Positions 1 through 64,000 of a DNA stretch of 64,000 bases are shown here, one piece after another. The notes beneath the pieces were generated by a model. It searched no databases, was not told where the DNA came from, and saw nothing but the letters and a program-made list of their open reading frames with translations. The stretch is from positions 62,001 through 126,000 of the forward strand of contig NZ_JACJPL010000020.1 in NCBI RefSeq assembly GCF_014696065.1, written 5' to 3'. Origin of the DNA: Leptolyngbya sp. FACHB-261. GTDB taxonomy: Bacteria > Cyanobacteriota > Cyanobacteriia > FACHB-261. The position numbers and the translations under genes were made by a program. Each line of letters starts with the position of its first letter. Position 1 is the first letter of the stretch.

Positions 1-2
1 AT

Positions 3-302
3 TGGCACCGCATGTCCTTTGATGCAACGGTATGGAAGGCTCGGAGCGCCGACTCAGGAGCGATGTGGCCAACTCGCCTACGGATGGTTGATGATTTGCT
101 TGCGCAGCATAAACTTCAGGGTCTCACACGTGACGACATTACACGTCTTCTTGGCCCTGCTGACAACGTCAATGCTTCGGCTCGAGATCTGGAATATTAC
201 CTTGGCCCGGAGCGCGGGCTGATACGCATGGATTCAGAAACTTTGGTTATCCATTTGGACCAGAACGGCAGAGTGAAAGAATATGAAATCTATCGCGATT
301 GA
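3..302 (+). CDS. Small SmpA/OmlA-like hypothetical protein, 5' end outside window
   Basis: The frame is open from base 3 and ends with TGA at 300-302, so the gene probably begins left of the window; ATG at 12 is the first visible start but has no ribosome site. The visible 96 residues contain an Arg/Met-rich helix, the stretch TRDDITRLLGP and then YYLGPERGLIRMDSETLVI. This is the layout of small BamE/SmpA-like folds seen in short cyanobacterial proteins. No catalytic residues are evident. Function is unknown; the fold assignment is inference from pattern. Confidence 0.5.
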   Translation, partial: WHRMSFDATVWKARSADSGAMWPTRLRMVDDLLAQHKLQGLTRDDITRLLGPADNVNASARDLEYYLGPERGLIRMDSETLVIHLDQNGRVKEYEIYRD

Positions 303-439
303 ACTTTGACTGTGTCATTTAGCTAAGGTATAGAGGTTGTTTGCGTCCGGTTAGCTGTGTCGTTATACAGTCTGGTCTCCGCATAAGTCTCCTAATTTTG
401 CTATAGTTCAAAGAACTCCCAATTAGAAGGATCTTAGAT

Positions 440-1108
440 ATGCCGCAGTCTAGCCCATATCAACCTGCTCTACTACGAATATTGCATAATACTGCAGCGG
501 TCTTAACCGTTTCAGCCTTGATTTCAGGTTTTTGGGTTTACAACACTTATGACAAACGTTGGGGTAGTGTTGTTCTGCCCACGCTAGGAGATATTCAAGG
601 TATTCATGGCACAATTGCTCTGACATTCCTATTGCTTTTACCAGCCTTTGCTTTATATAGCTTTCACCTTGGCCATAGTCGTTTAGTACAAGAGCAATCC
701 TTCAGTCAATTGCAACAGCTTGGCAAACCAGTTTGGTGGATATCAATACACCGCTTTGCAAATACATTGATGCTGCTTGCAGCAACATTTGCCGTGGTGA
801 CTGGTCGCATGATGAAAGAAGAATGGCTTCCTGCTGGAGAAATTAATCGTCAATGGTATCTAGCCCATTTAGTGGCGTGGGTGTGTGTGCTCATTAGTCT
901 CGCATTACATCTACTGCTGGGGGCCAAAGTTGGCGGAATTCCACTGCTAGTATCGATGTTTAATTGGAAAATGCGTGATGAAGATACCCCACGTTCTTGG
1001 CTTCAAGGGATCAGAATTAAACACTCTAGTTTGATCTTGAAGGCTATTGAAGGCGTTGTGATTGGAGGCATTATTATGGCATTCATTCTGCCAGTTTTTA
1101 ACTCCTAA
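440..1108 (+). CDS. Cytochrome b561/b6-like integral membrane protein
   Basis: The 222-residue protein has four or five hydrophobic helices: near residues 15-35, 55-75, 105-122, 140-160 and 200-220. Histidines lie in or beside the helices (HNTAAV, HGTIAL, HRFANT, HLVAWV, HLLLG), as expected for a two-haem b561-type electron carrier in a membrane. AAGGA at about 427 precedes the ATG. Cytochrome b561 family members pass electrons across membranes; the donor and acceptor here cannot be read from sequence. It stands alone, with non-coding DNA on both sides. Confidence 0.65.
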   Translation: MPQSSPYQPALLRILHNTAAVLTVSALISGFWVYNTYDKRWGSVVLPTLGDIQGIHGTIALTFLLLLPAFALYSFHLGHSRLVQEQSFSQLQQLGKPVWWISIHRFANTLMLLAATFAVVTGRMMKEEWLPAGEINRQWYLAHLVAWVCVLISLALHLLLGAKVGGIPLLVSMFNWKMRDEDTPRSWLQGIRIKHSSLILKAIEGVVIGGIIMAFILPVFNS

Positions 1109-1508
1109 AGTGCAGCCATACAACAACCTTGTTACACACCAACCCTATAAAAGTGGATGGTTGAGACCGAAGGTTCGCTGGCAGTGCGTGAACGGGGTTA
1201 TTAGGCAGACAATATTAGTCGATATGAAATTTTAATTTGTCATATATAGCTCCTGAAAATCATCTAGTAGATGAGGCGGATTATCCTGATGTTTTTCCTC
1301 ACTACTTACCAAAAACTACGTACACCGACCGCCGAAATTTGAGTGGTTACGATCCAGGATTTACTAGCTGTGTGTAACGGACAATGTTTTGCAACTTTGC
1401 TTTGGTTGTTGCGATGATGGTTTACAACTTCTCTGTTTGTGCTCAAAGCTATAATACTTTGAAGTTGTCTAAGGTAGTCATCGAAAGGTTGTTTATAGGT
1501 TGTTTGGC
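1109..1508. other. Non-coding stretch between cytochrome and glyoxalase-like genes
   Basis: About 400 bases with no convincing gene. A short palindrome (CATCTAGTAGATG, about 1261-1273) is the only structure I see. Short open frames here have no family resemblance. Confidence 0.4.
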
Positions 1509-1892
1509 ATGTTTAAGCGTATTGCTGAAACCATGCACTTTGTTCCTGATCGGCTTGCTGCCACAAAGTGGTACTCCAACTTGTTTGGTGTTGAGATTAC
1601 CTTCTTGAAGAACCCGGAACACTTCTTTATTAAAGTTGGCGACCAAGAAGTCTGGTTTAGTCAAGCAGATAGCAAAGTCCCATCAGGAGCAGCAGGGCAC
1701 GTGGCTTACTGGCAAGTTGATGATTTCGATGCAATGCTTGAGCGAGCAACGCAATTGGGTGCAAAGCTGTATCGAGGACCATTGGATCGGCAGAATGAAA
1801 GTTACATGTGTCAAGTAAAAGATCCCTATGGCAACTTAATGGGTTTAATTAGTCCAAAGAAGCAAGCGCAAGAAGAAATGAGTGGAGAATAG
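1509..1892 (+). CDS. VOC (glyoxalase/bleomycin-resistance) family protein
   Basis: A single VOC module of about 127 residues. It opens with MHFVPDRLAATKWYSNLFG, then has FIKVGDQEVWFSQ, GHVAYWQVDDFDAM and VKDPYGNLMGL, the betaalpha-beta-beta-beta pattern of the fold. Members bind a metal and act as dioxygenases, isomerases, or antibiotic/fosfomycin-resistance proteins; the substrate cannot be assigned. I start at ATG 1509; an in-frame TTG lies at 1500. It stands alone upstream of the duplicated MOSC region. Confidence 0.7.
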   Translation: MFKRIAETMHFVPDRLAATKWYSNLFGVEITFLKNPEHFFIKVGDQEVWFSQADSKVPSGAAGHVAYWQVDDFDAMLERATQLGAKLYRGPLDRQNESYMCQVKDPYGNLMGLISPKKQAQEEMSGE

Positions 1893-1954
1893 GTTATCAA
1901 TTAAGAGATTCCGCATTACACCACAGCAGGACAGCTCTGTTAGGTGGAGATTAT

Positions 1955-2261
1955 ACTTACTGAAAATTGCTGTGATTTGTAATCTGGAGTCAGCTAGGTA
2001 ATGAGGATGCACGGCGTAGTGATAGCGGTTAGCCGCACTGCAACACGCACTTTCACCAAAGCCAACCAGGAAAGCATCCAACTTCTAGCTGGGCCTGGGG
2101 TGGAAGGTGATGCTCACTTGGGTAAAACGGTCAAGCATCGATCCCGAGTCGCTGTTGACCAAGCTAGCCTAATTCGCGCTAGATACAGTGATAGGCAAAA
2201 GATTCAGCCCATCCACCCGCTATTGAGTCTTAGACAAAATCTTTCCGCATAATAATCGTTA
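1955..2261 (+). repeat. Copy 1 of a MOSC-gene duplication, internally deleted
   Basis: Bases about 1955-2178 match about 3205-3429, and 2187-2261 match 3832-3907. In this copy the intervening roughly 400 bases are missing and replaced by about 8. Both copies end their similarity at the same word, AATCGTTA. Several scattered substitutions separate the copies, so the duplication is not recent. Confidence 0.8.
2001..2252 (+). pseudogene. Truncated MOSC-domain protein (duplicate of downstream gene)
   Basis: The first 55-60 codons encode MHGVVIAVSRTATRTF, LLAGPGVEGDAHLG and VKHRSRVAVD, nearly the same as the intact MOSC gene at 3251-3799. After an internal deletion the frame runs into what is 3' non-coding sequence in the other copy and stops at 2250-2252. 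The conserved MOSC cysteine region is lost, so the 83-residue product would be non-functional. It is a remnant from duplication followed by deletion. Confidence 0.8.
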
Positions 2262-2282
2262 GACCGAAACGTACCTTCACGA

Positions 2283-3062
2283 ATGACCAAGATTCCTCGA
2301 CGACCACCTGCGGCGGTTCTTCGTGAGCTTCGACGAGAGGTAGCTTTCGGATGTCCGGTAGACGGCTGCGCGAGGCCGTACTTGGAGTGGCACCACTTCG
2401 ATCCGCCCTGGCACGTAGAACCACACCACAATGTGACCGGAATGGTGGCTCTCTGTTCCGAGCATCATCCCCAAGCAGATGCGGGAGCCTTTACAGTGGA
2501 GCAGCTTCGCGCGATGAAGAACGCGCCCCTGGATCGCCTTGCGGCGATCCAGGGGCGATTCAGCTGGATGCGAAACGATCTCCTTGCCGTCATTGGGGGC
2601 AACTTCTTCGTCCGCACACCGACGATCTTTACGTTCCGTAGTGAGAAAAGGATTTGGCTCGAGCGTGACGAGGACGGCTACCTGCTGCTGAACGTGCACA
2701 TGTTGAGCGCCTCCGGTCTACCCCGGGCGCGCATCAATAACAATTACTGGATCGCCAAAGGGGATCCCAGCGACCTTGAGTGCCCGCCGTCAGGGAAGCT
2801 GTTGAGGATTCGCTACGATAATGGCGACGACCTTCGTGTGGAGTTCACGGAACTCGCCTCATTGGAGGCGGCACTTGCTCGCTATAGTGAGTGCCCTGAG
2901 CGCCTCCGGGAGCACGTGACCTTCCCAGTCACTGCTGTTGAGGTTCAGATGAATGTCGGAGGGACCGATATCCGTTTCGGGCCGAAGCAAACGAACATCG
3001 GTTCGAACACCTTCGTCCGATCGAGTCTGTTCGTCCATTGCGGAACTGTTCTCAGTCTTTAG
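2283..3062 (+). CDS. HNH endonuclease signature protein
   Basis: The 259-residue protein has an HNH-like zinc motif at its N-terminus: Cys24 and Cys29 (CPVDGC), WHHFDP with His37-His38, HHN with Asn50, and LCSEHH with Cys58 and His61-62. The remaining 190 residues are an unrecognised domain. HNH folds cut or nick nucleic acids using a metal. The gene is visibly richer in G+C than its neighbours and lies between two copies of a duplicated MOSC segment, so I infer it arrived by transfer. The ATG at 2283 follows the repeat end at once and has no clear ribosome site. It could be a stand-alone mobile nuclease or a defence component. Confidence 0.7.
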   Translation: MTKIPRRPPAAVLRELRREVAFGCPVDGCARPYLEWHHFDPPWHVEPHHNVTGMVALCSEHHPQADAGAFTVEQLRAMKNAPLDRLAAIQGRFSWMRNDLLAVIGGNFFVRTPTIFTFRSEKRIWLERDEDGYLLLNVHMLSASGLPRARINNNYWIAKGDPSDLECPPSGKLLRIRYDNGDDLRVEFTELASLEAALARYSECPERLREHVTFPVTAVEVQMNVGGTDIRFGPKQTNIGSNTFVRSSLFVHCGTVLSL

Positions 3063-3204
3063 ATTGTCGGCACGCCAGGGCCCGTGAAGGCCACTGCAGC
3101 TGAACAGCAGCGTTAGCTTGCTTCGTTTTTGGGTTGAAGCGTTACCTCAATGCGATCTGTTAGTATTCAACCTCAAGTTATGTGAATTCATGGGCGGAAT
3201 AATA

Positions 3205-3907
3205 CTGAATGAAAGATTGCTGTGATTTGTAATTTGGAGCTAGCCAGGGGATGAAGATGCACGGCGTAGTAATAGCGGTTAGCCGAAGTGCAACACATGC
3301 ATTCGCTAAACCGAACCAAGAAAGCATCCAACTTCTGGCTGGGCTTGGGGTGGAAGGTGATGCCCACCTGGGCGAAATGGTCAAGCATCGATCCCGAGTC
3401 GCTGTTGACCCAACTCAGCCCAATTTGCGTCAAGTGCATTTTATTCACGCTGAACTACATGAGGAATTGCAAGCCAATGGCTTCGTCGTATCAGCTGGAC
3501 AAATGGGTGAAAATATCACAACACGTGGAGTCGATCTGCTCAGTCTACCAACTGGCGCAAAGCTGCATTTAGGCGACACAGCAGTAGTTGAATTGACTGG
3601 TCTGCGCAATCCCTGTGTGCAATTGAATCAACTTCAACCAGGACTCATGGCAGCGGTGCTAGGACGTGATGAGCAGGGTAAAGTCATTCGCAAGGCTGGC
3701 GTTATGGGCATCGTTTTGGTAGGGGGCGAGGTGCGCCCTGGCAACGCAATTGAAGTGAAACTACCACCAGCACCCCACAAACCTCTTGATCGGGTTTGAG
3801 CGGAAAGATTCGGTATAAACAGCAAATTTAGAGTGTTAGGCAAAAAGGTTCAGCCTATCCACTCGACACGGGATCTTAGACAGGATCTTTTCGTCTATTA
3901 ATCGTTA
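3205..3907 (+). repeat. Copy 2 of the MOSC-gene duplication, intact
   Basis: Full-length partner of the copy at 1955-2261, including shared upstream sequence (ATTGCTGTGATTTGTAAT before both genes) and shared 3' sequence at 3832-3907 beyond the stop codon. Confidence 0.8.
3251..3799 (+). CDS. MOSC domain-containing protein
   Basis: The 182-residue protein matches the MOSC (molybdenum-cofactor sulfurase C-terminal) fold. It has GVEGDAHLG, HRSRVAVDPTQPNLRQVHFI, GQMGENITT, LPTGAKLHLGD, and the conserved cysteine in TGLRNPCVQL. Stand-alone MOSC proteins of the YiiM/YuaD kind handle molybdenum cofactor or detoxify N-hydroxylated bases; which applies here is not visible. ATG 3251 abuts AGGGG, so ATG 3257 (MHGVVIAV) has the better spacing and may be the true start. 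A truncated copy lies 1.2 kb upstream. Confidence 0.8.
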   Translation: MKMHGVVIAVSRSATHAFAKPNQESIQLLAGLGVEGDAHLGEMVKHRSRVAVDPTQPNLRQVHFIHAELHEELQANGFVVSAGQMGENITTRGVDLLSLPTGAKLHLGDTAVVELTGLRNPCVQLNQLQPGLMAAVLGRDEQGKVIRKAGVMGIVLVGGEVRPGNAIEVKLPPAPHKPLDRV

Positions 3908-3979
3908 TGCTGTACCTCAAGGTCAAGATACATTGGGCAAAAAGTAAAATATTGCTATTGATTAGGGAGCAAGTGAAGG

Positions 3980-4693
3980 ATGAGTAAAATCGAGAAAAAA
4001 TACCATTGGATGCTAGACGAAGTGAAGAGCGCGGGCAGAGAAAATCTTGATCCCGACCACGCGTCTCAATACGACTTTAAGGAAGATGCTAGCGTCATGG
4101 AAGAACTAGCACTTATGAAAAAGCTCGGACTTAACGGGCAATCAGAAGTGGTGGACATCGGCGCAGGCACCGGACAGTTCACCCTTGCTGCTGCCTCAGT
4201 TTGTGGCCGAGTGGTTGCAGTTGACGTTTCGCCTGTAATGCTGGACGTGCTGAAGGCGAAGGTGAGCGCGTCTCGCCTACCGAATGTTGAGATTGTCCAG
4301 TCTGGCTTCCTCACTTATGAGCACCAAGGGAGACAAGCTGACTTCGTCTATTCTCGCTATGCACTCCATCATCTTCCTGATTTCTGGAAGGCGTTGGCTC
4401 TTCAACGACTTCGACAGATGGTTCGGATGGGAGGGGTGCTTCGGCTGTGGGATGTCGTTTACAACTTCGACCCGTCAGAAGCAAAGGATCGCCTTGATGC
4501 CTGGTGTTCTACGCTCAACGCTGATCCAGAAGATGGCTGGACTCGGGCTGATCTTGAAGAGCACATCCGTGATGAGCATTCAACCTTTACTTGGCTTCTA
4601 GAGCCAATGATAGAGCGCAGCCGTTTCCATATTGAGGATGTTGTCTATTCACCAGACGGCATCTTTGCCAGATATGTTGCTCGTGCGGTCTGA
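3980..4693 (+). CDS. Class I SAM-dependent methyltransferase
   Basis: The 237 residues include the SAM-binding glycine loop VVDIGAGTGQFTLAA (about residues 57-71), the acidic motif II VVAVDVSPVML, and YSRYALHHLPDFWK as motif IV. This is the Methyltransf_11/25 type that transfers a methyl group from SAM to a small molecule. The substrate is not deducible. GAAGG sits just before the ATG. The gene has no operon partner; 190 bases separate it from the next gene. Confidence 0.8.
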   Translation: MSKIEKKYHWMLDEVKSAGRENLDPDHASQYDFKEDASVMEELALMKKLGLNGQSEVVDIGAGTGQFTLAAASVCGRVVAVDVSPVMLDVLKAKVSASRLPNVEIVQSGFLTYEHQGRQADFVYSRYALHHLPDFWKALALQRLRQMVRMGGVLRLWDVVYNFDPSEAKDRLDAWCSTLNADPEDGWTRADLEEHIRDEHSTFTWLLEPMIERSRFHIEDVVYSPDGIFARYVARAV

Positions 4694-4842
4694 ATAGGGG
4701 ATGGTGCAGTTGAGGAACTTTCAGCAGGGAGTGTCGCTATAAAGCAGTGGTGTTGGCAGATCGTCTCAAGGCAGGGTATGAATTCAATTATGAAAATTCG
4801 GTTATGAGCGTATCTGTGGAGCAACAATCTCTTTGATTGCTT

Positions 4843-4868
4843 GTCTATAGTATCAGTAGTCTATAGAC
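4843..4868. promoter_or_regulatory. Repeated GTCTATAG motif upstream of membrane protein gene
   Basis: GTCTATAG occurs at 4843-4850 and again at 4859-4868 as the palindrome GTCTATAGAC. The pair lies 20-45 bases before the next start codon, where an operator or promoter element would lie. No regulator is known; assignment is inference. Confidence 0.25.
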
Positions 4869-4887
4869 TTGGAGAGGGATACTGTTT

Positions 4888-5271
4888 ATGCAAACTACTC
4901 TTCGGCTTCGGACGTTAGGTTTCATGGCTGCATTTGCATTGTTTGCACTTGCAGCTTACGTCCTTGTAGTTGGCTTTGTTCCACGACCCACAGTTGAGAA
5001 CACTGATGTAATTTCTGGTCGAGTGAGCAGAGTTAAGAATGGCGGTGTTAATGATGTAGTTATCACTCTCGAAGGTGATAACCGTATCTACTACATCAAC
5101 CGTGGGCTGGAACGTGGTGTCGACCTTAATCGCTTCGCCCAACAACTTGAAGGGGAGCAAATCGAGTTACATGTGATTCAGCTAATGTGGTCTCCTCTTG
5201 ACCCCTCCCGTCGTGTAGCACCAGTTGGGCGTGTGACACTTGGACAGAAAGTTTTATTCACAGACTTTTAA
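4888..5271 (+). CDS. Hypothetical single-span membrane protein
   Basis: Residues 10-31 form one hydrophobic helix (FMAAFALFALAAYVLVVGF). They are followed by a soluble domain of about 90 residues rich in beta-prone segments (GRVSRVKNGGVNDVVITLEG, IYYINRGLERG, VGRVTLGQKVLF). No family is recognised. The beta segments resemble a small OB-like or barrel domain outside the cytoplasm, which is inference. A strong ribosome site, GGAGAGGG at 4871-4878, supports the ATG start. A large terminator hairpin follows, so it is probably a one-gene transcript. Confidence 0.6.
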   Translation: MQTTLRLRTLGFMAAFALFALAAYVLVVGFVPRPTVENTDVISGRVSRVKNGGVNDVVITLEGDNRIYYINRGLERGVDLNRFAQQLEGEQIELHVIQLMWSPLDPSRRVAPVGRVTLGQKVLFTDF

Positions 5272-5302
5272 GGAGCGTCCGCGTAGAATAGCAACCTAGT
5301 AC

Positions 5303-5382
5303 AGGGGTGCAGTAGACAGTCATAGATTTCTGGGTTTGAGCTTAAGGCTGTCTACTGCTGTGCCCCTTGTGTTTTAATTTTG
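5303..5382 (+). terminator. Rho-independent terminator
   Basis: AGGGG plus AGTAGACAG on the left (5303-5319) pair with CTGTCTACT and CCCCT on the right (5348-5367) around an internal bulge. GTTTTAATTTT follows. It terminates the membrane protein gene ending at 5271. Confidence 0.75.
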
Positions 5383-5395
5383 AGGAGCAACTGAA

Positions 5396-6379
5396 ATGCT
5401 ATGGCTTGTTGCGCCCCTTGGGGTATTAATCGGAGTAGTCGGGTTTGGAGCAATTTATCAAGCCCTTGCTACACATCACGATCGCCAAAGATTTCTGCCA
5501 GCTGGAAAATTGATTGAGATCAATGGTAATAATTGGCACTATCAAATTATGGGTGAAGGTTACCCGACAGTCATTTTGGATAGTGGAGCCGGAGGCACTC
5601 ATCTAGATTGGCAGCTCGTGCAGCCTGAAGTTGCCAAATTTACGAGGGTTTTGGCCTATGATAGAGCAGGCTATGGCTGGAGTGATTTAAGTTCAGAATC
5701 ACGCACGGCTGAGCAAGCCGTTAGTGAATTGCGGCAACTTTTGAGAGAGGTTGAAATTAAACCGCCTTACGTTTTAGTGGGAATGTCTTTCAGCGGTTTA
5801 TTCAGTCGCTTATTTGCCTATCACTATCCAGAAGAAGTGGCTGGGATGGTTTTAGTCGATGTAGCTCATGAGAAAATGTATGAGGACTCACCAGCCGAAT
5901 GGGTTGAATTAAACAAACGGCTTGAAAGTCTGCTAGTTCATGTGCTGCCAATGATGGGGCGCATCGGGCTGCTTCGTTTGCTCGTCACTTTTGATTCCTT
6001 GCCTATGGCAGCTGGTTTATTCCAAAAATTTTCACCTGCAATGCGTCCTCTTGCTAAAGCACTTTATTCTCAAACTCAGTTTGGGAAAACCTTTGCTCAA
6101 GAATCGGCTGTGGTATCAGCTAGCATGAATCAAGTTGAGCAGGCACGTAAGGTAAAGCCATTCCCTGACATTCCTCTCATTGTTTTGTCTTCTGGAAAAC
6201 CAGGCTTTGACATAACCCAAGAGGTGCGTGAGAAACTGAAAGAATTACATGTGGATTTAGCTAATGAATCGCCTCAAGGTGTTCACATTGTTGCTCATGA
6301 AAGCGGGCATGTAATCCAACTAGATGATCCAGCATTGGTCATTGATGCAATTCGTCAAGTTGTTGAAAAAGTGCGTTAA
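5396..6379 (+). CDS. Alpha/beta hydrolase fold protein
   Basis: The 327-residue protein starts with a hydrophobic helix (residues 1-25), so it is probably membrane-anchored or exported. The alpha/beta hydrolase core follows: VILDSGAGGTHLDW (oxyanion region), YDRAGYGWSD, the nucleophile elbow VGMSFSGLFSRLF with Ser131, and the catalytic His in AHESGHVIQLDDP near the C-terminus. The elbow reads G-M-S-F-S rather than the usual G-x-S-x-G. Members hydrolyse esters, epoxides or haloalkanes; substrate unknown. GAGGAG at 5382-5387 is a good ribosome site for the ATG. Confidence 0.8.
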   Translation: MLWLVAPLGVLIGVVGFGAIYQALATHHDRQRFLPAGKLIEINGNNWHYQIMGEGYPTVILDSGAGGTHLDWQLVQPEVAKFTRVLAYDRAGYGWSDLSSESRTAEQAVSELRQLLREVEIKPPYVLVGMSFSGLFSRLFAYHYPEEVAGMVLVDVAHEKMYEDSPAEWVELNKRLESLLVHVLPMMGRIGLLRLLVTFDSLPMAAGLFQKFSPAMRPLAKALYSQTQFGKTFAQESAVVSASMNQVEQARKVKPFPDIPLIVLSSGKPGFDITQEVREKLKELHVDLANESPQGVHIVAHESGHVIQLDDPALVIDAIRQVVEKVR

Positions 6380-6798
6380 TCACCAGTATGGGGACAGTAT
6401 CAAACTTATTAGGGGACGTTCGCAGCTGAGGTTGATGGAAAACTAGTTGGTTCTGATCTAACCACACATTAGAGCAGTATTAGTTTTTTCGCGCCGCTCC
6501 CTGTTCATCCTGACTTCTGAGGTCAAGATGAGTGGAAGCAACCAAACCTAGCAACGTAAACATGTTTTTTAACGATAGTGAACCAGTAGGAAGTTCAATA
6601 TTAGTCTTGACCATAACTCTGGAGAACATTTAGATATCGACGGAGCAAGAATTTATTACGAAGTGACCGGCAACTCTTATCGTTAGAGTTGGTCTGCTGC
6701 CGCTCATTTTTGCCGCTAGGTGCTAAAGTTTCCGATGACAGCAGTATTCTAAGACTAATGATTGAGCGGAAGGCCCGTAACAAAAATTGTGAAAAACA
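6380..6798. other. Intergenic stretch with a possible hydrolase remnant
   Basis: About 420 bases between a plus-strand hydrolase and the minus-strand RidA gene. CATCCTGAC/GTCAAGATG near 6508-6532 forms an imperfect hairpin that could end either transcript. Bases 6627-6686 look like a gene remnant, listed separately. Otherwise I see nothing. Confidence 0.4.
6627..6686 (+). pseudogene. Possible N-terminal remnant of an alpha/beta hydrolase
   Basis: One frame reads HLDIDGARIYYEVTGNSYR then stops. The IDGARIYYEVTGN segment is the typical opening of alpha/beta hydrolases, whose next residues would be the oxyanion HG motif. No continuation is visible in any frame. At 20 residues this may be chance. 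Confidence 0.3.
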
Positions 6799-7206
6799 CT
6801 ACGGCAACACAGCAATAGCTTCGATCTCAACCAGAAATTCTGGGAACGCTAACCTCGACACTTGCAGCCAAGCAGATGAAGCAGGTAGAGTATGCCCCTC
6901 ATAGAATTTTGCACGAATAGGCATTGCTTCTTCCGTGAACCTGTCCATATCTGTTGTGAATATTGCCTCCTTGACGACATCGCTGAACGTTGCACCATGT
7001 GCTTCCAATGTGCGTTGCAGATCCTCGTAGATCCGGCTCATTTGCCCACGCATATCTCCAGCCGCAACTAGCTTGCCCTCATCATCAATGCTAACTGTGC
7101 CAGAGATGTAAAGCATGTTACCAACTGTCACCGCCTGAGCGTAACCAAAGGCTTTTGTAAAATCTTTGCCATGATAGAAAACTTCTTTCTTAGTTGATTG
7201 TGCCAT
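6799..7206 (-). CDS. RidA/YjgF/UK114 family protein
   Basis: The 135-residue protein has YISGTVSIDDEGKLV, a central helix EDLQRTLEAHGATFSDVV, and ends FLVEIEAIAVLP, the Rid fold. Classic RidA deaminates reactive enamines/imines using an arginine in the PARS motif. Here that stretch is LPASSAW, so the arginine is replaced by serine and deaminase activity is doubtful. I choose ATG 7206, preceded by AGGTGAG; an in-frame GTG lies at 7212. It is divergent from an HxlR regulator at 7323, which probably controls it. Confidence 0.8.
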   Translation of the reverse strand: MAQSTKKEVFYHGKDFTKAFGYAQAVTVGNMLYISGTVSIDDEGKLVAAGDMRGQMSRIYEDLQRTLEAHGATFSDVVKEAIFTTDMDRFTEEAMPIRAKFYEGHTLPASSAWLQVSRLAFPEFLVEIEAIAVLP

Positions 7207-7322
7207 TCTCACCTACCTTTGCTATGCGTTGATACAGTTGATGTATACCGATTTTTACAACTACACAGCCCAGCAGACAAGTAGGCAGTTTTTGGACAGA
7301 TACTTACCAAAAGGATACCTTA

Positions 7323-7742
7323 GTGCAAACGCAGAACTTCCAGCAGCCAGAAGCCGTAAACAATCATTTAGGAGAAATAGAGGCATGGCTTGAGTGTGAC
7401 CAGCATTACTCAGCCGTGGAATGTCCGATCAACGAGGTACTCAGCTTAATCTCGCATAAGTGGATGGTGCAAATTATTTACTACTTACACAAGCAAGAAG
7501 TGGTGCGTTTTGGTCAGCTTCATCGTCTTGTGACACCAATTACCCAAAAGGAGTTGACGAAGAGGCTACGGGAACTGGAAAAAGCAGGACTGCTCAACCG
7601 CACTATCTATGCAGAAGTTCCGCCCCGCGTCGAGTATCACCTAACTGAGCTTGGCAAGACTTTGATACAACCGATTGCTACTCTATCTGCATGGGCAGAG
7701 CAAAACTATCATGTACTCAAGTCTCAGCAGCAGCATGATTAA
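7323..7742 (+). CDS. HxlR family winged-helix transcriptional regulator
   Basis: The 139-residue protein has the HxlR core: CPINEVLSLISHKWMVQIIYYL, FGQLHRLVTPITQKELTKRLREL as recognition region, then the hallmark wing YAEVPPRVEYHLTELGKTL. HxlR proteins are DNA-binding dimers that often sense quinones or aldehydes and control a divergent neighbour, here RidA. The start codon is GTG at 7323. An interrupted dehydrogenase follows on the same strand and may be a second target. It resembles the second HxlR gene at 22354. Confidence 0.85.
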   Translation: MQTQNFQQPEAVNNHLGEIEAWLECDQHYSAVECPINEVLSLISHKWMVQIIYYLHKQEVVRFGQLHRLVTPITQKELTKRLRELEKAGLLNRTIYAEVPPRVEYHLTELGKTLIQPIATLSAWAEQNYHVLKSQQQHD

Positions 7743-7870
7743 AGCACAGCCTAACAACCTCACAGCGCTTTAAAGACTTGACAGCTACCAGGCAACGCAC
7801 CTCAAATGAGGCTACTTGTATACTGTGGCTTAGCAGAGATAATGAAAAACGAAATACAGCCAGGTGCGTC

Positions 7871-8638
7871 ATGGTAAAAGACCTGTTTAGCGTCGAGAAT
7901 AAAGTTGTCTGTATCAGTGGCTCTAGCCGAGGATTGGGCAAAACGCTCGCTCAGGGGTTTGCGGAGCGAGGCGCGAAAGTGATTATTTGATCATGGGATA
8001 GTGAAGAACTGGCAAACACCAAGCAAGAGTTTGAGACACAGGGGCTATCGGTTGAGTCAGTGGTTCTAGATGTGCGAAATCAGGCCGACTGTCAACGCTT
8101 CGTAGCAACTGCTCTTGAGATACACGGAACCTTAGATGTCATGATCTGCAATGCTGGGACTGACATCATTAAACCTGCCGAACAATATGGAGAAAATGAG
8201 TGGGACAGAATTCTCGATATTAACCTGAGGGGTTACTACTTCTGCGCTCAATTTTCAGCACAGCACATGCTCAAAACGGGAAGTGGCAGCATTATTATGA
8301 CTTCCTCGATTGCGGGAAGTGCAGGAATTCCCGGACTTACCCCATACGCCGCCTCAAAAGGTGGAATTAATCAGCTAGTCCGCACAATGGCTGTAGAGTG
8401 GGCCCAGCGAGGGATTCGAGTCAATGCAATCGCTCCCGGCTACATCGAGAACATCATGGCAAATGTCAAATTTGATGAGAATGATCCCTATCAAAAGCGC
8501 GCAGTGACCTTCACGCCGATGGGACGACGAGGAGCGGTTCATGAATTTCTGGGCGCATATTTGTTTTTGGCAAGTGAAGCATCTTCTTACATTACAGGTG
8601 AGATTCTATACGTTGATGGTGGCTATCATGCTGCCTAG
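7871..8638 (+). pseudogene. SDR family oxidoreductase interrupted by in-frame TGA
   Basis: A short-chain dehydrogenase of 255 codons in one frame from ATG 7871, with a single TGA at 7988-7990. Before it lies the cofactor loop SGSSRGLGKTLAQG; after it NAGTDI, the active-site Tyr/Lys in YAASKGG, the structural IAPGY and the C-terminal YITGEILYVDGG. Everything else is well preserved, so one nonsense change is likely, at the end of beta-strand 2 after KVII. The fragment after the stop lacks the Rossmann loop and cannot bind NAD(P). Substrate unknown; it follows the HxlR gene. Confidence 0.85.
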
Positions 8639-8884
8639 GTCTATTTACTAGATAGGAGTAAATTGGCTGCCTAACAATCATACGAATTATGTGAAACTAA
8701 TTTCAATATGCAACTTTAGACCTTAGAACTACAACATCCTATCTGTTGGGTTCAAAGCTAGGTTCCCTTGAAATTAGGGATAGTAGCCCCTCAAGGATTT
8801 TGGTGATCGGCGCAGATAATTCGGAGTGTTTTAATAGGTGCTTTCTGCAGTTAGATGCACGTTAGACTTAGACAAATCTTCTGT

Positions 8885-9925
8885 ATGGTAATGAGCAAAA
8901 TACTTGAAGAGCGGCTTCAACAGGCCATGGATGATGATCCAGAAGAACAGAGGTGGTCGCGCTGGCTCTACGGCACAGATCATCCACCCACAATTGCTCA
9001 AGCTGTAGAGCAGTTTTGTCAATCTCATCTAAACTCTAGTGTTGCTAGCTGTGAGTTCTTTGTCCAGAGTGTTAGCTCGTCCTTGGGCCTCACTCTAGAC
9101 AATGGTGAGCGCGTTGTCATCAAAGTTCGCAGTCCTGGTAACATCTCCTTGGATGCCTTACAAGCTATAGGTTACATTCAGCACCAACTAGCATTACAAG
9201 GCTTTCCCTGCCCAAAAGTACGGGTTCAACCAAATCTTCTGCTCGAACGCTTTGCCTCCATTGAAGAGTTAATGGATATCGGAGAACATCAAGACGCCCA
9301 CCATCCCAACGTATGCAAAACTGTTGCAGAAGGTTTGGCAGACTTGCTCCAAAAACTTCAGCCATTTGCCAACGTTCCAGCACTGCCTTCAACTCAAATC
9401 ATGAAAGGGCAACTCTGGTGGAAAGCCCACATTCCTATATTTGCAGATTTCGCCTGTATTGAAGGAGCTAAATGGATTGATGAGATTGCCACTTCTGCAA
9501 AAGCCATCTTGGACGAGTCTTCCAGCTCACTAATTCTGGGGCATGCGGATTGGTCCGCTCAGAATATGCTGTTTAGTGGCAACCGTATCAGTGTTGTTTA
9601 CGATTGGGACAGCCTGCGACTAGAGACAGAACCATTTTTAGTCGGGGCTGCTGCTGCTACCTTTCCCTGCAACCACCTCATTGGCGTCGTGATGCCGCCT
9701 ACATTGGAGGAGACACAACACTTCGTTCAAGAATATGAAGCAGTTAGAAGCCACCCATTTTCTAAGTCTGAACGGCTAACTGTGTTTGCTGCAGCGTCAT
9801 ACTTGATGGCTTATATTGCGCGTTGCGAGCATTATTCTGATCCTCAAGGTAAGAATTATAACGGCAGCTTTCGACAAATCTTGCAGCAACACTCAAGGGC
9901 TTATACAAATCTCGGTCTGGATTGA
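8885..9925 (+). CDS. Aminoglycoside phosphotransferase/choline-kinase-like protein
   Basis: About 346 residues. The phosphotransferase catalytic loop is LGHADWSAQN (H-x-D-x4-N) and the metal-binding strand is VVYDWDSL. The N-terminal ATP lobe has GERVVIKVRSPG with the conserved lysine. These kinases phosphorylate small alcohols, including antibiotics, choline and sugars; the substrate here is unclear, so resistance should not be assumed. Several in-frame starts occur (8855, 8885, 8891). I use ATG 8885 because homologous folds begin close to the helix there. It is a single-gene unit. Confidence 0.7.
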   Translation: MVMSKILEERLQQAMDDDPEEQRWSRWLYGTDHPPTIAQAVEQFCQSHLNSSVASCEFFVQSVSSSLGLTLDNGERVVIKVRSPGNISLDALQAIGYIQHQLALQGFPCPKVRVQPNLLLERFASIEELMDIGEHQDAHHPNVCKTVAEGLADLLQKLQPFANVPALPSTQIMKGQLWWKAHIPIFADFACIEGAKWIDEIATSAKAILDESSSSLILGHADWSAQNMLFSGNRISVVYDWDSLRLETEPFLVGAAAATFPCNHLIGVVMPPTLEETQHFVQEYEAVRSHPFSKSERLTVFAAASYLMAYIARCEHYSDPQGKNYNGSFRQILQQHSRAYTNLGLD

Positions 9926-10201
9926 ACGCAGTATACTTCCCGTCCCACAGTTGCCGTACAAAGTGGGTTAGTTGAGCCCAAGAAGTTGCTTGCGGCAGGT
10001 GAACGGAAGCGTTGTGCTACTGTAAACCGTTGTTTGGCAAAACATCGTAATCAGGCATGACAACAGTACAAAAAAGCACTGCACCAGACACGCACTATGC
10101 TACCCTCCGTGTGCGTCGATGAATTCAGCTGCTAGACTGATTTGAACCGGACAGTCGGCTAACCTGCTACCTTTTAGAGGTAGATTCAGGAGCCGAGAAA
10201 A

Positions 10202-10861
10202 ATGGAAAAGGCCTTTGGGTTAGAGATTCCTGAAAACTTAGAAGATGCCTGTGAACTTAATCGGACAGCTCTGGTTGTTTACGATATGCAAATCGGCATT
10301 TTTACCCAGTTAAGTAATGGAGATACAATTAAGATAAAGGTTGTAGAGGTTCTGAAAGCAGCGCGAGAAGTTGGCTTACGCGTATTTTTTATGCGCCATA
10401 TGTCACTGCCCAAAGAGCTATCGGGTGTCTTTCAACTTAAGACGGCGAAGGCATGGCAGAGAGTGACTTCCGTCACTGATGTTAATCCTTGGTTCCTACC
10501 TGACGCACCAGGTTTTCAATTAATCCCTGAAGTAACACCACTGCCCTCTGAGGCAATTTTTGACAAAATCACGATGTCTGCCTTTGAGAGTACTCCTCTT
10601 AATATTGCTTTGCGCGACTGTGGGATTCAAACCGTCATCGTTGTAGGTGTGGCGACTGAAATTGGAATTGAGCCAACAATTCGCCATGGGGCCGATCTCG
10701 GATACATCCCCGTTATGGTTACTGATGCCTGTGGCGCAGGAGATGAAGAAGCGGGCCAGCGCGCAGTTGCCAGCCTTAAGTTCATGGGAGATGCCTTCTT
10801 CACGAATGTAGAGGAGATATGCTCAATCCTCCGCAAGAAGGCTGGAAGCCAGAGTTTATAA
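10202..10861 (+). CDS. Isochorismatase-like protein lacking the catalytic cysteine
   Basis: The 219 residues follow the cysteine-hydrolase fold with Asp28 (VVYDMQ) and Lys122 (IFDKITMSAF). At the usual nucleophile position in VVGVATEIGIEPTIRHG there is Gly155 rather than Cys. Relatives hydrolyse isochorismate, nicotinamide or amides through that cysteine, so this protein is probably not a canonical hydrolase. It may be a different subfamily or a binding protein. AGGAG precedes the ATG at a normal distance. A second, different isochorismatase-like gene lies 850 bases downstream. Confidence 0.75.
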   Translation: MEKAFGLEIPENLEDACELNRTALVVYDMQIGIFTQLSNGDTIKIKVVEVLKAAREVGLRVFFMRHMSLPKELSGVFQLKTAKAWQRVTSVTDVNPWFLPDAPGFQLIPEVTPLPSEAIFDKITMSAFESTPLNIALRDCGIQTVIVVGVATEIGIEPTIRHGADLGYIPVMVTDACGAGDEEAGQRAVASLKFMGDAFFTNVEEICSILRKKAGSQSL

Positions 10862-10994
10862 ACGATTGCGATGTAAAGCCTAACAGGCCCAATGCATCGG
10901 AACGAGTGAACTTGTTGTTGGAATACAAAGTTTGCTTGCGTCGAGTTGAGATTTCGCAATCAGCTGCACGTCGTAGCCGACAATGGAGGTATCG

Positions 10995-11618
10995 ATGAAG
11001 CTATACGAGTTCGGCCCAAACCGATCGATTCGTGTGCGTTGGATGCTCCAGGAGTTGGGTGTGGACTTCGAGTCCATTCCCGTCAATCTCATGGCTGGCG
11101 AACACCGACGCCCCGAGTTCCTCAAGATTAATCCTGCTGGCAAGATTCCTGTGCTCGTCGATGGCGACTTTGTTCTTACCGAATCCGTTGCGATCGTGCT
11201 CTACCTGGCCGAGAAGTACCCCGACAAGGGTCTGATGCCCACAGACCCCATACAGCGGGCGCAGGTCAGCCGATGGCTCCTGTTTACAGCGACCGAGTTA
11301 GAGCAGCCTCTGTGGCGCATCGCTCGTCACACGACGCTGTATCCGGAGGACCAGCGCCTGCCCGATGATATTCGCCTCGCCAGCCAAGATTTTAAGACCA
11401 TGGCAGACGTGCTGGAGAAACATATGCAACAGCGGCAGTTCGTCGTGGCTGACAGGGTAACGGTCGCCGATTTTGTAGTAGCCTACACGCTCGACTGGGC
11501 TAACGAGGCAAAGCTGCTGGACGGTTGCCCACAGCTGCTGGCCTATATGAAGCAGATGTATGCTCGCCCACATGCGGCTTCACGTATCGCTCAAGCGTTC
11601 GCCAGCGTCAAGGCTTGA
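10995..11618 (+). CDS. Glutathione S-transferase family protein
   Basis: The 207-residue protein opens with a thioredoxin-like domain (MKLYEFGPNRSIRVRWML) and the cis-proline/glutathione-site stretch GKIPVLVDGDFVLTESVAI. An all-helical C-terminal domain follows with VADRVTVADFVVAYTLDW. The Ser/Asn-type catalytic site (GPNRS) conjugates glutathione to electrophiles or reduces peroxides in the cytosol. GGAGG at 10985-10989 with five bases of spacing selects ATG 10995 over ATG 10983. Its G+C is visibly higher than flanking DNA, which hints at transfer. Confidence 0.85.
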   Translation: MKLYEFGPNRSIRVRWMLQELGVDFESIPVNLMAGEHRRPEFLKINPAGKIPVLVDGDFVLTESVAIVLYLAEKYPDKGLMPTDPIQRAQVSRWLLFTATELEQPLWRIARHTTLYPEDQRLPDDIRLASQDFKTMADVLEKHMQQRQFVVADRVTVADFVVAYTLDWANEAKLLDGCPQLLAYMKQMYARPHAASRIAQAFASVKA

Positions 11619-11705
11619 GGGACAGACGGCTGCCTCACTGCGCTGTGATAATCGATACTGAGTGATGAATGTTTCTGCTTCTAGCCAATGTAGATGGAGG
11701 TTAAG

Positions 11706-12266
11706 TTGACACGCATTCCATCCAATGCAGTTCTCATTATCATTGACGTGCAAAAGGCGATCGATCATCCCAGTTGGGGACGCCGTAACAATGACCAAGC
11801 TGAGACCAATATTGTGCAGTTACTGAGTGCTTGGCGTGAAACCCATCGCCCAGTTGTTCATGTTCGTCACCTTTCAACTGAACCAGGCTCAACCTATCGT
11901 CCAGGACAAGAAGGATGTGATTTTAAGGACGCAGTGCTTCCTAAAGCAGGCGAAGAAATCGTCGATAAACAAGTAAATTGTGCTTTTATTGGCACTGATT
12001 TGGAGCAGTGGCTCAGAAAAAATGGCTATCAGACCTTAGTAGTGACAGGTGTGATAACGAACAACTCTGTTGAGGCAACAGTCAGAGTAGCAGGCAATCT
12101 TGGTTTTGATACATATGTTGTTTCAGATGCTACGGCAACGTTTGACAAGATAGATTTAGATCAGAAGTTGCACCCAGCAGCGCTGGTTCATGCTCTTTCC
12201 TTGGCTAATATGCATCAAGAGTATGCAACGGTGATCGATACACAAACTCTGCTGCAAGGCTTGTAG
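11706..12266 (+). CDS. Isochorismatase family protein with Ser at the nucleophile site
   Basis: About 186 residues with Asp in IIIDVQKAID, Lys in VDKQVNCAFIGTDL, and VVTGVITNNSVEATVRVAG, where the residue matching the catalytic cysteine is serine. The GNLGFDTYVVSDATATF tail is typical of nicotinamidase-related cysteine hydrolases. The serine makes ordinary amidase chemistry uncertain, although I believe this variant is common in one subgroup. GGAGG at 11696-11700 is ideally spaced for TTG 11706; ATG 11694 overlaps the ribosome site. It follows the GST gene on the same strand. Confidence 0.75.
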   Translation: MTRIPSNAVLIIIDVQKAIDHPSWGRRNNDQAETNIVQLLSAWRETHRPVVHVRHLSTEPGSTYRPGQEGCDFKDAVLPKAGEEIVDKQVNCAFIGTDLEQWLRKNGYQTLVVTGVITNNSVEATVRVAGNLGFDTYVVSDATATFDKIDLDQKLHPAALVHALSLANMHQEYATVIDTQTLLQGL

Positions 12267-12394
12267 TTGTTGCAGCTCAATAATGCTCATGAATGCCAAT
12301 GTCTCCCGACTGCCGAGAGTGTATCGGTATGGTGCCAGTATTGACTGTGGCGGGTGATGGTCAACACTTTAGGTTCACTCATTCAACCTTCCAG

Positions 12395-12868
12395 ATGGAA
12401 AGAAACATTGTGATAGAGAGCAAATCAGAAGATGGCAGCGAATACATAAATTGCTCGTCGGAACTCGCTACCGATGCCGAACATTTGGACGTTCTCAAAG
12501 AGCTTATTCAACGTGAGCCAATTTTCCACCATCCTGAGTTTGGTACAACGCGCCAGGACTTTGAGAACATGACGGATGCCGCATTTTGGGAGGTCGGAGC
12601 ATCCGGTCGCTGCTATAGCCGAGAATACGTATTGGCAGAAGTAGTGAAGCGATATGAGAACTCGCAATACCGTGGAATACACTCTTCAACGGAAAACACT
12701 TGGGAGACAAAGGATTTCTGTTGTCGTGAGATCGCTCACGATAATTACCTCCTCACCTATACCCTTGTTCAAGAAGAGCGGGTAACTCGTCGCTCGACTC
12801 TCTGGCGACGGTCCAGTACCGGTTGGAAGATCCTGTATCATCAGGGAACGATTGTGCAGAATGAATAA
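12395..12868 (+). CDS. DUF4440 / NTF2-like domain protein
   Basis: From ATG 12395 the product is 157 residues. The domain begins at LDVLKELIQREPIFHHPEFG and ends RSTLWRRSSTGWKILYHQGT, the cone-shaped NTF2/DUF4440 fold whose pocket often binds small ligands. No catalytic residues can be assigned. The frame is open further upstream to 12293, but that part lacks family character and I see no ribosome site, so the start is uncertain. It precedes an NADAR gene by 33 bases and may be cotranscribed. Confidence 0.65.
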   Translation: MERNIVIESKSEDGSEYINCSSELATDAEHLDVLKELIQREPIFHHPEFGTTRQDFENMTDAAFWEVGASGRCYSREYVLAEVVKRYENSQYRGIHSSTENTWETKDFCCREIAHDNYLLTYTLVQEERVTRRSTLWRRSSTGWKILYHQGTIVQNE

Positions 12869-12901
12869 TATTTCTTCCGGCACATCTTGCTCTAAAAAGC
12901 C

Positions 12902-13351
12902 ATGACCCGCAGCATCAAGTTCTACCATCGAGATAAACCGTACGGATTCTTCTCAAACTTCTCTAAGCATGGGATCTTTCTTAAGGGAAAGGAGTGGCCG
13001 ACCAGTGAACACTACTTTCAGGCGCAGAAGTTCGAAGGGACGGAGCACGAGGAGCTAGTTCGGCTGGCGGCGACGCCAATGATGTGTGCTCAGATGGGTC
13101 GTGAGCGCAGCCGCCCGTTACGTCAGGACTGGGAAGCGGTCAAAGATGGGGTGATGCGAACAGCCCTGCATGCCAAGTTCACTCAGCACCCTGAGCTGCG
13201 CGACCAGCTACTAGCCACAGGCGATGCTTATCTGGTCGAGCACACCCAGAATGATAGCTACTGGGGCGATGGCGGTGACGGTAGCGGAAAGAACATGCTA
13301 GGCCGCATCTTGATGGAATTGCGCGACGAATTGCGCGGAGCTGTCCATTAA
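12902..13351 (+). CDS. NADAR family protein (YbiA-like N-glycosidase)
   Basis: The 149 residues are a full NADAR domain: FYHRDKPYGFFSNFSKHGI at the start, WPTSEHYFQAQKF with the conserved Glu and His, RSRPLRQDWEAVKDGVM, and the closing NDSYWGDGGDGSGKNMLGRI. YbiA-type enzymes cleave the N-glycosidic bond of early riboflavin-pathway intermediates, preventing damage from them. NADAR proteins also occur in NAD/ADP-ribose metabolism and anti-phage loci. Nothing nearby points to the second role. Start is ATG 12902, just after the DUF4440 gene. Confidence 0.85.
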   Translation: MTRSIKFYHRDKPYGFFSNFSKHGIFLKGKEWPTSEHYFQAQKFEGTEHEELVRLAATPMMCAQMGRERSRPLRQDWEAVKDGVMRTALHAKFTQHPELRDQLLATGDAYLVEHTQNDSYWGDGGDGSGKNMLGRILMELRDELRGAVH

Positions 13352-13515
13352 ATAAGGCATGCAATAAAGCAAGTCAGATAGAGACTCTTGGTAAAGCGAT
13401 GAAGTCACACTTTGATCGTTAAAGTAAAATTCTTGCAGATAATAATCTATGACCAGTGGGTAGTGAGAGGGCTAATTGAGTTGTTAGATTGCGTACTGTA
13501 CAAGAACAGATTTAT

Positions 13516-14391
13516 TTAATTCGCTCTGTAAGCTGTGGGTGTTATACCTGTAAGCTGCCGGAACTGTTTGCTCAAATGGCTATGGCTGTTGAACCCACAT
13601 AGAAAGGCAATTTCCATAATTGATTGGTCTGTCTGTTTCAACAGTTGCTTTGCCCGTTCTACTCGTTGCTGGAGCAAGTATTGATAGGGAGCTGTGCCAA
13701 TTGACTGCTTGAATAGGTGGCTAAAATGAAATTGGCTCATACCCAGCAATGCTGCTAAATCTGCAAGCTTAATATCTTAATCTAGATGTTCGTTGACATA
13801 TTCCAAGACCTGAAGTAGTTGACGCTCAGGTAAACCACCCTCGTAGGTGGAAAGGCGAGGTTTGACAGCAGCATATTGTCTCAGCAAATGCACTGCTAAG
13901 ACATTTGCCAGCGATTCGATATAGAGCCTGCCGCCTAAATTCTCTTGTCTGAGCTCAGCGAGCAGCAGCATACCAATCGCCTCAATTTGAGGATCACGAA
14001 TCCGAAATTCAAGGCGTAGTTCAAGCTGATCAGGATTTATCGCAAGGGCTTCTCTAGCAACGCTTTGGATAAAGCGAGATGTAATGCGAATCTGTAAGTA
14101 GTGGTCATCTCTATCCCAACGGGCGAAAAAGGGTATCTTCGCGGGCGTGATCGAGATGTCTCCTTTCCCGTGCAGTCCTGCATAGGTCTTGCCACCCTTG
14201 ATTTGCAGTAAGCGTACTGGGCGAGGTGCCAGAGACAAACAAATCGCATTTTCATCACTGTAATGGCAGCTTCCTTCACCTGGAGGGTATTGGAACTGCT
14301 CAACCAGAATGTTTTCCCACCCCTGGGTTTGGCTAGACAAGATGGGTGAGCTGGTCGTCTCTGTCTGACAGGTCACTGGAGTTTTCATCAT
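13516..14391 (-). pseudogene. AraC family regulator interrupted by in-frame TAA
   Basis: The gene reads in one frame from ATG 14391 to 13516 except for TAA at 13777-13779. The N-terminal 204 residues form a ligand-binding region that ends YVNEHLD. Beyond the stop comes DIKLADLAALLGMSQFHF and the second helix-turn-helix IAFLCGFNSHSHLSKQF. Homologous regulators usually have a polar residue, often Gln, at the stop position, so a single CAA-to-TAA change explains it. Without readthrough the DNA-binding domain is lost. It faces the azoreductase gene across 160 bases and was probably its regulator. Confidence 0.85.
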
Positions 14392-14539
14392 GCCAAGCCA
14401 ACTCGTCTAGCCCTGATTGTATTCACTTTTAGATGTCTTCTGTCGGGCCACCTGAAAATTGACCGCAAGATTTTGATAGTGTCACAGGAATCAAATAGCT
14501 AAGCACAGGGAAAATTTTTACGCTGGAATAGTGATTGAC

Positions 14540-14545
14540 CAGGAG
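14540..14545 (+). promoter_or_regulatory. Strong ribosome binding site of azoreductase gene
   Basis: AGGAGG lies five bases before ATG 14551, the best Shine-Dalgarno match in this part of the window; it fixes the start and predicts high translation. Confidence 0.7.
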
Positions 14546-14550
14546 GAACT

Positions 14551-15183
14551 ATGGCACATCTATTACACCTTGATTCTAGTCCGCGCGGTGAACGGTCCCA
14601 CTCTCGCCAGATGACTAAAGAGTTTGTTGAACAATGGAAACAAGTCAACTCTGGTGACACTGTTACCTATCGGGATATTGGACACAATCCCGTTCCTCAT
14701 GTAGATGAACCGTGCATTGCAGCAGCATTCACTCCACCTGAACAGCGTACCTCCGAACTGTGGAAATCGATTCGAATTAGCGATCAGCTAGTAGACGAAT
14801 TCTTAGCTGCTGATGTGTACGTAATTGGTGTTCCCATGTACAACTTCAGCGTTCCCAGTACATTCAAGGCTTATATTGACCAGATTGTGCGCATAGGGAG
14901 AACTGTTGAGTTTGAACCAGATGATTCCGCCAATGGTTTCAAACCGCTGGTTCTGGGTAAGAAGATGTTTATCATCGAATCGCGAGGAGATTCTGGATTT
15001 AGACCCGGTGGGCGATACGAGAAGATGAATCATCACGACCCCTACCTTGTCACAGTCTTTGGGTTTATTGGCATCACTGACATCACCTTTATTCATGTTG
15101 AAAACGATGAGTATGGTGGGCAAAAGTTAGCGGATTCGATCGCCAATGCTCGTATCCAAATTGCTGAACTGGTGAGAAGCTAA
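14551..15183 (+). CDS. azoR: FMN-dependent NADH-azoreductase
   Basis: The 210-residue flavodoxin-like protein has the FMN phosphate loop LDSSPRGERSHSR and the family hallmark VPMYNFSVPSTFKAYIDQIVR, followed by FIIESRGDSGF. AzoR/AcpD enzymes are cytosolic flavin dimers that reduce azo dyes and quinones with NAD(P)H and protect against quinone stress. The stop at 15183 lies four bases before the next gene, so the two form an operon. A divergent, broken AraC gene lies upstream and probably once controlled it. Confidence 0.9.
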   Translation: MAHLLHLDSSPRGERSHSRQMTKEFVEQWKQVNSGDTVTYRDIGHNPVPHVDEPCIAAAFTPPEQRTSELWKSIRISDQLVDEFLAADVYVIGVPMYNFSVPSTFKAYIDQIVRIGRTVEFEPDDSANGFKPLVLGKKMFIIESRGDSGFRPGGRYEKMNHHDPYLVTVFGFIGITDITFIHVENDEYGGQKLADSIANARIQIAELVRS

Positions 15184-15187
15184 GGTG

Positions 15188-15691
15188 ATGCTGCAACAAC
15201 TGACTCAACAACATTTCGCATTGAAGCTTTTCTCTGCATTGGGCTGCGGGCTAGTGGCCGGAATCTTCTTCGCCTTCTCGTCCTTCGTGATGAGCGCTCT
15301 TGCCCGCCTCGAACCGGCGCAGGGTATTGCTGCGATGCAAGCCATCAACATCACGGTGATCAATCCGTTGTTCATGGCAGTGTTCTTGGGAACGGCTGCG
15401 ACTTGCTCCCTGACTTGCTCCCTTCTGGGTGTTTCTTCGTTTTTTAGGTGGCATCAACCCGGTACCGCCTACCTGCTCCTTGGCAGCCTGCTCTATCTCG
15501 TTGGCACATTAGGCGTGACAATCGTGTTTAACGTACCGCTAAACGATGTGTTGGCAACTGTGGAGCCGGACAGCGCCAGCGGCGCTAACCTATGGGCCAA
15601 CTACCTTGCCAACTGGACGCTCTGGAATCACATTCGGACAGCAGCGGCGCTTGCGGCAGCTGCATCGCTCATGGCTGCGCTCTGTTATTGA
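15188..15691 (+). CDS. DUF1772 (anthrone-oxygenase-like) membrane protein
   Basis: The 168 residues have four hydrophobic helices, near residues 20-40, 58-80, 92-115 and 145-167. The fourth-helix approach ANYLANWTLWNHIRTAAAL with its W-N-H-x-R motif is typical of DUF1772/anthrone-oxygenase-like proteins. Some members oxidise aromatic polyketides; most are uncharacterised. It is probably cotranscribed with azoR, which suggests a shared role in quinone or aromatic detoxification. Start may be ATG 15188 or GTG 15185. Confidence 0.8.
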   Translation: MLQQLTQQHFALKLFSALGCGLVAGIFFAFSSFVMSALARLEPAQGIAAMQAINITVINPLFMAVFLGTAATCSLTCSLLGVSSFFRWHQPGTAYLLLGSLLYLVGTLGVTIVFNVPLNDVLATVEPDSASGANLWANYLANWTLWNHIRTAAALAAAASLMAALCY

Positions 15692-15893
15692 ACGGTGCAG
15701 TTGTATAAATCGGGAAGAATGTGCCACTCGTTCAATTATGATCTCGGCGCAATCTCTATCAAGTTTTAGAAACAGCGAGATGTAAGCAGAAGAGGCTTTG
15801 TAAAACTGTCGCCAACCTTTTTACTCGAGCTAGAGACGGTATGATTAAGACACTGCAAGCAGAACATTGGCCTTACATCTACGAGAACCGCGT

Positions 15894-16580
15894 ATGGTGA
15901 TGGTTCTAGAGAAAGTCGTTCCCTTCGGTCGCTCGTTGGATGAATATGTCAAGATGTTCAATCTGACTGTTACTGATTTGGCCGGGAACATCCTTGGGGT
16001 TGGTGATGGTCCTGCCAGCTTCAACGCCGAGGGAACCAACCTTGGCTACAAAATCACCTCAATAGACCCAATCTATACCTTTACCGGGCAGGAAATTGAG
16101 TCGAGATTTTATGCCGTTGTTGATGATATTATTGACCAAATTAAGGTAACCGCTAACGATTGGGTTTGGTCTTATCATCATTCACCCGAGGAGTTAAGAG
16201 CAAATCGAGTGCAAGTGCTCAACACCTTTTTGCAAGATTACAAGGTAGGTCAAAACGCAGGTCGCTACCTCTGCGGTGAGCTACCCATATTGCCATTTTC
16301 AGACGATCAGTTTTCACTGGCCCTCTGCTCTCATTTCCTATTTCTATACTCCGACCATTTTGATGAAGAGTTTCATTTAAACTCAGTCAAAGAGATGTTA
16401 CGGGTTGCATCGGAAGTGAGAGTATTTCCATTGCTGACACTCATGTTTCAGCGTTCGCAACATCTAAATAAAATCATTCATTCGGTTTCAAACTTGGGCT
16501 GCTCTGCATCTATACAAAAAGTGCCCTACGAATTGCAACCTGGTGGCAATGAGATGTTGGTCATTCGTAGAGCGTTTTAA
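15894..16580 (+). CDS. Methyltransferase-like protein of a cyanobacterial family
   Basis: About 228 residues. ILGVGDGPASFNAEGT looks like a modified SAM-binding motif I, and YKITSIDPIY ends a second strand in an acidic motif II. FSLALCSHFLFLYSDHF resembles motif IV. The pattern fits a SAM-dependent methyltransferase family with a GDGPASFN signature that I associate with cyanobacteria and proteobacteria. No substrate is known. I prefer ATG 15894 or 15900; TTG 15867 is also open. It precedes another methyltransferase on the same strand. Confidence 0.65.
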   Translation: MVMVLEKVVPFGRSLDEYVKMFNLTVTDLAGNILGVGDGPASFNAEGTNLGYKITSIDPIYTFTGQEIESRFYAVVDDIIDQIKVTANDWVWSYHHSPEELRANRVQVLNTFLQDYKVGQNAGRYLCGELPILPFSDDQFSLALCSHFLFLYSDHFDEEFHLNSVKEMLRVASEVRVFPLLTLMFQRSQHLNKIIHSVSNLGCSASIQKVPYELQPGGNEMLVIRRAF

Positions 16581-16675
16581 TTCACTGAGTATAGCTATCA
16601 GCCTATAAATTTAGATTCGGTTGTAATTGGAAAACTGCGTGACACAGTAGATGTTTATAAAGTCTCATTAGCCCT

Positions 16676-17359
16676 ATGGTCTTGGATCCTCTAAGTGACC
16701 AGAAAATAATTGATTCCTGGCGTAAAAATGCAGAAGCTTGGACTACCGCAGTTCGCCAAGGGCAGATCGAAAGCCGTAAGCTAGTTACCAACCAGGCGAT
16801 CATTGATGCCGTGCTGAGCCGACTGCCTATGAGTATGCTCGATATGGGCTGTGGCGAGGGTTGGTTGGCTCGGGAGCTAGCGGCTAAGGGGATTGAGGTC
16901 TTGGGCATAGATGTTGTGCCTGAGTTAATTGAACGGGCGCAGGCAGCAGGACCAGGCCGATTTGAAGCCCTGTCTTATGAGGCTATCAGCGCCGGTCAGC
17001 TCAGTGAAAGATTCGATGTCGTTGTCTCCAACTTCGCGCTGCTTGGAGAGCAGTCGGTGGGCGATGTGTTCAGAGCAGTGCCTGCGTTGCTAAACACAAG
17101 GGGAGCTTGCATCGTTCAAACTATCCATCCAATCATGGGTTGTGGCGAGCATCGCTATGAGGACGGCTGGCGTGTGGGCTCCTGGGACGGCTTCAACAGC
17201 AACTTTGTAGATCCTGCACCGTGGTATTTCCGGACTCTTGAGTCTTGGGTTAAGTTATTTGCGGATGCAGATTTGCGGCTGGTCGAGTTGCGAGAACCGG
17301 TTCATCCGCGGACAGGCAAGCCAGCCTCCGCCCTATTCATCGGGGCTCTACCTGACTAA
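16676..17359 (+). CDS. Class I SAM-dependent methyltransferase (UbiG-like)
   Basis: The 227-residue protein has MLDMGCGEGWLARELAAKG as SAM-binding motif I, VLGIDVVPELIERAQ as motif II, and FDVVVSNFALLGEQ as motif IV. A C-terminal lid contains WYFRTLESWVKLFADA. This is a Methyltransf_11/23 type enzyme acting on a small molecule that cannot be named. It has no close operon partner; the preceding gene ends 95 bases upstream. Confidence 0.8.
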   Translation: MVLDPLSDQKIIDSWRKNAEAWTTAVRQGQIESRKLVTNQAIIDAVLSRLPMSMLDMGCGEGWLARELAAKGIEVLGIDVVPELIERAQAAGPGRFEALSYEAISAGQLSERFDVVVSNFALLGEQSVGDVFRAVPALLNTRGACIVQTIHPIMGCGEHRYEDGWRVGSWDGFNSNFVDPAPWYFRTLESWVKLFADADLRLVELREPVHPRTGKPASALFIGALPD

Positions 17360-17487
17360 CCTACACCTGCACTGAACGCCTGCACTGATCTGGCTCGCGG
17401 TAGCTAGGGAGGCGTTATAAGTGGTGTGGATGGGCTCATCTTGAGGGTAGAGGCGAAATTATCGGTCATCAAACACACAATAGGACG

Positions 17488-18050
17488 TTGCAGCTCCTTG
17501 CCATATCCGGGAGCCTTCGAGCCACTTCCTCCAATACAACTCTCCTGAAAGCTGCAACTACCCTGGCCCCAGAGAACGTTGAAATCAGAGTTTATCAAGG
17601 ACTTGGTGACCTCCCCCACTTCGATCCAGATCTTGATGGGCCAGATCTTGATGGGGAAGAGGCATTGTCACCCGTCAGGGACTTCCGTGCCCAGCTAAAG
17701 GTCGCCGACGGCGTCTTGATCTCCAGCCTCGAATACGCGCATGGGGTCCCTGGAGTGCTCAAGAACGCCCTCGCTGGATGGTCAGCAGTGGTGAGTTCAT
17801 TGGCAAACCAGTTGCCCTGCTCAATGCCTCACCTCACGCAAGCCACGCACAGGCATCCCTCACAGAAACCCTCACGGTGATGATGGCGAACATTATTCCT
17901 GAGGCGTCGCTTACAGTGCCCCTGCTCAGCAACAAAATCTCTAAGGCAGATATTATTGCAAATCCGGCAATCGCCAAGGTATTACACGCGGCTATCCTTG
18001 CCTTTGTGCATACGATTGACGTCAGTCAAGCCGAAGCTGAAAGCCACTAA
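17488..18050 (+). pseudogene. NAD(P)H-dependent FMN reductase with one-base frameshift
   Basis: The first frame (17488 to about 17772) encodes the flavodoxin-like start LLAISGSLRATSSNT and ISSLEYAHGVPGVLKNAL. The continuation VSSGEFIGKPVALLNASP lies in another frame, to 18050. Restoring one A at about 17773 would give ALDWMVSSGEF, the family sequence, so a single-base deletion is the likely lesion. The intact enzyme would reduce flavin or quinones with NAD(P)H. Start is TTG 17488. A 15-base tandem duplication also lies within it. Confidence 0.85.
17626..17655 (+). repeat. 15-base tandem duplication
   Basis: CCAGATCTTGATGGG occurs twice without a gap, at 17626-17640 and 17641-17655, adding five residues (PDLDG) to the flavin reductase reading frame. 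It keeps frame and is probably replication slippage. Confidence 0.9.
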
Positions 18051-18185
18051 AATAGCTCGTTCGCAGGAAAATACGCAAACGGAGATAGGGCTCTAGATTG
18101 CTAATTTTTAAGGCCAATTTAGATTAATAGGTACAATCTGCATTGTCAGTGGGCATTGTCCACTCGTTGTAGAGAGATTTGACTG

Positions 18186-19121
18186 ATGTTTAAAAAAGAA
18201 CCTACGAAGGGCTACGCTGTTCTAGCCCTATTTGCACTGGCTGCGCTCTGGGGCTACAACTGGGTGCAGATGAAGATTGCGGTGCAGTATGCGTCACCTT
18301 TTACATTCGCTGCACTGCGCATGGTATTTGGCGCAGCGAGCCTATTTGTGCCAATGCTGTGGCTAAGGAAGCCACTGTTACCTAAAGAAATTCCAGGAAC
18401 GTTTCTACTAGGCTTGTTACAATCAGCCGGGGTGTACGGTCTTTCGACCTGGGCACTAGTTAGTGGGGGAGCTGGGAAAACAGCAGTTCTGGTTTACACA
18501 ATGCCTTTTTGGACACTGTTACTGGCCTGGTTAATCTTAGGAGAGCGAGTGCGGAGAGCGCAATGGATTGCGATTGCTCTAAGTGTCAGTGGCTTGATCC
18601 TCATTTTGGAACCACTCAACCCAGGTGGAACGGTTGTCAGTAAAGTCTTGGCAGTTTTAGCAGGGGCTAGTTGGGCCGGAGGCGCAATTGTGGCAAAACG
18701 GCTGCGCCAAGCTGTTGAGCTGGATTTGCTCTCTCTAACTGCTTGGCAAACCTTATTTGGCGCTCTCCCTTTAATTCTGATTGCCACGTTTGTGCCCTCT
18801 ATGCCAATCATTTGGTCGCCTGAATTTATTGTGGCCCTAGTTTATAACATCATTCCAGGAACGGCGGTTGCGATGCTGCTCTGGCTCTACATATTGAATC
18901 ATTTGTCAGCCAGTAGCGCAGGCTTAGGGATGTTGATGAATCCTGTCGTTGGTGTACTAGCCGCTTGGGTACAACTGGGTGAGAAACCTGGACCAATGGA
19001 ATCTATTGGTATGGCACTGATCATTGTCGCTCTGGCTTTTAATTCAATGCTAGGTGTGCTAGGTCGTCGATTTGGTCACAAGACTGCTGAAGTTCAGTCT
19101 GAGCCCAAAGGACAAAGCTGA
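18186..19121 (+). CDS. EamA/DMT family transporter
   Basis: The 311-residue protein has about ten transmembrane helices in two homologous halves. It begins with ALFALAALWGYNWVQMKIA, a typical EamA opening, and includes LGERVRRAQWIAIALSVSG between halves and LGEKPGPMESIGMALI near the end. Drug/metabolite transporters export amino acids or other small metabolites across the inner membrane by proton or solute exchange. Substrate cannot be deduced. It is a single-gene unit. Confidence 0.85.
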   Translation: MFKKEPTKGYAVLALFALAALWGYNWVQMKIAVQYASPFTFAALRMVFGAASLFVPMLWLRKPLLPKEIPGTFLLGLLQSAGVYGLSTWALVSGGAGKTAVLVYTMPFWTLLLAWLILGERVRRAQWIAIALSVSGLILILEPLNPGGTVVSKVLAVLAGASWAGGAIVAKRLRQAVELDLLSLTAWQTLFGALPLILIATFVPSMPIIWSPEFIVALVYNIIPGTAVAMLLWLYILNHLSASSAGLGMLMNPVVGVLAAWVQLGEKPGPMESIGMALIIVALAFNSMLGVLGRRFGHKTAEVQSEPKGQS

Positions 19122-19164
19122 TCTCCTAAAGCCTTAGAGCAAGAGTACGGGTGACTGAGAAACT

Positions 19165-19278
19165 ATGGCTAAAAAACGGGTGAAAGCAAGCATGACAACA
19201 ACTGACCATCCTCGTTTGCAACTTGCTACACAGACAGCTAGTGAAGTTGTAGAGAAGTCTACCCGCGCGAGCTGTTAG
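19165..19278 (+). CDS. Possible 37-residue basic small protein
   Basis: An open frame from ATG 19165 to TAG 19276-19278 starts MAKKRVKASM and is polar throughout. No family is recognised and no strong ribosome site is seen. It could be chance or the remnant of a longer gene. Confidence 0.15.
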   Translation: MAKKRVKASMTTTDHPRLQLATQTASEVVEKSTRASC

Positions 19279-19407
19279 CTGGAAAATCTCAAAGTAATGA
19301 TCAGCTATGATATAGAAATGCCTGCCGTCGCTGAACCGAGCTGTTAAGGTGCTAGTGAAAATTGCAGGGCTGGTGAAAATCGACGCGCATCGAGTGAAAC
19401 ATGAACA

Positions 19408-19821
19408 ATGCTACAAATTTCCAATCACGTAATTATCCCCCTCAGCGAGATCGAAATTAGTGCAGTTCGATCTCAGGGGGCTGGAGGTCAAAACGTCAAT
19501 AAGGTTGCCTCCGCCATACACTTACGCTTCGATATTGGTGCCTCATCGTTACCTGAACCCTATAAAGAACGGCTTTTGAAACTCAGTGACCAGCGCATCA
19601 CCAAAGATGGGGTTATTGTGATTAAAGCTCAAGAGCACCGTACCCAGGAAAAGAACAGGGAGGAAGCGCTGCGACGACTTCAAGAACTGATCAAAAGCGT
19701 GGCCGCGCTACCTCGAAGACGTAAATTGACTAAGCCAACGCGCAGTTCTCAGCGGAAACGGCTTGACAGCAAAACCAAGCGTAGTCAGATTAAATCTATG
19801 AGAGGCAAGGTCACGGACTAA
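19408..19821 (+). CDS. arfB: Alternative ribosome-rescue factor ArfB (peptidyl-tRNA hydrolase)
   Basis: The 137-residue protein carries the class-I release-factor GGQ motif in [17 protein letters not shown] and ends in a basic, probably disordered tail ([18 protein letters not shown]). This is the ArfB/YaeJ layout: the tail enters the empty mRNA channel and the GGQ loop hydrolyses peptidyl-tRNA on stalled ribosomes. Length matches the family. Members usually have GPGGQ; here it is GAGGQ. Confidence 0.9.
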
Positions 19822-20053
19822 AAAAGCTCACTGATTGCTCCATCGCTCAACTATTTCAAATGTGCGGTTGCTAAGTTAAGCCAAGCATCGATTGAGTTGC
19901 CAAGATTGTCTGTCGCCGGTAAGCTAAATCTTTAAGACGGCAGAGTTCACCATGAAATGCCGAACTAGTCTCTCGCAGATGAGGTTGAGTGCATTCTAAA
20001 AGCCCTTGCCTACTGAGCTGCGCGACGCATTGGATGACCTATTAAACACAATC

Positions 20054-20476
20054 ATGGAAACCAAACCGCCACTTCCGCCCTTCACCTTAGAAACTGCCAA
20101 AGCGAAAGTCCAGGCAGCAGAGGATGGTTGGAATACGCGTGACCCAGAACGGGTTGCCCTTGCCTACACTCTAGATTCTCAGTGGCGTAATCGCTCCGAA
20201 TTCTTGAGCGGACGGGAGAACATCAGAGCCTTCTTGCGTTGTAAGTGGGATAAGGAGTTGGACTACCGCCTCAAGAAAGAGCTGTGGAGCTTCACCGACA
20301 ATCGCATCTCCGTCTGTTTTGAATATGAGTGGCACGACGATTCTGGGCACTGGTATCGTTCGTACGGCAATGAGCAATGGGAATTTGCAGAAAATGGCCT
20401 GATGCAAAGACGTGAGACCAGCATTAATGATCTCCCGATTCAGGAAGCAGACAGAAAATTCCGCTGGGAGCGATAA
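20054..20476 (+). CDS. DUF1348 NTF2-like protein
   Basis: From ATG 20054 the protein is 140 residues and is almost entirely the DUF1348 domain: [58 protein letters not shown] and the ending RKFRWER. The fold is a compact cone with a hydrophobic pocket; function unknown. An in-frame TTG lies at 20006, but family members begin near [11 protein letters not shown] strong hairpin follows the gene. Confidence 0.85.
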
Positions 20477-20539
20477 AGCTGAGGCACTTTGGCTGTGCTT
20501 AATGATTAACCCTGCATACTGAACCGGTAGATCTGTCCT

Positions 20540-20580
20540 GCAGATGTCCTGCCACCAGGCAAGAGTGGCAGGACATCTGC
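20540..20580. terminator. Perfect 16-bp hairpin between convergent genes
   Basis: GCAGATGTCCTGCCAC (20540-20555) pairs perfectly with GTGGCAGGACATCTGC (20565-20580) around a nine-base loop. It sits between the ends of two convergent genes, so it probably terminates transcription from both sides. No T-tract follows, so it could instead be a REP-like palindrome. Confidence 0.6.
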
Positions 20581-20602
20581 CAGCGGTGGGCCGACCAACA
20601 AC

Positions 20603-21148
20603 TTACTTGACCTTTAATACAGCCGGAGCATACTTTACCCAGATATAGAATATAACCAGCCCCAAGAGCCCTGAGGCCATACTCAGAGGGGCAACCTGCA
20701 AAAGCCAAAGACTAACTAAAATCAGCCCTATACCATTAGCAATTAAGACAGGTAGCCGTTCAGAAATGGCCGAGGGTTGAATGGCTACTTTCCCCAATGG
20801 CTGCAGTTGAATGCCTGCCAATAGATTGAACCAAACCTGGCTTAGTAGGACTAAAACTGCTCCCCAACCTAACGAAATTGACGAGCTGTAAAAGCCAAGA
20901 AGCTCTAGAATAATTGTGCTTGTGGTTATTTTATGAAAGTTGCTTAAACGAGAATCGTAAATTTGATCTTTTACTAGAGCTATCTGTTCCAAGTCAACCA
21001 CAGCCATGCGGGCCTGTTCAACACAGATCAGCAATAACGCAAGCGCTAGTAATTGCTGATCAAGCCCACCTCTGCCCACAATCTGCGCTAACAGGCCCAG
21101 ACTGGCAGGCAAGAAGAGCAAGAGCATAAATCGAGCAGTCAGCGACAT
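20603..21148 (-). CDS. Hypothetical multi-span membrane protein
   Basis: The 181 residues contain four or five hydrophobic segments: near 5-25, 30-45, 78-110, 130-150 and 155-172. Between the second and third lies a charged stretch (VDLEQIALVKDQIYDSRLSNF). No motif or family is recognised. It is convergent with the DUF1348 gene and has no operon partner. Confidence 0.6.
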   Translation of the reverse strand: MSLTARFMLLLFLPASLGLLAQIVGRGGLDQQLLALALLLICVEQARMAVVDLEQIALVKDQIYDSRLSNFHKITTSTIILELLGFYSSSISLGWGAVLVLLSQVWFNLLAGIQLQPLGKVAIQPSAISERLPVLIANGIGLILVSLWLLQVAPLSMASGLLGLVIFYIWVKYAPAVLKVK

Positions 21149-21330
21149 TCAGCGTTTTCTAGAGACTGAGAATCAGGAAATGGGGATGGTGCCTATCGAA
21201 CCAGCACCTAGCTCAGCCTTTCCTGTGAATCGGCTTTCCTGGGAACTGGCTGAGTGAGGGTTGCCAATTAGCCTGCCCAACCGACGATAATACACTAGAA
21301 ATATCTCCCGAGTATGAACAAAGCAAGCTT

Positions 21331-22230
21331 CTAAGCTCCGGCAAGCTCATTCCAGGGGATCTGCCCAATCCACTGTTCGAGTAGGGTTAACTGCACAGGA
21401 AGTTTCTGTAAAACGTCAGTCATGTCCACCCTTTCTATTTCAGGGTGGGTAGCGCGCCAGCGATAGATTTTGGCAATCTCAGTCCCTGTGGGTTCACCAA
21501 AAGCTTGATTCAAGCCTTGCTCAAAATCATCCAGAGGAATGGCTTGATAGGAGAAAGAACGCCCTAAAACATGTTCAAATCGTTCAGCAATTTCCGCACC
21601 AGTCAATGTTTCAGGCCCCCCAATTTCAAAGGCTGCGCCAGCAAGTTGGGAGCGTTCTAAAGCGGCTACAGCAAGTGCTGCAGCATCCTGCAAGCTAATC
21701 CAAGACACCTTGATATTTGCAGGCAGTGGATAAGAGACGATTCCTTGCACGATTGCTGAGGCTGACCAGGGTGCCGCTAAATTGTCGATGTAGATATGGG
21801 GTCTAAGAACAATATTAGGAATGCGGCTAGTCTGGAGGTATTGCTCTACGTTGCGTTTGATCTCAAAGGCAGCTACATCCGTTGGTTCCTTAGGGATGAA
21901 GGTACTGGTATTGAAAACCACGAGGGATATGCCTGCTTCATGAGCTGCATCAATCGCATTGCGCCCTTGAGATGTTGCTGCATCTGAGCGATACTCAAGC
22001 GGCAGATGAAGGAATACGCGCTCAATTCCCTCATTGGCCCGTTTCAAGCTATCGAAATCTTCGAGTGCTCCTTTGACGATTTCGACCTCTGTAGGAAATA
22101 AGGCTTTTGCCTTGTCTGGGTTTCGGACTAGTATGCGAACCGAGTATCCTTTCTGTAGGAGCTGCATGACCACAGGATTGCCCTGGGCCCCAGTTGCACC
22201 GTAAACAAGGACTTTAGGTGAGCTATTCAT
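21331..22230 (-). CDS. NmrA-like NAD(P)-binding oxidoreductase
   Basis: From ATG 22230 the protein has 299 residues. It starts with the NAD(P)-binding loop KVLVYGATGAQGNPVV and has IRILVRN-like strand 2 (VRILVRNPDKA), then VFLHLPLEYRS and VVFNTSTF. NmrA-type proteins lack the SDR catalytic Tyr-Lys pair or use it weakly; they act as redox sensors or quinone/flavin reductases. The frame is open upstream to 22518, but that would overlap the divergent HxlR gene and has no family character. The divergent HxlR regulator is the probable controller. Confidence 0.85.
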   Translation of the reverse strand: MNSSPKVLVYGATGAQGNPVVMQLLQKGYSVRILVRNPDKAKALFPTEVEIVKGALEDFDSLKRANEGIERVFLHLPLEYRSDAATSQGRNAIDAAHEAGISLVVFNTSTFIPKEPTDVAAFEIKRNVEQYLQTSRIPNIVLRPHIYIDNLAAPWSASAIVQGIVSYPLPANIKVSWISLQDAAALAVAALERSQLAGAAFEIGGPETLTGAEIAERFEHVLGRSFSYQAIPLDDFEQGLNQAFGEPTGTEIAKIYRWRATHPEIERVDMTDVLQKLPVQLTLLEQWIGQIPWNELAGA

Positions 22231-22353
22231 GATAGTCAAACTCTGATCAGACGTGTGGTTTTGAAGTGATTCCAGTATTGAGAAAGTTGACAAATAATTC
22301 AAGTACGCACATTTTTGTAAGGGACTTACAGAAATGTTTGAATAAGACCAAGA

Positions 22354-22716
22354 ATGATGCCAAACAAACACTATGACTGCCCGATCGAAGCGATTGTGGA
22401 TGTGGTAGGGGGCAAATGGAAACTGCCTATTCTCTACTACTTGTTTCAAAAAACTCAGCGTTTTGGAGAACTGAAGCGGCAGATCCCCGGCGTAACAGAG
22501 CGAATGCTTGCCCTGCAATTGCGGGAGCTGGAGCAGGCTGGAATTGTCAAAAGAACTGTGTACGCCGAAGTACCGCCAAGAGTGGAATATGCTTTAACAG
22601 CACTAGGCTTAACTCTTGAGCCAACCTTACGGACTATGCTGGATTGGAGCGAAAATTATTTACGAATCAAAGAACAAGTTGACGAACAAAATCTGGCCTC
22701 AATTCTACACAGCTAG
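22354..22716 (+). CDS. HxlR family winged-helix transcriptional regulator
   Basis: The 120-residue protein is a minimal HxlR domain: CPIEAIVDVVGGKWKLPILYYL with an early cysteine, FGELKRQIPGVTERMLALQL as recognition region, and the wing YAEVPPRVEYALTALG. The N-terminal Cys (residue 9) is where HxlR members often sense electrophiles. It is divergent from the NmrA-like gene with 123 bases between, where its operator would lie. Start is ATG 22354 or the adjacent ATG 22357. Confidence 0.9.
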   Translation: MMPNKHYDCPIEAIVDVVGGKWKLPILYYLFQKTQRFGELKRQIPGVTERMLALQLRELEQAGIVKRTVYAEVPPRVEYALTALGLTLEPTLRTMLDWSENYLRIKEQVDEQNLASILHS

Positions 22717-22855
22717 ATGTGAGTAGGAGGCGCAATACGAGTTGTCATAGGTTTGGCTGAGAGCCAAGAATTCAGCGAATCAGCTGACAGGTCACTAGCT
22801 AAACTGGCGGCAAAATTTCTGGTCAAAGCCAAGGTCAGCAGATGTAAACTCGAAC

Positions 22856-25837
22856 CTAGGAGTTGACCAATTGTTGGAGAGTTTGAAGTAATTCTTGCTC
22901 TCTGTAGGGCTTGGAGAAATAAGCTTTGGCTCCCAAATCTAAAGCGATTTGACGGTGTTTATCACCGCTACGTGAGGTCAGCATTGCAACTGGTAAATGT
23001 TTTAGCTTAGCTTCCAAACTGAGGCGAGCCAGAAGCCCATAGCCACTGAGCCTGGGCATTTCAACATCGCAAATGACTGCCTGTACCGATAGGCCCGCTA
23101 GAAGTTTCTCAAGCGCATCCTGGCCGTCTTTAGCCTGCTCGACCCGATAGCCAGATTTCTCCAGGGTTAGGACCAGAAAACGGCGAACATTGATTGAGTC
23201 ATCCACAATCAAAACTGTGGGCTTTTGGGTTTGTAACCTCGGATTTGATGAGGTTCTATTTGCGGCCCATTGGGGCAAGAAGTTAGAGCGGGTCTCCTGG
23301 TTGGTCTGTCCCTGTCTCTGAGCATTAATCCAACTCAATAGCTTTGAAGCATCAAGCAGAGGCACAACTTGACCATTGCCGAGAATAGTACAGCCAGTGA
23401 AGCCAAAAGGTAAGGAGATTGGACCTTCAACCTGACGTACTGCAACTTCTTGCTCTCCCCAACAACGCTCTATTCGGATACCAACCCGCTGTTCTCCCTG
23501 CTCGAATACCAAGGCAGTTGGTTCACTAATTGTGGGCGTCGACTCAGTATCAACCGCTTTAGAGGGGCACTGAAATTGAAACCAGTGTTCAAGCTGAATT
23601 AGGGGTATCAGTTTGCCATCGCGATTCCGTACTTCTTGGCTCTCGTTGCCACCATTGAGTTCAGGCTTGAGCAGCAGCATTTCCCCAAGGGCATCGCTGG
23701 GTAAGGCCATTAATAACCCTCCCGCTTCTACTAGAAGCACGCGAGCGATTGAGAGGGCTAAAGGCACAGTAATGGTAAATGTTGTACCGATACCTGCTTG
23801 AGTGTCAACCTGGATTTCGCCTCGAATTTGCCTCAGGTTGGTGCGTACAACGTCCATCCCCACGCCGCGCCCTGATAGGGCAGTGATCTGAGCAGCAGTG
23901 CTAAATCCTGGTTCAAAAACTAGATCTAGAAGCGCCCGTTCACTGGCAGTTGCCAACAGGGTAGGGTCGATACCTATCTGTTGTGCCCGCGCTCGAATTT
24001 TATCCAAATCAATACCGTCACCATCATCCCGGACCGTAATGATCGTTTGGTTACCCCGATGGACAGCCCGAATCTCAATGAGCCCTTGTGCTGATTTACC
24101 TCTAGCCCGACGAGTTATCGGATCTTCAATCCCGTGGTCAAAGGCATTGCGCAACAGATGCATTAGAGGGTCACTCAATGCTTCTAGAACAGAGCGTTCG
24201 ATCAGCGTGCTACCCCCATAGGTCTTAAGCTCAACTTGTTTGCCGTATTGCAGAGCAAGATCCCGTAAGGCTCTGGGAAAACGTCTAATCAGATCGGAGA
24301 GAGGGCGCATCCGAAGCTGCGTCAGACGATTTTGTAGCTGTTTGGTGGTGCGCTGGAAATCACGCGCCGTCTGGTCAGTGTCCTCTAGGCTGAACTCAAT
24401 GTCGCCTGTGACTTCTTGAATCTGCACCAAAAGTTCCATCACTTCTTGCGACAGAAGATGCAGATCGCCGTAGCGATCCATTTCTAAAATGTCAAATCGA
24501 TTGGTGATGCTTCTGAGAGTTGAGATGGCAGTATCAAAAGAGCTGCTCTGCTCACTTAGTTCTACATCCTGAACAGAATTATCAACAGTTGCAGCTAATA
24601 TTGAAATCGCAGTGGGGACAGCTGCTTGAGTAGCGACTTTATCGTAATTGGTTCTCAAATGTGTACTGAGCTGATCTAGTGTACGCACGCGTTGATTGAG
24701 CGTTTTGTGCAGATTGCGAATTCGCTCCAAATTGAGGTCTAAACTATTGCGCTCAATCATCAGTTCACCGAATAAATCGCTGAGCTGGTTGAGCTGTTTC
24801 AGTGGGACGCGAACTGTCTCTTCTTGCTGATCTTGGGCTTGCTGGTCTTGGGTCTGATCCTCAGTAGAAACTGAGGCCATAGCACCTAGTGCTACGGCAG
24901 ACTCAACTGCTTCCTCTAATGTAGATTCCAACAAGCTGTTGTTGAAATCTGGAACAGCCATCTCATGGGCTAACTCGTTAGCCTCTAACTCGTCAGAAAT
25001 CGGTATAGTGATGGGGTGTCTGTCCTGCTCGGGGCTAGGCTGTGGTTCAAAATCAGATGCTTCCGCAGCATTAGGCAGAACTAGTTGAACGGGGAGATCT
25101 TCGATTTGCCCCGCTAGCACCAGCACTTTCGCTTGACGCCACTGCTGCAAAGCTAGATGAGCAATTTCCTCAACCCGTTGTGGATTAGCCTCAAGGGTTT
25201 GCAAAATCGAGCTGCAAAGCTGGCTAAAGGGCGTAAACTGGAGCATCTCGCCCAAGCCCTCAAGCTCCTGCGTCATAATTGAGAACTCTTCGTACAGGCA
25301 AGGCTGAGTTGGATCTGCTAAAACTGACTCCAATCGCTGGAGGCAACCTTCTACCTCAGTCTCTAAGAGTAAGGCGGCTGTGTCTTGTTGCGTTTCCGGA
25401 GTTAGCAGCAAATTGGTATCTTCAGGTGGATCCCCTAGACGCTGCTGAAGCTGGCTCAAAATGGGTTCGGCATAGGTTGTCAACCACTGCTCATTAATGT
25501 CCGTTTTCTGGCGATTGAGAACAATAACTTGACGGAGCAGATCAATACTCGCTAGCAGTAGCTGCTCCAAGCTGGTGTCTAGTTCTATAGCCTGGTGTTG
25601 AGTTTTCAACACCTTGAAAAAATCTTCTAGGCGGTGAGCTAATAAACTCAAGCCTTGAAATCCCATCATGGCTGCTCCACCCTTAATTGAATGAGCAGCT
25701 CGGAGGGCAGCATCCATTTTGGTTGGGTTGATGCGACTTAAGGCAATGCCCAGCAACACCGCTTCAATGGTGTTTAAATACTCCTGAGCTTCCTCTAGGA
25801 ACTGCCGTTGGATTTCAAGTTCCTTGTCGTATGGCAT
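22856..25837 (-). CDS. pixL: Hybrid CheA-type histidine kinase (PixL-like)
   Basis: The 993-residue protein is ordered Hpt, linker, dimerisation, HATPase, CheW, receiver. The Hpt phosphorylation site is His49 in RAAHSIKGGAAMMGFQGL. The kinase core has LMHLLRNAFDHGIEDP (N box), VRDDGDGIDL (G1) and LSGRGVGMDVVRTNL (G2). The receiver near residues 865-990 has LIVDDSINVR, phospho-Asp in ICDVEMPRLSG and the lysine in YFSKPY. CheA phosphorylates receiver proteins in response to the chemoreceptor. It is the last gene of the operon, 160 bases after the receptor gene. No CheB or CheR is visible. Confidence 0.9.
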   Translation of the reverse strand: MPYDKELEIQRQFLEEAQEYLNTIEAVLLGIALSRINPTKMDAALRAAHSIKGGAAMMGFQGLSLLAHRLEDFFKVLKTQHQAIELDTSLEQLLLASIDLLRQVIVLNRQKTDINEQWLTTYAEPILSQLQQRLGDPPEDTNLLLTPETQQDTAALLLETEVEGCLQRLESVLADPTQPCLYEEFSIMTQELEGLGEMLQFTPFSQLCSSILQTLEANPQRVEEIAHLALQQWRQAKVLVLAGQIEDLPVQLVLPNAAEASDFEPQPSPEQDRHPITIPISDELEANELAHEMAVPDFNNSLLESTLEEAVESAVALGAMASVSTEDQTQDQQAQDQQEETVRVPLKQLNQLSDLFGELMIERNSLDLNLERIRNLHKTLNQRVRTLDQLSTHLRTNYDKVATQAAVPTAISILAATVDNSVQDVELSEQSSSFDTAISTLRSITNRFDILEMDRYGDLHLLSQEVMELLVQIQEVTGDIEFSLEDTDQTARDFQRTTKQLQNRLTQLRMRPLSDLIRRFPRALRDLALQYGKQVELKTYGGSTLIERSVLEALSDPLMHLLRNAFDHGIEDPITRRARGKSAQGLIEIRAVHRGNQTIITVRDDGDGIDLDKIRARAQQIGIDPTLLATASERALLDLVFEPGFSTAAQITALSGRGVGMDVVRTNLRQIRGEIQVDTQAGIGTTFTITVPLALSIARVLLVEAGGLLMALPSDALGEMLLLKPELNGGNESQEVRNRDGKLIPLIQLEHWFQFQCPSKAVDTESTPTISEPTALVFEQGEQRVGIRIERCWGEQEVAVRQVEGPISLPFGFTGCTILGNGQVVPLLDASKLLSWINAQRQGQTNQETRSNFLPQWAANRTSSNPRLQTQKPTVLIVDDSINVRRFLVLTLEKSGYRVEQAKDGQDALEKLLAGLSVQAVICDVEMPRLSGYGLLARLSLEAKLKHLPVAMLTSRSGDKHRQIALDLGAKAYFSKPYREQELLQTLQQLVNS

Positions 25838-25918
25838 GATTTTTTAGAGGGTTAGGATATCAGAACGAGTCACCGTAGCTCTTATGAGAGCCATTCAAGA
25901 CAGCCGGAGCTGGGTTTG

Positions 25919-25982
25919 CAGGAGATAGAGTTTCAAAACTTTAGAGCCTGAAGCTGCCCAAAGTGGGAACCCCTATCTCCTG
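25919..25982. promoter_or_regulatory. Intergenic stem-loop between receptor and kinase genes
   Basis: CAGGAGATAG (25919-25928) pairs with CTATCTCCTG (25973-25982) around 44 bases that contain a smaller AGTTT/AAACT hairpin. It could attenuate or process the operon transcript between receptor and CheA. No T-tract follows. Confidence 0.4.
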
Positions 25983-25996
25983 ACTTCAGCTTGGTC

Positions 25997-28669
25997 TCAA
26001 TTTACTGAATCAACTTTGAACATATCCACTGAAGCCTGTAACTGCTGGGCAACTTCCACCGTTTGGCGCAGTGAATCCGAAACCTGGCGAGAAGTATCGG
26101 AAGTCCGTTGGGAAACTGCTGCAATTTCTTGCATCAATTGGGTGACGGCTTGAGAGCTCTGCGCTTGAGAAACGGTTGCGCCCGAGATAGATTGCACAAG
26201 CTCATCAATTTGGTAGGATACTGTCAAAATTTGGCCTAAACTCTGCTTGGCATCCTCGACGATACGAGTTCCCTCTACGACTTGAACTGTGCCCAGCTCC
26301 ATCGCTTTCACAACTTCACTGGTCTCTAGTTGAATGTTTTCAACGATTTGTTCGATTTCTTTAGTAGCTGTGACCGAGCGAGCGGCTAGTGCCCCCACTT
26401 CCTCAGCCACAACTGCGAAACCCCGTCCTTCCTCGCCAGCTCGTGCTGCTTCAATGCTGGCGTTAATCGACAACAGGTTGGTTTGTAGGGCGATCTCTTT
26501 GATTAGCAAAACTACCTTAGAAATCTGTTGGGAGGATTCGCCTAAGCGCTTCACTTTTTTAGCAGTTTCAGCAACGGTTTCTCGCAGATTCAAGATGCTA
26601 CGCACAGTGCTGTCCATCGCGATCCCGCCTGCCTCGGCGCTGGTTGAGGCTGTACGCGCCACCGATGCAGCTTGGCGGGCGCTTTCGGCCACTGCCTGGA
26701 TCGATTGGGTCATGCGCTCGACCGAGTCTAGCGTCCGGGTCGTCTCTTCAGCCTGATGTAAGGCTTCATCGGCCAGGTGACGAATCGAGACTTGATTGCT
26801 GCCTAAGGAGGTGTTGACCTGGGTCGCGGCCTGTTTCACCTGAACAACAATTTGCCTTAAGTTCTCGATGATAGCGTTGAAAAAGTCAGCGACTGTGCCA
26901 ATTTCATTCCCAGTAATTTCTGCTCGTACACTAAGATCACCAGATGCTGCGGCTTCAATATCGCTTAGCAGTTCAATTAGCTGGTGTTGTAGAGTTTCTT
27001 TCTGCTGGCGTTGTTCTTGAGAAATGGTTTCTGCAACTTGGCGGGCCTGCTCCACCTGCGTGAGCAAATTCGCCTGTTCCAAGGCCACCCCAACTTGGGT
27101 CGCAACTTGTCTGAGCCACTTAATTTCTGTTTCTTGCCAAACGCGAGGGCCTGAACATTGCTGCGCGCAAATGAGGCCAAGCAACTGGTCACGGATGACA
27201 ATTGGTGCGATCAAGTTAGCCTTAATTGACAGCCTCTCATACAACTGGATATGGCACTCAGCGATACCTGAGGTGTAGATATCATTAATGGCAAAGATTC
27301 GACCCTTGCGATATAGCTCGACCCCTTCGTTAGAGTCAGTGAAGTAAGTATCTGTCACCCGCACCGAGAGGCAGGAAGGGAAACCCGTAGCCACAGCTTC
27401 TGCAATAATGGTGCCGCTCCAATCAGGGTCAAAGCGATAAATAAAGACTCGTTCTGTTTGGAGAGCCGTTTGAACCTGGTTGACAGCGACATTGAGAATG
27501 TCTTCTAAATTCAGAGATTGCAAAATTTGCAAGGTCATGTCTGCAAAAGACTGCGCCCGTCTGGCTTCTGCTTCTTTTTGCTGACGTTGTTCTTGGGCTG
27601 CGCTTTCTGCTAAACGCCGTGCCTGTTCAACCTGCGTGAGCAATGTAGCTTGACTTAGGGCATAACCTACTTGAACAGCGACCTGCTTGAAAAAATCAAG
27701 TTCTGTGTCTTTCCAAACTCGCGGTCCAGAGCACTGGTGCGCAATTAATAGACCGTGCAACTGGCCGTCGGTAAGAATAGGCACTACCAAATTAGCCTTC
27801 ACTGCAAAAGGCTCTAATTGCTTCAGATGGCACTCGGTTAAACCAGCTGTAAAAATGTTTTCGGTGACGCTAATCCGACCATTTTGATAAGGAACAACAT
27901 ACTGATCGCGGAAGCAGGGATCGAGAATCTCTGCCCCGAGCGCTGAAGGCCAATTGTGACCAACTGACTCTGCCACCACCGTACCATTCCATTCAGAATC
28001 AAAGCTGTAAATCAATACGCGGTCGGCCTGGAGCACCTGTCGCGACTCGTTTACAGCCGTGCCAAAAATATCATCTGAATCGAGCGATTCCCGAATTCGT
28101 GAGTTGATCTCTACCAGTAGCCGAGCTCGGTCTGCTTCTACTTCTCGCTTGCGCAGCAGACTTTGCAACTGGTCAGCCATCTGATTGACTGCAGAACCGA
28201 GAGCTGCTAGCTCCTGCTCGCCCTCCAGCTTGTTGCGAGTTTCTAAATCCCGATCCAGCACAAGCCGTGATTGGCTGGGAACACGTTGCGGTGCTAGCAC
28301 AGCTGGCTGCGTGACTTTAACAGCATCAATGACCGATTGCAGTAAGGCTGGCTTCAGAGAAGGCTGATTTTGAATATAGTTAGCAGCGCCGCCATTTTGA
28401 TTCAGATTTTTAGTAATCCCCCCTTCGAGCTGGGCTAGAGATGCTCTAGCGCAATCAGCTAAGCGCGGATCTTCTGCCAGTTTCAAAACTTCTTGAAATT
28501 GAATCTTGGCCGCTTCTAAATAACCCGCCTCTCGATAGGCAGCTCCCAGCAGAATACGCATTTGCGCATCTTGGGAGTTCTCAGATGCGAGGCTAGCAAA
28601 TTGTTGCATTGCCTCTTCATAGCGTCCTTGCGTATACGCTTCAAGCGCTTGAATAAGTTGGTCTGTCAT
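25997..28669 (-). CDS. pixJ: Soluble chemoreceptor with two cyanobacteriochrome GAF domains (PixJ-like)
   Basis: The 890 residues run: helical TPR-like N-terminus (about 1-80), GAF1 (about 185-340), GAF2 (about 375-530), HAMP-like linker (about 560-615), MCP signalling domain. GAF1 has the DXCF motif (Asp250, Pro, Cys252, Phe253) plus the canonical bilin-binding Cys280-His281, as in blue- or violet-sensing cyanobacteriochromes. GAF2 keeps Cys472-His473, but the DXCF site reads Asp-Thr-Tyr-Phe (440-443), so it should use one cysteine. The MCP tip reads [20 protein letters not shown]. Unlike Synechocystis PixJ I see no membrane helix. It should pass light information to the CheA downstream. Confidence 0.9.
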
Positions 28670-28780
28670 AAAATCAACACCTCAAGAATTAGGAGATTAC
28701 AGGGTTTGAGTAGGCTTAGCTACAGATTTCAGTTCTGAATTTCAATCGTGGGTTTTAGCCGTGGCAATTAGAAGTAGCGT

Positions 28781-29272
28781 TTAGGCATGAGATAGGAGGG
28801 GAGAGTGAATAATTGGCTCAGCATCTAGCACTAAAATTTCTTCTGTAGGTTGAGAAATATAGCCTCGGCTATACATCTCTAGATGGGCCGTAGCGGAGCG
28901 CAGGGGTTGAATACAATCTGTGCTGAACCGTGCAACCCCTTTGACTTCTTGAACTAGCAATCCTAATGGGGTCTGCCCAGCGTGAACAATTACCACGCTA
29001 TAGCGCTGATAAGTTTCGAGTGGAGGCAATTGTAGTAGCTGTGCTAGGTCAACAGCCCAGAGAACCCGGCTGCGCCGATTGAGCAGCCCCAAAACGCAGG
29101 GGGGCATATTCGGCATCGGTGTCAGGCGTTGGACGGGGATGACTAGGGCTTCCTGTACCTGCTCCATGCGTAGGACTGCTGGGGTGTTGGGAGCTAGCTG
29201 AAATTTGAGATAGCTTTCACCCAAAGCTCGCTGCGAGCGATTGAGGGCGGGCAGCAACGTGGACTTGTGCAT
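28781..29272 (-). CDS. pixI: CheW-like adaptor protein (PixI-like)
   Basis: The 163-residue protein is one CheW domain, with YLKFQLAPNTPAVLRMEQV, the conserved VLGLLNRRSRVLWAVDLAQLL, and VIVHAGQTPLGLLVQEVKGV. CheW couples the chemoreceptor tip to the CheA regulatory domain at the signalling array. It lies third in the operon, 73 bases after the CheY-like gene and 111 before the receptor gene. Length is normal. Confidence 0.85.
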   Translation of the reverse strand: MHKSTLLPALNRSQRALGESYLKFQLAPNTPAVLRMEQVQEALVIPVQRLTPMPNMPPCVLGLLNRRSRVLWAVDLAQLLQLPPLETYQRYSVVIVHAGQTPLGLLVQEVKGVARFSTDCIQPLRSATAHLEMYSRGYISQPTEEILVLDAEPIIHSPLLSHA

Positions 29273-29345
29273 TGCAAGTTCAAACCTTAGGATGCGAGTC
29301 GGAATTCAAGAGACTGCTTAGAATCAAAATCTTGAAGTTAAAACT

Positions 29346-29708
29346 TTAAACTACGACCGATTGAATGACTCGAACTAATTGATCTCGTGTGAAGGGCTTG
29401 GTGACGTAGGCGTCTGCTCCCTGTTTCATACCCCAAAGACGGTCAATATCCTGGTTTTTAGAAGTGCAAATAACGATGGGAACTTTTTCTGTAAGCGGGT
29501 TTTTCTTCAAGCTCCGACACAACTCAAAACCACTCATGCCTGGCATGACTACATCGGTCACAATGACATCTGGTTTCTTTTCAATGGCTTGAGTCAGAGC
29601 TTCTTGGGCTCCCGCCGCATTGATCACGACGTAGCCACTTTCTCGCAGGTAGTAGCTAATCAGCTCTAACTCTGAAGGAGTATCATCTACAATCAAAACC
29701 GTATTCAT
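29346..29708 (-). CDS. pixH: Single-domain response regulator, CheY-like (PixH-like)
   Basis: The 120 residues are a bare receiver domain: acidic pair in VLIVDDTPSE, phosphoacceptor Asp in VIVTDVVMPGMSG, Thr/Ser in IVICTSKN, and Lys in YVTKPF. It would be phosphorylated by the downstream CheA and relay to pili motors or act as a phosphate sink. It is second in the operon after the PatA-type regulator. A GCTAAA hexamer is repeated three times in the gap upstream (about 29747-29768). Confidence 0.9.
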   Translation of the reverse strand: MNTVLIVDDTPSELELISYYLRESGYVVINAAGAQEALTQAIEKKPDVIVTDVVMPGMSGFELCRSLKKNPLTEKVPIVICTSKNQDIDRLWGMKQGADAYVTKPFTRDQLVRVIQSVVV

Positions 29709-29808
29709 GGTTCACCAACTTTGAACAAATAGAGCCGACAGAGGTGAGGCTAAAGCTAAAGCTAAAGCCAAGGTATGACCCATCGAAAACAATCACCGCA
29801 GCGCGAAA

Positions 29809-30975
29809 CTACCTTGTTGTTTGCACCAGCTTACTGATCACGTCCAGTAAAGTTTTGGCGTCAAACGGCTTGGTAATGTAATCAGAGGCTCCAACTAATC
29901 GGGCGCGTGAACGATCGACTAGTCCATCGCGTCCTGTCAGCATGACAATCGGTGTTTGCCGCAAAGCTGAGGACTGTTTGAGCATTCGGCATAGTTCATA
30001 ACCATCCAGGTCTGGCATCGAGATATCCATCAATACCACTGCTGGTTTTTCACGCATTAAAGGCATGAGTGCCTGCAGCGGATTGGTCAGACTCAACACT
30101 CGGTAGCCCTCCCCTTCTAACATCAGCCGCACCTTACGCTGAATGGTAAGGCTGTCATCAATACAGGCAATTGTCAGTTGCTGGCTCTGATTAGACTGGG
30201 TAAACGGCTCCATCTTAATGATGTCTGCCTGTACCAAGTCCCGCAGAGCAGAAGCGACTCGCAATAGGTCCGCATCCAGTTTTGAGGCAATTTCGTAGAT
30301 ACAGAGCTGAGCATCCAGGGCTTGCAAAGGAGTTTGCGCAGCATCTGGCCCTCGCGCTAGCCGTAACTTGCCTTCTAGTCGCCGTGCAAATTGTTCACGG
30401 GCTAGTAAATGGGGGCGTTGAAAGGGAGAGCTGATATGGGGCTTGAGTTGCTGCCAACCTCGCACTTGGTACGAAAGAGGCAATGCCTCTTGTAAAGGCA
30501 CTGACAATAAAATGGGATCTAAACCAGTGCTTCTTTCAAACAGCAGCGTGGCCTGGGGCAGGGCCATGATATGAATTAACGCTTCGCGAGTGAGCAGATA
30601 GAGCAGCTTTCGTAATTGCGGTAGAGTTAGAATTCCAGCTTGCCAGCTTTGGCACAAGAACTCATAATCTGATGAAATTGTTTCCACCCGAAGTCGCTTA
30701 GCTAACTGAGGCTCGTTCCGTTGCAATATGTAAGCGAGCCGCTCCCGTTGTCCATGTGAACAACTGGCAAAGTGAATGTGCCCGTCTCCTGTGTGAATGC
30801 GCCAGAGAACCGTTTCAGCGTCCGCTTCACGAATAGTCAAACGGCCCGAAACCTTGCGCTGAACAATATTTTGCAGGGCCTCTAAGGGCGAGGAAATGAC
30901 AGTGGGCTGGCGAATTGTAGAGGTAGTCGCAGTGGCTGAGGCTGAGCTAGAGGCTTGATCAGAAGTATTGATCAT
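29809..30975 (-). CDS. pixG: PatA-type response regulator (PixG-like)
   Basis: The 388-residue protein has an N-terminal PATAN/DUF4388 domain (about residues 27-130, starting SPLEALQNIVQRKVSGRLTI), a helical middle, and a C-terminal receiver (about 267-388). The receiver has IACIDDSLTIQ, phosphoacceptor VVLMDISMPDLDG and YITKPFD. PatA-type regulators are cyanobacterial outputs of pilus chemosensory systems; PixG interacts with the pilus extension ATPase in Synechocystis. It is first in the operon, so the promoter should lie in the 470 bases upstream. Confidence 0.9.
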   Translation of the reverse strand: MINTSDQASSSASATATTSTIRQPTVISSPLEALQNIVQRKVSGRLTIREADAETVLWRIHTGDGHIHFASCSHGQRERLAYILQRNEPQLAKRLRVETISSDYEFLCQSWQAGILTLPQLRKLLYLLTREALIHIMALPQATLLFERSTGLDPILLSVPLQEALPLSYQVRGWQQLKPHISSPFQRPHLLAREQFARRLEGKLRLARGPDAAQTPLQALDAQLCIYEIASKLDADLLRVASALRDLVQADIIKMEPFTQSNQSQQLTIACIDDSLTIQRKVRLMLEGEGYRVLSLTNPLQALMPLMREKPAVVLMDISMPDLDGYELCRMLKQSSALRQTPIVMLTGRDGLVDRSRARLVGASDYITKPFDAKTLLDVISKLVQTTR

Positions 30976-31448
30976 AGCGACTACACCTGAGGGAACAACT
31001 GGATTTGACTCAGAAGTGATGCATCCCAGTGTGTAGATTGCCCCACGTCACTTACTACAGAAGTTGATGGGGCTATCCGGTAGATCTGCTGCTTAATGCT
31101 TGCCTTTTTGCGCATCTCATACTGGGCTTTTAAGTTGCCGTTAGAGAGCGGTTCATGCTAGCCAAGTCTTGTCTTCTATCAAACTAGAATGAGTTAGTCT
31201 GGACCCGAACGTCCAGGTCAAAAAGTGCTCACTATCTGCTCATTTCTTACACTTAAGTTTTGGCAGTGCTAAGAGAGATTTTGCCCGCACATTCAAACTC
31301 TGAGCTGAGGCAGAATCAGACCAATCACAAACCAATCACAAACTAGTTTAGGCTGTGCAACCAACTTGCACAGCCCAGAAATTATACTGCCATCAAACAA
31401 ACTTGATTATCTGGCTACTGTTTAACCAGCTAATAGCTTGCCAAATGT
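30976..31448. other. Intergenic region upstream of the phototaxis operon
   Basis: About 470 bases, presumably containing the operon promoter and the end of the cellulase transcript. CCAATCACAAA is repeated directly at 31321-31331 and 31332-31342. GGCTGTGCAA (31351-31360) pairs perfectly with TTGCACAGCC (31366-31375) around five bases, placed to terminate the cellulase gene. No gene is seen. Confidence 0.5.
31351..31375 (-). terminator. 10-bp hairpin downstream of the GH5 gene
   Basis: Perfect ten-base stem with a five-base loop about 75 bases after the cellulase stop codon. It lacks a strong U-tract on the minus strand, so termination may be weak or factor-assisted. Confidence 0.5.
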
Positions 31449-33125
31449 TTAGCTGCCATTTACTGAAATTAGTCGAGGACGATAATCGGAGCCTAACTTA
31501 TTGGCACAGAACCCTAGTTCTAAGGTTTGGCTAGGTTCAACGGCTTGTCCCCAAGCTAAGGGAGTCACAAGATATCGGCTTCCCTGAGGTTGAAAGTTAC
31601 CATTCCAGGTATTGTTAATGGCCGCTTGATTCATGGCAAAGGTCAATTGCCAGTTACGGGTACTATTGCGGCCCTGGTTTGTGACTTGTAAGTTGGTACA
31701 AAAGCCAGTTTCCCAGTCCGATTGCAAACGGAGCTCAGCTTTGAGGTTTGAGCCAGTTGCCACATTAGACGCCAAATTCAAGTTGGCTCTGGAGCTAGAG
31801 GCAGCTGGAGCCGGAGTAGGAGGACGAGGGGGAGCAGCACTAGCCACAGGCGAGGGACGGGAAACTGAACCCAGGCGCGCACCGGAGGGTAGCAATTTAC
31901 TGAGCAGCCTCTGCTTAGGGACATTGATATTACGCCAATCATCCAGTAGGATGCCGCCAGTATCCACACTGTCTGGGTTCCAGGTCCAATATGTGAAACT
32001 CAGTTTTTTCTGAGCAATATAATCAACTAGTTGCTGTTGCCAAACCCCTTCTTTTGAACTGTCATCTACCTGACGTCCACCGAATTCGCCAATCCAGATC
32101 GGTGCGATGTTTTGGCTGGCGATATAGTGAAAGCCAGTCTCCCAACGAGAAAGCAAATTTCGGGGAAAAGCTGAATCTGAAAACCAGGCGTGGTTGTAAA
32201 CCCCAGGCCCATATTCGTGGGGGGAATAAACCAGCTTGCGGGGCACTGACAAACGCACCGGATAACGTTTGACGCCCTCTAGGTTTCCTCCCTGCCAATG
32301 CACCAGCTTTTGACCAGGCACATTGTTCTCTACGCCTTCGACGAGAATCAGCCAATTTGGATTGATCGCTAAAATCGCATTGCCTGCTCGCTCTGCTGCC
32401 AAACGCCAATCGGTTGCTGGGTCATTTGTCCCCCAACTGGCCCGACCGTGGGGCTCATTTTTGAGGTCTGCACCGATGATATTGGGCTGGTCTTTGTAGC
32501 GGTTCGCCAGCATTTTCCAGGTGTCAATCCAGTCTGCTTCTGTAAAACCATCCCCATACCAAAGTTCTGGAATGCTTTGATTATTAAGCCGATGGCTATC
32601 TAGCAGAATTAACAGCCCTTGTCGCCCAGCCTCCTGAACAATCAGGTCCATCACCTCTAGCGGTGTTTTGCTCTCTAGCTCGCGGTTACTACCAAGATTA
32701 AAGTCAACCCGACTGATCTCCGAAGAACGAAGCGCTTGCACCGAGTAAGGCAACCGGATCACGTTGTAGCCCAGGCTTTTGATCTGGGACAGCATCTCTT
32801 TATAGTCGCGGGCCCAAAGGCCGTGAGGGACTTGAAATTCTGTCTCAAGACCGAACCAGTTGACCCCCCGCAGTAAGACTGGACGCCCCGCAGCATCAAC
32901 AATTTGGGCGCCCCGGGTCGAAAGTGGCGTGCGAATGACAGTCGCTGCATCGGAGAAACCAGTTGACTGCCAGGGGTGCCCGCACAGGCTCAGGGATAAC
33001 AGAGCTAAAGCCAACCCCACAATTTTGAGTCGTTGGGGCAGTTTAGATAGCCTCCAGATAACCCCGTGAAACCAATACGCACAGGGACGCACTAGCCAAA
33101 CCGGTAGTCGGATCAAGGAAGTCAT
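31449..33125 (-). CDS. Secreted GH5 cellulase with C-terminal CBM2-like module
   Basis: About 558 residues from ATG 33125. A membrane/signal helix (RLKIVGLALALLSLSLCG) is followed by the GH5 barrel. The acid/base is Glu224 in ADLKNEPHG and the nucleophile Glu347 in IWIGEFGG; HEYGP is another conserved site. A Pro/Ala linker (about residues 425-450) leads to a C-terminal region with WETGFCTNLQVTNQG and NNTWNGNF, as in CBM2 cellulose-binding modules. It should cut beta-1,4-glucan outside the cell. Bacterial cellulose loci normally include a cellulase (often GH8 BcsZ), and this gene lies just beside the bcs genes. TTG 33164 is also in frame. Confidence 0.85.
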   Translation of the reverse strand: MTSLIRLPVWLVRPCAYWFHGVIWRLSKLPQRLKIVGLALALLSLSLCGHPWQSTGFSDAATVIRTPLSTRGAQIVDAAGRPVLLRGVNWFGLETEFQVPHGLWARDYKEMLSQIKSLGYNVIRLPYSVQALRSSEISRVDFNLGSNRELESKTPLEVMDLIVQEAGRQGLLILLDSHRLNNQSIPELWYGDGFTEADWIDTWKMLANRYKDQPNIIGADLKNEPHGRASWGTNDPATDWRLAAERAGNAILAINPNWLILVEGVENNVPGQKLVHWQGGNLEGVKRYPVRLSVPRKLVYSPHEYGPGVYNHAWFSDSAFPRNLLSRWETGFHYIASQNIAPIWIGEFGGRQVDDSSKEGVWQQQLVDYIAQKKLSFTYWTWNPDSVDTGGILLDDWRNINVPKQRLLSKLLPSGARLGSVSRPSPVASAAPPRPPTPAPAASSSRANLNLASNVATGSNLKAELRLQSDWETGFCTNLQVTNQGRNSTRNWQLTFAMNQAAINNTWNGNFQPQGSRYLVTPLAWGQAVEPSQTLELGFCANKLGSDYRPRLISVNGS

Positions 33126-33367
33126 GGGCACTTGGGGTCTACAACTGTAAGGCAAAAGGAGCAAGGGAAACAGCGGGAGAAACTTGTAGCCTTACAACTC
33201 AAGCCTGTCTGTGCAGACGAGCTACAGGTCAGCCCAACTGGCTATCTGGGCTCAATCGGTCAGTTCAGGCTCGATTGGCAGAGGCTGCAATCGACTTTGT
33301 AGGAAGGTTCCAGCCTCATCCTCCAACTCTTCGAAAGTTCCTGTTGCCATCAGGATTGACATCTTTC

Positions 33368-33796
33368 TTAAGCAGCTAGTTCCGCCGACCAATGGGCCAC
33401 GCGAACTTTAAGCTTAGGTTCGTCAAGCGCAATGTCTTGGAGAGCGCTCTCCCGGCTGGGATAGATCTTGAAGACCTGATCCAGCTGAGTCTCTCGAAAA
33501 GTTTCACGCAAAGCGTCGTTTAGAGCGCACAGCAGCAGACGTTTTTGTGACTGCCGAGCAGCTCGTAGCCCTGCAACCAGAACCCCTAAACCACGGTGGT
33601 CTATGGCGGTGACTTGCTCTAGATCCAGCAACAAAATAGAGTGATCGCTTCTAGCACAAAGCGTCTTTAAAGATTCCTGAAAGCGAATCGACTCAATGCC
33701 TCGTACCGTCCCCTGAATTTGAATGACCGAGGCTTGAGCCGTACCCATTTGAATTGGGATCGACTGAATTGAATTTTTCTGAATTTGAGCTGCCAT
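33368..33796 (-). CDS. STAS domain protein (anti-sigma antagonist-like)
   Basis: The 142 residues form one STAS domain: IQIQGTVRGIES, ILLLDLEQVTAIDHRGLGVLV and LLLCALNDALRETF. The loop that carries the phosphorylated serine in SpoIIAA-like proteins (DSxG) reads Asp66-His67-Arg68-Gly69, so phospho-switching by a serine kinase is unlikely. AGGAGG lies ten bases before the ATG. It sits upstream of the cellulase gene on the same strand and may share regulation with it. Confidence 0.85.
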   Translation of the reverse strand: MAAQIQKNSIQSIPIQMGTAQASVIQIQGTVRGIESIRFQESLKTLCARSDHSILLLDLEQVTAIDHRGLGVLVAGLRAARQSQKRLLLCALNDALRETFRETQLDQVFKIYPSRESALQDIALDEPKLKVRVAHWSAELAA

Positions 33797-34095
33797 TAGA
33801 ATGTTCCTCCTAGCTTCTTTTAAAACCTTAAAAGTGAATTGTCATGGAACAAAATTGAGGCCCTTGCTACACCACTACTAAGCGCTAGCTCTAGTTGACC
33901 CCATTCGAATCTGGCAAACTTTCCGGGTCCGCTTCCCTAAACACTGCTAGTGAAATTGAAGTGCTCGCTGATTTGGCCGTTGTCCATTAGCTAACCGCTA
34001 TAGACATCTAGAAGCGCAAGTATCAGGAAGGCCAAGTGGATCAGCAGTCCTGCTTGAGCAACTCTTATTAAAAAACCACCTTTTTTGAAATTGAA

Positions 34096-34779
34096 ATGAA
34101 GAAGGGACAACAACTCGGCTTAGGGCGTTGGCTCAGTCTCGGGCTAATGCTACTGGGGCTCTGGGCCTGCTCAGGTCCAGCGACAGAGGTGAACCTCTCT
34201 TTGCAAGTGCAGTCAGACAGACAAACGGGCCAGTTTTTGGTGTCTGGACGAAGCAATTTGCCAGATCAAACTTTAGCTGCGGTTCAAGCTGTCCGCTACT
34301 TGCAGCCCAGCGACGGTATAGGAGAGCGGCCCTACTCGGTGCTGGATCGGCAAGATGTCCGACTCGAACAGGGGCAGTGGCAAGCCCAGTTAAATCTGCG
34401 TCAGGCCAGGGGGGACGATGGCTTGGCCCAAGAGGCCTGGCAAGAAGCGTGGTACCAGGCTGAGCCAATGGCAGTTGACTCCCAAGTTTACTTTCAGCTG
34501 ACCGTTCTCAGCAGTAACCAGCCGCCCGAAGTGGCTCGCAACTTGGGCTACAACTTCAGAAATATTCAGTCTCAGGCTTTGAGCTTCGGTGAGGATGGCG
34601 AGGCTTATCTACAGGCCGAACGCAGCCTGGATGTCCCGGCCGTGCTTGGTTCTACAGCCTCTGCCCTGCCCTTCAGCAACCCCACCCCGAAAGTAGTGAT
34701 TTTGCCTCTTGGTCGTCCTGCCGCCCCAAGTTTGCCCCAGTCCAACGCTCCCCTGCACCAGGCGCAGACTCTGCGCTGA
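34096..34779 (+). CDS. Predicted lipoprotein of unknown function
   Basis: The 227-residue protein has an N-terminal signal and lipobox: LSLGLMLLGLWACSG, with cysteine about residue 25 as the acylation site. The mature part is Gln-rich and beta-prone and ends in a Pro-rich tail. No family is recognised. Its place in the cellulose locus suggests an envelope accessory role, which is inference only. It converges on the coiled-coil membrane protein gene with six bases between stop codons. Confidence 0.6.
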   Translation: MKKGQQLGLGRWLSLGLMLLGLWACSGPATEVNLSLQVQSDRQTGQFLVSGRSNLPDQTLAAVQAVRYLQPSDGIGERPYSVLDRQDVRLEQGQWQAQLNLRQARGDDGLAQEAWQEAWYQAEPMAVDSQVYFQLTVLSSNQPPEVARNLGYNFRNIQSQALSFGEDGEAYLQAERSLDVPAVLGSTASALPFSNPTPKVVILPLGRPAAPSLPQSNAPLHQAQTLR

Positions 34780-34785
34780 TGGGCT

Positions 34786-35553
34786 CTAGCTGCCAGGATC
34801 GCGAATCACCGTATAGCTAGAGGCCAGAGACTGCTGTAGCTTGCTGTCGAGCTGGCGAATCTGCTGAGTTAGCTGCTCCACCTGGCGCTCAAGCCCTTGA
34901 ATAGCTTCGGGGGCAGGTTCGGGGGCTTGAATCTGCAATACCCCTGCCCGTGCTCCGGCCAAGGATTCGTCCCGCAACTTAATCAGATTCTGGGGTGGTA
35001 CTTGAGTCAGACTTAAGTATTGCTGGTTTGGCATAGGCAACGGCTCGGTCCGGCTCGGCGGTAGTTGGGCGGCTTCTGGTCCAGCTATATCAGCAGCATC
35101 TGGCTCTGATGATTCTGCAATTAAGCACTCCAGAATTGCACTGAGCACTGCTTTGAGGTCAGCCCCTTCTGCCTGAACTGACAGAACTTCAGGAATATGA
35201 GTCTGGGCAGTTGTCAAGCTGAGATCGACTAACCAGCGCTCCCGCTCTGCGATTGCGGCTTCTAGCTGCGTGATGCGATTGCGCAGAGCAGTGCGTTGGC
35301 GAGAGCGACGGCGATCTTTCAGCAGCATCACGCCGAACATGCCAACTCCTAAACTGAGGACCAAACCCAAGCTGATATAGGGAACGGCAAAGCTTCTCAG
35401 CTCGCCCCCTAACTGGAAGCTGTCCTCCAGTTCTGCTTTCAGTTGCTTTTGGCCATAGAGGGCTAGGGGGGCGGTAGTCAGGCTAAAACACAAGCCCGAC
35501 AGAATACAGAAGGGGACCAGGACTCTGCCCAGCCGGTTAGAGCGCTGACTCAT
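34786..35553 (-). CDS. Membrane protein with periplasmic loop and C-terminal coiled coil
   Basis: The 255 residues have two hydrophobic helices (about 10-32 and 58-78). They are followed by a heptad-rich region (about 82-110, RITQLEAAIAERERWLVD) and a second coiled coil near the C-terminus (IQGLERQVEQLTQQIRQLDS). No catalytic motif is present. The layout suggests a scaffold anchored in the inner membrane with a cytoplasmic coiled coil. It is divergent from the barrel gene of the cellulose operon and may be controlled from the same intergenic region. Confidence 0.6.
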   Translation of the reverse strand: MSQRSNRLGRVLVPFCILSGLCFSLTTAPLALYGQKQLKAELEDSFQLGGELRSFAVPYISLGLVLSLGVGMFGVMLLKDRRRSRQRTALRNRITQLEAAIAERERWLVDLSLTTAQTHIPEVLSVQAEGADLKAVLSAILECLIAESSEPDAADIAGPEAAQLPPSRTEPLPMPNQQYLSLTQVPPQNLIKLRDESLAGARAGVLQIQAPEPAPEAIQGLERQVEQLTQQIRQLDSKLQQSLASSYTVIRDPGS

Positions 35554-35983
35554 AGCAGGCGGATTTTAGGTTGAAATTCATACTTTCTACGCTTCTTCAG
35601 AACTCTGGTTCTAGATCCGGTCGACAGTTGCAGGTGTTTAGCTTTCGTAAATGGAAATGGGGGCTTTTTAGAGCTTTGACTTCTTTCCGGATGACTAGGG
35701 CACTAGCAGAAAGGTTTAGCGCAAACACTACTCAATAACAACTCAAAACTTTAGGGCGCAGGTCTATCGAAGCTGCACCGAAGGTACATGCGCAACTAAG
35801 GCCCTGCTTCAGCCCTATTGCCATTTCCCGTAAGCATATTCTGTTGCCAATCAGGATTGGGAATTGCTCAATTACAGATCGCTCTATGTCGGGTCGATCT
35901 AGTGAATGAAGCAATTAAATTTTGCACGAGTTTTTGGACCTTTTTTGCTGTACCTAAGCCATGCATCTTCGTAGTTCCCAGCG
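35554..35983. other. Divergent promoter region of the cellulose operon
   Basis: 430 bases between the minus-strand coiled-coil gene and the plus-strand operon. Short open frames here have no family character. Promoters for both directions must lie here, but I can point to no specific motif. Confidence 0.4.
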
Positions 35984-37834
35984 ATGACTTTACTCCGTTT
36001 TATTGTCCTGCTAACGCTGACTCGCACAAGCTGGTCATCCTCGCTGCTGGCTGTCCTTGTTCTGTCTGTTCTGTCGTCTCCTGCCCTTGCCGACGCTGGA
36101 TCTGAAGCAGCTGCGCAACCGCTAGAGCCCAAGCTACAGACAGCTCTATCTGTACCGCCGCCTCAACCATTGTCTGCACCTGCTGCCGCCAGCAATAAAG
36201 AGCAATTGCCCGGTTGGCTCGGACAGGGTGGTGCCTCCGTGGACGCTTCAGCCGACCCTAGCCCAGCTCAAGCCGAACTGCCGCCTTTGCCACCTCTGCC
36301 ACCATTGCCGCCATCCCTCAGAAGGCGAGCGGCCCAATCCACTCTGCGGCCCACTGGCACAACACCGCCCTTGACCCCTTTGCCGCCGAGCTTGCGACCG
36401 CGTAGCTCACCGCAGCCAGCTGTGTCAGCAACGCCAGTACAGGTCCGGCAAACGCCGCCGCTACCACCATTGCCACCGACTTTAGCTAGACGGCTTAGGC
36501 TACCTCCTGAGCCAACTGCTCTACCTGATGCGTCCGAGTTAGGCCCGCAACAGTTACCCCCGCAGCTGGCCCCCGAAGCCAACGGCGTTCTAGAGCAAGG
36601 CGTTTTAGAACAGGCGAGTGGCACCTTGGTGAGCATGGCTGCGCAGGGACAGAGCGACCTAGAAACGGCGATCATTCAGCAAACTACCGCAGCCCAAGGC
36701 ACTAGCCTGCGCGGCAACCGACGGGCCTCCGCCCGCGATCTGCGTTTCAATCAGGCTGCCTATCAGCGCCGCAGCCAACCCAACGTTTCCACCTCCGAAC
36801 CGCCACCGGAGGCCTTGCTGAGCAACTCTGGCCTCCAGCCTGCCTTGACTTTGCAGGGCGTTTTACTCAACACCGACGGCGACACCTCAGCCCGTTTGCG
36901 GTTGACCGGGCGCTATCCGCTAGGACGGCAAGTTTTGGTAGGCGCGAGCGTAGATCTGGCCAGTGGTTCGATTTTTGTACCTAACAGCCAGTCAGATGGT
37001 CTGCTGCTCAATGAGCTGTACATAGCCGCATCACCACCCGGCTTGCCAAACTTACGCTTTGCTGTGGGGCAGCTCGACCTGACCTCATACTTTGACCGCA
37101 ACAGCTTCGCGAAGGACGCTGCTACTCACTTTTTCAATCCAGTATTCGCCACGAACCCGGCGATATCTTCGAGTAACACTCTCTCTCGCCCAGCCGCCCT
37201 AGTCAATTGGTCGCCCTCCGATAGTTTGGAGTTCAAGCTGGCAGGCTTCTCCTCAAGGTCCAACCTGGCTGACCTCCAGTTAGACAGCATTGCGGGCGAG
37301 GTAGCGGTTCGGCCCATCCCCAACGCTATCCTGCGCGCAACTTACGTTTCCAGCCGCGATGGCGGTGAGCGCTCGGGCTATGTCGAAGCTGGACGGGGGC
37401 CTGACGGCAATGGTTTGGGCGGCGTGGATCGCATTGGCCGCAACGACCGCGAAGAAGCCTTTGGCATCAATGGCGAATTTTTTATTCCGCAATACAACCT
37501 GGGCTTATTTGCTCGCTACGGTCACTATCGCAACTTGAACCAGGACCAAGAGGCCAACACCTACAGCGTCGGCTTGAATCTGCTGGATCTGTTTTTGCCG
37601 GATGACCGTTTGGGCCTGGCCTACGGACAGCAGTTGAGCGATGACGATCTGCGCCGCGCCGATGATGAGACACCGAGTGTGGTCGAGCTGTTCTACGACT
37701 TCCGGTTAACTCAGGCGCTACGGGCTGGCTTCTCTGTGCAGGTCCTCCAAGACGAAACCGTATTGGGATTCCGAGTGCGGACAGACCTTGATCTGCTGCC
37801 GCGCCGCCGTGCCGCTCTTGATGTTCAGCCTTGA
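35984..37834 (+). CDS. Outer-membrane beta-barrel with Pro-rich N-terminus, OprB-like; BcsC-barrel substitute
   Basis: The 616-residue protein has a signal peptide ending near LSSPALADAG, then a region full of PLPPLPP repeats (about residues 95-190). About 340 residues of alternating beta-strands follow (TARLRLTGRYPL, LVGASVDLASG, LFARYGHYR, TYSVGLNLLDLF). AVGQLDLTSYFDRNSFAKDA and HFFNPVFATNPA resemble carbohydrate-selective porins of the OprB type. It is first in the operon and ends nine bases before the TPR gene. I infer that barrel plus TPR protein replace the two-part BcsC as the cellulose exit pore. Confidence 0.75.
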   Translation: MTLLRFIVLLTLTRTSWSSSLLAVLVLSVLSSPALADAGSEAAAQPLEPKLQTALSVPPPQPLSAPAAASNKEQLPGWLGQGGASVDASADPSPAQAELPPLPPLPPLPPSLRRRAAQSTLRPTGTTPPLTPLPPSLRPRSSPQPAVSATPVQVRQTPPLPPLPPTLARRLRLPPEPTALPDASELGPQQLPPQLAPEANGVLEQGVLEQASGTLVSMAAQGQSDLETAIIQQTTAAQGTSLRGNRRASARDLRFNQAAYQRRSQPNVSTSEPPPEALLSNSGLQPALTLQGVLLNTDGDTSARLRLTGRYPLGRQVLVGASVDLASGSIFVPNSQSDGLLLNELYIAASPPGLPNLRFAVGQLDLTSYFDRNSFAKDAATHFFNPVFATNPAISSSNTLSRPAALVNWSPSDSLEFKLAGFSSRSNLADLQLDSIAGEVAVRPIPNAILRATYVSSRDGGERSGYVEAGRGPDGNGLGGVDRIGRNDREEAFGINGEFFIPQYNLGLFARYGHYRNLNQDQEANTYSVGLNLLDLFLPDDRLGLAYGQQLSDDDLRRADDETPSVVELFYDFRLTQALRAGFSVQVLQDETVLGFRVRTDLDLLPRRRAALDVQP

Positions 37835-37843
37835 GGTGCACTC

Positions 37844-39403
37844 ATGCCACAACGACGCAGAACCCGATTGGGGTTAAGTCTGCTAACCCTCATTTTGAGT
37901 AGCCAATTAGGTCTGAGCCCCGCCGCTTTAGCTCAGGCCAGCTTGCCTATAGAGGTTCGGCAGGGCTACGACCAGATTCAGCGGGGGTTAGTGCTCCAGG
38001 CCATTACCACGCTAGAGCAAGCAGTCCGCCGCTATCCCAATTCCGCAGCAGCTCAACTCGGTTTAGCCATTGCCTACCGGCGGCAGGGTTTGGATGAAAA
38101 GGCGCTCAACGCTTACGAGCGCGTGGTTCAGCTCGACCCCACTAATGAAACAGCCCTACGCGGCGTTGGCCTATTAGGCGCTTACCGTCCAGCCTGGCAG
38201 CAACGCGGCATTCGCGCCCTCAGTGCCCTGTTGGAACGTCTGCCCAACGACCAAAGTGCACGTCGCCAACGGGCAAATCTTTACCGCTTCTCTCGCAACT
38301 GGGCCCAGGCTGCCGCTGACTACGCAATTTTGCTGCGTAGTAATCCAGACGTGACACTGCTGGTGGAGGCTGCTCAGGCTTACAACTGGGGCGGTGGTTA
38401 TCCTCAGGCGCTAGAGCTGTTTGAGCGGGCGCAAGAATTGGGTCAAGTTCCGCGGGGCGATGCCGCTCTGGCCTACGGCAACAGCTTGGGCCGCAGTGGG
38501 CGTTTGCCTGAGGCAACTGAGGTTCTGGTTACCCTGATCCGTCAAGAGCCGGTCAACTCACCGCGTGCCGAAAATGCTGTGGCACTGTTGACCGGGCTTT
38601 ATGCCGACCGCAACGACCAGGAAGGGCTCTTGCGGCTCTACGCACAACTGCTAGAGCGCAGTCCTGACAATGCCAATCTCAACCTGGCCTACGCGGCAAC
38701 TGCTTATTCTTTAAACCGCATCACCCCAGCCCAAGCAGAACAGGTGCTCGATACCTGGCTCACGCGAGCGCCTCAGTCGAACGAGCTGCCAGCCGCGCTC
38801 TACACCCTAGTTGCCCAACTGCCCCCAGACTTGGCCCGCGAAGATCTCTATCAAGCTTTGATTCGTCGTAATCCCAACGATGGTCGCATTGCCGAGCGCT
38901 ATGCCCAAGCGCTTGTAGCTCAAGGCCCGCAACAAGCTCAAGTGCGGGTTGAAGCCCTAGCCAACAACACCCCTAGTGTCACCACCTATCTGCTAGTCGG
39001 TCGGGTATCCCAAGCCCTGGGCAATTACGACCGCGCCGCTGCTGCCTACGACAGCATTTTGGTGCAAAATTCCCGCAATTTGGACGCCCTGCTGGGTTGG
39101 GCTCAGTCTGAGGCGGCACGTCGTAACTTCGAACTGGCCCGGCAGCTCTACAGCGAGGCTCAGGGTATCCTGGCGCAGTCGTCCAACCCGGACCCTGGCC
39201 GTCAGATCCAAATCGACCGTGGCTTGACTGCCGTCCTCCGGGGCGATGGACAGCCACAGGCCGCCCTGAGCCAATTGGAACAACTTCAGAACCAAACTGC
39301 GCTCTCACCGGATCAGCAGGCTGATATTCAGCGCGAAATGCAGGATATCGAGCAGGGTTTTCTGCTGCAACGGGGCTTTCAACCGCCCTGGGAGCGCTAC
39401 TAG
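37844..39403 (+). CDS. Periplasmic TPR protein, equivalent of the BcsC TPR region
   Basis: The 519 residues start with a signal peptide (LGLSLLTLILSSQLGLSPAALAQ). The rest is tandem tetratricopeptide repeats, such as AAQLGLAIAYRRQGLDEKAL, ANLYRFSRNWAQAAADYAIL and VGRVSQALGNYDRAAAAYDS. BcsC of proteobacteria has about 19 such repeats before its barrel. Here the protein ends without a barrel, and the separate barrel gene precedes it. It should span the periplasm and guide the glucan. The gene is followed by bcsB after 26 bases. Confidence 0.8.
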   Translation: MPQRRRTRLGLSLLTLILSSQLGLSPAALAQASLPIEVRQGYDQIQRGLVLQAITTLEQAVRRYPNSAAAQLGLAIAYRRQGLDEKALNAYERVVQLDPTNETALRGVGLLGAYRPAWQQRGIRALSALLERLPNDQSARRQRANLYRFSRNWAQAAADYAILLRSNPDVTLLVEAAQAYNWGGGYPQALELFERAQELGQVPRGDAALAYGNSLGRSGRLPEATEVLVTLIRQEPVNSPRAENAVALLTGLYADRNDQEGLLRLYAQLLERSPDNANLNLAYAATAYSLNRITPAQAEQVLDTWLTRAPQSNELPAALYTLVAQLPPDLAREDLYQALIRRNPNDGRIAERYAQALVAQGPQQAQVRVEALANNTPSVTTYLLVGRVSQALGNYDRAAAAYDSILVQNSRNLDALLGWAQSEAARRNFELARQLYSEAQGILAQSSNPDPGRQIQIDRGLTAVLRGDGQPQAALSQLEQLQNQTALSPDQQADIQREMQDIEQGFLLQRGFQPPWERY

Positions 39404-39429
39404 CCATGACCTATCTGCCCTTCTAGATC

Positions 39430-41934
39430 ATGTTTCACCGATTGCATCGACGCTTGTTTCGTTGGTTGTCTGGTTGGCTGCTCTTGCACCGCCGAGGTTC
39501 TTACTTAGCTGGATGTCTGCTCCTGTGCCTGCCCCTTTGTCTGCTAGTCACTGGCTTGACGGCGGTGCGAGTGACCGCCCAAAGTTTTGACCAGAGCTTG
39601 GAACGTCAAGAAAACCAGGTCATTCGTGAGTTCGCCCTGCCCCGTGCGCCACGCCGCGCCCCGGTTGTTCGTCAGCGCCCGCCTGCACCTGCACCTGCGC
39701 CACGTTTAGCACCCGCTCCCCGTCCAGCGGCTCCCCGTCCAGCAGCACCCCGCGCAACAGCCCCAGCTGAACCAGAATCTACAGCTCAGGCAGAGCGACC
39801 TGTCTCTAAGCCAGCCCCAGCTCAGCCTGCGGCCCAGCCCAGTTTGCGCCATGAGTTGTTATTCAATCGCAGCCCTGTTGTTGGCAATCGTCTGCGCTTG
39901 CAGGGACAACTGGCTGAGAGTCGTCTGGCTTTTTCTCGCCCTGCCAGTTGGGAGGTGCAGTCGGTGCAAGCGATCATTCGCTTTCGCCATTCCCCTAACT
40001 TGGTCGCACCCCAGTCCAACTTAACGGTGCGAGTCAACGAAACTAGCTTGGGCAGTGTGCCCCTCAGCCAACGTGACCTCAATATTGGCGAGATGCGGGT
40101 ACCGGTGCCAGTCAATCTGTTGCAGGACTACAACGAGGTTGCTGTAGTTGCCCAACAGCGCACTGCTGGCGACTGCTCTGACCTTAATGACCCTGCCCTC
40201 TGGACCGAGGTGCTACCAGATTCGCGTCTGGTCTTTCAGTTTCGGCCTAAACCGATGGCCCTAGACTTTAGTCAATATCCCCGTCCGTTCTTCGACCCGC
40301 TGAGTCTGGAGACAACCCGGATTAGCTATCTACTGCCTAGCCAGGTGGATCCAGACTGGCTGACAGCAGCGGCCCGGCTCAGCGCCCACTTTGGGCGGCT
40401 GGCACAATTCCGGCGTTTAGATCAAGGCTTAATTACTTCGCTTAGTGCTCAAGAGCGTTTGCGAGATTGGGGCAGCATTGCGATCATCGGCACCCCAGCC
40501 AGCCAGCCCTCGCTCAATAGCCTGGATCTGCCCTTCGCCATCCGGGGCGGCCAGCTTGTTGATGGTGCGGGACGGGTGTTACCGCCAGATGTCGGTGTAC
40601 TGATGGCTGTGACTGGAGGCCCGGAACAGGCCCTACCCGTCCTGGTTGCTAGCGGCAATGGCGCTGAAGGCGTTGCTAAGGCGGTACAGGCACTCGTGCA
40701 AGCACCGGATCGGGCAATTGCCGTGGGTCAGGCAGTGTTGGTGGATCAACTAGAAGCCGTGCCAAGTCCTTCGGGCCAAACCTGGCCTGGGTACCTGCCT
40801 ACAGGAGAGCGCTTTGGCCTCAGCGACTTGGGCGTGACTCAAGATGTCACCTTGCGCGGTATGTCGGCGCCCGCCCTTAATCTAGACTTCCGAGCGCTGC
40901 CCAGTGAGGCTTTTGACTCGCGCCGCAATACCATGACCCTGAGCTACAGCCATAGCACGCAGGTGGATCCGCGCAACTCCTCGGTGGAAGTGCTGCTCGA
41001 CGGCGTAACTCTGGCCTCGGCCCCGCTAGAAGTTAACCGGGCGGAGCGCCGCACGCTCAATGTGCCACTGCCTGGTAATTCGATCAAACCGGACTCGCAG
41101 TTGCAGGTCGCCTTTCGCCTCAGCCCTCAGAACCGCAACGCCTGCGGCGCCAGTGCCGATCAACAGCTTTGGGGCACCATCCATGCTGGCGATACCAACT
41201 TTCAGCTCAACCGCTATGAATCCTTCGAGCTGCCAGATCTAAAGTTACTGCGCTACGGCTTTCCCTTTGCTGCACCGCAGGACCTCTCTAGTACCGCGCT
41301 GGTGCTACCCGATAATCCCTCGCCCATCGAAATCGGGCTGATGTTGAGTAGCGCTGAGCGCTTGGGCCGTCTCAGCCAAGCCGACTCGGTGCAGCTCCTG
41401 GCTGTGACCCTCAGCAAGCTCAACCGCCAAGCCCAACTGGACCACCATCTAATCGCCTTGGGCCGTCGGGAACGCTTTCCGTTGCCAGAGGTGCTTGAGG
41501 CCAAAGCCGAGGGGTTGCGCTTGGACAGCGTGCTGGGGCGCTTGCGCGGCCAAACTCGCTTGCAGGCTCTACCCGATAGCCAGGGTTTGATCACCGAAAC
41601 CCTCTCACCCTGGAACAACGAACGGGCAGTGCTGGCCCTCACTGCACAGACCGATGACGGCCTGCGTCAGATTCAAGACTTGTTGCGGCAAGACCAGCGC
41701 TTCTTCCAGGTCCAGGGCGATACCGTGTTGCTGAATGCCGATGCCTCGCTCAAGGTACTGACTCGTTTGCCGCCTCGCCGCATCGAGAAGCTGAATGGCA
41801 TTCAGCGCTGGACCCACTTTCTCGGTCAGAACTGGTACCTGGTGCCGTTTATCACGGTTTTGAGTGCGCTGCTGCTCTTTGGCCTCGCACAGCTCTACAT
41901 CCAACGAACAGCACAACGACGGGAGTCTGTGTAA
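39430..41934 (+). CDS. bcsB: Cellulose synthase subunit B (periplasmic, membrane-anchored)
   Basis: The 834-residue protein has an N-terminal hydrophobic helix, then a low-complexity Ala/Pro linker (about residues 75-115). Repeated carbohydrate-binding and flavodoxin-like modules follow: WEVQSVQAIIRFRHSPN, VRVNETSLGSVPLS, YSHSTQVDPRNSSVEVLLDG and GTIHAGDTNFQL. It ends with a single membrane helix WYLVPFITVLSALLLFGLA. BcsB wraps the emerging glucan in the periplasm, and its C-terminal helix is required for BcsA activity. bcsA begins 16 bases downstream, so the two are cotranslated. Confidence 0.9.
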   Translation: MFHRLHRRLFRWLSGWLLLHRRGSYLAGCLLLCLPLCLLVTGLTAVRVTAQSFDQSLERQENQVIREFALPRAPRRAPVVRQRPPAPAPAPRLAPAPRPAAPRPAAPRATAPAEPESTAQAERPVSKPAPAQPAAQPSLRHELLFNRSPVVGNRLRLQGQLAESRLAFSRPASWEVQSVQAIIRFRHSPNLVAPQSNLTVRVNETSLGSVPLSQRDLNIGEMRVPVPVNLLQDYNEVAVVAQQRTAGDCSDLNDPALWTEVLPDSRLVFQFRPKPMALDFSQYPRPFFDPLSLETTRISYLLPSQVDPDWLTAAARLSAHFGRLAQFRRLDQGLITSLSAQERLRDWGSIAIIGTPASQPSLNSLDLPFAIRGGQLVDGAGRVLPPDVGVLMAVTGGPEQALPVLVASGNGAEGVAKAVQALVQAPDRAIAVGQAVLVDQLEAVPSPSGQTWPGYLPTGERFGLSDLGVTQDVTLRGMSAPALNLDFRALPSEAFDSRRNTMTLSYSHSTQVDPRNSSVEVLLDGVTLASAPLEVNRAERRTLNVPLPGNSIKPDSQLQVAFRLSPQNRNACGASADQQLWGTIHAGDTNFQLNRYESFELPDLKLLRYGFPFAAPQDLSSTALVLPDNPSPIEIGLMLSSAERLGRLSQADSVQLLAVTLSKLNRQAQLDHHLIALGRRERFPLPEVLEAKAEGLRLDSVLGRLRGQTRLQALPDSQGLITETLSPWNNERAVLALTAQTDDGLRQIQDLLRQDQRFFQVQGDTVLLNADASLKVLTRLPPRRIEKLNGIQRWTHFLGQNWYLVPFITVLSALLLFGLAQLYIQRTAQRRESV

Positions 41935-41950
41935 GGCATGGTCAAGCGTC

Positions 41951-44551
41951 ATGGTTAAAAGAGTAGAAGGCAGTGTCGTCGAGACAGACGCTACAGCAGC
42001 ACTACCTGAGAGACGAGAAGGTACGTTCAATCGGTTTCCCTTTAACCGCTTGAGCCAGGGGCAGGTCGTGCTGCTGCTCCTGGTTTTGACCCTGCTCAAT
42101 ATCCCTCTGATTGTGGCCTCAGTGGAGGTGTGGCAGCAGGGCTTGATTGGACTGGGGCTCACCTTGCTGGGCCTGGTGTTAGGGCGGTGGGATCGGCTGC
42201 GGGGCTTGCTGGTATGGCTGAGCTTGCTGGTCACCTTTCGTTATCTGTACTACCGCACGGCCTACACGCTCAACTTAGATAGCGGTTGGTTGAACGCGGT
42301 CTCCAGCGTTCTGCTCTATGGCGCCGAGTTGTACGCTGTGCTCACGCTGGTGCTGGGCTACTTTCAAACGACTTGCTTGCTAGAGCGCCAACCCGTCCCC
42401 CTGCCCAAAGACCCCAAGGCGCTGCCCTGGGTTGATGTTTACATTCCGACCTACAACGAAGACGTCACGATCGTGCGCGAGACTGCGCTGGGGGCAACCA
42501 GGATTGATTACGCCCACAAACAGGTCTACATCCTCGACGATGGTCGTCCAGACCGCTACCCCGTAGGTGACTCCCGGCGCTTGCTAGCCCAGCAACGACG
42601 GGAACTGTTACGGGCCATGTGTAGTGAATTGGGTTGTACCTTACTCACGCGAGGCGACAATGACCACGCCAAAGCAGGCAACATCAATCAAGCCCTAACT
42701 CGCACCACTGGCGAACTGATTCTGATCCTCGATTGCGACCACATTCCAGTGCGTAACATCTTGAAGGAAACCGTCGGTTTTTTCCGAGACCGGTTGGTAT
42801 TCATGGTGCAAACGCCGCACTGGTTCTATAACCCCGATCCGTTTGAGCGCAACTTAATTGCTGCTGGGCAAGTGCCCCCAGCTAATGAACTCTTTTACAA
42901 AACCATTCAACGGGGCAATGACTTCTGGAACGCAGCCTTCTTCTGCGGTTCAGCAGCAGTAGTACGGCGAGATCTGCTACTCGAAGTGGGCGGCATTGCT
43001 GTAGAAACAGTCACCGAAGATTGCCATACCTCGCTACGCCTGCATAGCCGAGGTTACAAGTCGGTGTACTACGGCAAAACCCTAATCGCCGGGCTTGCCC
43101 CTGATAGTTTTGCGGCCTTGATTGGGCAACAGGTGCGCTGGGCACGGGGCATGGCGCAAATTTTGCGACTGGAAAATCCTCTGTTCAAAGAAGGGCTGAG
43201 TTTGCCCCAGCGCCTCTGCTACTTTGGCGCTACGTTTCACTTTTTCTATGGCTTGCCGCGCTTGGTTTATGCCTTGGCGCCAGTGGTATTTTTGCTGTTT
43301 GCCATCAACCCAGTTAAGGGCTTGGGTTTGGAAACTGCTGCCTTTGCTGTGCCGCACTTGCTACTGTCTTCCTTTGCCAATTTCTCTGCCTATAAAAAGG
43401 TTCGCTTCTCGTTTTGGAGCGAGGTCTATGAGTTTGCCTTGTCTTTCTACACCGCTTGGGCCACGACGCTAGCGTTGCTCAACCCCAAAGCCGGTTCGTT
43501 TAACGTCACTGACAAGGGGCGCTCGATTCAAGAACGGGTATTTGACTGGCGCTCGGCCCGCCCACTGCTGGCGGTGACAGGTCTGCTGCTGCTCTCGGTG
43601 CTGGCCATTCCAGTCTGGCTGTTATTTGAACCCGAAGCTTGGCAAGCGGTGTTGCTGAACGCCATCTGGTGTTTTTACAACCTGGTGCTGGTCGTCTGTG
43701 CGTTGTTAGTCAGCCTGGAGCAACCGCAACTGCGCCGCTCTCACCGCCTCGACCGACAGCTGAATGTGCTGGTGCATGGCTCAGGCACCTCTTGGATCGG
43801 TCGCACCCTGAATATCAGCAAGCGGGGAGCCCTGGTGCAGCTGGAGGGCTGGCAGGTGTTGCCACCGCAAGTGGAACTGGAGATCTTCGGCGACTACGAC
43901 GCCTGCGTTAGTCTCAATGCCACGGTGGTTCGGGTCGAACCGCAGGCTGACGACAAGACCTACGTGTCGTTTGATTTCGCCCCTTACTTGATGCAGCAGC
44001 AACGGGACCAGCTCTCGCTGGTGCTGTTCAGTGATGTGCGTCAGTGGTCTTCCCAGGACCATCACAATCTGGACCGCCCTCTACGCTCGCTCTGGATGAT
44101 CGCCAGTACTCTGGTGCGTACCGTGCGCAACCCACAACCGGCTCGCAGTCGTCGTCTGCGCTTGCAAATTGCAGCAGTGGCTCAGTTGGACTGGGGAGAC
44201 GGCACTACCAGCTTGACCAAACTAACTGCAATTGACCTGGCAGGCGTGCGGCTAGAAGTGAGTGCCGAGATTGCTCAGCAACTGGAGCTACGCTCTCGCA
44301 CGCGTCCGGTCCTTAACCTGAGCATTCAGCGCAGTGCAGATACTCCGGAGCTAGACCGCTTTATCGTCAGCGTTCCAGTGCGCCAATTTCACCCACCGGG
44401 ACCAACGGGAGCCAGTAGATCTAATAAGCTACGGGAAACTACCAAGGTAGAACTGGAATTTCCAGTGCAGCTTCAGCCCCAGCAAGAGAGCCGTTTGCAA
44501 GCTGTTTTGTACCAACTGGACCAGAACTACAGGCCTCAAGTTGTGCAGTAG
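41951..44551 (+). CDS. bcsA: Cellulose synthase catalytic subunit with PilZ domain
   Basis: The 866 residues have about eight membrane helices around a GT2 domain. Catalytic residues are visible: Asp196-Asp197 (LDDG), DCD 261-263, TED 355-357 and QQVRW 393-397. The gating loop FNVTDK is at 517-522. The PilZ domain has RxxxR (Arg595, Arg599 in RRSHR) and NISKRG 621-626, so c-di-GMP should release the loop and activate synthesis from UDP-glucose. A second, degenerate PilZ-like segment lies near 734-775 (RRLRLQIAAV, IDLAGVRLEV). I start at ATG 41951; upstream frame overlaps bcsB. Confidence 0.95.
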   Translation: MVKRVEGSVVETDATAALPERREGTFNRFPFNRLSQGQVVLLLLVLTLLNIPLIVASVEVWQQGLIGLGLTLLGLVLGRWDRLRGLLVWLSLLVTFRYLYYRTAYTLNLDSGWLNAVSSVLLYGAELYAVLTLVLGYFQTTCLLERQPVPLPKDPKALPWVDVYIPTYNEDVTIVRETALGATRIDYAHKQVYILDDGRPDRYPVGDSRRLLAQQRRELLRAMCSELGCTLLTRGDNDHAKAGNINQALTRTTGELILILDCDHIPVRNILKETVGFFRDRLVFMVQTPHWFYNPDPFERNLIAAGQVPPANELFYKTIQRGNDFWNAAFFCGSAAVVRRDLLLEVGGIAVETVTEDCHTSLRLHSRGYKSVYYGKTLIAGLAPDSFAALIGQQVRWARGMAQILRLENPLFKEGLSLPQRLCYFGATFHFFYGLPRLVYALAPVVFLLFAINPVKGLGLETAAFAVPHLLLSSFANFSAYKKVRFSFWSEVYEFALSFYTAWATTLALLNPKAGSFNVTDKGRSIQERVFDWRSARPLLAVTGLLLLSVLAIPVWLLFEPEAWQAVLLNAIWCFYNLVLVVCALLVSLEQPQLRRSHRLDRQLNVLVHGSGTSWIGRTLNISKRGALVQLEGWQVLPPQVELEIFGDYDACVSLNATVVRVEPQADDKTYVSFDFAPYLMQQQRDQLSLVLFSDVRQWSSQDHHNLDRPLRSLWMIASTLVRTVRNPQPARSRRLRLQIAAVAQLDWGDGTTSLTKLTAIDLAGVRLEVSAEIAQQLELRSRTRPVLNLSIQRSADTPELDRFIVSVPVRQFHPPGPTGASRSNKLRETTKVELEFPVQLQPQQESRLQAVLYQLDQNYRPQVVQ

Positions 44552-44587
44552 CTATGCGTCAACACTTCAGGCATAAACCCTAGACAA

Positions 44588-44606
44588 AGGGCCTAGAAAA
44601 GGCCCT
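44588..44606. terminator. Short hairpin between convergent bcsA and RTX genes
   Basis: AGGGCCT (44588-44594) pairs with AGGCCCT (44600-44606) around five bases. It overlaps the minus-strand stop codon. It is small but well placed to end both transcripts. Confidence 0.4.
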
Positions 44607-46272
44607 AGACAAAAGCCCAGCCGTTCTCGCCTATCTGTAACCCTGCTGCACTCTGGATTACTGCAATCAGCTCAGTCTGACCTGCACCGGTATAGAAAAG
44701 GCCGGTGCCATTCTCTAGACCGGCGGGAACTGCCCCTAACCGATAATCTGAGGCTGCACCGTGTAACTGGATTGTGTCTTCAAAGGGGTTAAAGCCGACA
44801 ATGCGGGCATAATCACCCAAGCCAGTGCTCTGGGAATTGCCGTCGTTGTAGAAGGCAGCAGCATTGGTTCCCAATACAAAGCGGTCTGCACCGCCACCGC
44901 CGATCAGCACGTCGCGCTCATTCACACCCAAGACACTGGGCGCTGTACCCGTTAGCAGATCATTACCGGCACCGCCGACTAAACGGTCATCGCCAGCGCC
45001 ACCAGTGAGCAGGTCATTGCCAGCACCGCCATTGAGGACGTTATTGAGGGCATTGCCTGTGAGCCGGTTGTTCAAATCATTGCCGTTACCGACTGTGGCA
45101 GAGCCAACCAGGGCTAGATTCTCCAAGTTGGGTCGCAGGGTTGCGTTGACAAAAGCCCGAACCGTGTCAATGCCTGCGCCCAGTCCCTCGTTAGCGATAT
45201 CCCCGGCACTATCGATGATGTAGGTGTCGTTGCCAACCCCGCCGAGCAGTTGGTCATTGCCCAAACCGCCGTTGAGGAAATCATTACCAGCAATGCCCAC
45301 AAGCCGGTCATTGCCTGCTTCGCCCATCAAGCGATTATTGCCAGCATCGCCAAGCAAAACATCATTGCCCGCGCTGCCAATCTCCTGTACTGAAGTCCGT
45401 GCGGTCATAGAGGAGCCAAGTGCGGTATTAGCGTCGAGCTTGACATTGGTCCCCCCAATCGTCACTTGCTGACTAATGGGTCCGCTCAAGGTTCCGCCTG
45501 AAAAGGTTACCGTATAAGCGCCGCTCGGCAGTTGCATTTGATAACCACCTGCGGTCATCGTGGTTCCAGTAAACGTACCGGCAGTTCCGGTCGCCTGCAC
45601 TCGGATCTGGCCTAAACCTTCACCGTTGTCGTAGAAGTTATCTCGATCAGCGTCCTTAAACACGACGCCCAATAACCAGGAATTGCCAAAGTTGGAACGA
45701 TTACCAAAATCTTGGGTAATCACTAGGGGGCCAAGCCGATTGTTGGTACCGTTCGTCGTGGTAATGCCAATGCCAACTTCCCGGAAGTTGCGGCTCATGA
45801 TATTGGCGCGATGTCCTGCGTTCAGCTGTATGCCTGTGCTGGTATTACCCCAGTCAATTGCTAAGCCGGCATGACCTTGTAGGACTGAAGTTGCATAAGC
45901 GTAGACATTTTCACCAAGGTTAGACCAGTTGCCATAACCGTTATTGATCGCACGACCACTCAGGGGCGCTTCACCGGCTACTTGGTGAGTTTGTGTATTT
46001 TGGCTAATCATTGCCTGGTTATGAGCATGGGCACCACTGTATAGCGCTCCTGACCAGGCTAAAGGCTGAGCTGGAGTCAAGGCGCTCCATTGTGAAGCTA
46101 AGACAGAGGCGTTGACCTTGAATTGAAGTAAGGCTGAGTTAATTGCCGGATCAAGCGAATGCAAAGGATTGACGCTATTGACCAAGGCGTTCAATCCTGC
46201 AGTTGGATTAATCCGCATCTGATTGATCCGCTCAAGCATCTCTTGCTCAAGCCCGCTCGGATTGAAAACCAT
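44605..46272 (-). CDS. Secreted CAP/SCP-domain protein with RTX calcium-binding repeats
   Basis: From ATG 46272, with GGGGGA upstream, the protein has 555 residues. A CAP (SCP/PR-1) domain occupies about 5-195, with LERINQMRINPTAGLNALV, AHAHNQAMISQNT, NLGENVYAY and HRANIMSRNFREVGIG. A linker with a CNA-B/SdrD-like beta segment follows (VVFKDADRDNFYDNGEG). RTX nonapeptide repeats lie near 305-345 and 400-440 (NDQLLGGVGND, GGAGNDLLTGG). RTX proteins leave by type I secretion and fold on calcium outside. It converges on bcsA, so a matrix or surface role is plausible. The frame is open further upstream but without domain content. Confidence 0.85.
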   Translation of the reverse strand: MVFNPSGLEQEMLERINQMRINPTAGLNALVNSVNPLHSLDPAINSALLQFKVNASVLASQWSALTPAQPLAWSGALYSGAHAHNQAMISQNTQTHQVAGEAPLSGRAINNGYGNWSNLGENVYAYATSVLQGHAGLAIDWGNTSTGIQLNAGHRANIMSRNFREVGIGITTTNGTNNRLGPLVITQDFGNRSNFGNSWLLGVVFKDADRDNFYDNGEGLGQIRVQATGTAGTFTGTTMTAGGYQMQLPSGAYTVTFSGGTLSGPISQQVTIGGTNVKLDANTALGSSMTARTSVQEIGSAGNDVLLGDAGNNRLMGEAGNDRLVGIAGNDFLNGGLGNDQLLGGVGNDTYIIDSAGDIANEGLGAGIDTVRAFVNATLRPNLENLALVGSATVGNGNDLNNRLTGNALNNVLNGGAGNDLLTGGAGDDRLVGGAGNDLLTGTAPSVLGVNERDVLIGGGGADRFVLGTNAAAFYNDGNSQSTGLGDYARIVGFNPFEDTIQLHGAASDYRLGAVPAGLENGTGLFYTGAGQTELIAVIQSAAGLQIGENGWAFV

Positions 46273-46797
46273 AATTGTCCCCCCGTAATCAGCAATTCTT
46301 TCGTTCTTGATTGCTAATGAGCAGCTTAACGGGGACTGAGAAGCAATTATAAGAGTGTTTATCCGTAAAACGACGACATCTTTTTTGGTTGATCTCTGTA
46401 GGTTTACAGAAATTTTATAGAGGGTTTTGTCTAGGAAGCTTGGGCTGACAAGGTTACCCACTTTTGAACTGTTTTATGCTTCTTTTCTGATCCGAATAAT
46501 ATGAATTTCTAATGAGTTGAGCTTAAGCCGTAGTCTTACTGATAGGCGTTAGTAGTCCTACTGAGTCTTGGTTTAGCTTTAGCAATATTTCCCTTAAGTT
46601 CTCAGTTTAAATCTCAGGTTGAGGGATAATTAGTCTCCTCTCTTCCCGTATTAGCACTGAGCTAACACTTAAACTCCTGCTTAACAAACTGATAATACTG
46701 ACAGGTTGCCTTGCCAAGCCCTCTCGGTGCGCAAGTCTGAACCGAGAGGGTGTTGAAACGGCCAAGGTTGCGACTTGCCTGGGTGCAGAAGTTGTAG
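46273..46797. other. Intergenic region with one hairpin
   Basis: About 525 bases between two minus-strand genes. CCCTCTCGGT (46719-46728) pairs with ACCGAGAGGG (46741-46750) around 12 bases, shortly after the peroxiredoxin stop codon, and probably ends that transcript. The rest is A+T-rich and likely holds the promoter of the CAP/RTX gene. Confidence 0.5.
46719..46750 (-). terminator. 10-bp hairpin downstream of peroxiredoxin gene
   Basis: Perfect ten-base stem, 12-base loop, about 50 bases beyond the PrxQ stop codon. No clear U-tract, so mechanism is uncertain. Confidence 0.5.
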
Positions 46798-47388
46798 TTA
46801 TGTGGTCTGGAGTTGCTTGAGACGGGCCAGAACTTCGCTGCTGTGGCTGGATGGATTGACCAGCACGAATTCCTCGCGGATCACGCCTTCTGGGTCGATG
46901 ATGAAGCTGTTGCGCAGGGAAATATCGCCCATCCAGGAGCCGTAAGCCGCGCTGACTCGACCGTTGGGGTCTGACAGCAAAGGAAAGGTGAGCCCTTCAG
47001 AGTCGCAGAACTTGGTGTGAGACGAAACGCTATCGGCACTGATGCCCAAAATCTGCGTGTTGAGCTTGCGGTATTGGGGCAGGTCTTTCTGGAAGCGGCG
47101 GGCTTCTAAAGTGCAGCCAGAGGTGAAGTTTTTGGGGTAGAAGTACACCACCAGCCACTGCCCGCGATAGTCCGACAGACCAATTTCGCCATCTCCAGCG
47201 TTGCTAGGTAGGGTAAATTCTGGTGCGGCGCTATCTAAGGGCGGCAGGTCAGTGGTTCCCCACTGCGCGAGGGCAGGCGAAGCCTGAAAGCACAACAGGC
47301 AGGCCAAACAACTGCTCAGGAAAACCTGCAACAGGGGCAAACGCTCCAAAGAACGGCGCAAGAAGTCGAGCATGGACGGAAGGCTCAA
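46798..47388 (-). CDS. Exported PrxQ/BCP-type peroxiredoxin
   Basis: The 196-residue protein has an N-terminal export signal (LSSCLACLLCFQASPALAQ) and a thioredoxin-fold domain with APEFTLPSNAGDGEIGL, YFYPKNFTSGCTLEARRF and SLRNSFIIDPEGVI. The peroxidatic cysteine is in TSGCTLEA; the nearest second cysteine is in HTKFCDSEG. Such thiol peroxidases reduce H2O2 or alkyl peroxides. The signal places it in the periplasm or thylakoid lumen, unlike cytosolic 2-Cys Prx further along the window. Confidence 0.85.
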   Translation of the reverse strand: MSLPSMLDFLRRSLERLPLLQVFLSSCLACLLCFQASPALAQWGTTDLPPLDSAAPEFTLPSNAGDGEIGLSDYRGQWLVVYFYPKNFTSGCTLEARRFQKDLPQYRKLNTQILGISADSVSSHTKFCDSEGLTFPLLSDPNGRVSAAYGSWMGDISLRNSFIIDPEGVIREEFVLVNPSSHSSEVLARLKQLQTT

Positions 47389-47476
47389 AGTTTACTTAAT
47401 GTAACTTTACAACCTCGTCTGTGCTGAGCTGCTAGGTCAGAGCTTTTTAGTTCTTACCAAGTTTTAGAGCGGCTGT

Positions 47477-48067
47477 TTAGCGGGTACTGGGGGGCAAAGC
47501 TAGATCCCACCAGGCAGGGGGCGGAGCTTCAACCGCTCTGCGAGGTCTGTAGGTCCGGTCAATGTCGATGGTTTCGCCCACGGTTCGGTCAGGAGACCAG
47601 GTTTGCGCAGAGGATGAGGCTGAGCTGCTTTGCGCTGGTGTTGTAGTCCCGGGGGCAGTGGGTGCGCCTGGAGCTACAGGAATGGGAGGCGGTAAAGCGG
47701 TGACGTTGGAGGGTGCGTTGTTACCGGTGGCGGGGTTGGGGCTGCTGGGGGAGCGACTGCCGCTGTTGGTTTGTTGCAGAGCTGGCTCTCCTGGCAGTTG
47801 AAACCGGGGCGGCGGGACAGAAGAGGAGCGGCAGGTGTTGTAGCCAACCCCTGTGGACGGATCAACCACGGCAACAGAGACGCGACTAGCGGCTGAGGCG
47901 CAATTGACGACGGGGATGGGCAATACTACCCGATAGCCATCGGTAGTCGTGATGGTTTGCGCTGAGGCTGGAGCCATCGAGACTGGACCGAGGGGCAATA
48001 CCAGGGCCGCGGCCCCGAATAGAGTAGTCAGAACCGCAAAGGATGACTGGGGCATGGGAACAACCAA
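47477..48067 (-). CDS. Exported proline-rich hypothetical protein
   Basis: About 196 residues: signal peptide (LFGAAALVLPLGPVSMAPASAQ), then a small domain with two cysteines (VVNCASAASRVSVAVV and VGYNTCRSS) that could pair. A long Pro/Ser/Ala-rich disordered tail follows. No family is recognised. GGAGG at 48076-48080 is spaced eight bases from TTG 48067, so I prefer this start to ATG 48055. It is probably an envelope protein. Confidence 0.6.
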   Translation of the reverse strand: MVVPMPQSSFAVLTTLFGAAALVLPLGPVSMAPASAQTITTTDGYRVVLPIPVVNCASAASRVSVAVVDPSTGVGYNTCRSSSVPPPRFQLPGEPALQQTNSGSRSPSSPNPATGNNAPSNVTALPPPIPVAPGAPTAPGTTTPAQSSSASSSAQTWSPDRTVGETIDIDRTYRPRRAVEAPPPAWWDLALPPSTR

Positions 48068-48168
48068 AGGCCTCTCCTCCCATCAAAGCACTGGAAGCTG
48101 GAGGCAGGCGTTGTGCTTAAGCACTTTTACGCCTTTTGATGTACTGATTTTGATGCCCTAGCTGAACT

Positions 48169-48492
48169 TTAGCTCTGGCGCAGGGCCAGCTGAATCAATT
48201 GACTGGACAGGTTGTAAACGGTGATCGGCGGGCGACCGGGATCGGCGGGAATACGATTGGTTTCGATCCATTGGTTGGCGTCGAGATTGCCGAGCAAACG
48301 GCTGACATCCGATTGGCTAAGGCCCGCGTAGACGACTAGGAGGGAAATGGGGGCATGGGCAGTGCGGCTGCGCGGATCGGTGAGGTTGGCGAGGGCTAGC
48401 AAGATGCTTTTGGAGGCAGCGGGTAGGCGAATTTCACGAGTGATGTAGTCCCAGAGTAGAAGACGAATTTGGGAGGGGTTGGAGGGGGTCAT
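48169..48492 (-). CDS. Small winged-helix-like protein
   Basis: The 107 residues look like a helix-turn-helix module: SKSILLALANLTDPRSRTAH, ISLLVVYAGLSQSDVSRLLGNL as the likely HTH, and a wing PADPGRPPITVYNLSSQL. It could be a MarR-like or replication-type DNA-binding protein. It lies seven bases downstream of another small gene on the same strand, so they form an operon. Target unknown. Confidence 0.6.
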   Translation of the reverse strand: MTPSNPSQIRLLLWDYITREIRLPAASKSILLALANLTDPRSRTAHAPISLLVVYAGLSQSDVSRLLGNLDANQWIETNRIPADPGRPPITVYNLSSQLIQLALRQS

Positions 48493-48499
48493 TAGGGCC

Positions 48500-48895
48500 T
48501 TAAGGATTGGAGATAGGGATGGGAGTGTAAAAACTGCGCAGGTTGAGGTCGAGATCTAACTGGGCTTTGCGTTGTTGCCACAAGCGACGCAAGTAAGCAA
48601 TGGCATCGGGGGCATAGGTGAAGCGTTGGAGTTCGGTTTTGAGCAATTGGCCGAGTTCTTTCAGGGCTTGATGGCTTTCGCAAGTGCGAATGGCTTGAAC
48701 GCAGGCTTCGAGCCATTGAATGAGATTGCGGTAACTAATGAATTGGCCACCGCGATCTTTGCGATGCACAAATAAGACGTTGGCCCATTGTTCGAAGCGC
48801 AAAATACAGTCTTGGGTAATGCCTAAATAGGTGGCGAGATAGCTGAGAGAAATCTCGAATTGACGCGGATCGATCAGTTGCAAAAGTTTGCGCAT
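48500..48895 (-). CDS. Small hypothetical protein, operon partner of HTH protein
   Basis: From ATG 48895 the protein has 131 residues, mainly helical. FEISLSYLATYLGITQDCIL may be an N-terminal helix-turn-helix and LRRLWQQRKAQLDLDLNLRSF a C-terminal helix. No family is recognised. The frame is open upstream to 49126, but that part is built from palindromic repeat DNA and is not credible as protein. It precedes the winged-helix gene by seven bases. Confidence 0.55.
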   Translation of the reverse strand: MRKLLQLIDPRQFEISLSYLATYLGITQDCILRFEQWANVLFVHRKDRGGQFISYRNLIQWLEACVQAIRTCESHQALKELGQLLKTELQRFTYAPDAIAYLRRLWQQRKAQLDLDLNLRSFYTPIPISNP

Positions 48896-48935
48896 GGGGA
48901 GGCGAGTTGTAGAAGAGAGGCGGCAATGTTGCACT

Positions 48936-49079
48936 GGGCAGGAAGACCCTGCCCCTACGGAATTCATGATTGAAAACCGAGGGGTTTGCAATTTCACAGT
49001 CGTGGGTAGGGGCAGGGTTTCCCTGCCCTTTAGAGGCGTCAGAATGCGGCCCTTGGGTAGGGGCAGGATTGCCCTGCCC
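48936..49079. repeat. Three copies of a GTAGGGGCAGG...CCTGCCC palindromic repeat
   Basis: Direct copies at 49006-49028 and 49057-49079 begin GTAGGGGCAGG and end CCTGCCC, forming short stem-loops. An inverted copy lies at 48936-48958. Such GC palindromes are common interspersed repeats in cyanobacterial intergenic DNA. Confidence 0.8.
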
Positions 49080-49105
49080 TTACCGGGATGCCGCCGCAAT
49101 GATTG

Positions 49106-49143
49106 AGCCACCCCGATGATTTCCATAGCAAGTCGGGGTGGCT
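49106..49143. repeat. 11-bp perfect hairpin
   Basis: AGCCACCCCGA (49106-49116) pairs with TCGGGGTGGCT (49133-49143) around a 16-base loop, next to the GGGGCAGG repeats. A further stem, GCTATCTAG/CTAGGTAGC, lies near 49204-49238 and is followed by GTTTTTGGGG. The 230 bases to the next gene contain only such structures. Confidence 0.6.
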
Positions 49144-49355
49144 AATGAGGTGTTAAAATCACCTGTCAGCCGCCGGACTGCCTTGTGCGCAGTTAGGGGG
49201 TTAGCTATCTAGGAGTTGCTTCAAGCTTCTAGGTAGCGCTTAAGTTTTTGGGGTGTTTTTCGATAGGCAAAATCCTCTCCTGCGAGTAATGAAGAAAACA
49301 CTACCAGAGGAGCGGATTTGTTGCAACTGTTTGTTCTGGGGCTTTGTTCTGAGGT

Positions 49356-49535
49356 TCAGGATTGATTGAAGGCTGCGGCAATTGCCCGGAAGTTCTCTAG
49401 CCCTGCTGCCAGACTTTCGACAATCTCAGTTGCTAACACGTCTGGATCAGGCAGGTTGTCCAGGTCAGTGTCTAGGTCAGTTGGGCTGTTGTCCTTGAGC
49501 CAGAAGATATCGAGGCTGGTTTTGTCTCTGGCCAT
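49356..49535 (-). pseudogene. Stand-alone C-terminal fragment of type I restriction methylase HsdM
   Basis: A 59-residue frame from ATG 49535 to TGA 49356-49358 reads SLDIFWLKDNS, NLPDPDVLATEIVESLAAGL and ENFRAIAAAF. This matches the extreme C-terminus of many HsdM subunits, which end LDIFWLKD...LPDPDxLAxEI...ALExFR. The methylase domain is absent; upstream is the Uma2 gene, whose stop lies 11 bases away. It is either a relic of a lost type I system or a small protein derived from one. No strong ribosome site is seen. Confidence 0.6.
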
Positions 49536-49546
49536 TAGGTCTTCAG

Positions 49547-50221
49547 TTAAATTTGGTCAGGGTCTTCGCCTAATTCTCGCAATCTTGCAGCTAATCGTTC
49601 TGCCCGTTCTTCTGGAGTGAGGTAGCGGGTTCCCTGAGCATCGAACCAGCAGAGTAACTCTTGGGGCGTGCCACCAGAGACAGACTGAAAACGACCAATC
49701 CCTAAGCCAATTTCTGGCATCCAGAAGGGTTCGCCAATTTGTAGTTGATAGTCACCGTCGATCAGTTTGTAAACCTCGAAGGGTTGGTGTCTATCTCGTT
49801 GCCAAAACTCAGGGTTATAGATGACGTAGTACAAAACACCTAATTTTCTGTAGATCTCTAACTTCTCGTCGTACTCGCCTCCAGGAGACCAGGAGACAAT
49901 TTCCAGGGTCAAGATTGGAACAATTCCGTTTTCTTCCCAGGTAATGTAGCTTCTGCGAGATTTACCACCCTTGCGCCGTTCAACCCCCAAGCTTAAGAAG
50001 CCATCGGGGACAATGGGTACTCGTGGATGGGCTCCAGTGGTGTGGTAGATGCCCATATCCGCACCAAAATACCAGTCTGTGCGCTGCGCCCATATCATTT
50101 TTAGGAGGAACAGCAAGACATTAGGTATCAAGTTTTGGTCTTCGTTATCCACAGGTATATCGTCGGAGTCGGGTAACTCATCGCTGGTGGGCAGGTTGTG
50201 AAAAAGGTCGGATTGGACCAT
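49547..50221 (-). CDS. Uma2 family (DUF820) endonuclease-like protein
   Basis: The 224-residue protein has the PD-(D/E)XK-like layout of Uma2: GADMGIYHTTG, a core VPDGFLSLGVERRK, then PILTLEIVSWSPGGEYDEKLEIY with acidic residue and lysine, and YYVIYNPEF. It ends in a helix with LTPEERAERLAARLRELGE. The family is heavily expanded in cyanobacteria, is presumed to cleave nucleic acid, and has no settled function. It lies upstream of a relic of HsdM on the same strand. Confidence 0.85.
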   Translation of the reverse strand: MVQSDLFHNLPTSDELPDSDDIPVDNEDQNLIPNVLLFLLKMIWAQRTDWYFGADMGIYHTTGAHPRVPIVPDGFLSLGVERRKGGKSRRSYITWEENGIVPILTLEIVSWSPGGEYDEKLEIYRKLGVLYYVIYNPEFWQRDRHQPFEVYKLIDGDYQLQIGEPFWMPEIGLGIGRFQSVSGGTPQELLCWFDAQGTRYLTPEERAERLAARLRELGEDPDQI

Positions 50222-50493
50222 AGGACAACCGGGATTTGCTGGGTGTTTTTATGGTAGGTGATTTCAGTTTGTTCAGTGTAGGTGAAGGTTTAGTGATGAA
50301 GCTAGCGAACATCTCATGCTTGCCTCAGTGTCAGAATCTCGCCGTCCCGTTACAGTGAAATAACCTGTCATCAGGGAATCCTTCAAAGCCTTGCTGATCA
50401 GTTTATAACCTTGCTGTCTAGACTAACTAAATAACTTATCTACTAGCCTGAGTCATCTTGGCCGCTAGCGAGGGACTAGGGAACTTGTCCGCT

Positions 50494-50706
50494 TTAAACC
50501 ACTTCAGCATTTAGTTTCACCAGGGTCAAACTTAGTTTGAGAGAGGCGTAACTTAGTTTCATCGTGCTTATATTTAGTTTCACCAAGCTTGAGACTAGTT
50601 TTGCCGGGCTTGAGATTAGTTTCATCGCGCTGAAATCTAGTTGAATCGCGATTTAGTTTAGTTTCATCGGGCTTACTTTTAGTTCAATCGCGATTTTAGG
50701 GAACTC
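50494..50706 (-). repeat. Degenerate 21-base tandem array, about nine units
   Basis: The word TAGTT recurs at 50512, 50533, 50554, 50575, 50596, 50617, 50638, 50659 and 50680, exactly 21 bases apart, although the bases between vary. On the minus strand one frame reads as heptads such as MKLISSP, AKLVSSL, VKLNIST, MKLSYAS. One TAA interrupts it; an open 43-codon part runs from ATG 50625 to TAA 50494-50496. The array lies beyond the peroxiredoxin terminator and upstream of Uma2. Coding status is uncertain. Confidence 0.8.
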
Positions 50707-50831
50707 TAGCTTTTTATGGCTCGAATCGCTGGGAACTGTCTAGCACGCGATCCCCACTGCTGATGACGATTGCTCAGCGTCAAGCCATGATGAACGAAGT
50801 TCGAGACAAAGCTGAGATGGGAATATCAACG

Positions 50832-50861
50832 CAAAAAAACAGGGACACATATGTGCCCCTG
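50832..50861 (-). terminator. Rho-independent terminator of 2-Cys peroxiredoxin gene
   Basis: On the minus strand CAGGGGCACAT pairs with ATGTGTCCCTG (50840-50861, one mismatch) and is followed by seven T residues (50833-50839), about 45 bases after the peroxiredoxin stop codon. Confidence 0.8.
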
Positions 50862-50907
50862 GCCCTATTCACTCAGTTAATGGTGAGGTTGTCAGAAACT
50901 AAAGGTC

Positions 50908-51504
50908 TTAACCAACCGCCGCGAAATAGTCCTTCGACTTCTCGGGCGTGGGGGTCATGGTTTGAGCCCCAGGAGTCCAACCAGCGGGGCAAACTTCATC
51001 TGGGTGAGACTGGGTGTACTGGAAGGCTTGCAATACCCGCAGCGTCTCATCAACGTTGCGGCCAACCGCAAGGTTGTTGATTGTGGCATGCTGGATCACG
51101 CCCTCTTTGTCAATGATGAACAAACCACGCAGGGCAACACCCGCCGCTGGATCCAGAACGTTGTAAGCTGTGCTGATCTCTTTCTTAATGTCAGACACCA
51201 GAGGATACTTCAGCTCGCCCAAGCCACCAGCCTTGCGGTCGCTTTGGATCCACGCCAAGTGGGAGTATTCACTATCTACCGAAACACCTAACACCTCAGT
51301 GCCAAGAGCCTTAAACTCATCGTGGCGATCGCTGAAAGCAATGATTTCCGTTGGGCAGACGAAGGTGAAGTCGAGAGGATAGAAGAACAGCACAACGTAC
51401 TGTCCCCGATAGCTGGACAGCTTGACGGTCTGAAACTCCTCGTCTACTACTGCAGTTGCTTCAAAGTCAGGAGCCAGTTGTCCAACGCGCAGACATTCGC
51501 TCAT
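50908..51504 (-). CDS. Typical 2-Cys peroxiredoxin
   Basis: The 198-residue protein has peroxidatic Cys50 in FTFVCPTE and resolving Cys172 in EVCPAGW, with the GGLG loop at 93-96 and a C-terminal YF motif in [11 protein letters not shown] plus YF is the known signature of peroxiredoxins that are readily over-oxidised. It reduces peroxides in the cytosol using thioredoxin. The gene ends in a clear terminator and stands alone, divergent from the glycogen debranching gene across 160 bases. Confidence 0.95.
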
Positions 51505-51663
51505 AGTTTCCCAATAACCTCGCTTAACTTTCGTCCAATGTCCATCGAGCCGTGCATGTCTGGCAGACTACAGCCAGTTCAAACCATGAGGCCCTGATTC
51601 CTTTCGAACTATATCATAGTCATAACGAGTTTGATCACGTGTGCTGGGGGGAGCCAACCGACC

Positions 51664-53748
51664 ATGACCAAAGCCGAAATCAGCCCAATCTCAGTGATGC
51701 AAGGCAGTGAAACCCAAGTGTTGCATCCCCGGCAAGATGAGCCGGACCAACGCGAATGGCTGTTAACGGATGGTCTTGGCAGTATGAGTAGTGGTACCCT
51801 CTGCGATGCCCACACGCGCACCTATCACGGTTTACTTGTCGCTGCCCTAGAGCCTCCGGTCGGGCGTACCCTGCTGCTTTCACGCCTGGAAGTCATCCTA
51901 GAAACCGAAGGCGAGGTCATTGAACTCAGCACCAACTTCTGGACCAGCGGCGTTGTCAGTCCTCTAGGCTTTGAAGTCCTGCAAAGCTTCACCCTTTCGC
52001 CCGTTCCCACCTGGGTCTGGTCAGGAACCACCGCCAATGGCAGCGACTGGAGCATCACTCGCCGCATTTTGATGCCCCATGCTGGCTTGCCTGCCGCCAA
52101 TGGGGCCACACCGCTTTGCAGTCGCGTGTTGATCGAATACAGCTACCAAGGCAGCAAAACTGCCAACCTGATGGTGCGTCCGCTGATTGCCGAGCGCAGT
52201 TTTCACCATCAGCAGCGTTCTAGACCTGAGCTGTTTTTTACGCAGACCATGCAGCCGCAGCAGGTCGTGTTGCAAGCTCATCCGCAGCGGTCGCCAGGAG
52301 TGCCCTGGGCCTTGCGTTGGTCGAGCGGGCGTTACACCGCCGACGGCTTCTGGTACTGGAATCTGCAATATCCTCGTGAAACCGAGCGCGGCCTCAACGA
52401 CCGAGAGGACCTATTCAGCCCCGGTTACCTCAGTACTCGACTGCTGCCGGGCGAGACGCTAACCCTAGAGGCCGTTGTGGCCGTGGGGGCCTCGCGAGCC
52501 ACAAACTCAGAGATCCTGCTGCCTACGGATAGCCCTCCTAATTTTGAGCAGGAACTCAACCGAGAGAGCGAACGGCTCACTGGCTTGTTTGGCTCCCTAC
52601 CCCTGTGGCAAGAACCAACGGGGGCGGCTTTGCTCAAGGCTAGCGATCAGTTTGTGGTGCATCGCATTTCCACGGATAGCCCCTCGATCATTGCCGGTTA
52701 TCCCTGGTTCGATGACTGGGGCCGTGACCTGCTGATTGCACTGCCCGGTCTGGCCTTATGCACTAAGCGCTATGATTTGGCCCGCGAACTGCTGCAAACC
52801 TGCGCTCGTTACTGCCGCGATGGCCTGATCCCCAACCTATTTCCCGCTCCGGGGCAGGAGCCCCTATACAACAGCATTGACGCCGCGCTGCTCTGGATCG
52901 AAACCTTGGGGCTGTATCTCAACGCCACTCAGGACTGGGAATTTCTGGCCAGCCAATTCGGCACAGTGCAGCAGATTCTGAAGGGCTACATGATTGGCAC
53001 CCACTATGGGATTCAGATCGATCCAGTTGACCAGCTGATCAGTTGGGGCGCGAGCAACGTTGCCCTGACCTGGATGGATGCCGTTGTAGACGGGCAAGCA
53101 ATCACTCCGCGCACTGGTAAACCCGTCGAAATCAACGCGCTTTGGTATAGCGCGCTTTGCTGGGCTGCCGATTGGTCTGCTCGCCTAGACGACCAAAACC
53201 CGACGCGGGCCGATCGCTATCGCCAACGGGCCGAGCAGGTACGCGTGGCGCTACAACGCTTCTGGAATGCGGAGATCGGCTACCTCTACGATTGTCTGCG
53301 CCCCGATGGTGTGCCGGATGGCGCTATTCGCCCTAATGCTGTACTGGCTCTAGCGCTTCACCATTGCGGCTTTGAGGTTCCTCAGGCGCGACGGGTGCTG
53401 GCACTCGCCCGTGACTGCCTGCTCACCCCTGTGGGGCTGCGCAGTCTCGATCCCCATTCACCGGCTTACATTGGTCACTACGGTGGCAATGTGCAAAAGC
53501 GAGACCGGGCTTACCACCAGGGCAGCGTTTGGAGCTGGTTGATTGGGCCCTTTGGCCGGGCCTGGCGTCGCTTCTACCCGGATGAGCCCCTGTCTGTGAA
53601 TCTGCAACCTCTGCTCACGCATCTCACCCAGGACGCCTGTATCGGTTCAATCTCAGAGATTTTCGATGGCGATGCTCCTTACACTGCTCAAGGAGCGGTA
53701 GCCCAGGCCTGGTCTGTGTCGGAACTCCTACGGCTGCTGATGGAGTGA
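51664..53748 (+). CDS. Glycogen debranching enzyme (GH133-type amylo-1,6-glucosidase)
   Basis: The 694 residues from ATG 51664 have an N-terminal beta-sandwich (REWLLTDGLGSMSSGTLCDA, RTYHGLLVAAL). A C-terminal (alpha/alpha)6 barrel follows, with IIAGYPWFDDWGRDLLIALPG, containing the catalytic Asp region, SWGASNVALTWMDA and GHYGGNVQKRDRAYHQGSVW. This is the amylo-alpha-1,6-glucosidase type used to remove branches from glycogen. TTG 51631 is in frame upstream. Its stop overlaps the start of the next gene by four bases. Confidence 0.9.
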   Translation: MTKAEISPISVMQGSETQVLHPRQDEPDQREWLLTDGLGSMSSGTLCDAHTRTYHGLLVAALEPPVGRTLLLSRLEVILETEGEVIELSTNFWTSGVVSPLGFEVLQSFTLSPVPTWVWSGTTANGSDWSITRRILMPHAGLPAANGATPLCSRVLIEYSYQGSKTANLMVRPLIAERSFHHQQRSRPELFFTQTMQPQQVVLQAHPQRSPGVPWALRWSSGRYTADGFWYWNLQYPRETERGLNDREDLFSPGYLSTRLLPGETLTLEAVVAVGASRATNSEILLPTDSPPNFEQELNRESERLTGLFGSLPLWQEPTGAALLKASDQFVVHRISTDSPSIIAGYPWFDDWGRDLLIALPGLALCTKRYDLARELLQTCARYCRDGLIPNLFPAPGQEPLYNSIDAALLWIETLGLYLNATQDWEFLASQFGTVQQILKGYMIGTHYGIQIDPVDQLISWGASNVALTWMDAVVDGQAITPRTGKPVEINALWYSALCWAADWSARLDDQNPTRADRYRQRAEQVRVALQRFWNAEIGYLYDCLRPDGVPDGAIRPNAVLALALHHCGFEVPQARRVLALARDCLLTPVGLRSLDPHSPAYIGHYGGNVQKRDRAYHQGSVWSWLIGPFGRAWRRFYPDEPLSVNLQPLLTHLTQDACIGSISEIFDGDAPYTAQGAVAQAWSVSELLRLLME

Positions 53749-55196
53749 CCCCACAAGCTCAAGCTCCGATCCTGGAGGCATTGCTGGCGTGCCGCGCTCG
53801 TGGTGTGGCACCGTTTTATGCGCCCGGGCACAAAGGAAGCCCTCTGCGGGATCTCGAAGGCAAGCTACCTCTAGAGGCGGCAGTCTTTGAACTGGATCTG
53901 CCGGAGCTGCCAGAATTTGACAGCCTGCACGATCCACAGGGACCCATCCAGGCGGCGCAGCAACTGGCAGCCGAGCTTTACGGTGCCGCTCAGACTTGGT
54001 TTCTGGTCAATGGCTCGACCTGCGGCGTGCAGGCGATGATTTTGGCGGTGTGCAAACCGGGCGACACCATTCTGGTGCCTCGCAATGCCCATCGCTCGGT
54101 TGCGGCGGGCTTGATTCTGGCCGATGCGGTGCCGGTGTATCTGGAGCCGCAGGTTTGGCAGACGCAGGGCTTGGTTTTGGGAGTTTCGGCGCAGAGCGTG
54201 GCTGAGGCTTTAGCTACCCATCCTCAAGCGCGAGGCGTGTTACTGGTCAGCCCCAGTTATGACGGCATTAGTTGCGACTTGGCGCAGATTGCCGAGGTGG
54301 TCCATGATCACGGCCTGCCGCTGTTAGTGGATGAGGCGCACGGAGCCCACTTCGGTTTTCACCCCGACCTGCCGCCCTTGGCCCTAGCCTCAGGCGCCGA
54401 CTTGGTGGTGCAATCTACGCATAAAACCCTCAGTGCTCTGTCGCAAGCCTCGATGTTGCATTTGGGCCAAGGGGGGCGCGTACAGCCGGGACGCGTTGCT
54501 CAAGCTTTGCGCCTGCTCCAGACCACTAGTCCCAGCAGTGTGCTGCTGGCTTCGCTGGATCTGGCTCGTCGTCAACTGGCTCTGCAAGGTAAGCAGTTGA
54601 TGCAAGAGACCTTGAACTTGGCAGCGCAAGCTCGAAGCTGGAAGTTGGACCGCTTGCAGATCCTGGCCCCGCAGCATCTCCCTGCTGGATACCAGTTGGA
54701 TCCCACTCGTCTCTGTGTGTTGTTGTCGGACTTGGCTCTAACTGGCTTTGACGCCGATGACTGGCTGCGAGAGCAATTTGGGGTGGTGGCCGAGTTACCC
54801 AGCTTGAGGCAACTGGTGTTTATCCTCAGCTTGGGCAATACGCAAACTCATCTAGAGCGGCTCAAGGCGGGGTTAGTGGCTTTGGAGGAATTTCCTAAGA
54901 GCCAGATCCAGAACGCACCATTGCCAGCACCGCCAACCAGCCCACCTCTGCGTCTATCACCTCGGCAGGCTTATTTCGCACCGGCAGTTGCAGTTCCCCT
55001 CGAAACTGCCATCGGTGCAATCAGTGCTGAGCTGCTATGTCCCTATCCACCAGGTATTCCAATCGTGATGCCCGGCGAAGAAATTACAGCTGAGATCGTG
55101 GACTATTTACATCTATTAAAAATGAGTCCTGGCTGCACAATTAGTGGCGCTGCTGATCCCCAATTGCGAACGATTCGAGTGGTGCAGTTGAGTTAG
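53745..55196 (+). CDS. PLP-dependent Orn/Lys/Arg decarboxylase family protein
   Basis: The 483-residue protein begins at GTG 53745, whose GTGA overlaps the debranching enzyme stop, so translation is coupled. The fold-type I PLP core has YAPGHKGSPL, FLVNGSTCGVQAMIL, LVDEAHGAHFGF and the PLP lysine in VQSTHKTLSALSQ. A C-terminal domain has LLCPYPPGIPIVMPGE. This small form of the family (about 480 residues) is close to SpeA/Cad-like arginine or lysine decarboxylases of cyanobacteria and Bacillus. Which amino acid is used cannot be read directly. Confidence 0.9.
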   Translation: MTPQAQAPILEALLACRARGVAPFYAPGHKGSPLRDLEGKLPLEAAVFELDLPELPEFDSLHDPQGPIQAAQQLAAELYGAAQTWFLVNGSTCGVQAMILAVCKPGDTILVPRNAHRSVAAGLILADAVPVYLEPQVWQTQGLVLGVSAQSVAEALATHPQARGVLLVSPSYDGISCDLAQIAEVVHDHGLPLLVDEAHGAHFGFHPDLPPLALASGADLVVQSTHKTLSALSQASMLHLGQGGRVQPGRVAQALRLLQTTSPSSVLLASLDLARRQLALQGKQLMQETLNLAAQARSWKLDRLQILAPQHLPAGYQLDPTRLCVLLSDLALTGFDADDWLREQFGVVAELPSLRQLVFILSLGNTQTHLERLKAGLVALEEFPKSQIQNAPLPAPPTSPPLRLSPRQAYFAPAVAVPLETAIGAISAELLCPYPPGIPIVMPGEEITAEIVDYLHLLKMSPGCTISGAADPQLRTIRVVQLS

Positions 55197-55369
55197 ATCG
55201 CAAGTCTTACAGGCAGTCTTTTAGTTGGAATTAACCGTGGGGGCATTCGTCAACCTTGACTGGCAGTTCGACCAAGATCAGGAGTATAGAAACAACCCTG
55301 TAAGCCCTGCATTTATCCCCCACGATGAAGCGATCACGGAGCTGAAAGTTTTGCAGCTTAAGCGCAAGA

Positions 55370-56485
55370 CTACATCCCAGGAATAACCGGATGGAAGTAG
55401 AAAGCTAAGCCCAGGATTGCGTAGGCAGCTAGTAACAGAGCTCCTTCTAGCCAGTTGGAGCGGCCATCGGAACTGATCGAATTGGTAATCAGTACCGCTA
55501 CGGTAACCCCGACTAGTTCAAATGGGTTGAAATTCAGGTCCATCGGTTGCCCAATCACCCAGCCCGTCAGAACCAGAACTGGTGCGACAAACAGCGAGAT
55601 CTGAAGGCTAGAGCCCACGGCGACTGAAACTGCCAAGTCCATCTTGTTTTTCATGGCCACGGTCACAGCGGTGATGTACTCAGCCGCGCTACCGACCAGC
55701 GGCAACAAAACTACGCCGGTGAACAAGGTGCTCAAACCGAGTTGCTTTGTCGCTTCCTCTAGGCCTCCCACCAGTAGCTCTGACTCCACCGCCACCAGCA
55801 GCGTCACCCCAAACAGCACGCCAATCCAGAGCGGCAAATTCACTTTTTCTTTTGCCGCGGCATCCTCTTCGTGCTCAACGGCGCTGACGTCGTAGAGGTA
55901 GCTGTGCGTCTTAATCGAGAACAGCAGTGAGAGCCCGTAAACCAGGATCAGCACCACCGCTACCGCAATTGACAGGTTGCGGATCGGTTCCTCCTCGATC
56001 CCCGTCGTGGTCGATACCACGGCTGCCGGCAGCAACAAGGCGATCACCGCCAAGTTCATTGTCGAAGCATTCACCCGAGCCACCGTGGGCTGAAACTCCT
56101 GCTCCTTGTAGCGCAAGCCACCTAGAAACGCCGACAACCCCATCACCAGCAGCAGGTTGCTGATAATCGTGCCGGTGAGACTGGCCTTGACGACTGCGAT
56201 CAAGCCGGCATTGAGGGCCGTGAGCGCGATGATCAGTTCTGTGGCATTGCCGAAGGTGGCATTGAGCAGCCCACCGATGGTTGGCCCTGCCACCAGCGCG
56301 ATCTCCTCTGTTGCCGTACTCATTAGACGGGCTAGGGGCAGAATTGCCAAGGCAGAAGTCAAGAAAATTGTGAGCGGACTCCAGTGCAGGAAATGCCCCG
56401 CGATCGAGATCGGGATGAAAAGGAGGGGCAGCTTGAAGATGATCGCTTTAACGCTGATTTGGGGTGTGGCAGTCGTGGATGTCAT
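55370..56485 (-). CDS. cax: Calcium/proton exchanger (CAX family)
   Basis: From ATG 56485 the protein has 371 residues and about eleven membrane helices in two halves. The two alpha-repeats are visible: GGLLNATFGNATELIIALTAL and PLVGSAAEYITAVTVAMKNKMDLAV. Each has the conserved acidic residue (GNATE, GSAAE) that binds Ca2+. A cytoplasmic acidic loop (VSAVEHEEDAAAKEKV) separates the halves. It exports Ca2+ in exchange for H+ across the plasma membrane. ATG 56551 and a longer frame are open upstream but not conserved-looking. Confidence 0.9.
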   Translation of the reverse strand: MTSTTATPQISVKAIIFKLPLLFIPISIAGHFLHWSPLTIFLTSALAILPLARLMSTATEEIALVAGPTIGGLLNATFGNATELIIALTALNAGLIAVVKASLTGTIISNLLLVMGLSAFLGGLRYKEQEFQPTVARVNASTMNLAVIALLLPAAVVSTTTGIEEEPIRNLSIAVAVVLILVYGLSLLFSIKTHSYLYDVSAVEHEEDAAAKEKVNLPLWIGVLFGVTLLVAVESELLVGGLEEATKQLGLSTLFTGVVLLPLVGSAAEYITAVTVAMKNKMDLAVSVAVGSSLQISLFVAPVLVLTGWVIGQPMDLNFNPFELVGVTVAVLITNSISSDGRSNWLEGALLLAAYAILGLAFYFHPVIPGM

Positions 56486-56985
56486 AGAACAGCGTGAGCA
56501 AGAACTGAACTGAAACTGAACCGAAACGGGTCTGGCAAGCTCTAGCGCCATGACTTCAGTTAGCTTAACGCCTGCCTCTCGACTGCGCACCCCCAGCTTG
56601 AACTAGGTGTGAACCCGCTATAGTGAGCGCTGTTAATTTGAATACGAAATCTAAAGCTAAATAGAGATTTTGCACAGTTCCTTGAGATTTTAGAGTTGAA
56701 TTTATTGGCTGTAACTATCCCCCTACAATGATGTTTAAGAAATCTGGAATAGCCAACAGCCAAGGTGTGAAAATCTGATAAAGGGCTTTGATCCCCCAGG
56801 GGATCGCTACACCAAGTTGGTACTGCCTTAAAGCAAGCCTCTCGATCGATAGAGGCATTAAAAATTTTTGCTGTGCTTAGTTGGAGAAATTGACTGAGCT
56901 TTCAGCCTTTTTGAAGCTACTTTTTGTCGGAAATTTTTCTGCAACTTCTTTGCAGTAATCCCTCAACCCTGATCCCAAAGTCCTT
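56486..56985. other. Divergent intergenic region with two palindromes
   Basis: 500 bases between the exchanger and GH57 genes, A+T-rich. GATCCCC/GGGGATC (56790-56805) is a palindrome with a two-base centre. GCCTCT/AGAGGC (56837-56856) is followed by ATTAAAAATTTTT, like a terminator in the leader of GH57. TTGGCTGT/ACAGCCAA also pair around 56712-56763. No gene is seen. Confidence 0.5.
56837..56869 (+). terminator. Terminator-like hairpin in the leader of the GH57 gene
   Basis: GCCTCT (56837-56842) and AGAGGC (56851-56856) flank CGATCGAT, itself a palindrome, and ATTAAAAATTTTT follows. It lies about 120 bases before the start codon, so it could attenuate transcription or insulate the gene. Confidence 0.45.
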
Positions 56986-59610
56986 ATGAACGACTCTTCT
57001 TTGACTGCACAATCAGTTGTTGAAATGGTTGAAACGGTCAATGGCAATGATCCCCGCACTGAAACTGCAGTAGGCTGCGGTGTCTACATGACAGTGCATG
57101 GACATTTCTACCAACCCCCGCGCGAAAACCCTTATCTCGATGCGATTGAACGTCAAGAGGGAGCGGCGCCGTTTCACAACTGGAATGAGCGAATTCATCA
57201 TGAGTGTTATCGCCCCAATGCCTTTGCTCGCATCCTCAATGAGCGGGGTGAGGTGCTGGAGGTTGTCAATAACTATGAGTATCTGAGCTTCAATATTGGT
57301 CCTACGCTGCTCTCCTGGCTGGAGCGCTACGACATCGAAACTTATCAGCGCATCTTGGAGGCAGACCGTAAGAGCGCCCAGCGCTTGGTTGGCCCCGATG
57401 GCAAAGAGCACGGCAACGCCATCGGCCAGGTTTACAACCACATCATCATGCCGTTAGCCAATGCCCAGGACAAGCTGACCCAAATTCGTTGGGGTAAGGC
57501 CGACTTCCAGGCTCGTTTTGGTCGCGAACCCGAGGGCATGTGGCTGGCTGAAGCGGCGGTAGACTACCCCACGCTTGAGGCTCTAGTGGCCGAAGGCATC
57601 CGCTTTATTGTGCTGGCTCCCTCGCAAGCGCTGCGCTGCCGCGATCCCCAGGGCCAGTGGCACGAAGTCAGCGGTTCGCAGATTGATGCTACCCGTCCCT
57701 ATCGCTGCTACCTCAAAGACCGCTCCGGCTACCTCGATATCTTCTTCTATGACGGCCCGATCTCGCGGGACATGGGCTTCAACGATGTGCTGCGCAGTTC
57801 GCAAAATCTCGCTGCCCGACTGGGTCAGGCTGTGCGTGGGGATCATCGCAAGAGCCAGTTAGTCGCCGTAGCAACCGATGGCGAAACCTTCGGGCACCAC
57901 AAGGGCGGCACCGAAAAAGCCCTGGCCTATGCCTTCCGCCACGAGATTCCTCAACGGGGCTGGCAGCTCACCAACTTCGCTCACTACCTCAGCCTGCACA
58001 CGCCCACTTGGGAAGTGGAACTGAAACCGATCACCGCCTGGAGCTGTGCCCACGGTGTAGATCGCTGGCAGGACAACTGCGGTTGCGGGGGCGAGGGTTC
58101 CCTTTGGCATCAGAAATGGCGTCGGCCTCTGCGCGATGCTCTGGATTGGCTGCGGGATCAACTGGCTGAGGTGTTCAGCCGCAAGGGTGCTGAGTTCTTC
58201 GTCAATCCCTGGGCCGCCCGTGATGCTTACATCCAGGTGGTTCTGGACCGCAGCGAGAGCAATGTCAACGCCTTCCTGGCGGCCCATCAAACCCGTCCCC
58301 TGACTGCCGCTGAGCGGGTAGATGCTCTGCGCTTACTGGAAATGCAGCGCCATGCCCTGTTGATGTACACCAGTTGCGGTTGGTTTTTTGAGGAGCTGTC
58401 GCGACCGGAGGGCACCCAAATTCTGCGCTACGCGGCTCGAGCTCTGGAACTGGCTGGAGATGTGGCCGGTGTCCGTCTAGAGCCGGAATTCGTGGAGCGC
58501 CTCAAAACGGCTCCCAGCAATGTCGAGCATTTTGGCAGCGGCGAGCAGGTTTATCACCACTTGGTGAAGCCGTTCCAGGTGAGCCTGGAGCAGGTTGCGG
58601 CGCACTACGCAATCAGTTCCCTGTTCAATTCCTATCCCCGCGACCACCAGCTCTACTGCTATCAGGTGCATCAGGGCGATTATCAGTTGGCGTCGATGGG
58701 CTCTTTGACCCTAGCCGTGGGTCAGATTCAGCTGGTCTCGGAGATTACCGGCGAGTCGGCGGATCTGATGTTTGCGGTGTTGCACTTGGGCGGTTGGGAT
58801 TTCCACTGCTGCATTCAACCGTTCCAGGGCCGTCGCCGCTACGAAGAAGGGCGAGTGCGCCTGTTTGAGACCTTGCAGCAGGCCAGCGCCGCCAAGCTGA
58901 TCTTGAGAATGTCGCAGGAGTTTGGCGACCAGTCCTTCGACCTGCAGCATCTATTCCCCGAAGAGCGCCATCGCCTGATGCGCTTACTAACCACCGACAC
59001 GCTCACCCGCTTGGACCAGCTCTATGCTCAGGTCTACCGGGACAACTACGGTGTGCTGCTAGCCTTCCGTCGTGATGGTGTACCGGTGCCAGAGGAACTG
59101 CGAGTCGCGGCTGAAATCGCTCTCAATCACCGCCTACTGGCTGCTTTGCGCATCTTGGAGAATTACGATCCCCAGACTGCCGACGAAGCGATTCTGGTTC
59201 TGGAAGCGGTGGCTGCGGAGGCGCGACAGATGGGCTGTGCTCTAGATCGCAGCGCTGCCGCTAAGATTTTGGACCCGCTGATCCTGCGTCACCTCTGGGA
59301 CTTGACCCAGAGCGACGACTGCACCCGCCAAGCCGATATCACTGCCTTAGAAAACCTGTTGGCCCTGGGACACACGCTTGAACTGCCCCTCAATCTGGGT
59401 CGCGTTCAGGAACTCTATCTCCAATGCTTGCGCACCCAGATTGGGCCAGCTTGCTATCGCGTCCATGAGGATGCACTACGGGTTAAGAGCCAGCACAGCT
59501 CGCACCGCCAAGCAGTCGATACGATCACAGGCCAACTGCGTCGCCTGTTACAACTCGGTGAAAATCTGCGGGTGGATGTGTCTCACCACTTCGCCCTGCT
59601 AGGACGCTAG
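56986..59610 (+). CDS. GH57 family glycoside hydrolase/alpha-glucan enzyme with DUF3536
   Basis: The 874-residue protein has the GH57 (beta/alpha)7 barrel at its N-terminus: MTVHGHFYQPPRENPYLDAI, PNAFARILNERGEVLEVVNN, the nucleophile Glu in GMWLAEAAVDYP and the conserved Asp in VATDGETFGHHKGG. The DUF3536 domain fills the C-terminal half. GH57 enzymes are retaining alpha-glucan hydrolases, branching enzymes or 4-alpha-glucanotransferases. With a debranching enzyme 3 kb away, a role in glycogen metabolism is likely. A terminator follows closely. Confidence 0.9.
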   Translation: MNDSSLTAQSVVEMVETVNGNDPRTETAVGCGVYMTVHGHFYQPPRENPYLDAIERQEGAAPFHNWNERIHHECYRPNAFARILNERGEVLEVVNNYEYLSFNIGPTLLSWLERYDIETYQRILEADRKSAQRLVGPDGKEHGNAIGQVYNHIIMPLANAQDKLTQIRWGKADFQARFGREPEGMWLAEAAVDYPTLEALVAEGIRFIVLAPSQALRCRDPQGQWHEVSGSQIDATRPYRCYLKDRSGYLDIFFYDGPISRDMGFNDVLRSSQNLAARLGQAVRGDHRKSQLVAVATDGETFGHHKGGTEKALAYAFRHEIPQRGWQLTNFAHYLSLHTPTWEVELKPITAWSCAHGVDRWQDNCGCGGEGSLWHQKWRRPLRDALDWLRDQLAEVFSRKGAEFFVNPWAARDAYIQVVLDRSESNVNAFLAAHQTRPLTAAERVDALRLLEMQRHALLMYTSCGWFFEELSRPEGTQILRYAARALELAGDVAGVRLEPEFVERLKTAPSNVEHFGSGEQVYHHLVKPFQVSLEQVAAHYAISSLFNSYPRDHQLYCYQVHQGDYQLASMGSLTLAVGQIQLVSEITGESADLMFAVLHLGGWDFHCCIQPFQGRRRYEEGRVRLFETLQQASAAKLILRMSQEFGDQSFDLQHLFPEERHRLMRLLTTDTLTRLDQLYAQVYRDNYGVLLAFRRDGVPVPEELRVAAEIALNHRLLAALRILENYDPQTADEAILVLEAVAAEARQMGCALDRSAAAKILDPLILRHLWDLTQSDDCTRQADITALENLLALGHTLELPLNLGRVQELYLQCLRTQIGPACYRVHEDALRVKSQHSSHRQAVDTITGQLRRLLQLGENLRVDVSHHFALLGR

Positions 59611-59629
59611 GTTAACTGAACTGACAATC

Positions 59630-59670
59630 AACCCGCCCTTACAAGACATAGTGAGGGCGGGTTTAATTTT
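59630..59670 (+). terminator. Rho-independent terminator of GH57 gene
   Basis: AACCCGCCCT (59630-59639) pairs with AGGGCGGGTT (59654-59663), followed by TAATTTT. It lies 20 bases after the GH57 stop. Confidence 0.85.
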
Positions 59671-59890
59671 GTTGAGGTTGCTGAACCCAGTATCACGGCA
59701 GCAATTCCCTAGGCCCTACTGGTTGCTAAAGGCTATGCTCCCCGTAGAATCCAGTAGATTCAGGCCTGGGCTTGCGCTATTTTTCAGGGAAATTACCAAG
59801 ATGCAATGGTTAGCTTATGGGCACTCTAGTAAGAACTCACAAGCTTAGAGCTTGAACTACTAGGTGGCATCAGTCACAGGAGCTTATTCC

Positions 59891-60361
59891 ATGGGCAAGA
59901 ATTTGGTTAGCGCTCATATGTCTCTAGAAGACCGTAAGGTGATTGCGGATGCAGTCACACTGCTTCACGAGACTATGCCCTTTTTGCTTGACCTGACTTC
60001 GGCTGAGCGTAGAGCCTTTCCGAAGATGGGCGATAAGGGAAGAGCGTTTATCAGTCGTGCCCTGGAGGTGGCAACACAAAACCCTGATTTTCTGCCTCGG
60101 GCGTTTGATCTGGAGGAGATGCGTCGGGACATTGAGCTGTTTGATGCGCTGTACCCAGTTTGGCTAGCCCTGATCCGGCTGGAAGAGTTGGTGGGCAATA
60201 CCTGTCTGGCGGCGAGCAGTGAAGCCTATTCCTCGGCTCTGGAGATCTACAGCTACGCCAAGAGCAGCAGTGCCAAGGGGATGGATAGCACGCTGAGCGA
60301 GATGGGTCGCCGGTTTGCCCGTGACACGCGGAAGAAGCGGGGTGACGATTCGGCGAAGTGA
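59891..60361 (+). CDS. Conserved all-helical hypothetical protein
   Basis: The 156 residues from ATG 59891 are helical: LVSAHMSLEDRKVIADAVTLL, MPFLLDLTSAERRAFPKMGDK, SRALEVATQNPDFLPRAFDLEEM and GMDSTLSEMGRRFAR, with a basic tail. I recall the core LTxxERRxxPKMGDKxRxF in many uncharacterised bacterial proteins. Function unknown. AGGAG lies eight bases before ATG 59891; GTG 59864 is also in frame. A strong terminator follows. Confidence 0.7.
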   Translation: MGKNLVSAHMSLEDRKVIADAVTLLHETMPFLLDLTSAERRAFPKMGDKGRAFISRALEVATQNPDFLPRAFDLEEMRRDIELFDALYPVWLALIRLEELVGNTCLAASSEAYSSALEIYSYAKSSSAKGMDSTLSEMGRRFARDTRKKRGDDSAK

Positions 60362-60410
60362 AGTAAACAGTTGCGCTGGGGCAACCGCCCCGTAGACTAG
60401 CAAATCTTAA

Positions 60411-60466
60411 GCTCAGAGCCCGGATGTTCAGGTCAAAAGCCTAGCATCACGGGCTCTGAGCTTTTT
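60411..60466 (+). terminator. Rho-independent terminator with 12-bp stem
   Basis: GCTCAGAGCCCG (60411-60422) pairs perfectly with CGGGCTCTGAGC (60450-60461), followed by TTTTTG. It ends the transcript of the helical hypothetical gene. Confidence 0.85.
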
Positions 60467-60475
60467 GTTTGGTAT

Positions 60476-60710
60476 CGCGAACCTGAAGGTTGGGGTGGTG
60501 AATACCAAGCTTGAGGTGCGCGATACCAAGTTCGGAGTGCGAAATAGGAAGCATGGGGTTGCGGATACCAAGCTTGAGGTGCGCGATAGGAAACTTGCCT
60601 CTTTTGACCCCAAGCTTGGGGTGCTGGATAGGAAGCATGGGGTTGCGGATAGGAAGTTTGCGGTTCTGGATATCAAGCTTGGGGTTGCAGAGGTGAAAAG
60701 CCCCATCTGA
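60476..60710 (+). repeat. Degenerate 21-base tandem array, about eleven units
   Basis: The AAG (or AAA) core recurs at 60486, 60507, 60528, 60549, 60570, 60591, 60612, 60633, 60654, 60675 and 60696, exactly 21 bases apart. The plus-strand frame is open to TGA 60708-60710 and reads as heptads: DTKLEVR, DTKFGVR, NRKHGVA, DPKLGVL, DRKFAVL, DIKLGVA. The only in-frame upstream start is TTG 60465 inside the terminator T-tract, so a translated product is doubtful. The array ends 60 bases before the TIR gene. Confidence 0.8.
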
Positions 60711-60770
60711 ACTCTTGGCCTTGGGCAGCGCTATACTGTCGGGCAAATAATGCCTGCGTAGGCTTGCGCT

Positions 60771-62486
60771 ATGAGTGATGACAGCCCGGTGCAATTAGCT
60801 GAAGCGGTTGAGGTTTTCTTCTCGTACTCGCACAGAGATGAAGAACTGCGGGACGAACTTGCAAAGCACCTTAGCAATTTGAAGCGACAGGGCATCATTA
60901 CCGATTGGTATGACCGAGAAATTAGCGCGGGGACGGAGCGGACGGTTGAGATTGCTGCCCGTCTGAATTCAGCTCGTATTATTTTGCTTCTGGTTAGCGC
61001 AGATTTTATGGCTTCAGACTACATCCATGATGTTGAGCTGAGGCGAGCAATGGAACGGCATCAGGCTGGTGAGGCGCAGGTTATTCCAGTAATTCTACGT
61101 CCGGTTGATTGGGATGGGGCACCTTTCAGCCGACTTCAACCTTTACCTAAGGACGCTATACCAGTAACCGAGTGGGTGAATCATGATGCTGCATTTAGGG
61201 ATATTGCCCAAGGTATCCGCAATGCTATAAAACCGGGCTCATATACCCCTCTCACAACCAGAAAGCGCAGCTTTTTACCACTGTTTTTGAAGGCTTCCAG
61301 CATAGCAGTTTTGGTGCTTGTACTTCGTTTCTTAGGGATACTACAGCCAGCAGAGTTGTGGACTTTTGATTGCCTAATGCAATTGAGACTGCCTGAGGCA
61401 CAAGATAATCGCCTTTTAATTGTTGAAGTGACGGAGGAGGATGTTAACGCTCAAAAGAAACGCAATGAGCCAATGCAAGGATCTCTTTCTGATATTTCAC
61501 TTAATAACCTCTTAAAGAAATTAGAGAAATACAAACCAAGAGCTATCGGTTTAGATGTCTATCGAGACGAACTTGACTTCCAGCAAAATAATCTTTTTGC
61601 AGTCTGTAAAGCCAGCGATAGTAGTGTAAAGCTACAAGGCAGTGGCCCTCCATCTGGAATCCCAGAATCTAGGGTAGGCTTTAGCGATTTTGTGCCCGAA
61701 GAGGCTCTTCGCCGTCATCTTTTATATCTTGAACCGGAGGCAAGCTCTCTTTGCCAAGCAAGAGATGCTTTTAGCTTGGTGCTCGCACGTCATTACCTAG
61801 AAATAGAAGGTAAGCAGTACTACGATCCTTCGTCAGCAGGGGAGTTGAGAATTGGCGATGTGGTCTTTAAACGACTCCAGCCTTTTACTGGGGGTTATCA
61901 GGGCATAGATGCAGCAGGTTATCAAACGCTGCTCAATTACCGCTCGGCATGCAATCCACGAAATGTCTCCTCCTGCTCCCCTCAAAATATTGCCTTGAGA
62001 GTCACGCTCTCTGATGTTTTGGATCGCAATGTTCTTGACTCGGTGGAAAACTTAAACCAGCGCATTGTTGTCATTGGCGTCACCCATCCTGAATCGGGGG
62101 ATAGCTGGCGTACACCGTACAATGCTGGTTTTGATGGGGATATGCCAGGTGTAGTTATGCAGGCCCAAATGGTGAGCCAGATTTTAAGCGCAGTGCTGGA
62201 CCGCCGACCTTTGTTATGGGTCTGGCCGCAGTGGGGAGAGGCGCTGTGGATTCTGGCTTGGTCTGGGGTGGGAGGAGCACTTGCCTGGTGGGTTCGACCA
62301 TTGTCTCGCTTGGTGGGAGGAAGCGTTGTAGCTCTCTTGATTTTATGGGCAAGCGGTTGGGTGGTTTTGAGTTGTTTTGGTGGCTGGATACCATTGGTCC
62401 CGCCCGCTCTATCTCTAGCGGCAAGTGGATTTTTGATCAGGTTCTATGCTGGTAACCAGAGCCGGTTTTTATCTCCTGAATTATGA
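60771..62486 (+). CDS. TIR-CHASE2 transmembrane protein
   Basis: The 571-residue protein has an N-terminal TIR domain (about 12-150): VEVFFSYSHRDEELRDELAK, DWYDREISAG and LLVSADFMASDYIHDVELRRAM. Glu89 in the last segment aligns with the catalytic glutamate of NAD-cleaving TIRs. One membrane helix follows (about 170-190), then a CHASE2 sensor (about 195-480, LWTFDCLMQLRLPEAQDNRL, KYKPRAIGLDVYRDELDF) and three terminal helices (about 490-560). CHASE2 lies outside the cytoplasm and usually controls kinase or cyclase outputs. An external signal may therefore switch a TIR effector. Overlaps the next gene by four bases. Confidence 0.9.
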   Translation: MSDDSPVQLAEAVEVFFSYSHRDEELRDELAKHLSNLKRQGIITDWYDREISAGTERTVEIAARLNSARIILLLVSADFMASDYIHDVELRRAMERHQAGEAQVIPVILRPVDWDGAPFSRLQPLPKDAIPVTEWVNHDAAFRDIAQGIRNAIKPGSYTPLTTRKRSFLPLFLKASSIAVLVLVLRFLGILQPAELWTFDCLMQLRLPEAQDNRLLIVEVTEEDVNAQKKRNEPMQGSLSDISLNNLLKKLEKYKPRAIGLDVYRDELDFQQNNLFAVCKASDSSVKLQGSGPPSGIPESRVGFSDFVPEEALRRHLLYLEPEASSLCQARDAFSLVLARHYLEIEGKQYYDPSSAGELRIGDVVFKRLQPFTGGYQGIDAAGYQTLLNYRSACNPRNVSSCSPQNIALRVTLSDVLDRNVLDSVENLNQRIVVIGVTHPESGDSWRTPYNAGFDGDMPGVVMQAQMVSQILSAVLDRRPLLWVWPQWGEALWILAWSGVGGALAWWVRPLSRLVGGSVVALLILWASGWVVLSCFGGWIPLVPPALSLAASGFLIRFYAGNQSRFLSPEL

Positions 62487-63268
62487 CTCAGCCCCGATTA
62501 CCTGCCCAGCTTATCTGTGCGTTGGGTTTGGCCCTTGCGAGTCTGATGCTCTCCTTGGCTCCTGCCCAAGCCCAAACTGCCAGATCCCTTAATCTCTTTG
62601 ATCGGATCCGACTGTTGTTCTCGCAACCCTCATCAACCATTGGGGCACCTGCTGGACGTCGTAGAGGCGGGGCGACTCGTGATCAGTGTCCTGATGTAGG
62701 TAACAAAGCACTAACCGCTCTAGTACCGGCTGCGGATACAGGGTTAACTATTGCGCAGTACCCGACCTTTTGGTTCTATGTTCCCTACTCGGCTTCGTTG
62801 CAGCGTCAGGCTGAGTTTGTGCTGTTAGACGAGCGGGAGAATGATGTCTACAAAACTACTTTTCCGTTAGTGGGAACACCGGGAATTGTCAGCATTCGAC
62901 TACCCGAGGCCCGACGACCATTGGAGAGTGGTAAAAAGTACCGCTGGGTGTTCTCGGTAATCTGCAATCCAAGGAACCGCTCAGGAGATGTTGCCGTGAA
63001 TGGCTGGGTTGAGCGAGTTCCCTTGAGCCCTATCCTTAGAAATCGGCTAGCCGCAGCAACAACGCCGCTAGAGCGCGTCTCTATCTACCTCGACCAGAAG
63101 TTGTGGTACGAGACCCTCACGACTGTGGTTGAACTCCAACGCACGGAGCCACGGAATACAGCACTGAAGGCCGAATTGCTACGGGCCATCGGCTTGGCTG
63201 AGCTTGCGTCAGAGCCACTGACTTCCTGCTGCACTCCCCCTGAGCAAACTAGCGGGCGTCAGCAATAG
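62483..63268 (+). CDS. Secreted DUF928 domain protein
   Basis: The 261 residues have a signal peptide (ALASLMLSLAPAQAQT) and a DUF928 domain: GAPAGRRRGGATRDQCP, LTIAQYPTFWFYVPYSASLQ, AEFVLLDERENDVYKTTF, and a helical end TPLERVSIYLDQKLWYETLT. Its ATG overlaps the TIR-CHASE2 stop (ATGA), so translation is coupled. DUF928 proteins are cyanobacterial, periplasmic, of unknown role, and typically sit next to CHAT and CHASE2 genes, as here. It may present a ligand to CHASE2. Confidence 0.9.
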   Translation: MTQPRLPAQLICALGLALASLMLSLAPAQAQTARSLNLFDRIRLLFSQPSSTIGAPAGRRRGGATRDQCPDVGNKALTALVPAADTGLTIAQYPTFWFYVPYSASLQRQAEFVLLDERENDVYKTTFPLVGTPGIVSIRLPEARRPLESGKKYRWVFSVICNPRNRSGDVAVNGWVERVPLSPILRNRLAAATTPLERVSIYLDQKLWYETLTTVVELQRTEPRNTALKAELLRAIGLAELASEPLTSCCTPPEQTSGRQQ

Positions 63269-63284
63269 GGCGGTCCGCACAGTT

Positions 63285-64000
63285 TTATTTCCACTCGCCC
63301 TGAATGATAAAACCGGCCCAGTAGTAAGGGTTTTGCCAGCGCGGGTCTTGAGACATTGAGAGCTGGGCGGCTCTAAGTGCGGCAGTAGGCGGCTGTCTGT
63401 TCTTGAGCATTTCTCGATAGAACCTGGTCATTAGCTCTGCGGTGGCATCATCCTCCACGCTCCACAAACTAACGACTACGCGCTTGGCTCCCGCATACAT
63501 AAAGCCTCGTGTTAGACCAACAAGACCTTCACCCCTGATCTCTTGCCCCAGTCCAGTTCGACAGCCGCTGACTACGACCAGTTCGGCAGGCAGGTTCAGG
63601 TTGAAAATATCCTGCGTAAATAGAAAACTGTCTTGTGCAGTACCTTGTTGATCGACTGAAGACAACGCAATCCCAGAGCGGCCCGGATCTTGATCGTTTA
63701 GTAGGCCATGGGTGGCAAAGTGCACAAAGCGATATTGGCTGAGTCTGCCGCTAGTCACTGTCTCGCGGCTTGCTGCTGGACCGAAGGCTTGAAAGCGTTC
63801 GGATGTAGGGACCAAGGCCAACAACTGATCTGCTTCTACACGGGTTCCTGGTAGGGGTGGAAACTGTTGCGCATCTCGGGAGCTGATCGCTCTGGTTGCT
63901 GTTTCCCTAACTCGCTCATTCCCTTGGCCAAAAACGGGATCTGCCAATACCGCTATGGTTTTGGCAGCGAGGCTACGACCTGCTAAATCGCGTCGGATAA
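63285..64000 (-). CDS. CHAT domain protease, N-terminus beyond the window
   Basis: The frame is open from the right edge to the stop at 63285-63287. It begins IRRDLAGRSLAAKTIAVLADPVFG, typical of CHAT domains. The catalytic histidine is in YRFVHFATHGLLN (codon at 63708-63710) and the cysteine in VVVSGCRTGLGQ (codon at 63561-63563). SVEDDATAELMTRFY and YYWAGFIIQGEW end the domain. CHAT proteins are caspase-like cysteine peptidases; in cyanobacteria they usually follow TPR repeats, which would lie outside. It converges on the DUF928 gene with 16 bases between. Confidence 0.9.
   Translation of the reverse strand, partial: IRRDLAGRSLAAKTIAVLADPVFGQGNERVRETATRAISSRDAQQFPPLPGTRVEADQLLALVPTSERFQAFGPAASRETVTSGRLSQYRFVHFATHGLLNDQDPGRSGIALSSVDQQGTAQDSFLFTQDIFNLNLPAELVVVSGCRTGLGQEIRGEGLVGLTRGFMYAGAKRVVVSLWSVEDDATAELMTRFYREMLKNRQPPTAALRAAQLSMSQDPRWQNPYYWAGFIIQGEWK

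Follow-up and report, generated by a model that had tools for sequence, protein, structure and literature searches.

The window analysed here, a 64,000-nucleotide stretch of the Leptolyngbya sp. FACHB-261 genome, contains a bcs operon of four forward-strand genes, i.e. those for an outer-membrane barrel protein (35984–37834), a periplasmic TPR protein (37844–39403), BcsB (39430–41934) and BcsA (41951–44551). They are arranged head to tail in the same direction and are separated by gaps of 9, 26 and 16 bp. The barrel protein (616 aa; assigned from its ORF, Pfam and an AlphaFold2 model) consists of a signal peptide, a Pro-rich low-complexity linker and a predicted OprB-like 16-strand barrel, and it scores 31 bits against the Pfam family OprB (PF04966; cut-off 22.9). 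The TPR protein (519 aa) is BcsC-TPR/AlgK-like according to the TPR families that it matches, which are many in Pfam and reach 3e-24; no lipobox cysteine was found in its signal region. BcsB matches PF03170 over nearly its full length (1.8e-95) and carries a C-terminal hydrophobic segment, as expected for its membrane anchor. BcsA combines GT2 and PilZ domains and scores 727.6 bits against CelA (TIGR03030; equivalog cut-off 699.1) in the Pfam/NCBIfam comparison. It contains the motifs DCD, TED and QQVRW as well as the c-di-GMP motifs RRSHR and NISKRG. Its start is most likely the ATG at 41951; a start at the GTG at 41864 would give an overlap with bcsB. The initial annotation had described a cellulose operon with BcsB, a tightly spaced four-gene order and full catalytic and c-di-GMP motifs in BcsA, and all of this is confirmed.

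A second copy of the barrel–TPR–BcsB–BcsA set is present on another contig of the same genome (locus L056). Directly downstream of bcsA in the window, and convergent with it, lies a reverse-strand gene (44605–46461) whose product combines a CAP domain with RTX calcium-binding repeats.

Conservation of the operon and its neighbours

For comparison, loci around BcsB genes were taken from other cyanobacterial genomes, with BcsB as the sole selection criterion. This survey of gene order, a step already suggested in the initial annotation, recovers the same barrel and TPR genes upstream of BcsB and in the same direction at 54 of the 57 other loci with enough upstream sequence. The TPR gene lacks an adjacent barrel gene at three loci (L068, L106 and L107), although the barrel is present at the other bcs copy in each of these genomes, and at none of the 57 loci are both genes missing together. 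A search based on the barrel itself yielded 80 named loci, which all carry cyanobacterial titles and come mostly from filamentous genera (e.g. Nostoc, Calothrix, Scytonema, Tolypothrix, Leptolyngbya and Stenomitos). Across 76 loci, the median overlap between the barrel and TPR genes is 4 bp, and this gene layout suggests that they are translationally coupled.

Near full-length BcsB was found in 17 of 386 genomes sampled from the phylum. At E below 1e-100, the barrel family is present in 16 of the 386, every one of which is among the 17 BcsB genomes, and the next-best matches in the sample, at about 1e-9 or weaker, belong to other OprB-like proteins. The corresponding Fisher p is about 2e-27, without phylogenetic correction. 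G439, the sole BcsB genome without the barrel, falls in a different class of the phylum; its locus (L112) has two bcsB-like genes in tandem and no barrel of the bcs-linked family. The barrel tree codiverges with those of the TPR protein (r = 0.85), BcsB (0.81) and BcsA (0.74), which is partly accounted for by shared species history. The fused BcsC barrel (PF05420) reaches its cut-off in two of the 386 genomes, neither of which is among the 16 with the barrel; within these 16, G434 shows a partial PF05420 match below the cut-off.

Some small-genome cyanobacteria (loci L121–L124 and L126–L129) contain a weakly BcsB-like gene that adjoins a gene of 763–771 aa, and no barrel of the bcs-linked family was found within the fetched stretch of these loci. 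Of these neighbours, the one that was scanned, in L122, encodes an MshEN-domain GT2 synthase. This gene pair is perhaps another kind of synthase-dependent system.

Many loci also contain a gene of about 400–550 aa between the TPR gene and bcsB. All four of those scanned encode GH8 cellulases (PF01270, BcsZ), and a GH8 match directly follows the TPR gene in 53 barrel-centred loci. The usual full order is therefore barrel–TPR–bcsZ–bcsB–bcsA, which mirrors the bcsA–bcsB–bcsZ–bcsC order of E. coli. GH8 has been lost from the window genome, with no match in the operon or anywhere else in it. A reverse-strand gene at 31449–33164 encodes a GH5 cellulase with a CBM2 domain (PF00150, 6e-52; PF00553, 1e-19), a possible stand-in for the lost enzyme; the same GH5–CBM2 family also lies nearby in relatives that have retained GH8. 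A GH8-for-GH5 swap has been reported in Acidisarcina (PMC9693552), and in E. coli an unrelated, off-the-shelf cellulase can take over from BcsZ (PMC11379886). By analogy, the neighbouring GH5–CBM2 enzyme may replace GH8 BcsZ in the window genome.

Two further conserved genes lie upstream of the barrel gene. One (34096–34779, forward strand) encodes a lipoprotein with a predicted beta-sandwich and adjoins the barrel gene in most loci, as judged from locus comparison and a structure model; Foldseek gave no match to this model with E <= 0.001, only weak beta-sandwich matches. The other, next to it (34786–35553, reverse strand), encodes a membrane-anchored coiled-coil protein recognized by locus comparison. 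The pair (34096–35553) is inverted with respect to relatives, where the lipoprotein gene is usually divergent from the barrel gene. The lipoprotein may itself belong to the exporter. Both proteins could modify the polymer, the identity of which is not readable from sequence, and the operon might then produce another beta-glucan or a modified cellulose. We consider such a product improbable because BcsA scores above the cellulose-synthase equivalog cut-off and because BcsB and GH8 or GH5–CBM2 cellulases are present.

A chemosensory operon (22856–30975, reverse strand) is located a few kilobases from the cellulose operon and encodes DUF4388-REC, CheY, CheW, an MCP with GAF domains and a CheA hybrid. 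Judged by gene sizes, 15 other loci have the same three-gene chemosensory pattern close to their bcs operon, with the domains checked in the window and L073 only.

Fold and origin of the outer-membrane barrel

AlphaFold2 with 63 relatives predicts a barrel of 16 strands (mean pLDDT 77, pTM 0.77, strands mostly near 90), which settles at the level of prediction the strand number that the initial annotation had left to modelling. The barrel domain corresponds to 36842–37792 on the forward strand (strands at residues 39–355 of the modelled stretch 36728–37831). Its best structural match is the P. putida OprB (4gey; Z 24.3, 293 residues at 3.4 A), and the next best has a Z of 21.5. Two sets of structural matches, with 50 listed per set, contain no BcsC or AlgE barrel; distant similarity is still possible. 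At E up to 0.1, Pfam OprB is matched by 54 of the 63 family members, whereas neither BCSC_C (PF05420) nor Alginate_exp (PF13372) is matched by any of them; three of the five full-length relatives scanned are below the OprB cut-off or have no match. In hhalign, the barrel profile aligns with the OprBs of the window genome at a probability of 97%, and the value for the five BcsC barrels compared is 2.8%. A sequence search of solved structures with this profile gave no meaningful match.

The low-complexity Pro-rich segment ahead of the barrel ranges from 74 to 859 residues across the family, with a median of 14% Pro over 132 members. It contains 19% Pro over 241 residues in the window protein, where the proline-rich repeats and OprB features noted in the initial annotation both prove to be real. 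The loop between strands 5 and 6 (37076–37186, forward strand; DLTSYFDRNSFAKD...FFNPVF) is long and nearly invariant, and its invariant alignment columns and position in the model make it a candidate constriction loop. Other OprBs read by eye from the same genome have a common SLH-like N-terminus, and no SLH domain was found in the window barrel or in five full-length relatives. The initial annotation would have been undermined by a barrel that folds as an ordinary OprB. The fold is indeed OprB-like, but the absence of SLH and the family's own invariant loop set the protein apart, and it was found only in genomes with full-length BcsB, which would not be expected of an ordinary porin. In brief, the barrel belongs to an OprB-like yet distinct family.

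The OprB fold normally serves small sugars, which counts against a role in polymer export. The barrel might be read as a co-regulated sugar porin for the uptake of cello-oligosaccharides released by the neighbouring GH8/GH5 cellulases, while cellulose exits otherwise (e.g. by the TolC and HlyD-adaptor route put forward for XcsAB) or is retained between the two membranes. The fold, the Pfam assignment and the cellulases nearby are all consistent with this reading, as is a cellulose layer reported between the peptidoglycan and the outer membrane of Synechococcus PCC 7002 (PMC12430437). However, the barrel and TPR genes overlap, the barrel co-occurs strictly with BcsB, the TPR protein would be left without an outer-membrane partner, and the window genome keeps two barrel copies yet no GH8. 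Sugar uptake is thus an unlikely function, and we prefer to regard the barrel as an exporter.

The initial annotation spoke of a split BcsC, and this wording is not borne out: no sequence relation between this barrel and that of BcsC is detectable, and fission is therefore not the best reading. Its other suggestion, the independent recruitment of a porin, is probably right, given an OprB-type barrel by Pfam, structure match and profile, and no fused BcsC. A true fission of an ancestral fused BcsC, with a barrel that has diverged beyond recognition, would concern the origin and not the function of the protein. It would agree with the TPR length and 16-strand count, both of which match BcsC, with the exact mirroring of the E. 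coli operon, and with the two BcsC fragments known in Acidisarcina, though these are annotated as a pseudogene (PMC9693552). We nevertheless hold fission to be unlikely and have discarded it as the leading view. The barrel profiles fit OprB and not BcsC, and the barrel-then-TPR gene order reverses the TPR-then-barrel domain order of BcsC, which simple fission does not give. The protein is probably a different barrel that does the job of BcsC.

TPR protein and proposed export route

TPR relatives are mostly about 700–835 aa long, and a length of about 770 aa is close to that of the TPR region of the E. coli BcsC. The window copy (519 aa) lacks middle repeats and keeps both ends. Because the ends are kept while the middle varies, the sequences suggest a protein with two docking ends and a spacer. 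The TPR profile has a probability of 99% against BcsC TPRs; TPRs match each other generically, and this value is hence given no weight.

The C-terminal end carries a conserved tag, found by motif scan as RGFQPPWERY at 39371–39400 (forward strand) in the window. The form RGFQPxWE occurs at the C-terminus of 122 of 132 TPR homologues, and most of the others have variants. With variants included, a scan of 1,830 ORFs located the tag in 133, all of them TPR proteins. The TPR proteins of L106 and L107, i.e. bcs copies without a barrel gene, have lost the RGFQPxWERY tag. In each of G117 and G098, the tag is altered in the bcs copy that has no barrel next to it, and the sister copy keeps both barrel and tag. 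This change is probably one evolutionary event, both genomes being of the same genus, and L068 keeps a near-normal tag despite having no adjacent barrel. The tag is possibly the dock for the barrel.

We are fairly confident that the locus is a complete c-di-GMP-regulated operon for cellulose synthesis and export, in which the outer-membrane step is performed by two proteins, the TPR protein and the OprB-like barrel. As known for their families, BcsA would polymerize the glucan and extrude it through the inner membrane, and BcsB would receive the chain. In the E. coli BcsC, the first (N-terminal) TPR binds BcsB, the last TPR precedes the barrel, and the barrel has 16 strands (PMC11379886); the same strand number predicted here supports a two-protein exporter. 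In the proposed route, (i) the N-terminal repeats of the TPR protein may dock on BcsB; (ii) its solenoid may guide the chain across the periplasm; (iii) its C-terminal tag may dock on the 16-strand barrel; and (iv) the barrel would let the cellulose chain out, where both the exporting function and the transport direction are inferred. Tentatively, the Pro-rich segment that precedes the barrel is interpreted as a flexible tether or as a spacer through the peptidoglycan. Misdirected chains would be cleared by a cellulase, i.e. GH8 in many relatives and probably the neighbouring GH5–CBM2 enzyme here.

The barrel–TPR pair would then be the functional equal of BcsC, with an architecture like that of AlgK and AlgE. 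We also lean towards the broader view that cellulose crosses the outer membrane of many filamentous cyanobacteria by a second route of independent evolutionary origin, in which an OprB-type porin was turned into an exporter and recruited by a TPR adaptor via its C-terminal tag. Two apparently unrelated barrels that face the same transport problem would offer a natural comparison, and with the barrel on its own gene the export step becomes testable through single-gene deletion. Separate parts, possibly joined by a short tag, may also suit the engineering of cellulose secretion in phototrophs. A complete BcsA–BcsB system with a dedicated outer-membrane pair occurs in many filamentous genera.

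Comparison with known systems

Cyanobacterial cellulose operons have been described as typically lacking BcsB (PMC12430437). The BcsB domain has been recorded in a very restricted number of cyanobacterial strains, with no BcsC_C domain (PMC4594306), and BcsC-like barrels have been assigned to five strains and linked to heterocysts (PMC4365693). The barrel–TPR arrangement is not described in the openly licensed literature searched, where work on split BcsC proved to be unrelated; a prior mention elsewhere is possible. Within that scope, the two-protein outer-membrane pair of a cyanobacterial bcs operon appears to be new; the operon itself is of the bcs kind and the barrel of the OprB kind.

The locus shares with the E. 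coli type bcsABZC system the BcsA, BcsB and often GH8 partners, a long periplasmic TPR solenoid encoded together with bcsA and bcsB, and a 16-strand outer-membrane barrel. By contrast, the TPR and barrel regions form two ORFs and not one chain in the window and at 54 other BcsB-centred loci, the barrel is of OprB and not BCSC_C type, and the gene order is reversed. OprB carbohydrate porins, including the SLH-OprBs of the same genome, have the same fold and Pfam family, but the barrel studied here has a Pro-rich linker in place of SLH, its own invariant loop and a tie to the bcs operon.

The cyanobacterial XcsA–XcsB(HlyD)–TolC system of type IV operons also has a PilZ-type cellulose synthase and an endoglucanase nearby. 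Here, BcsB and the barrel–TPR pair take the place of the HlyD-like XcsB and TolC: BcsB adjoins bcsA, and no HlyD match was found among the four operon genes. The alginate exporter AlgK and AlgE is similar in dividing the labour between a periplasmic repeat protein and a separate outer-membrane barrel (PMC9734138). The cyanobacterial pair differs from it in the cellulose-type synthase, a TPR protein without a lipobox cysteine, the OprB-type barrel and, in relatives, a longer repeat region.
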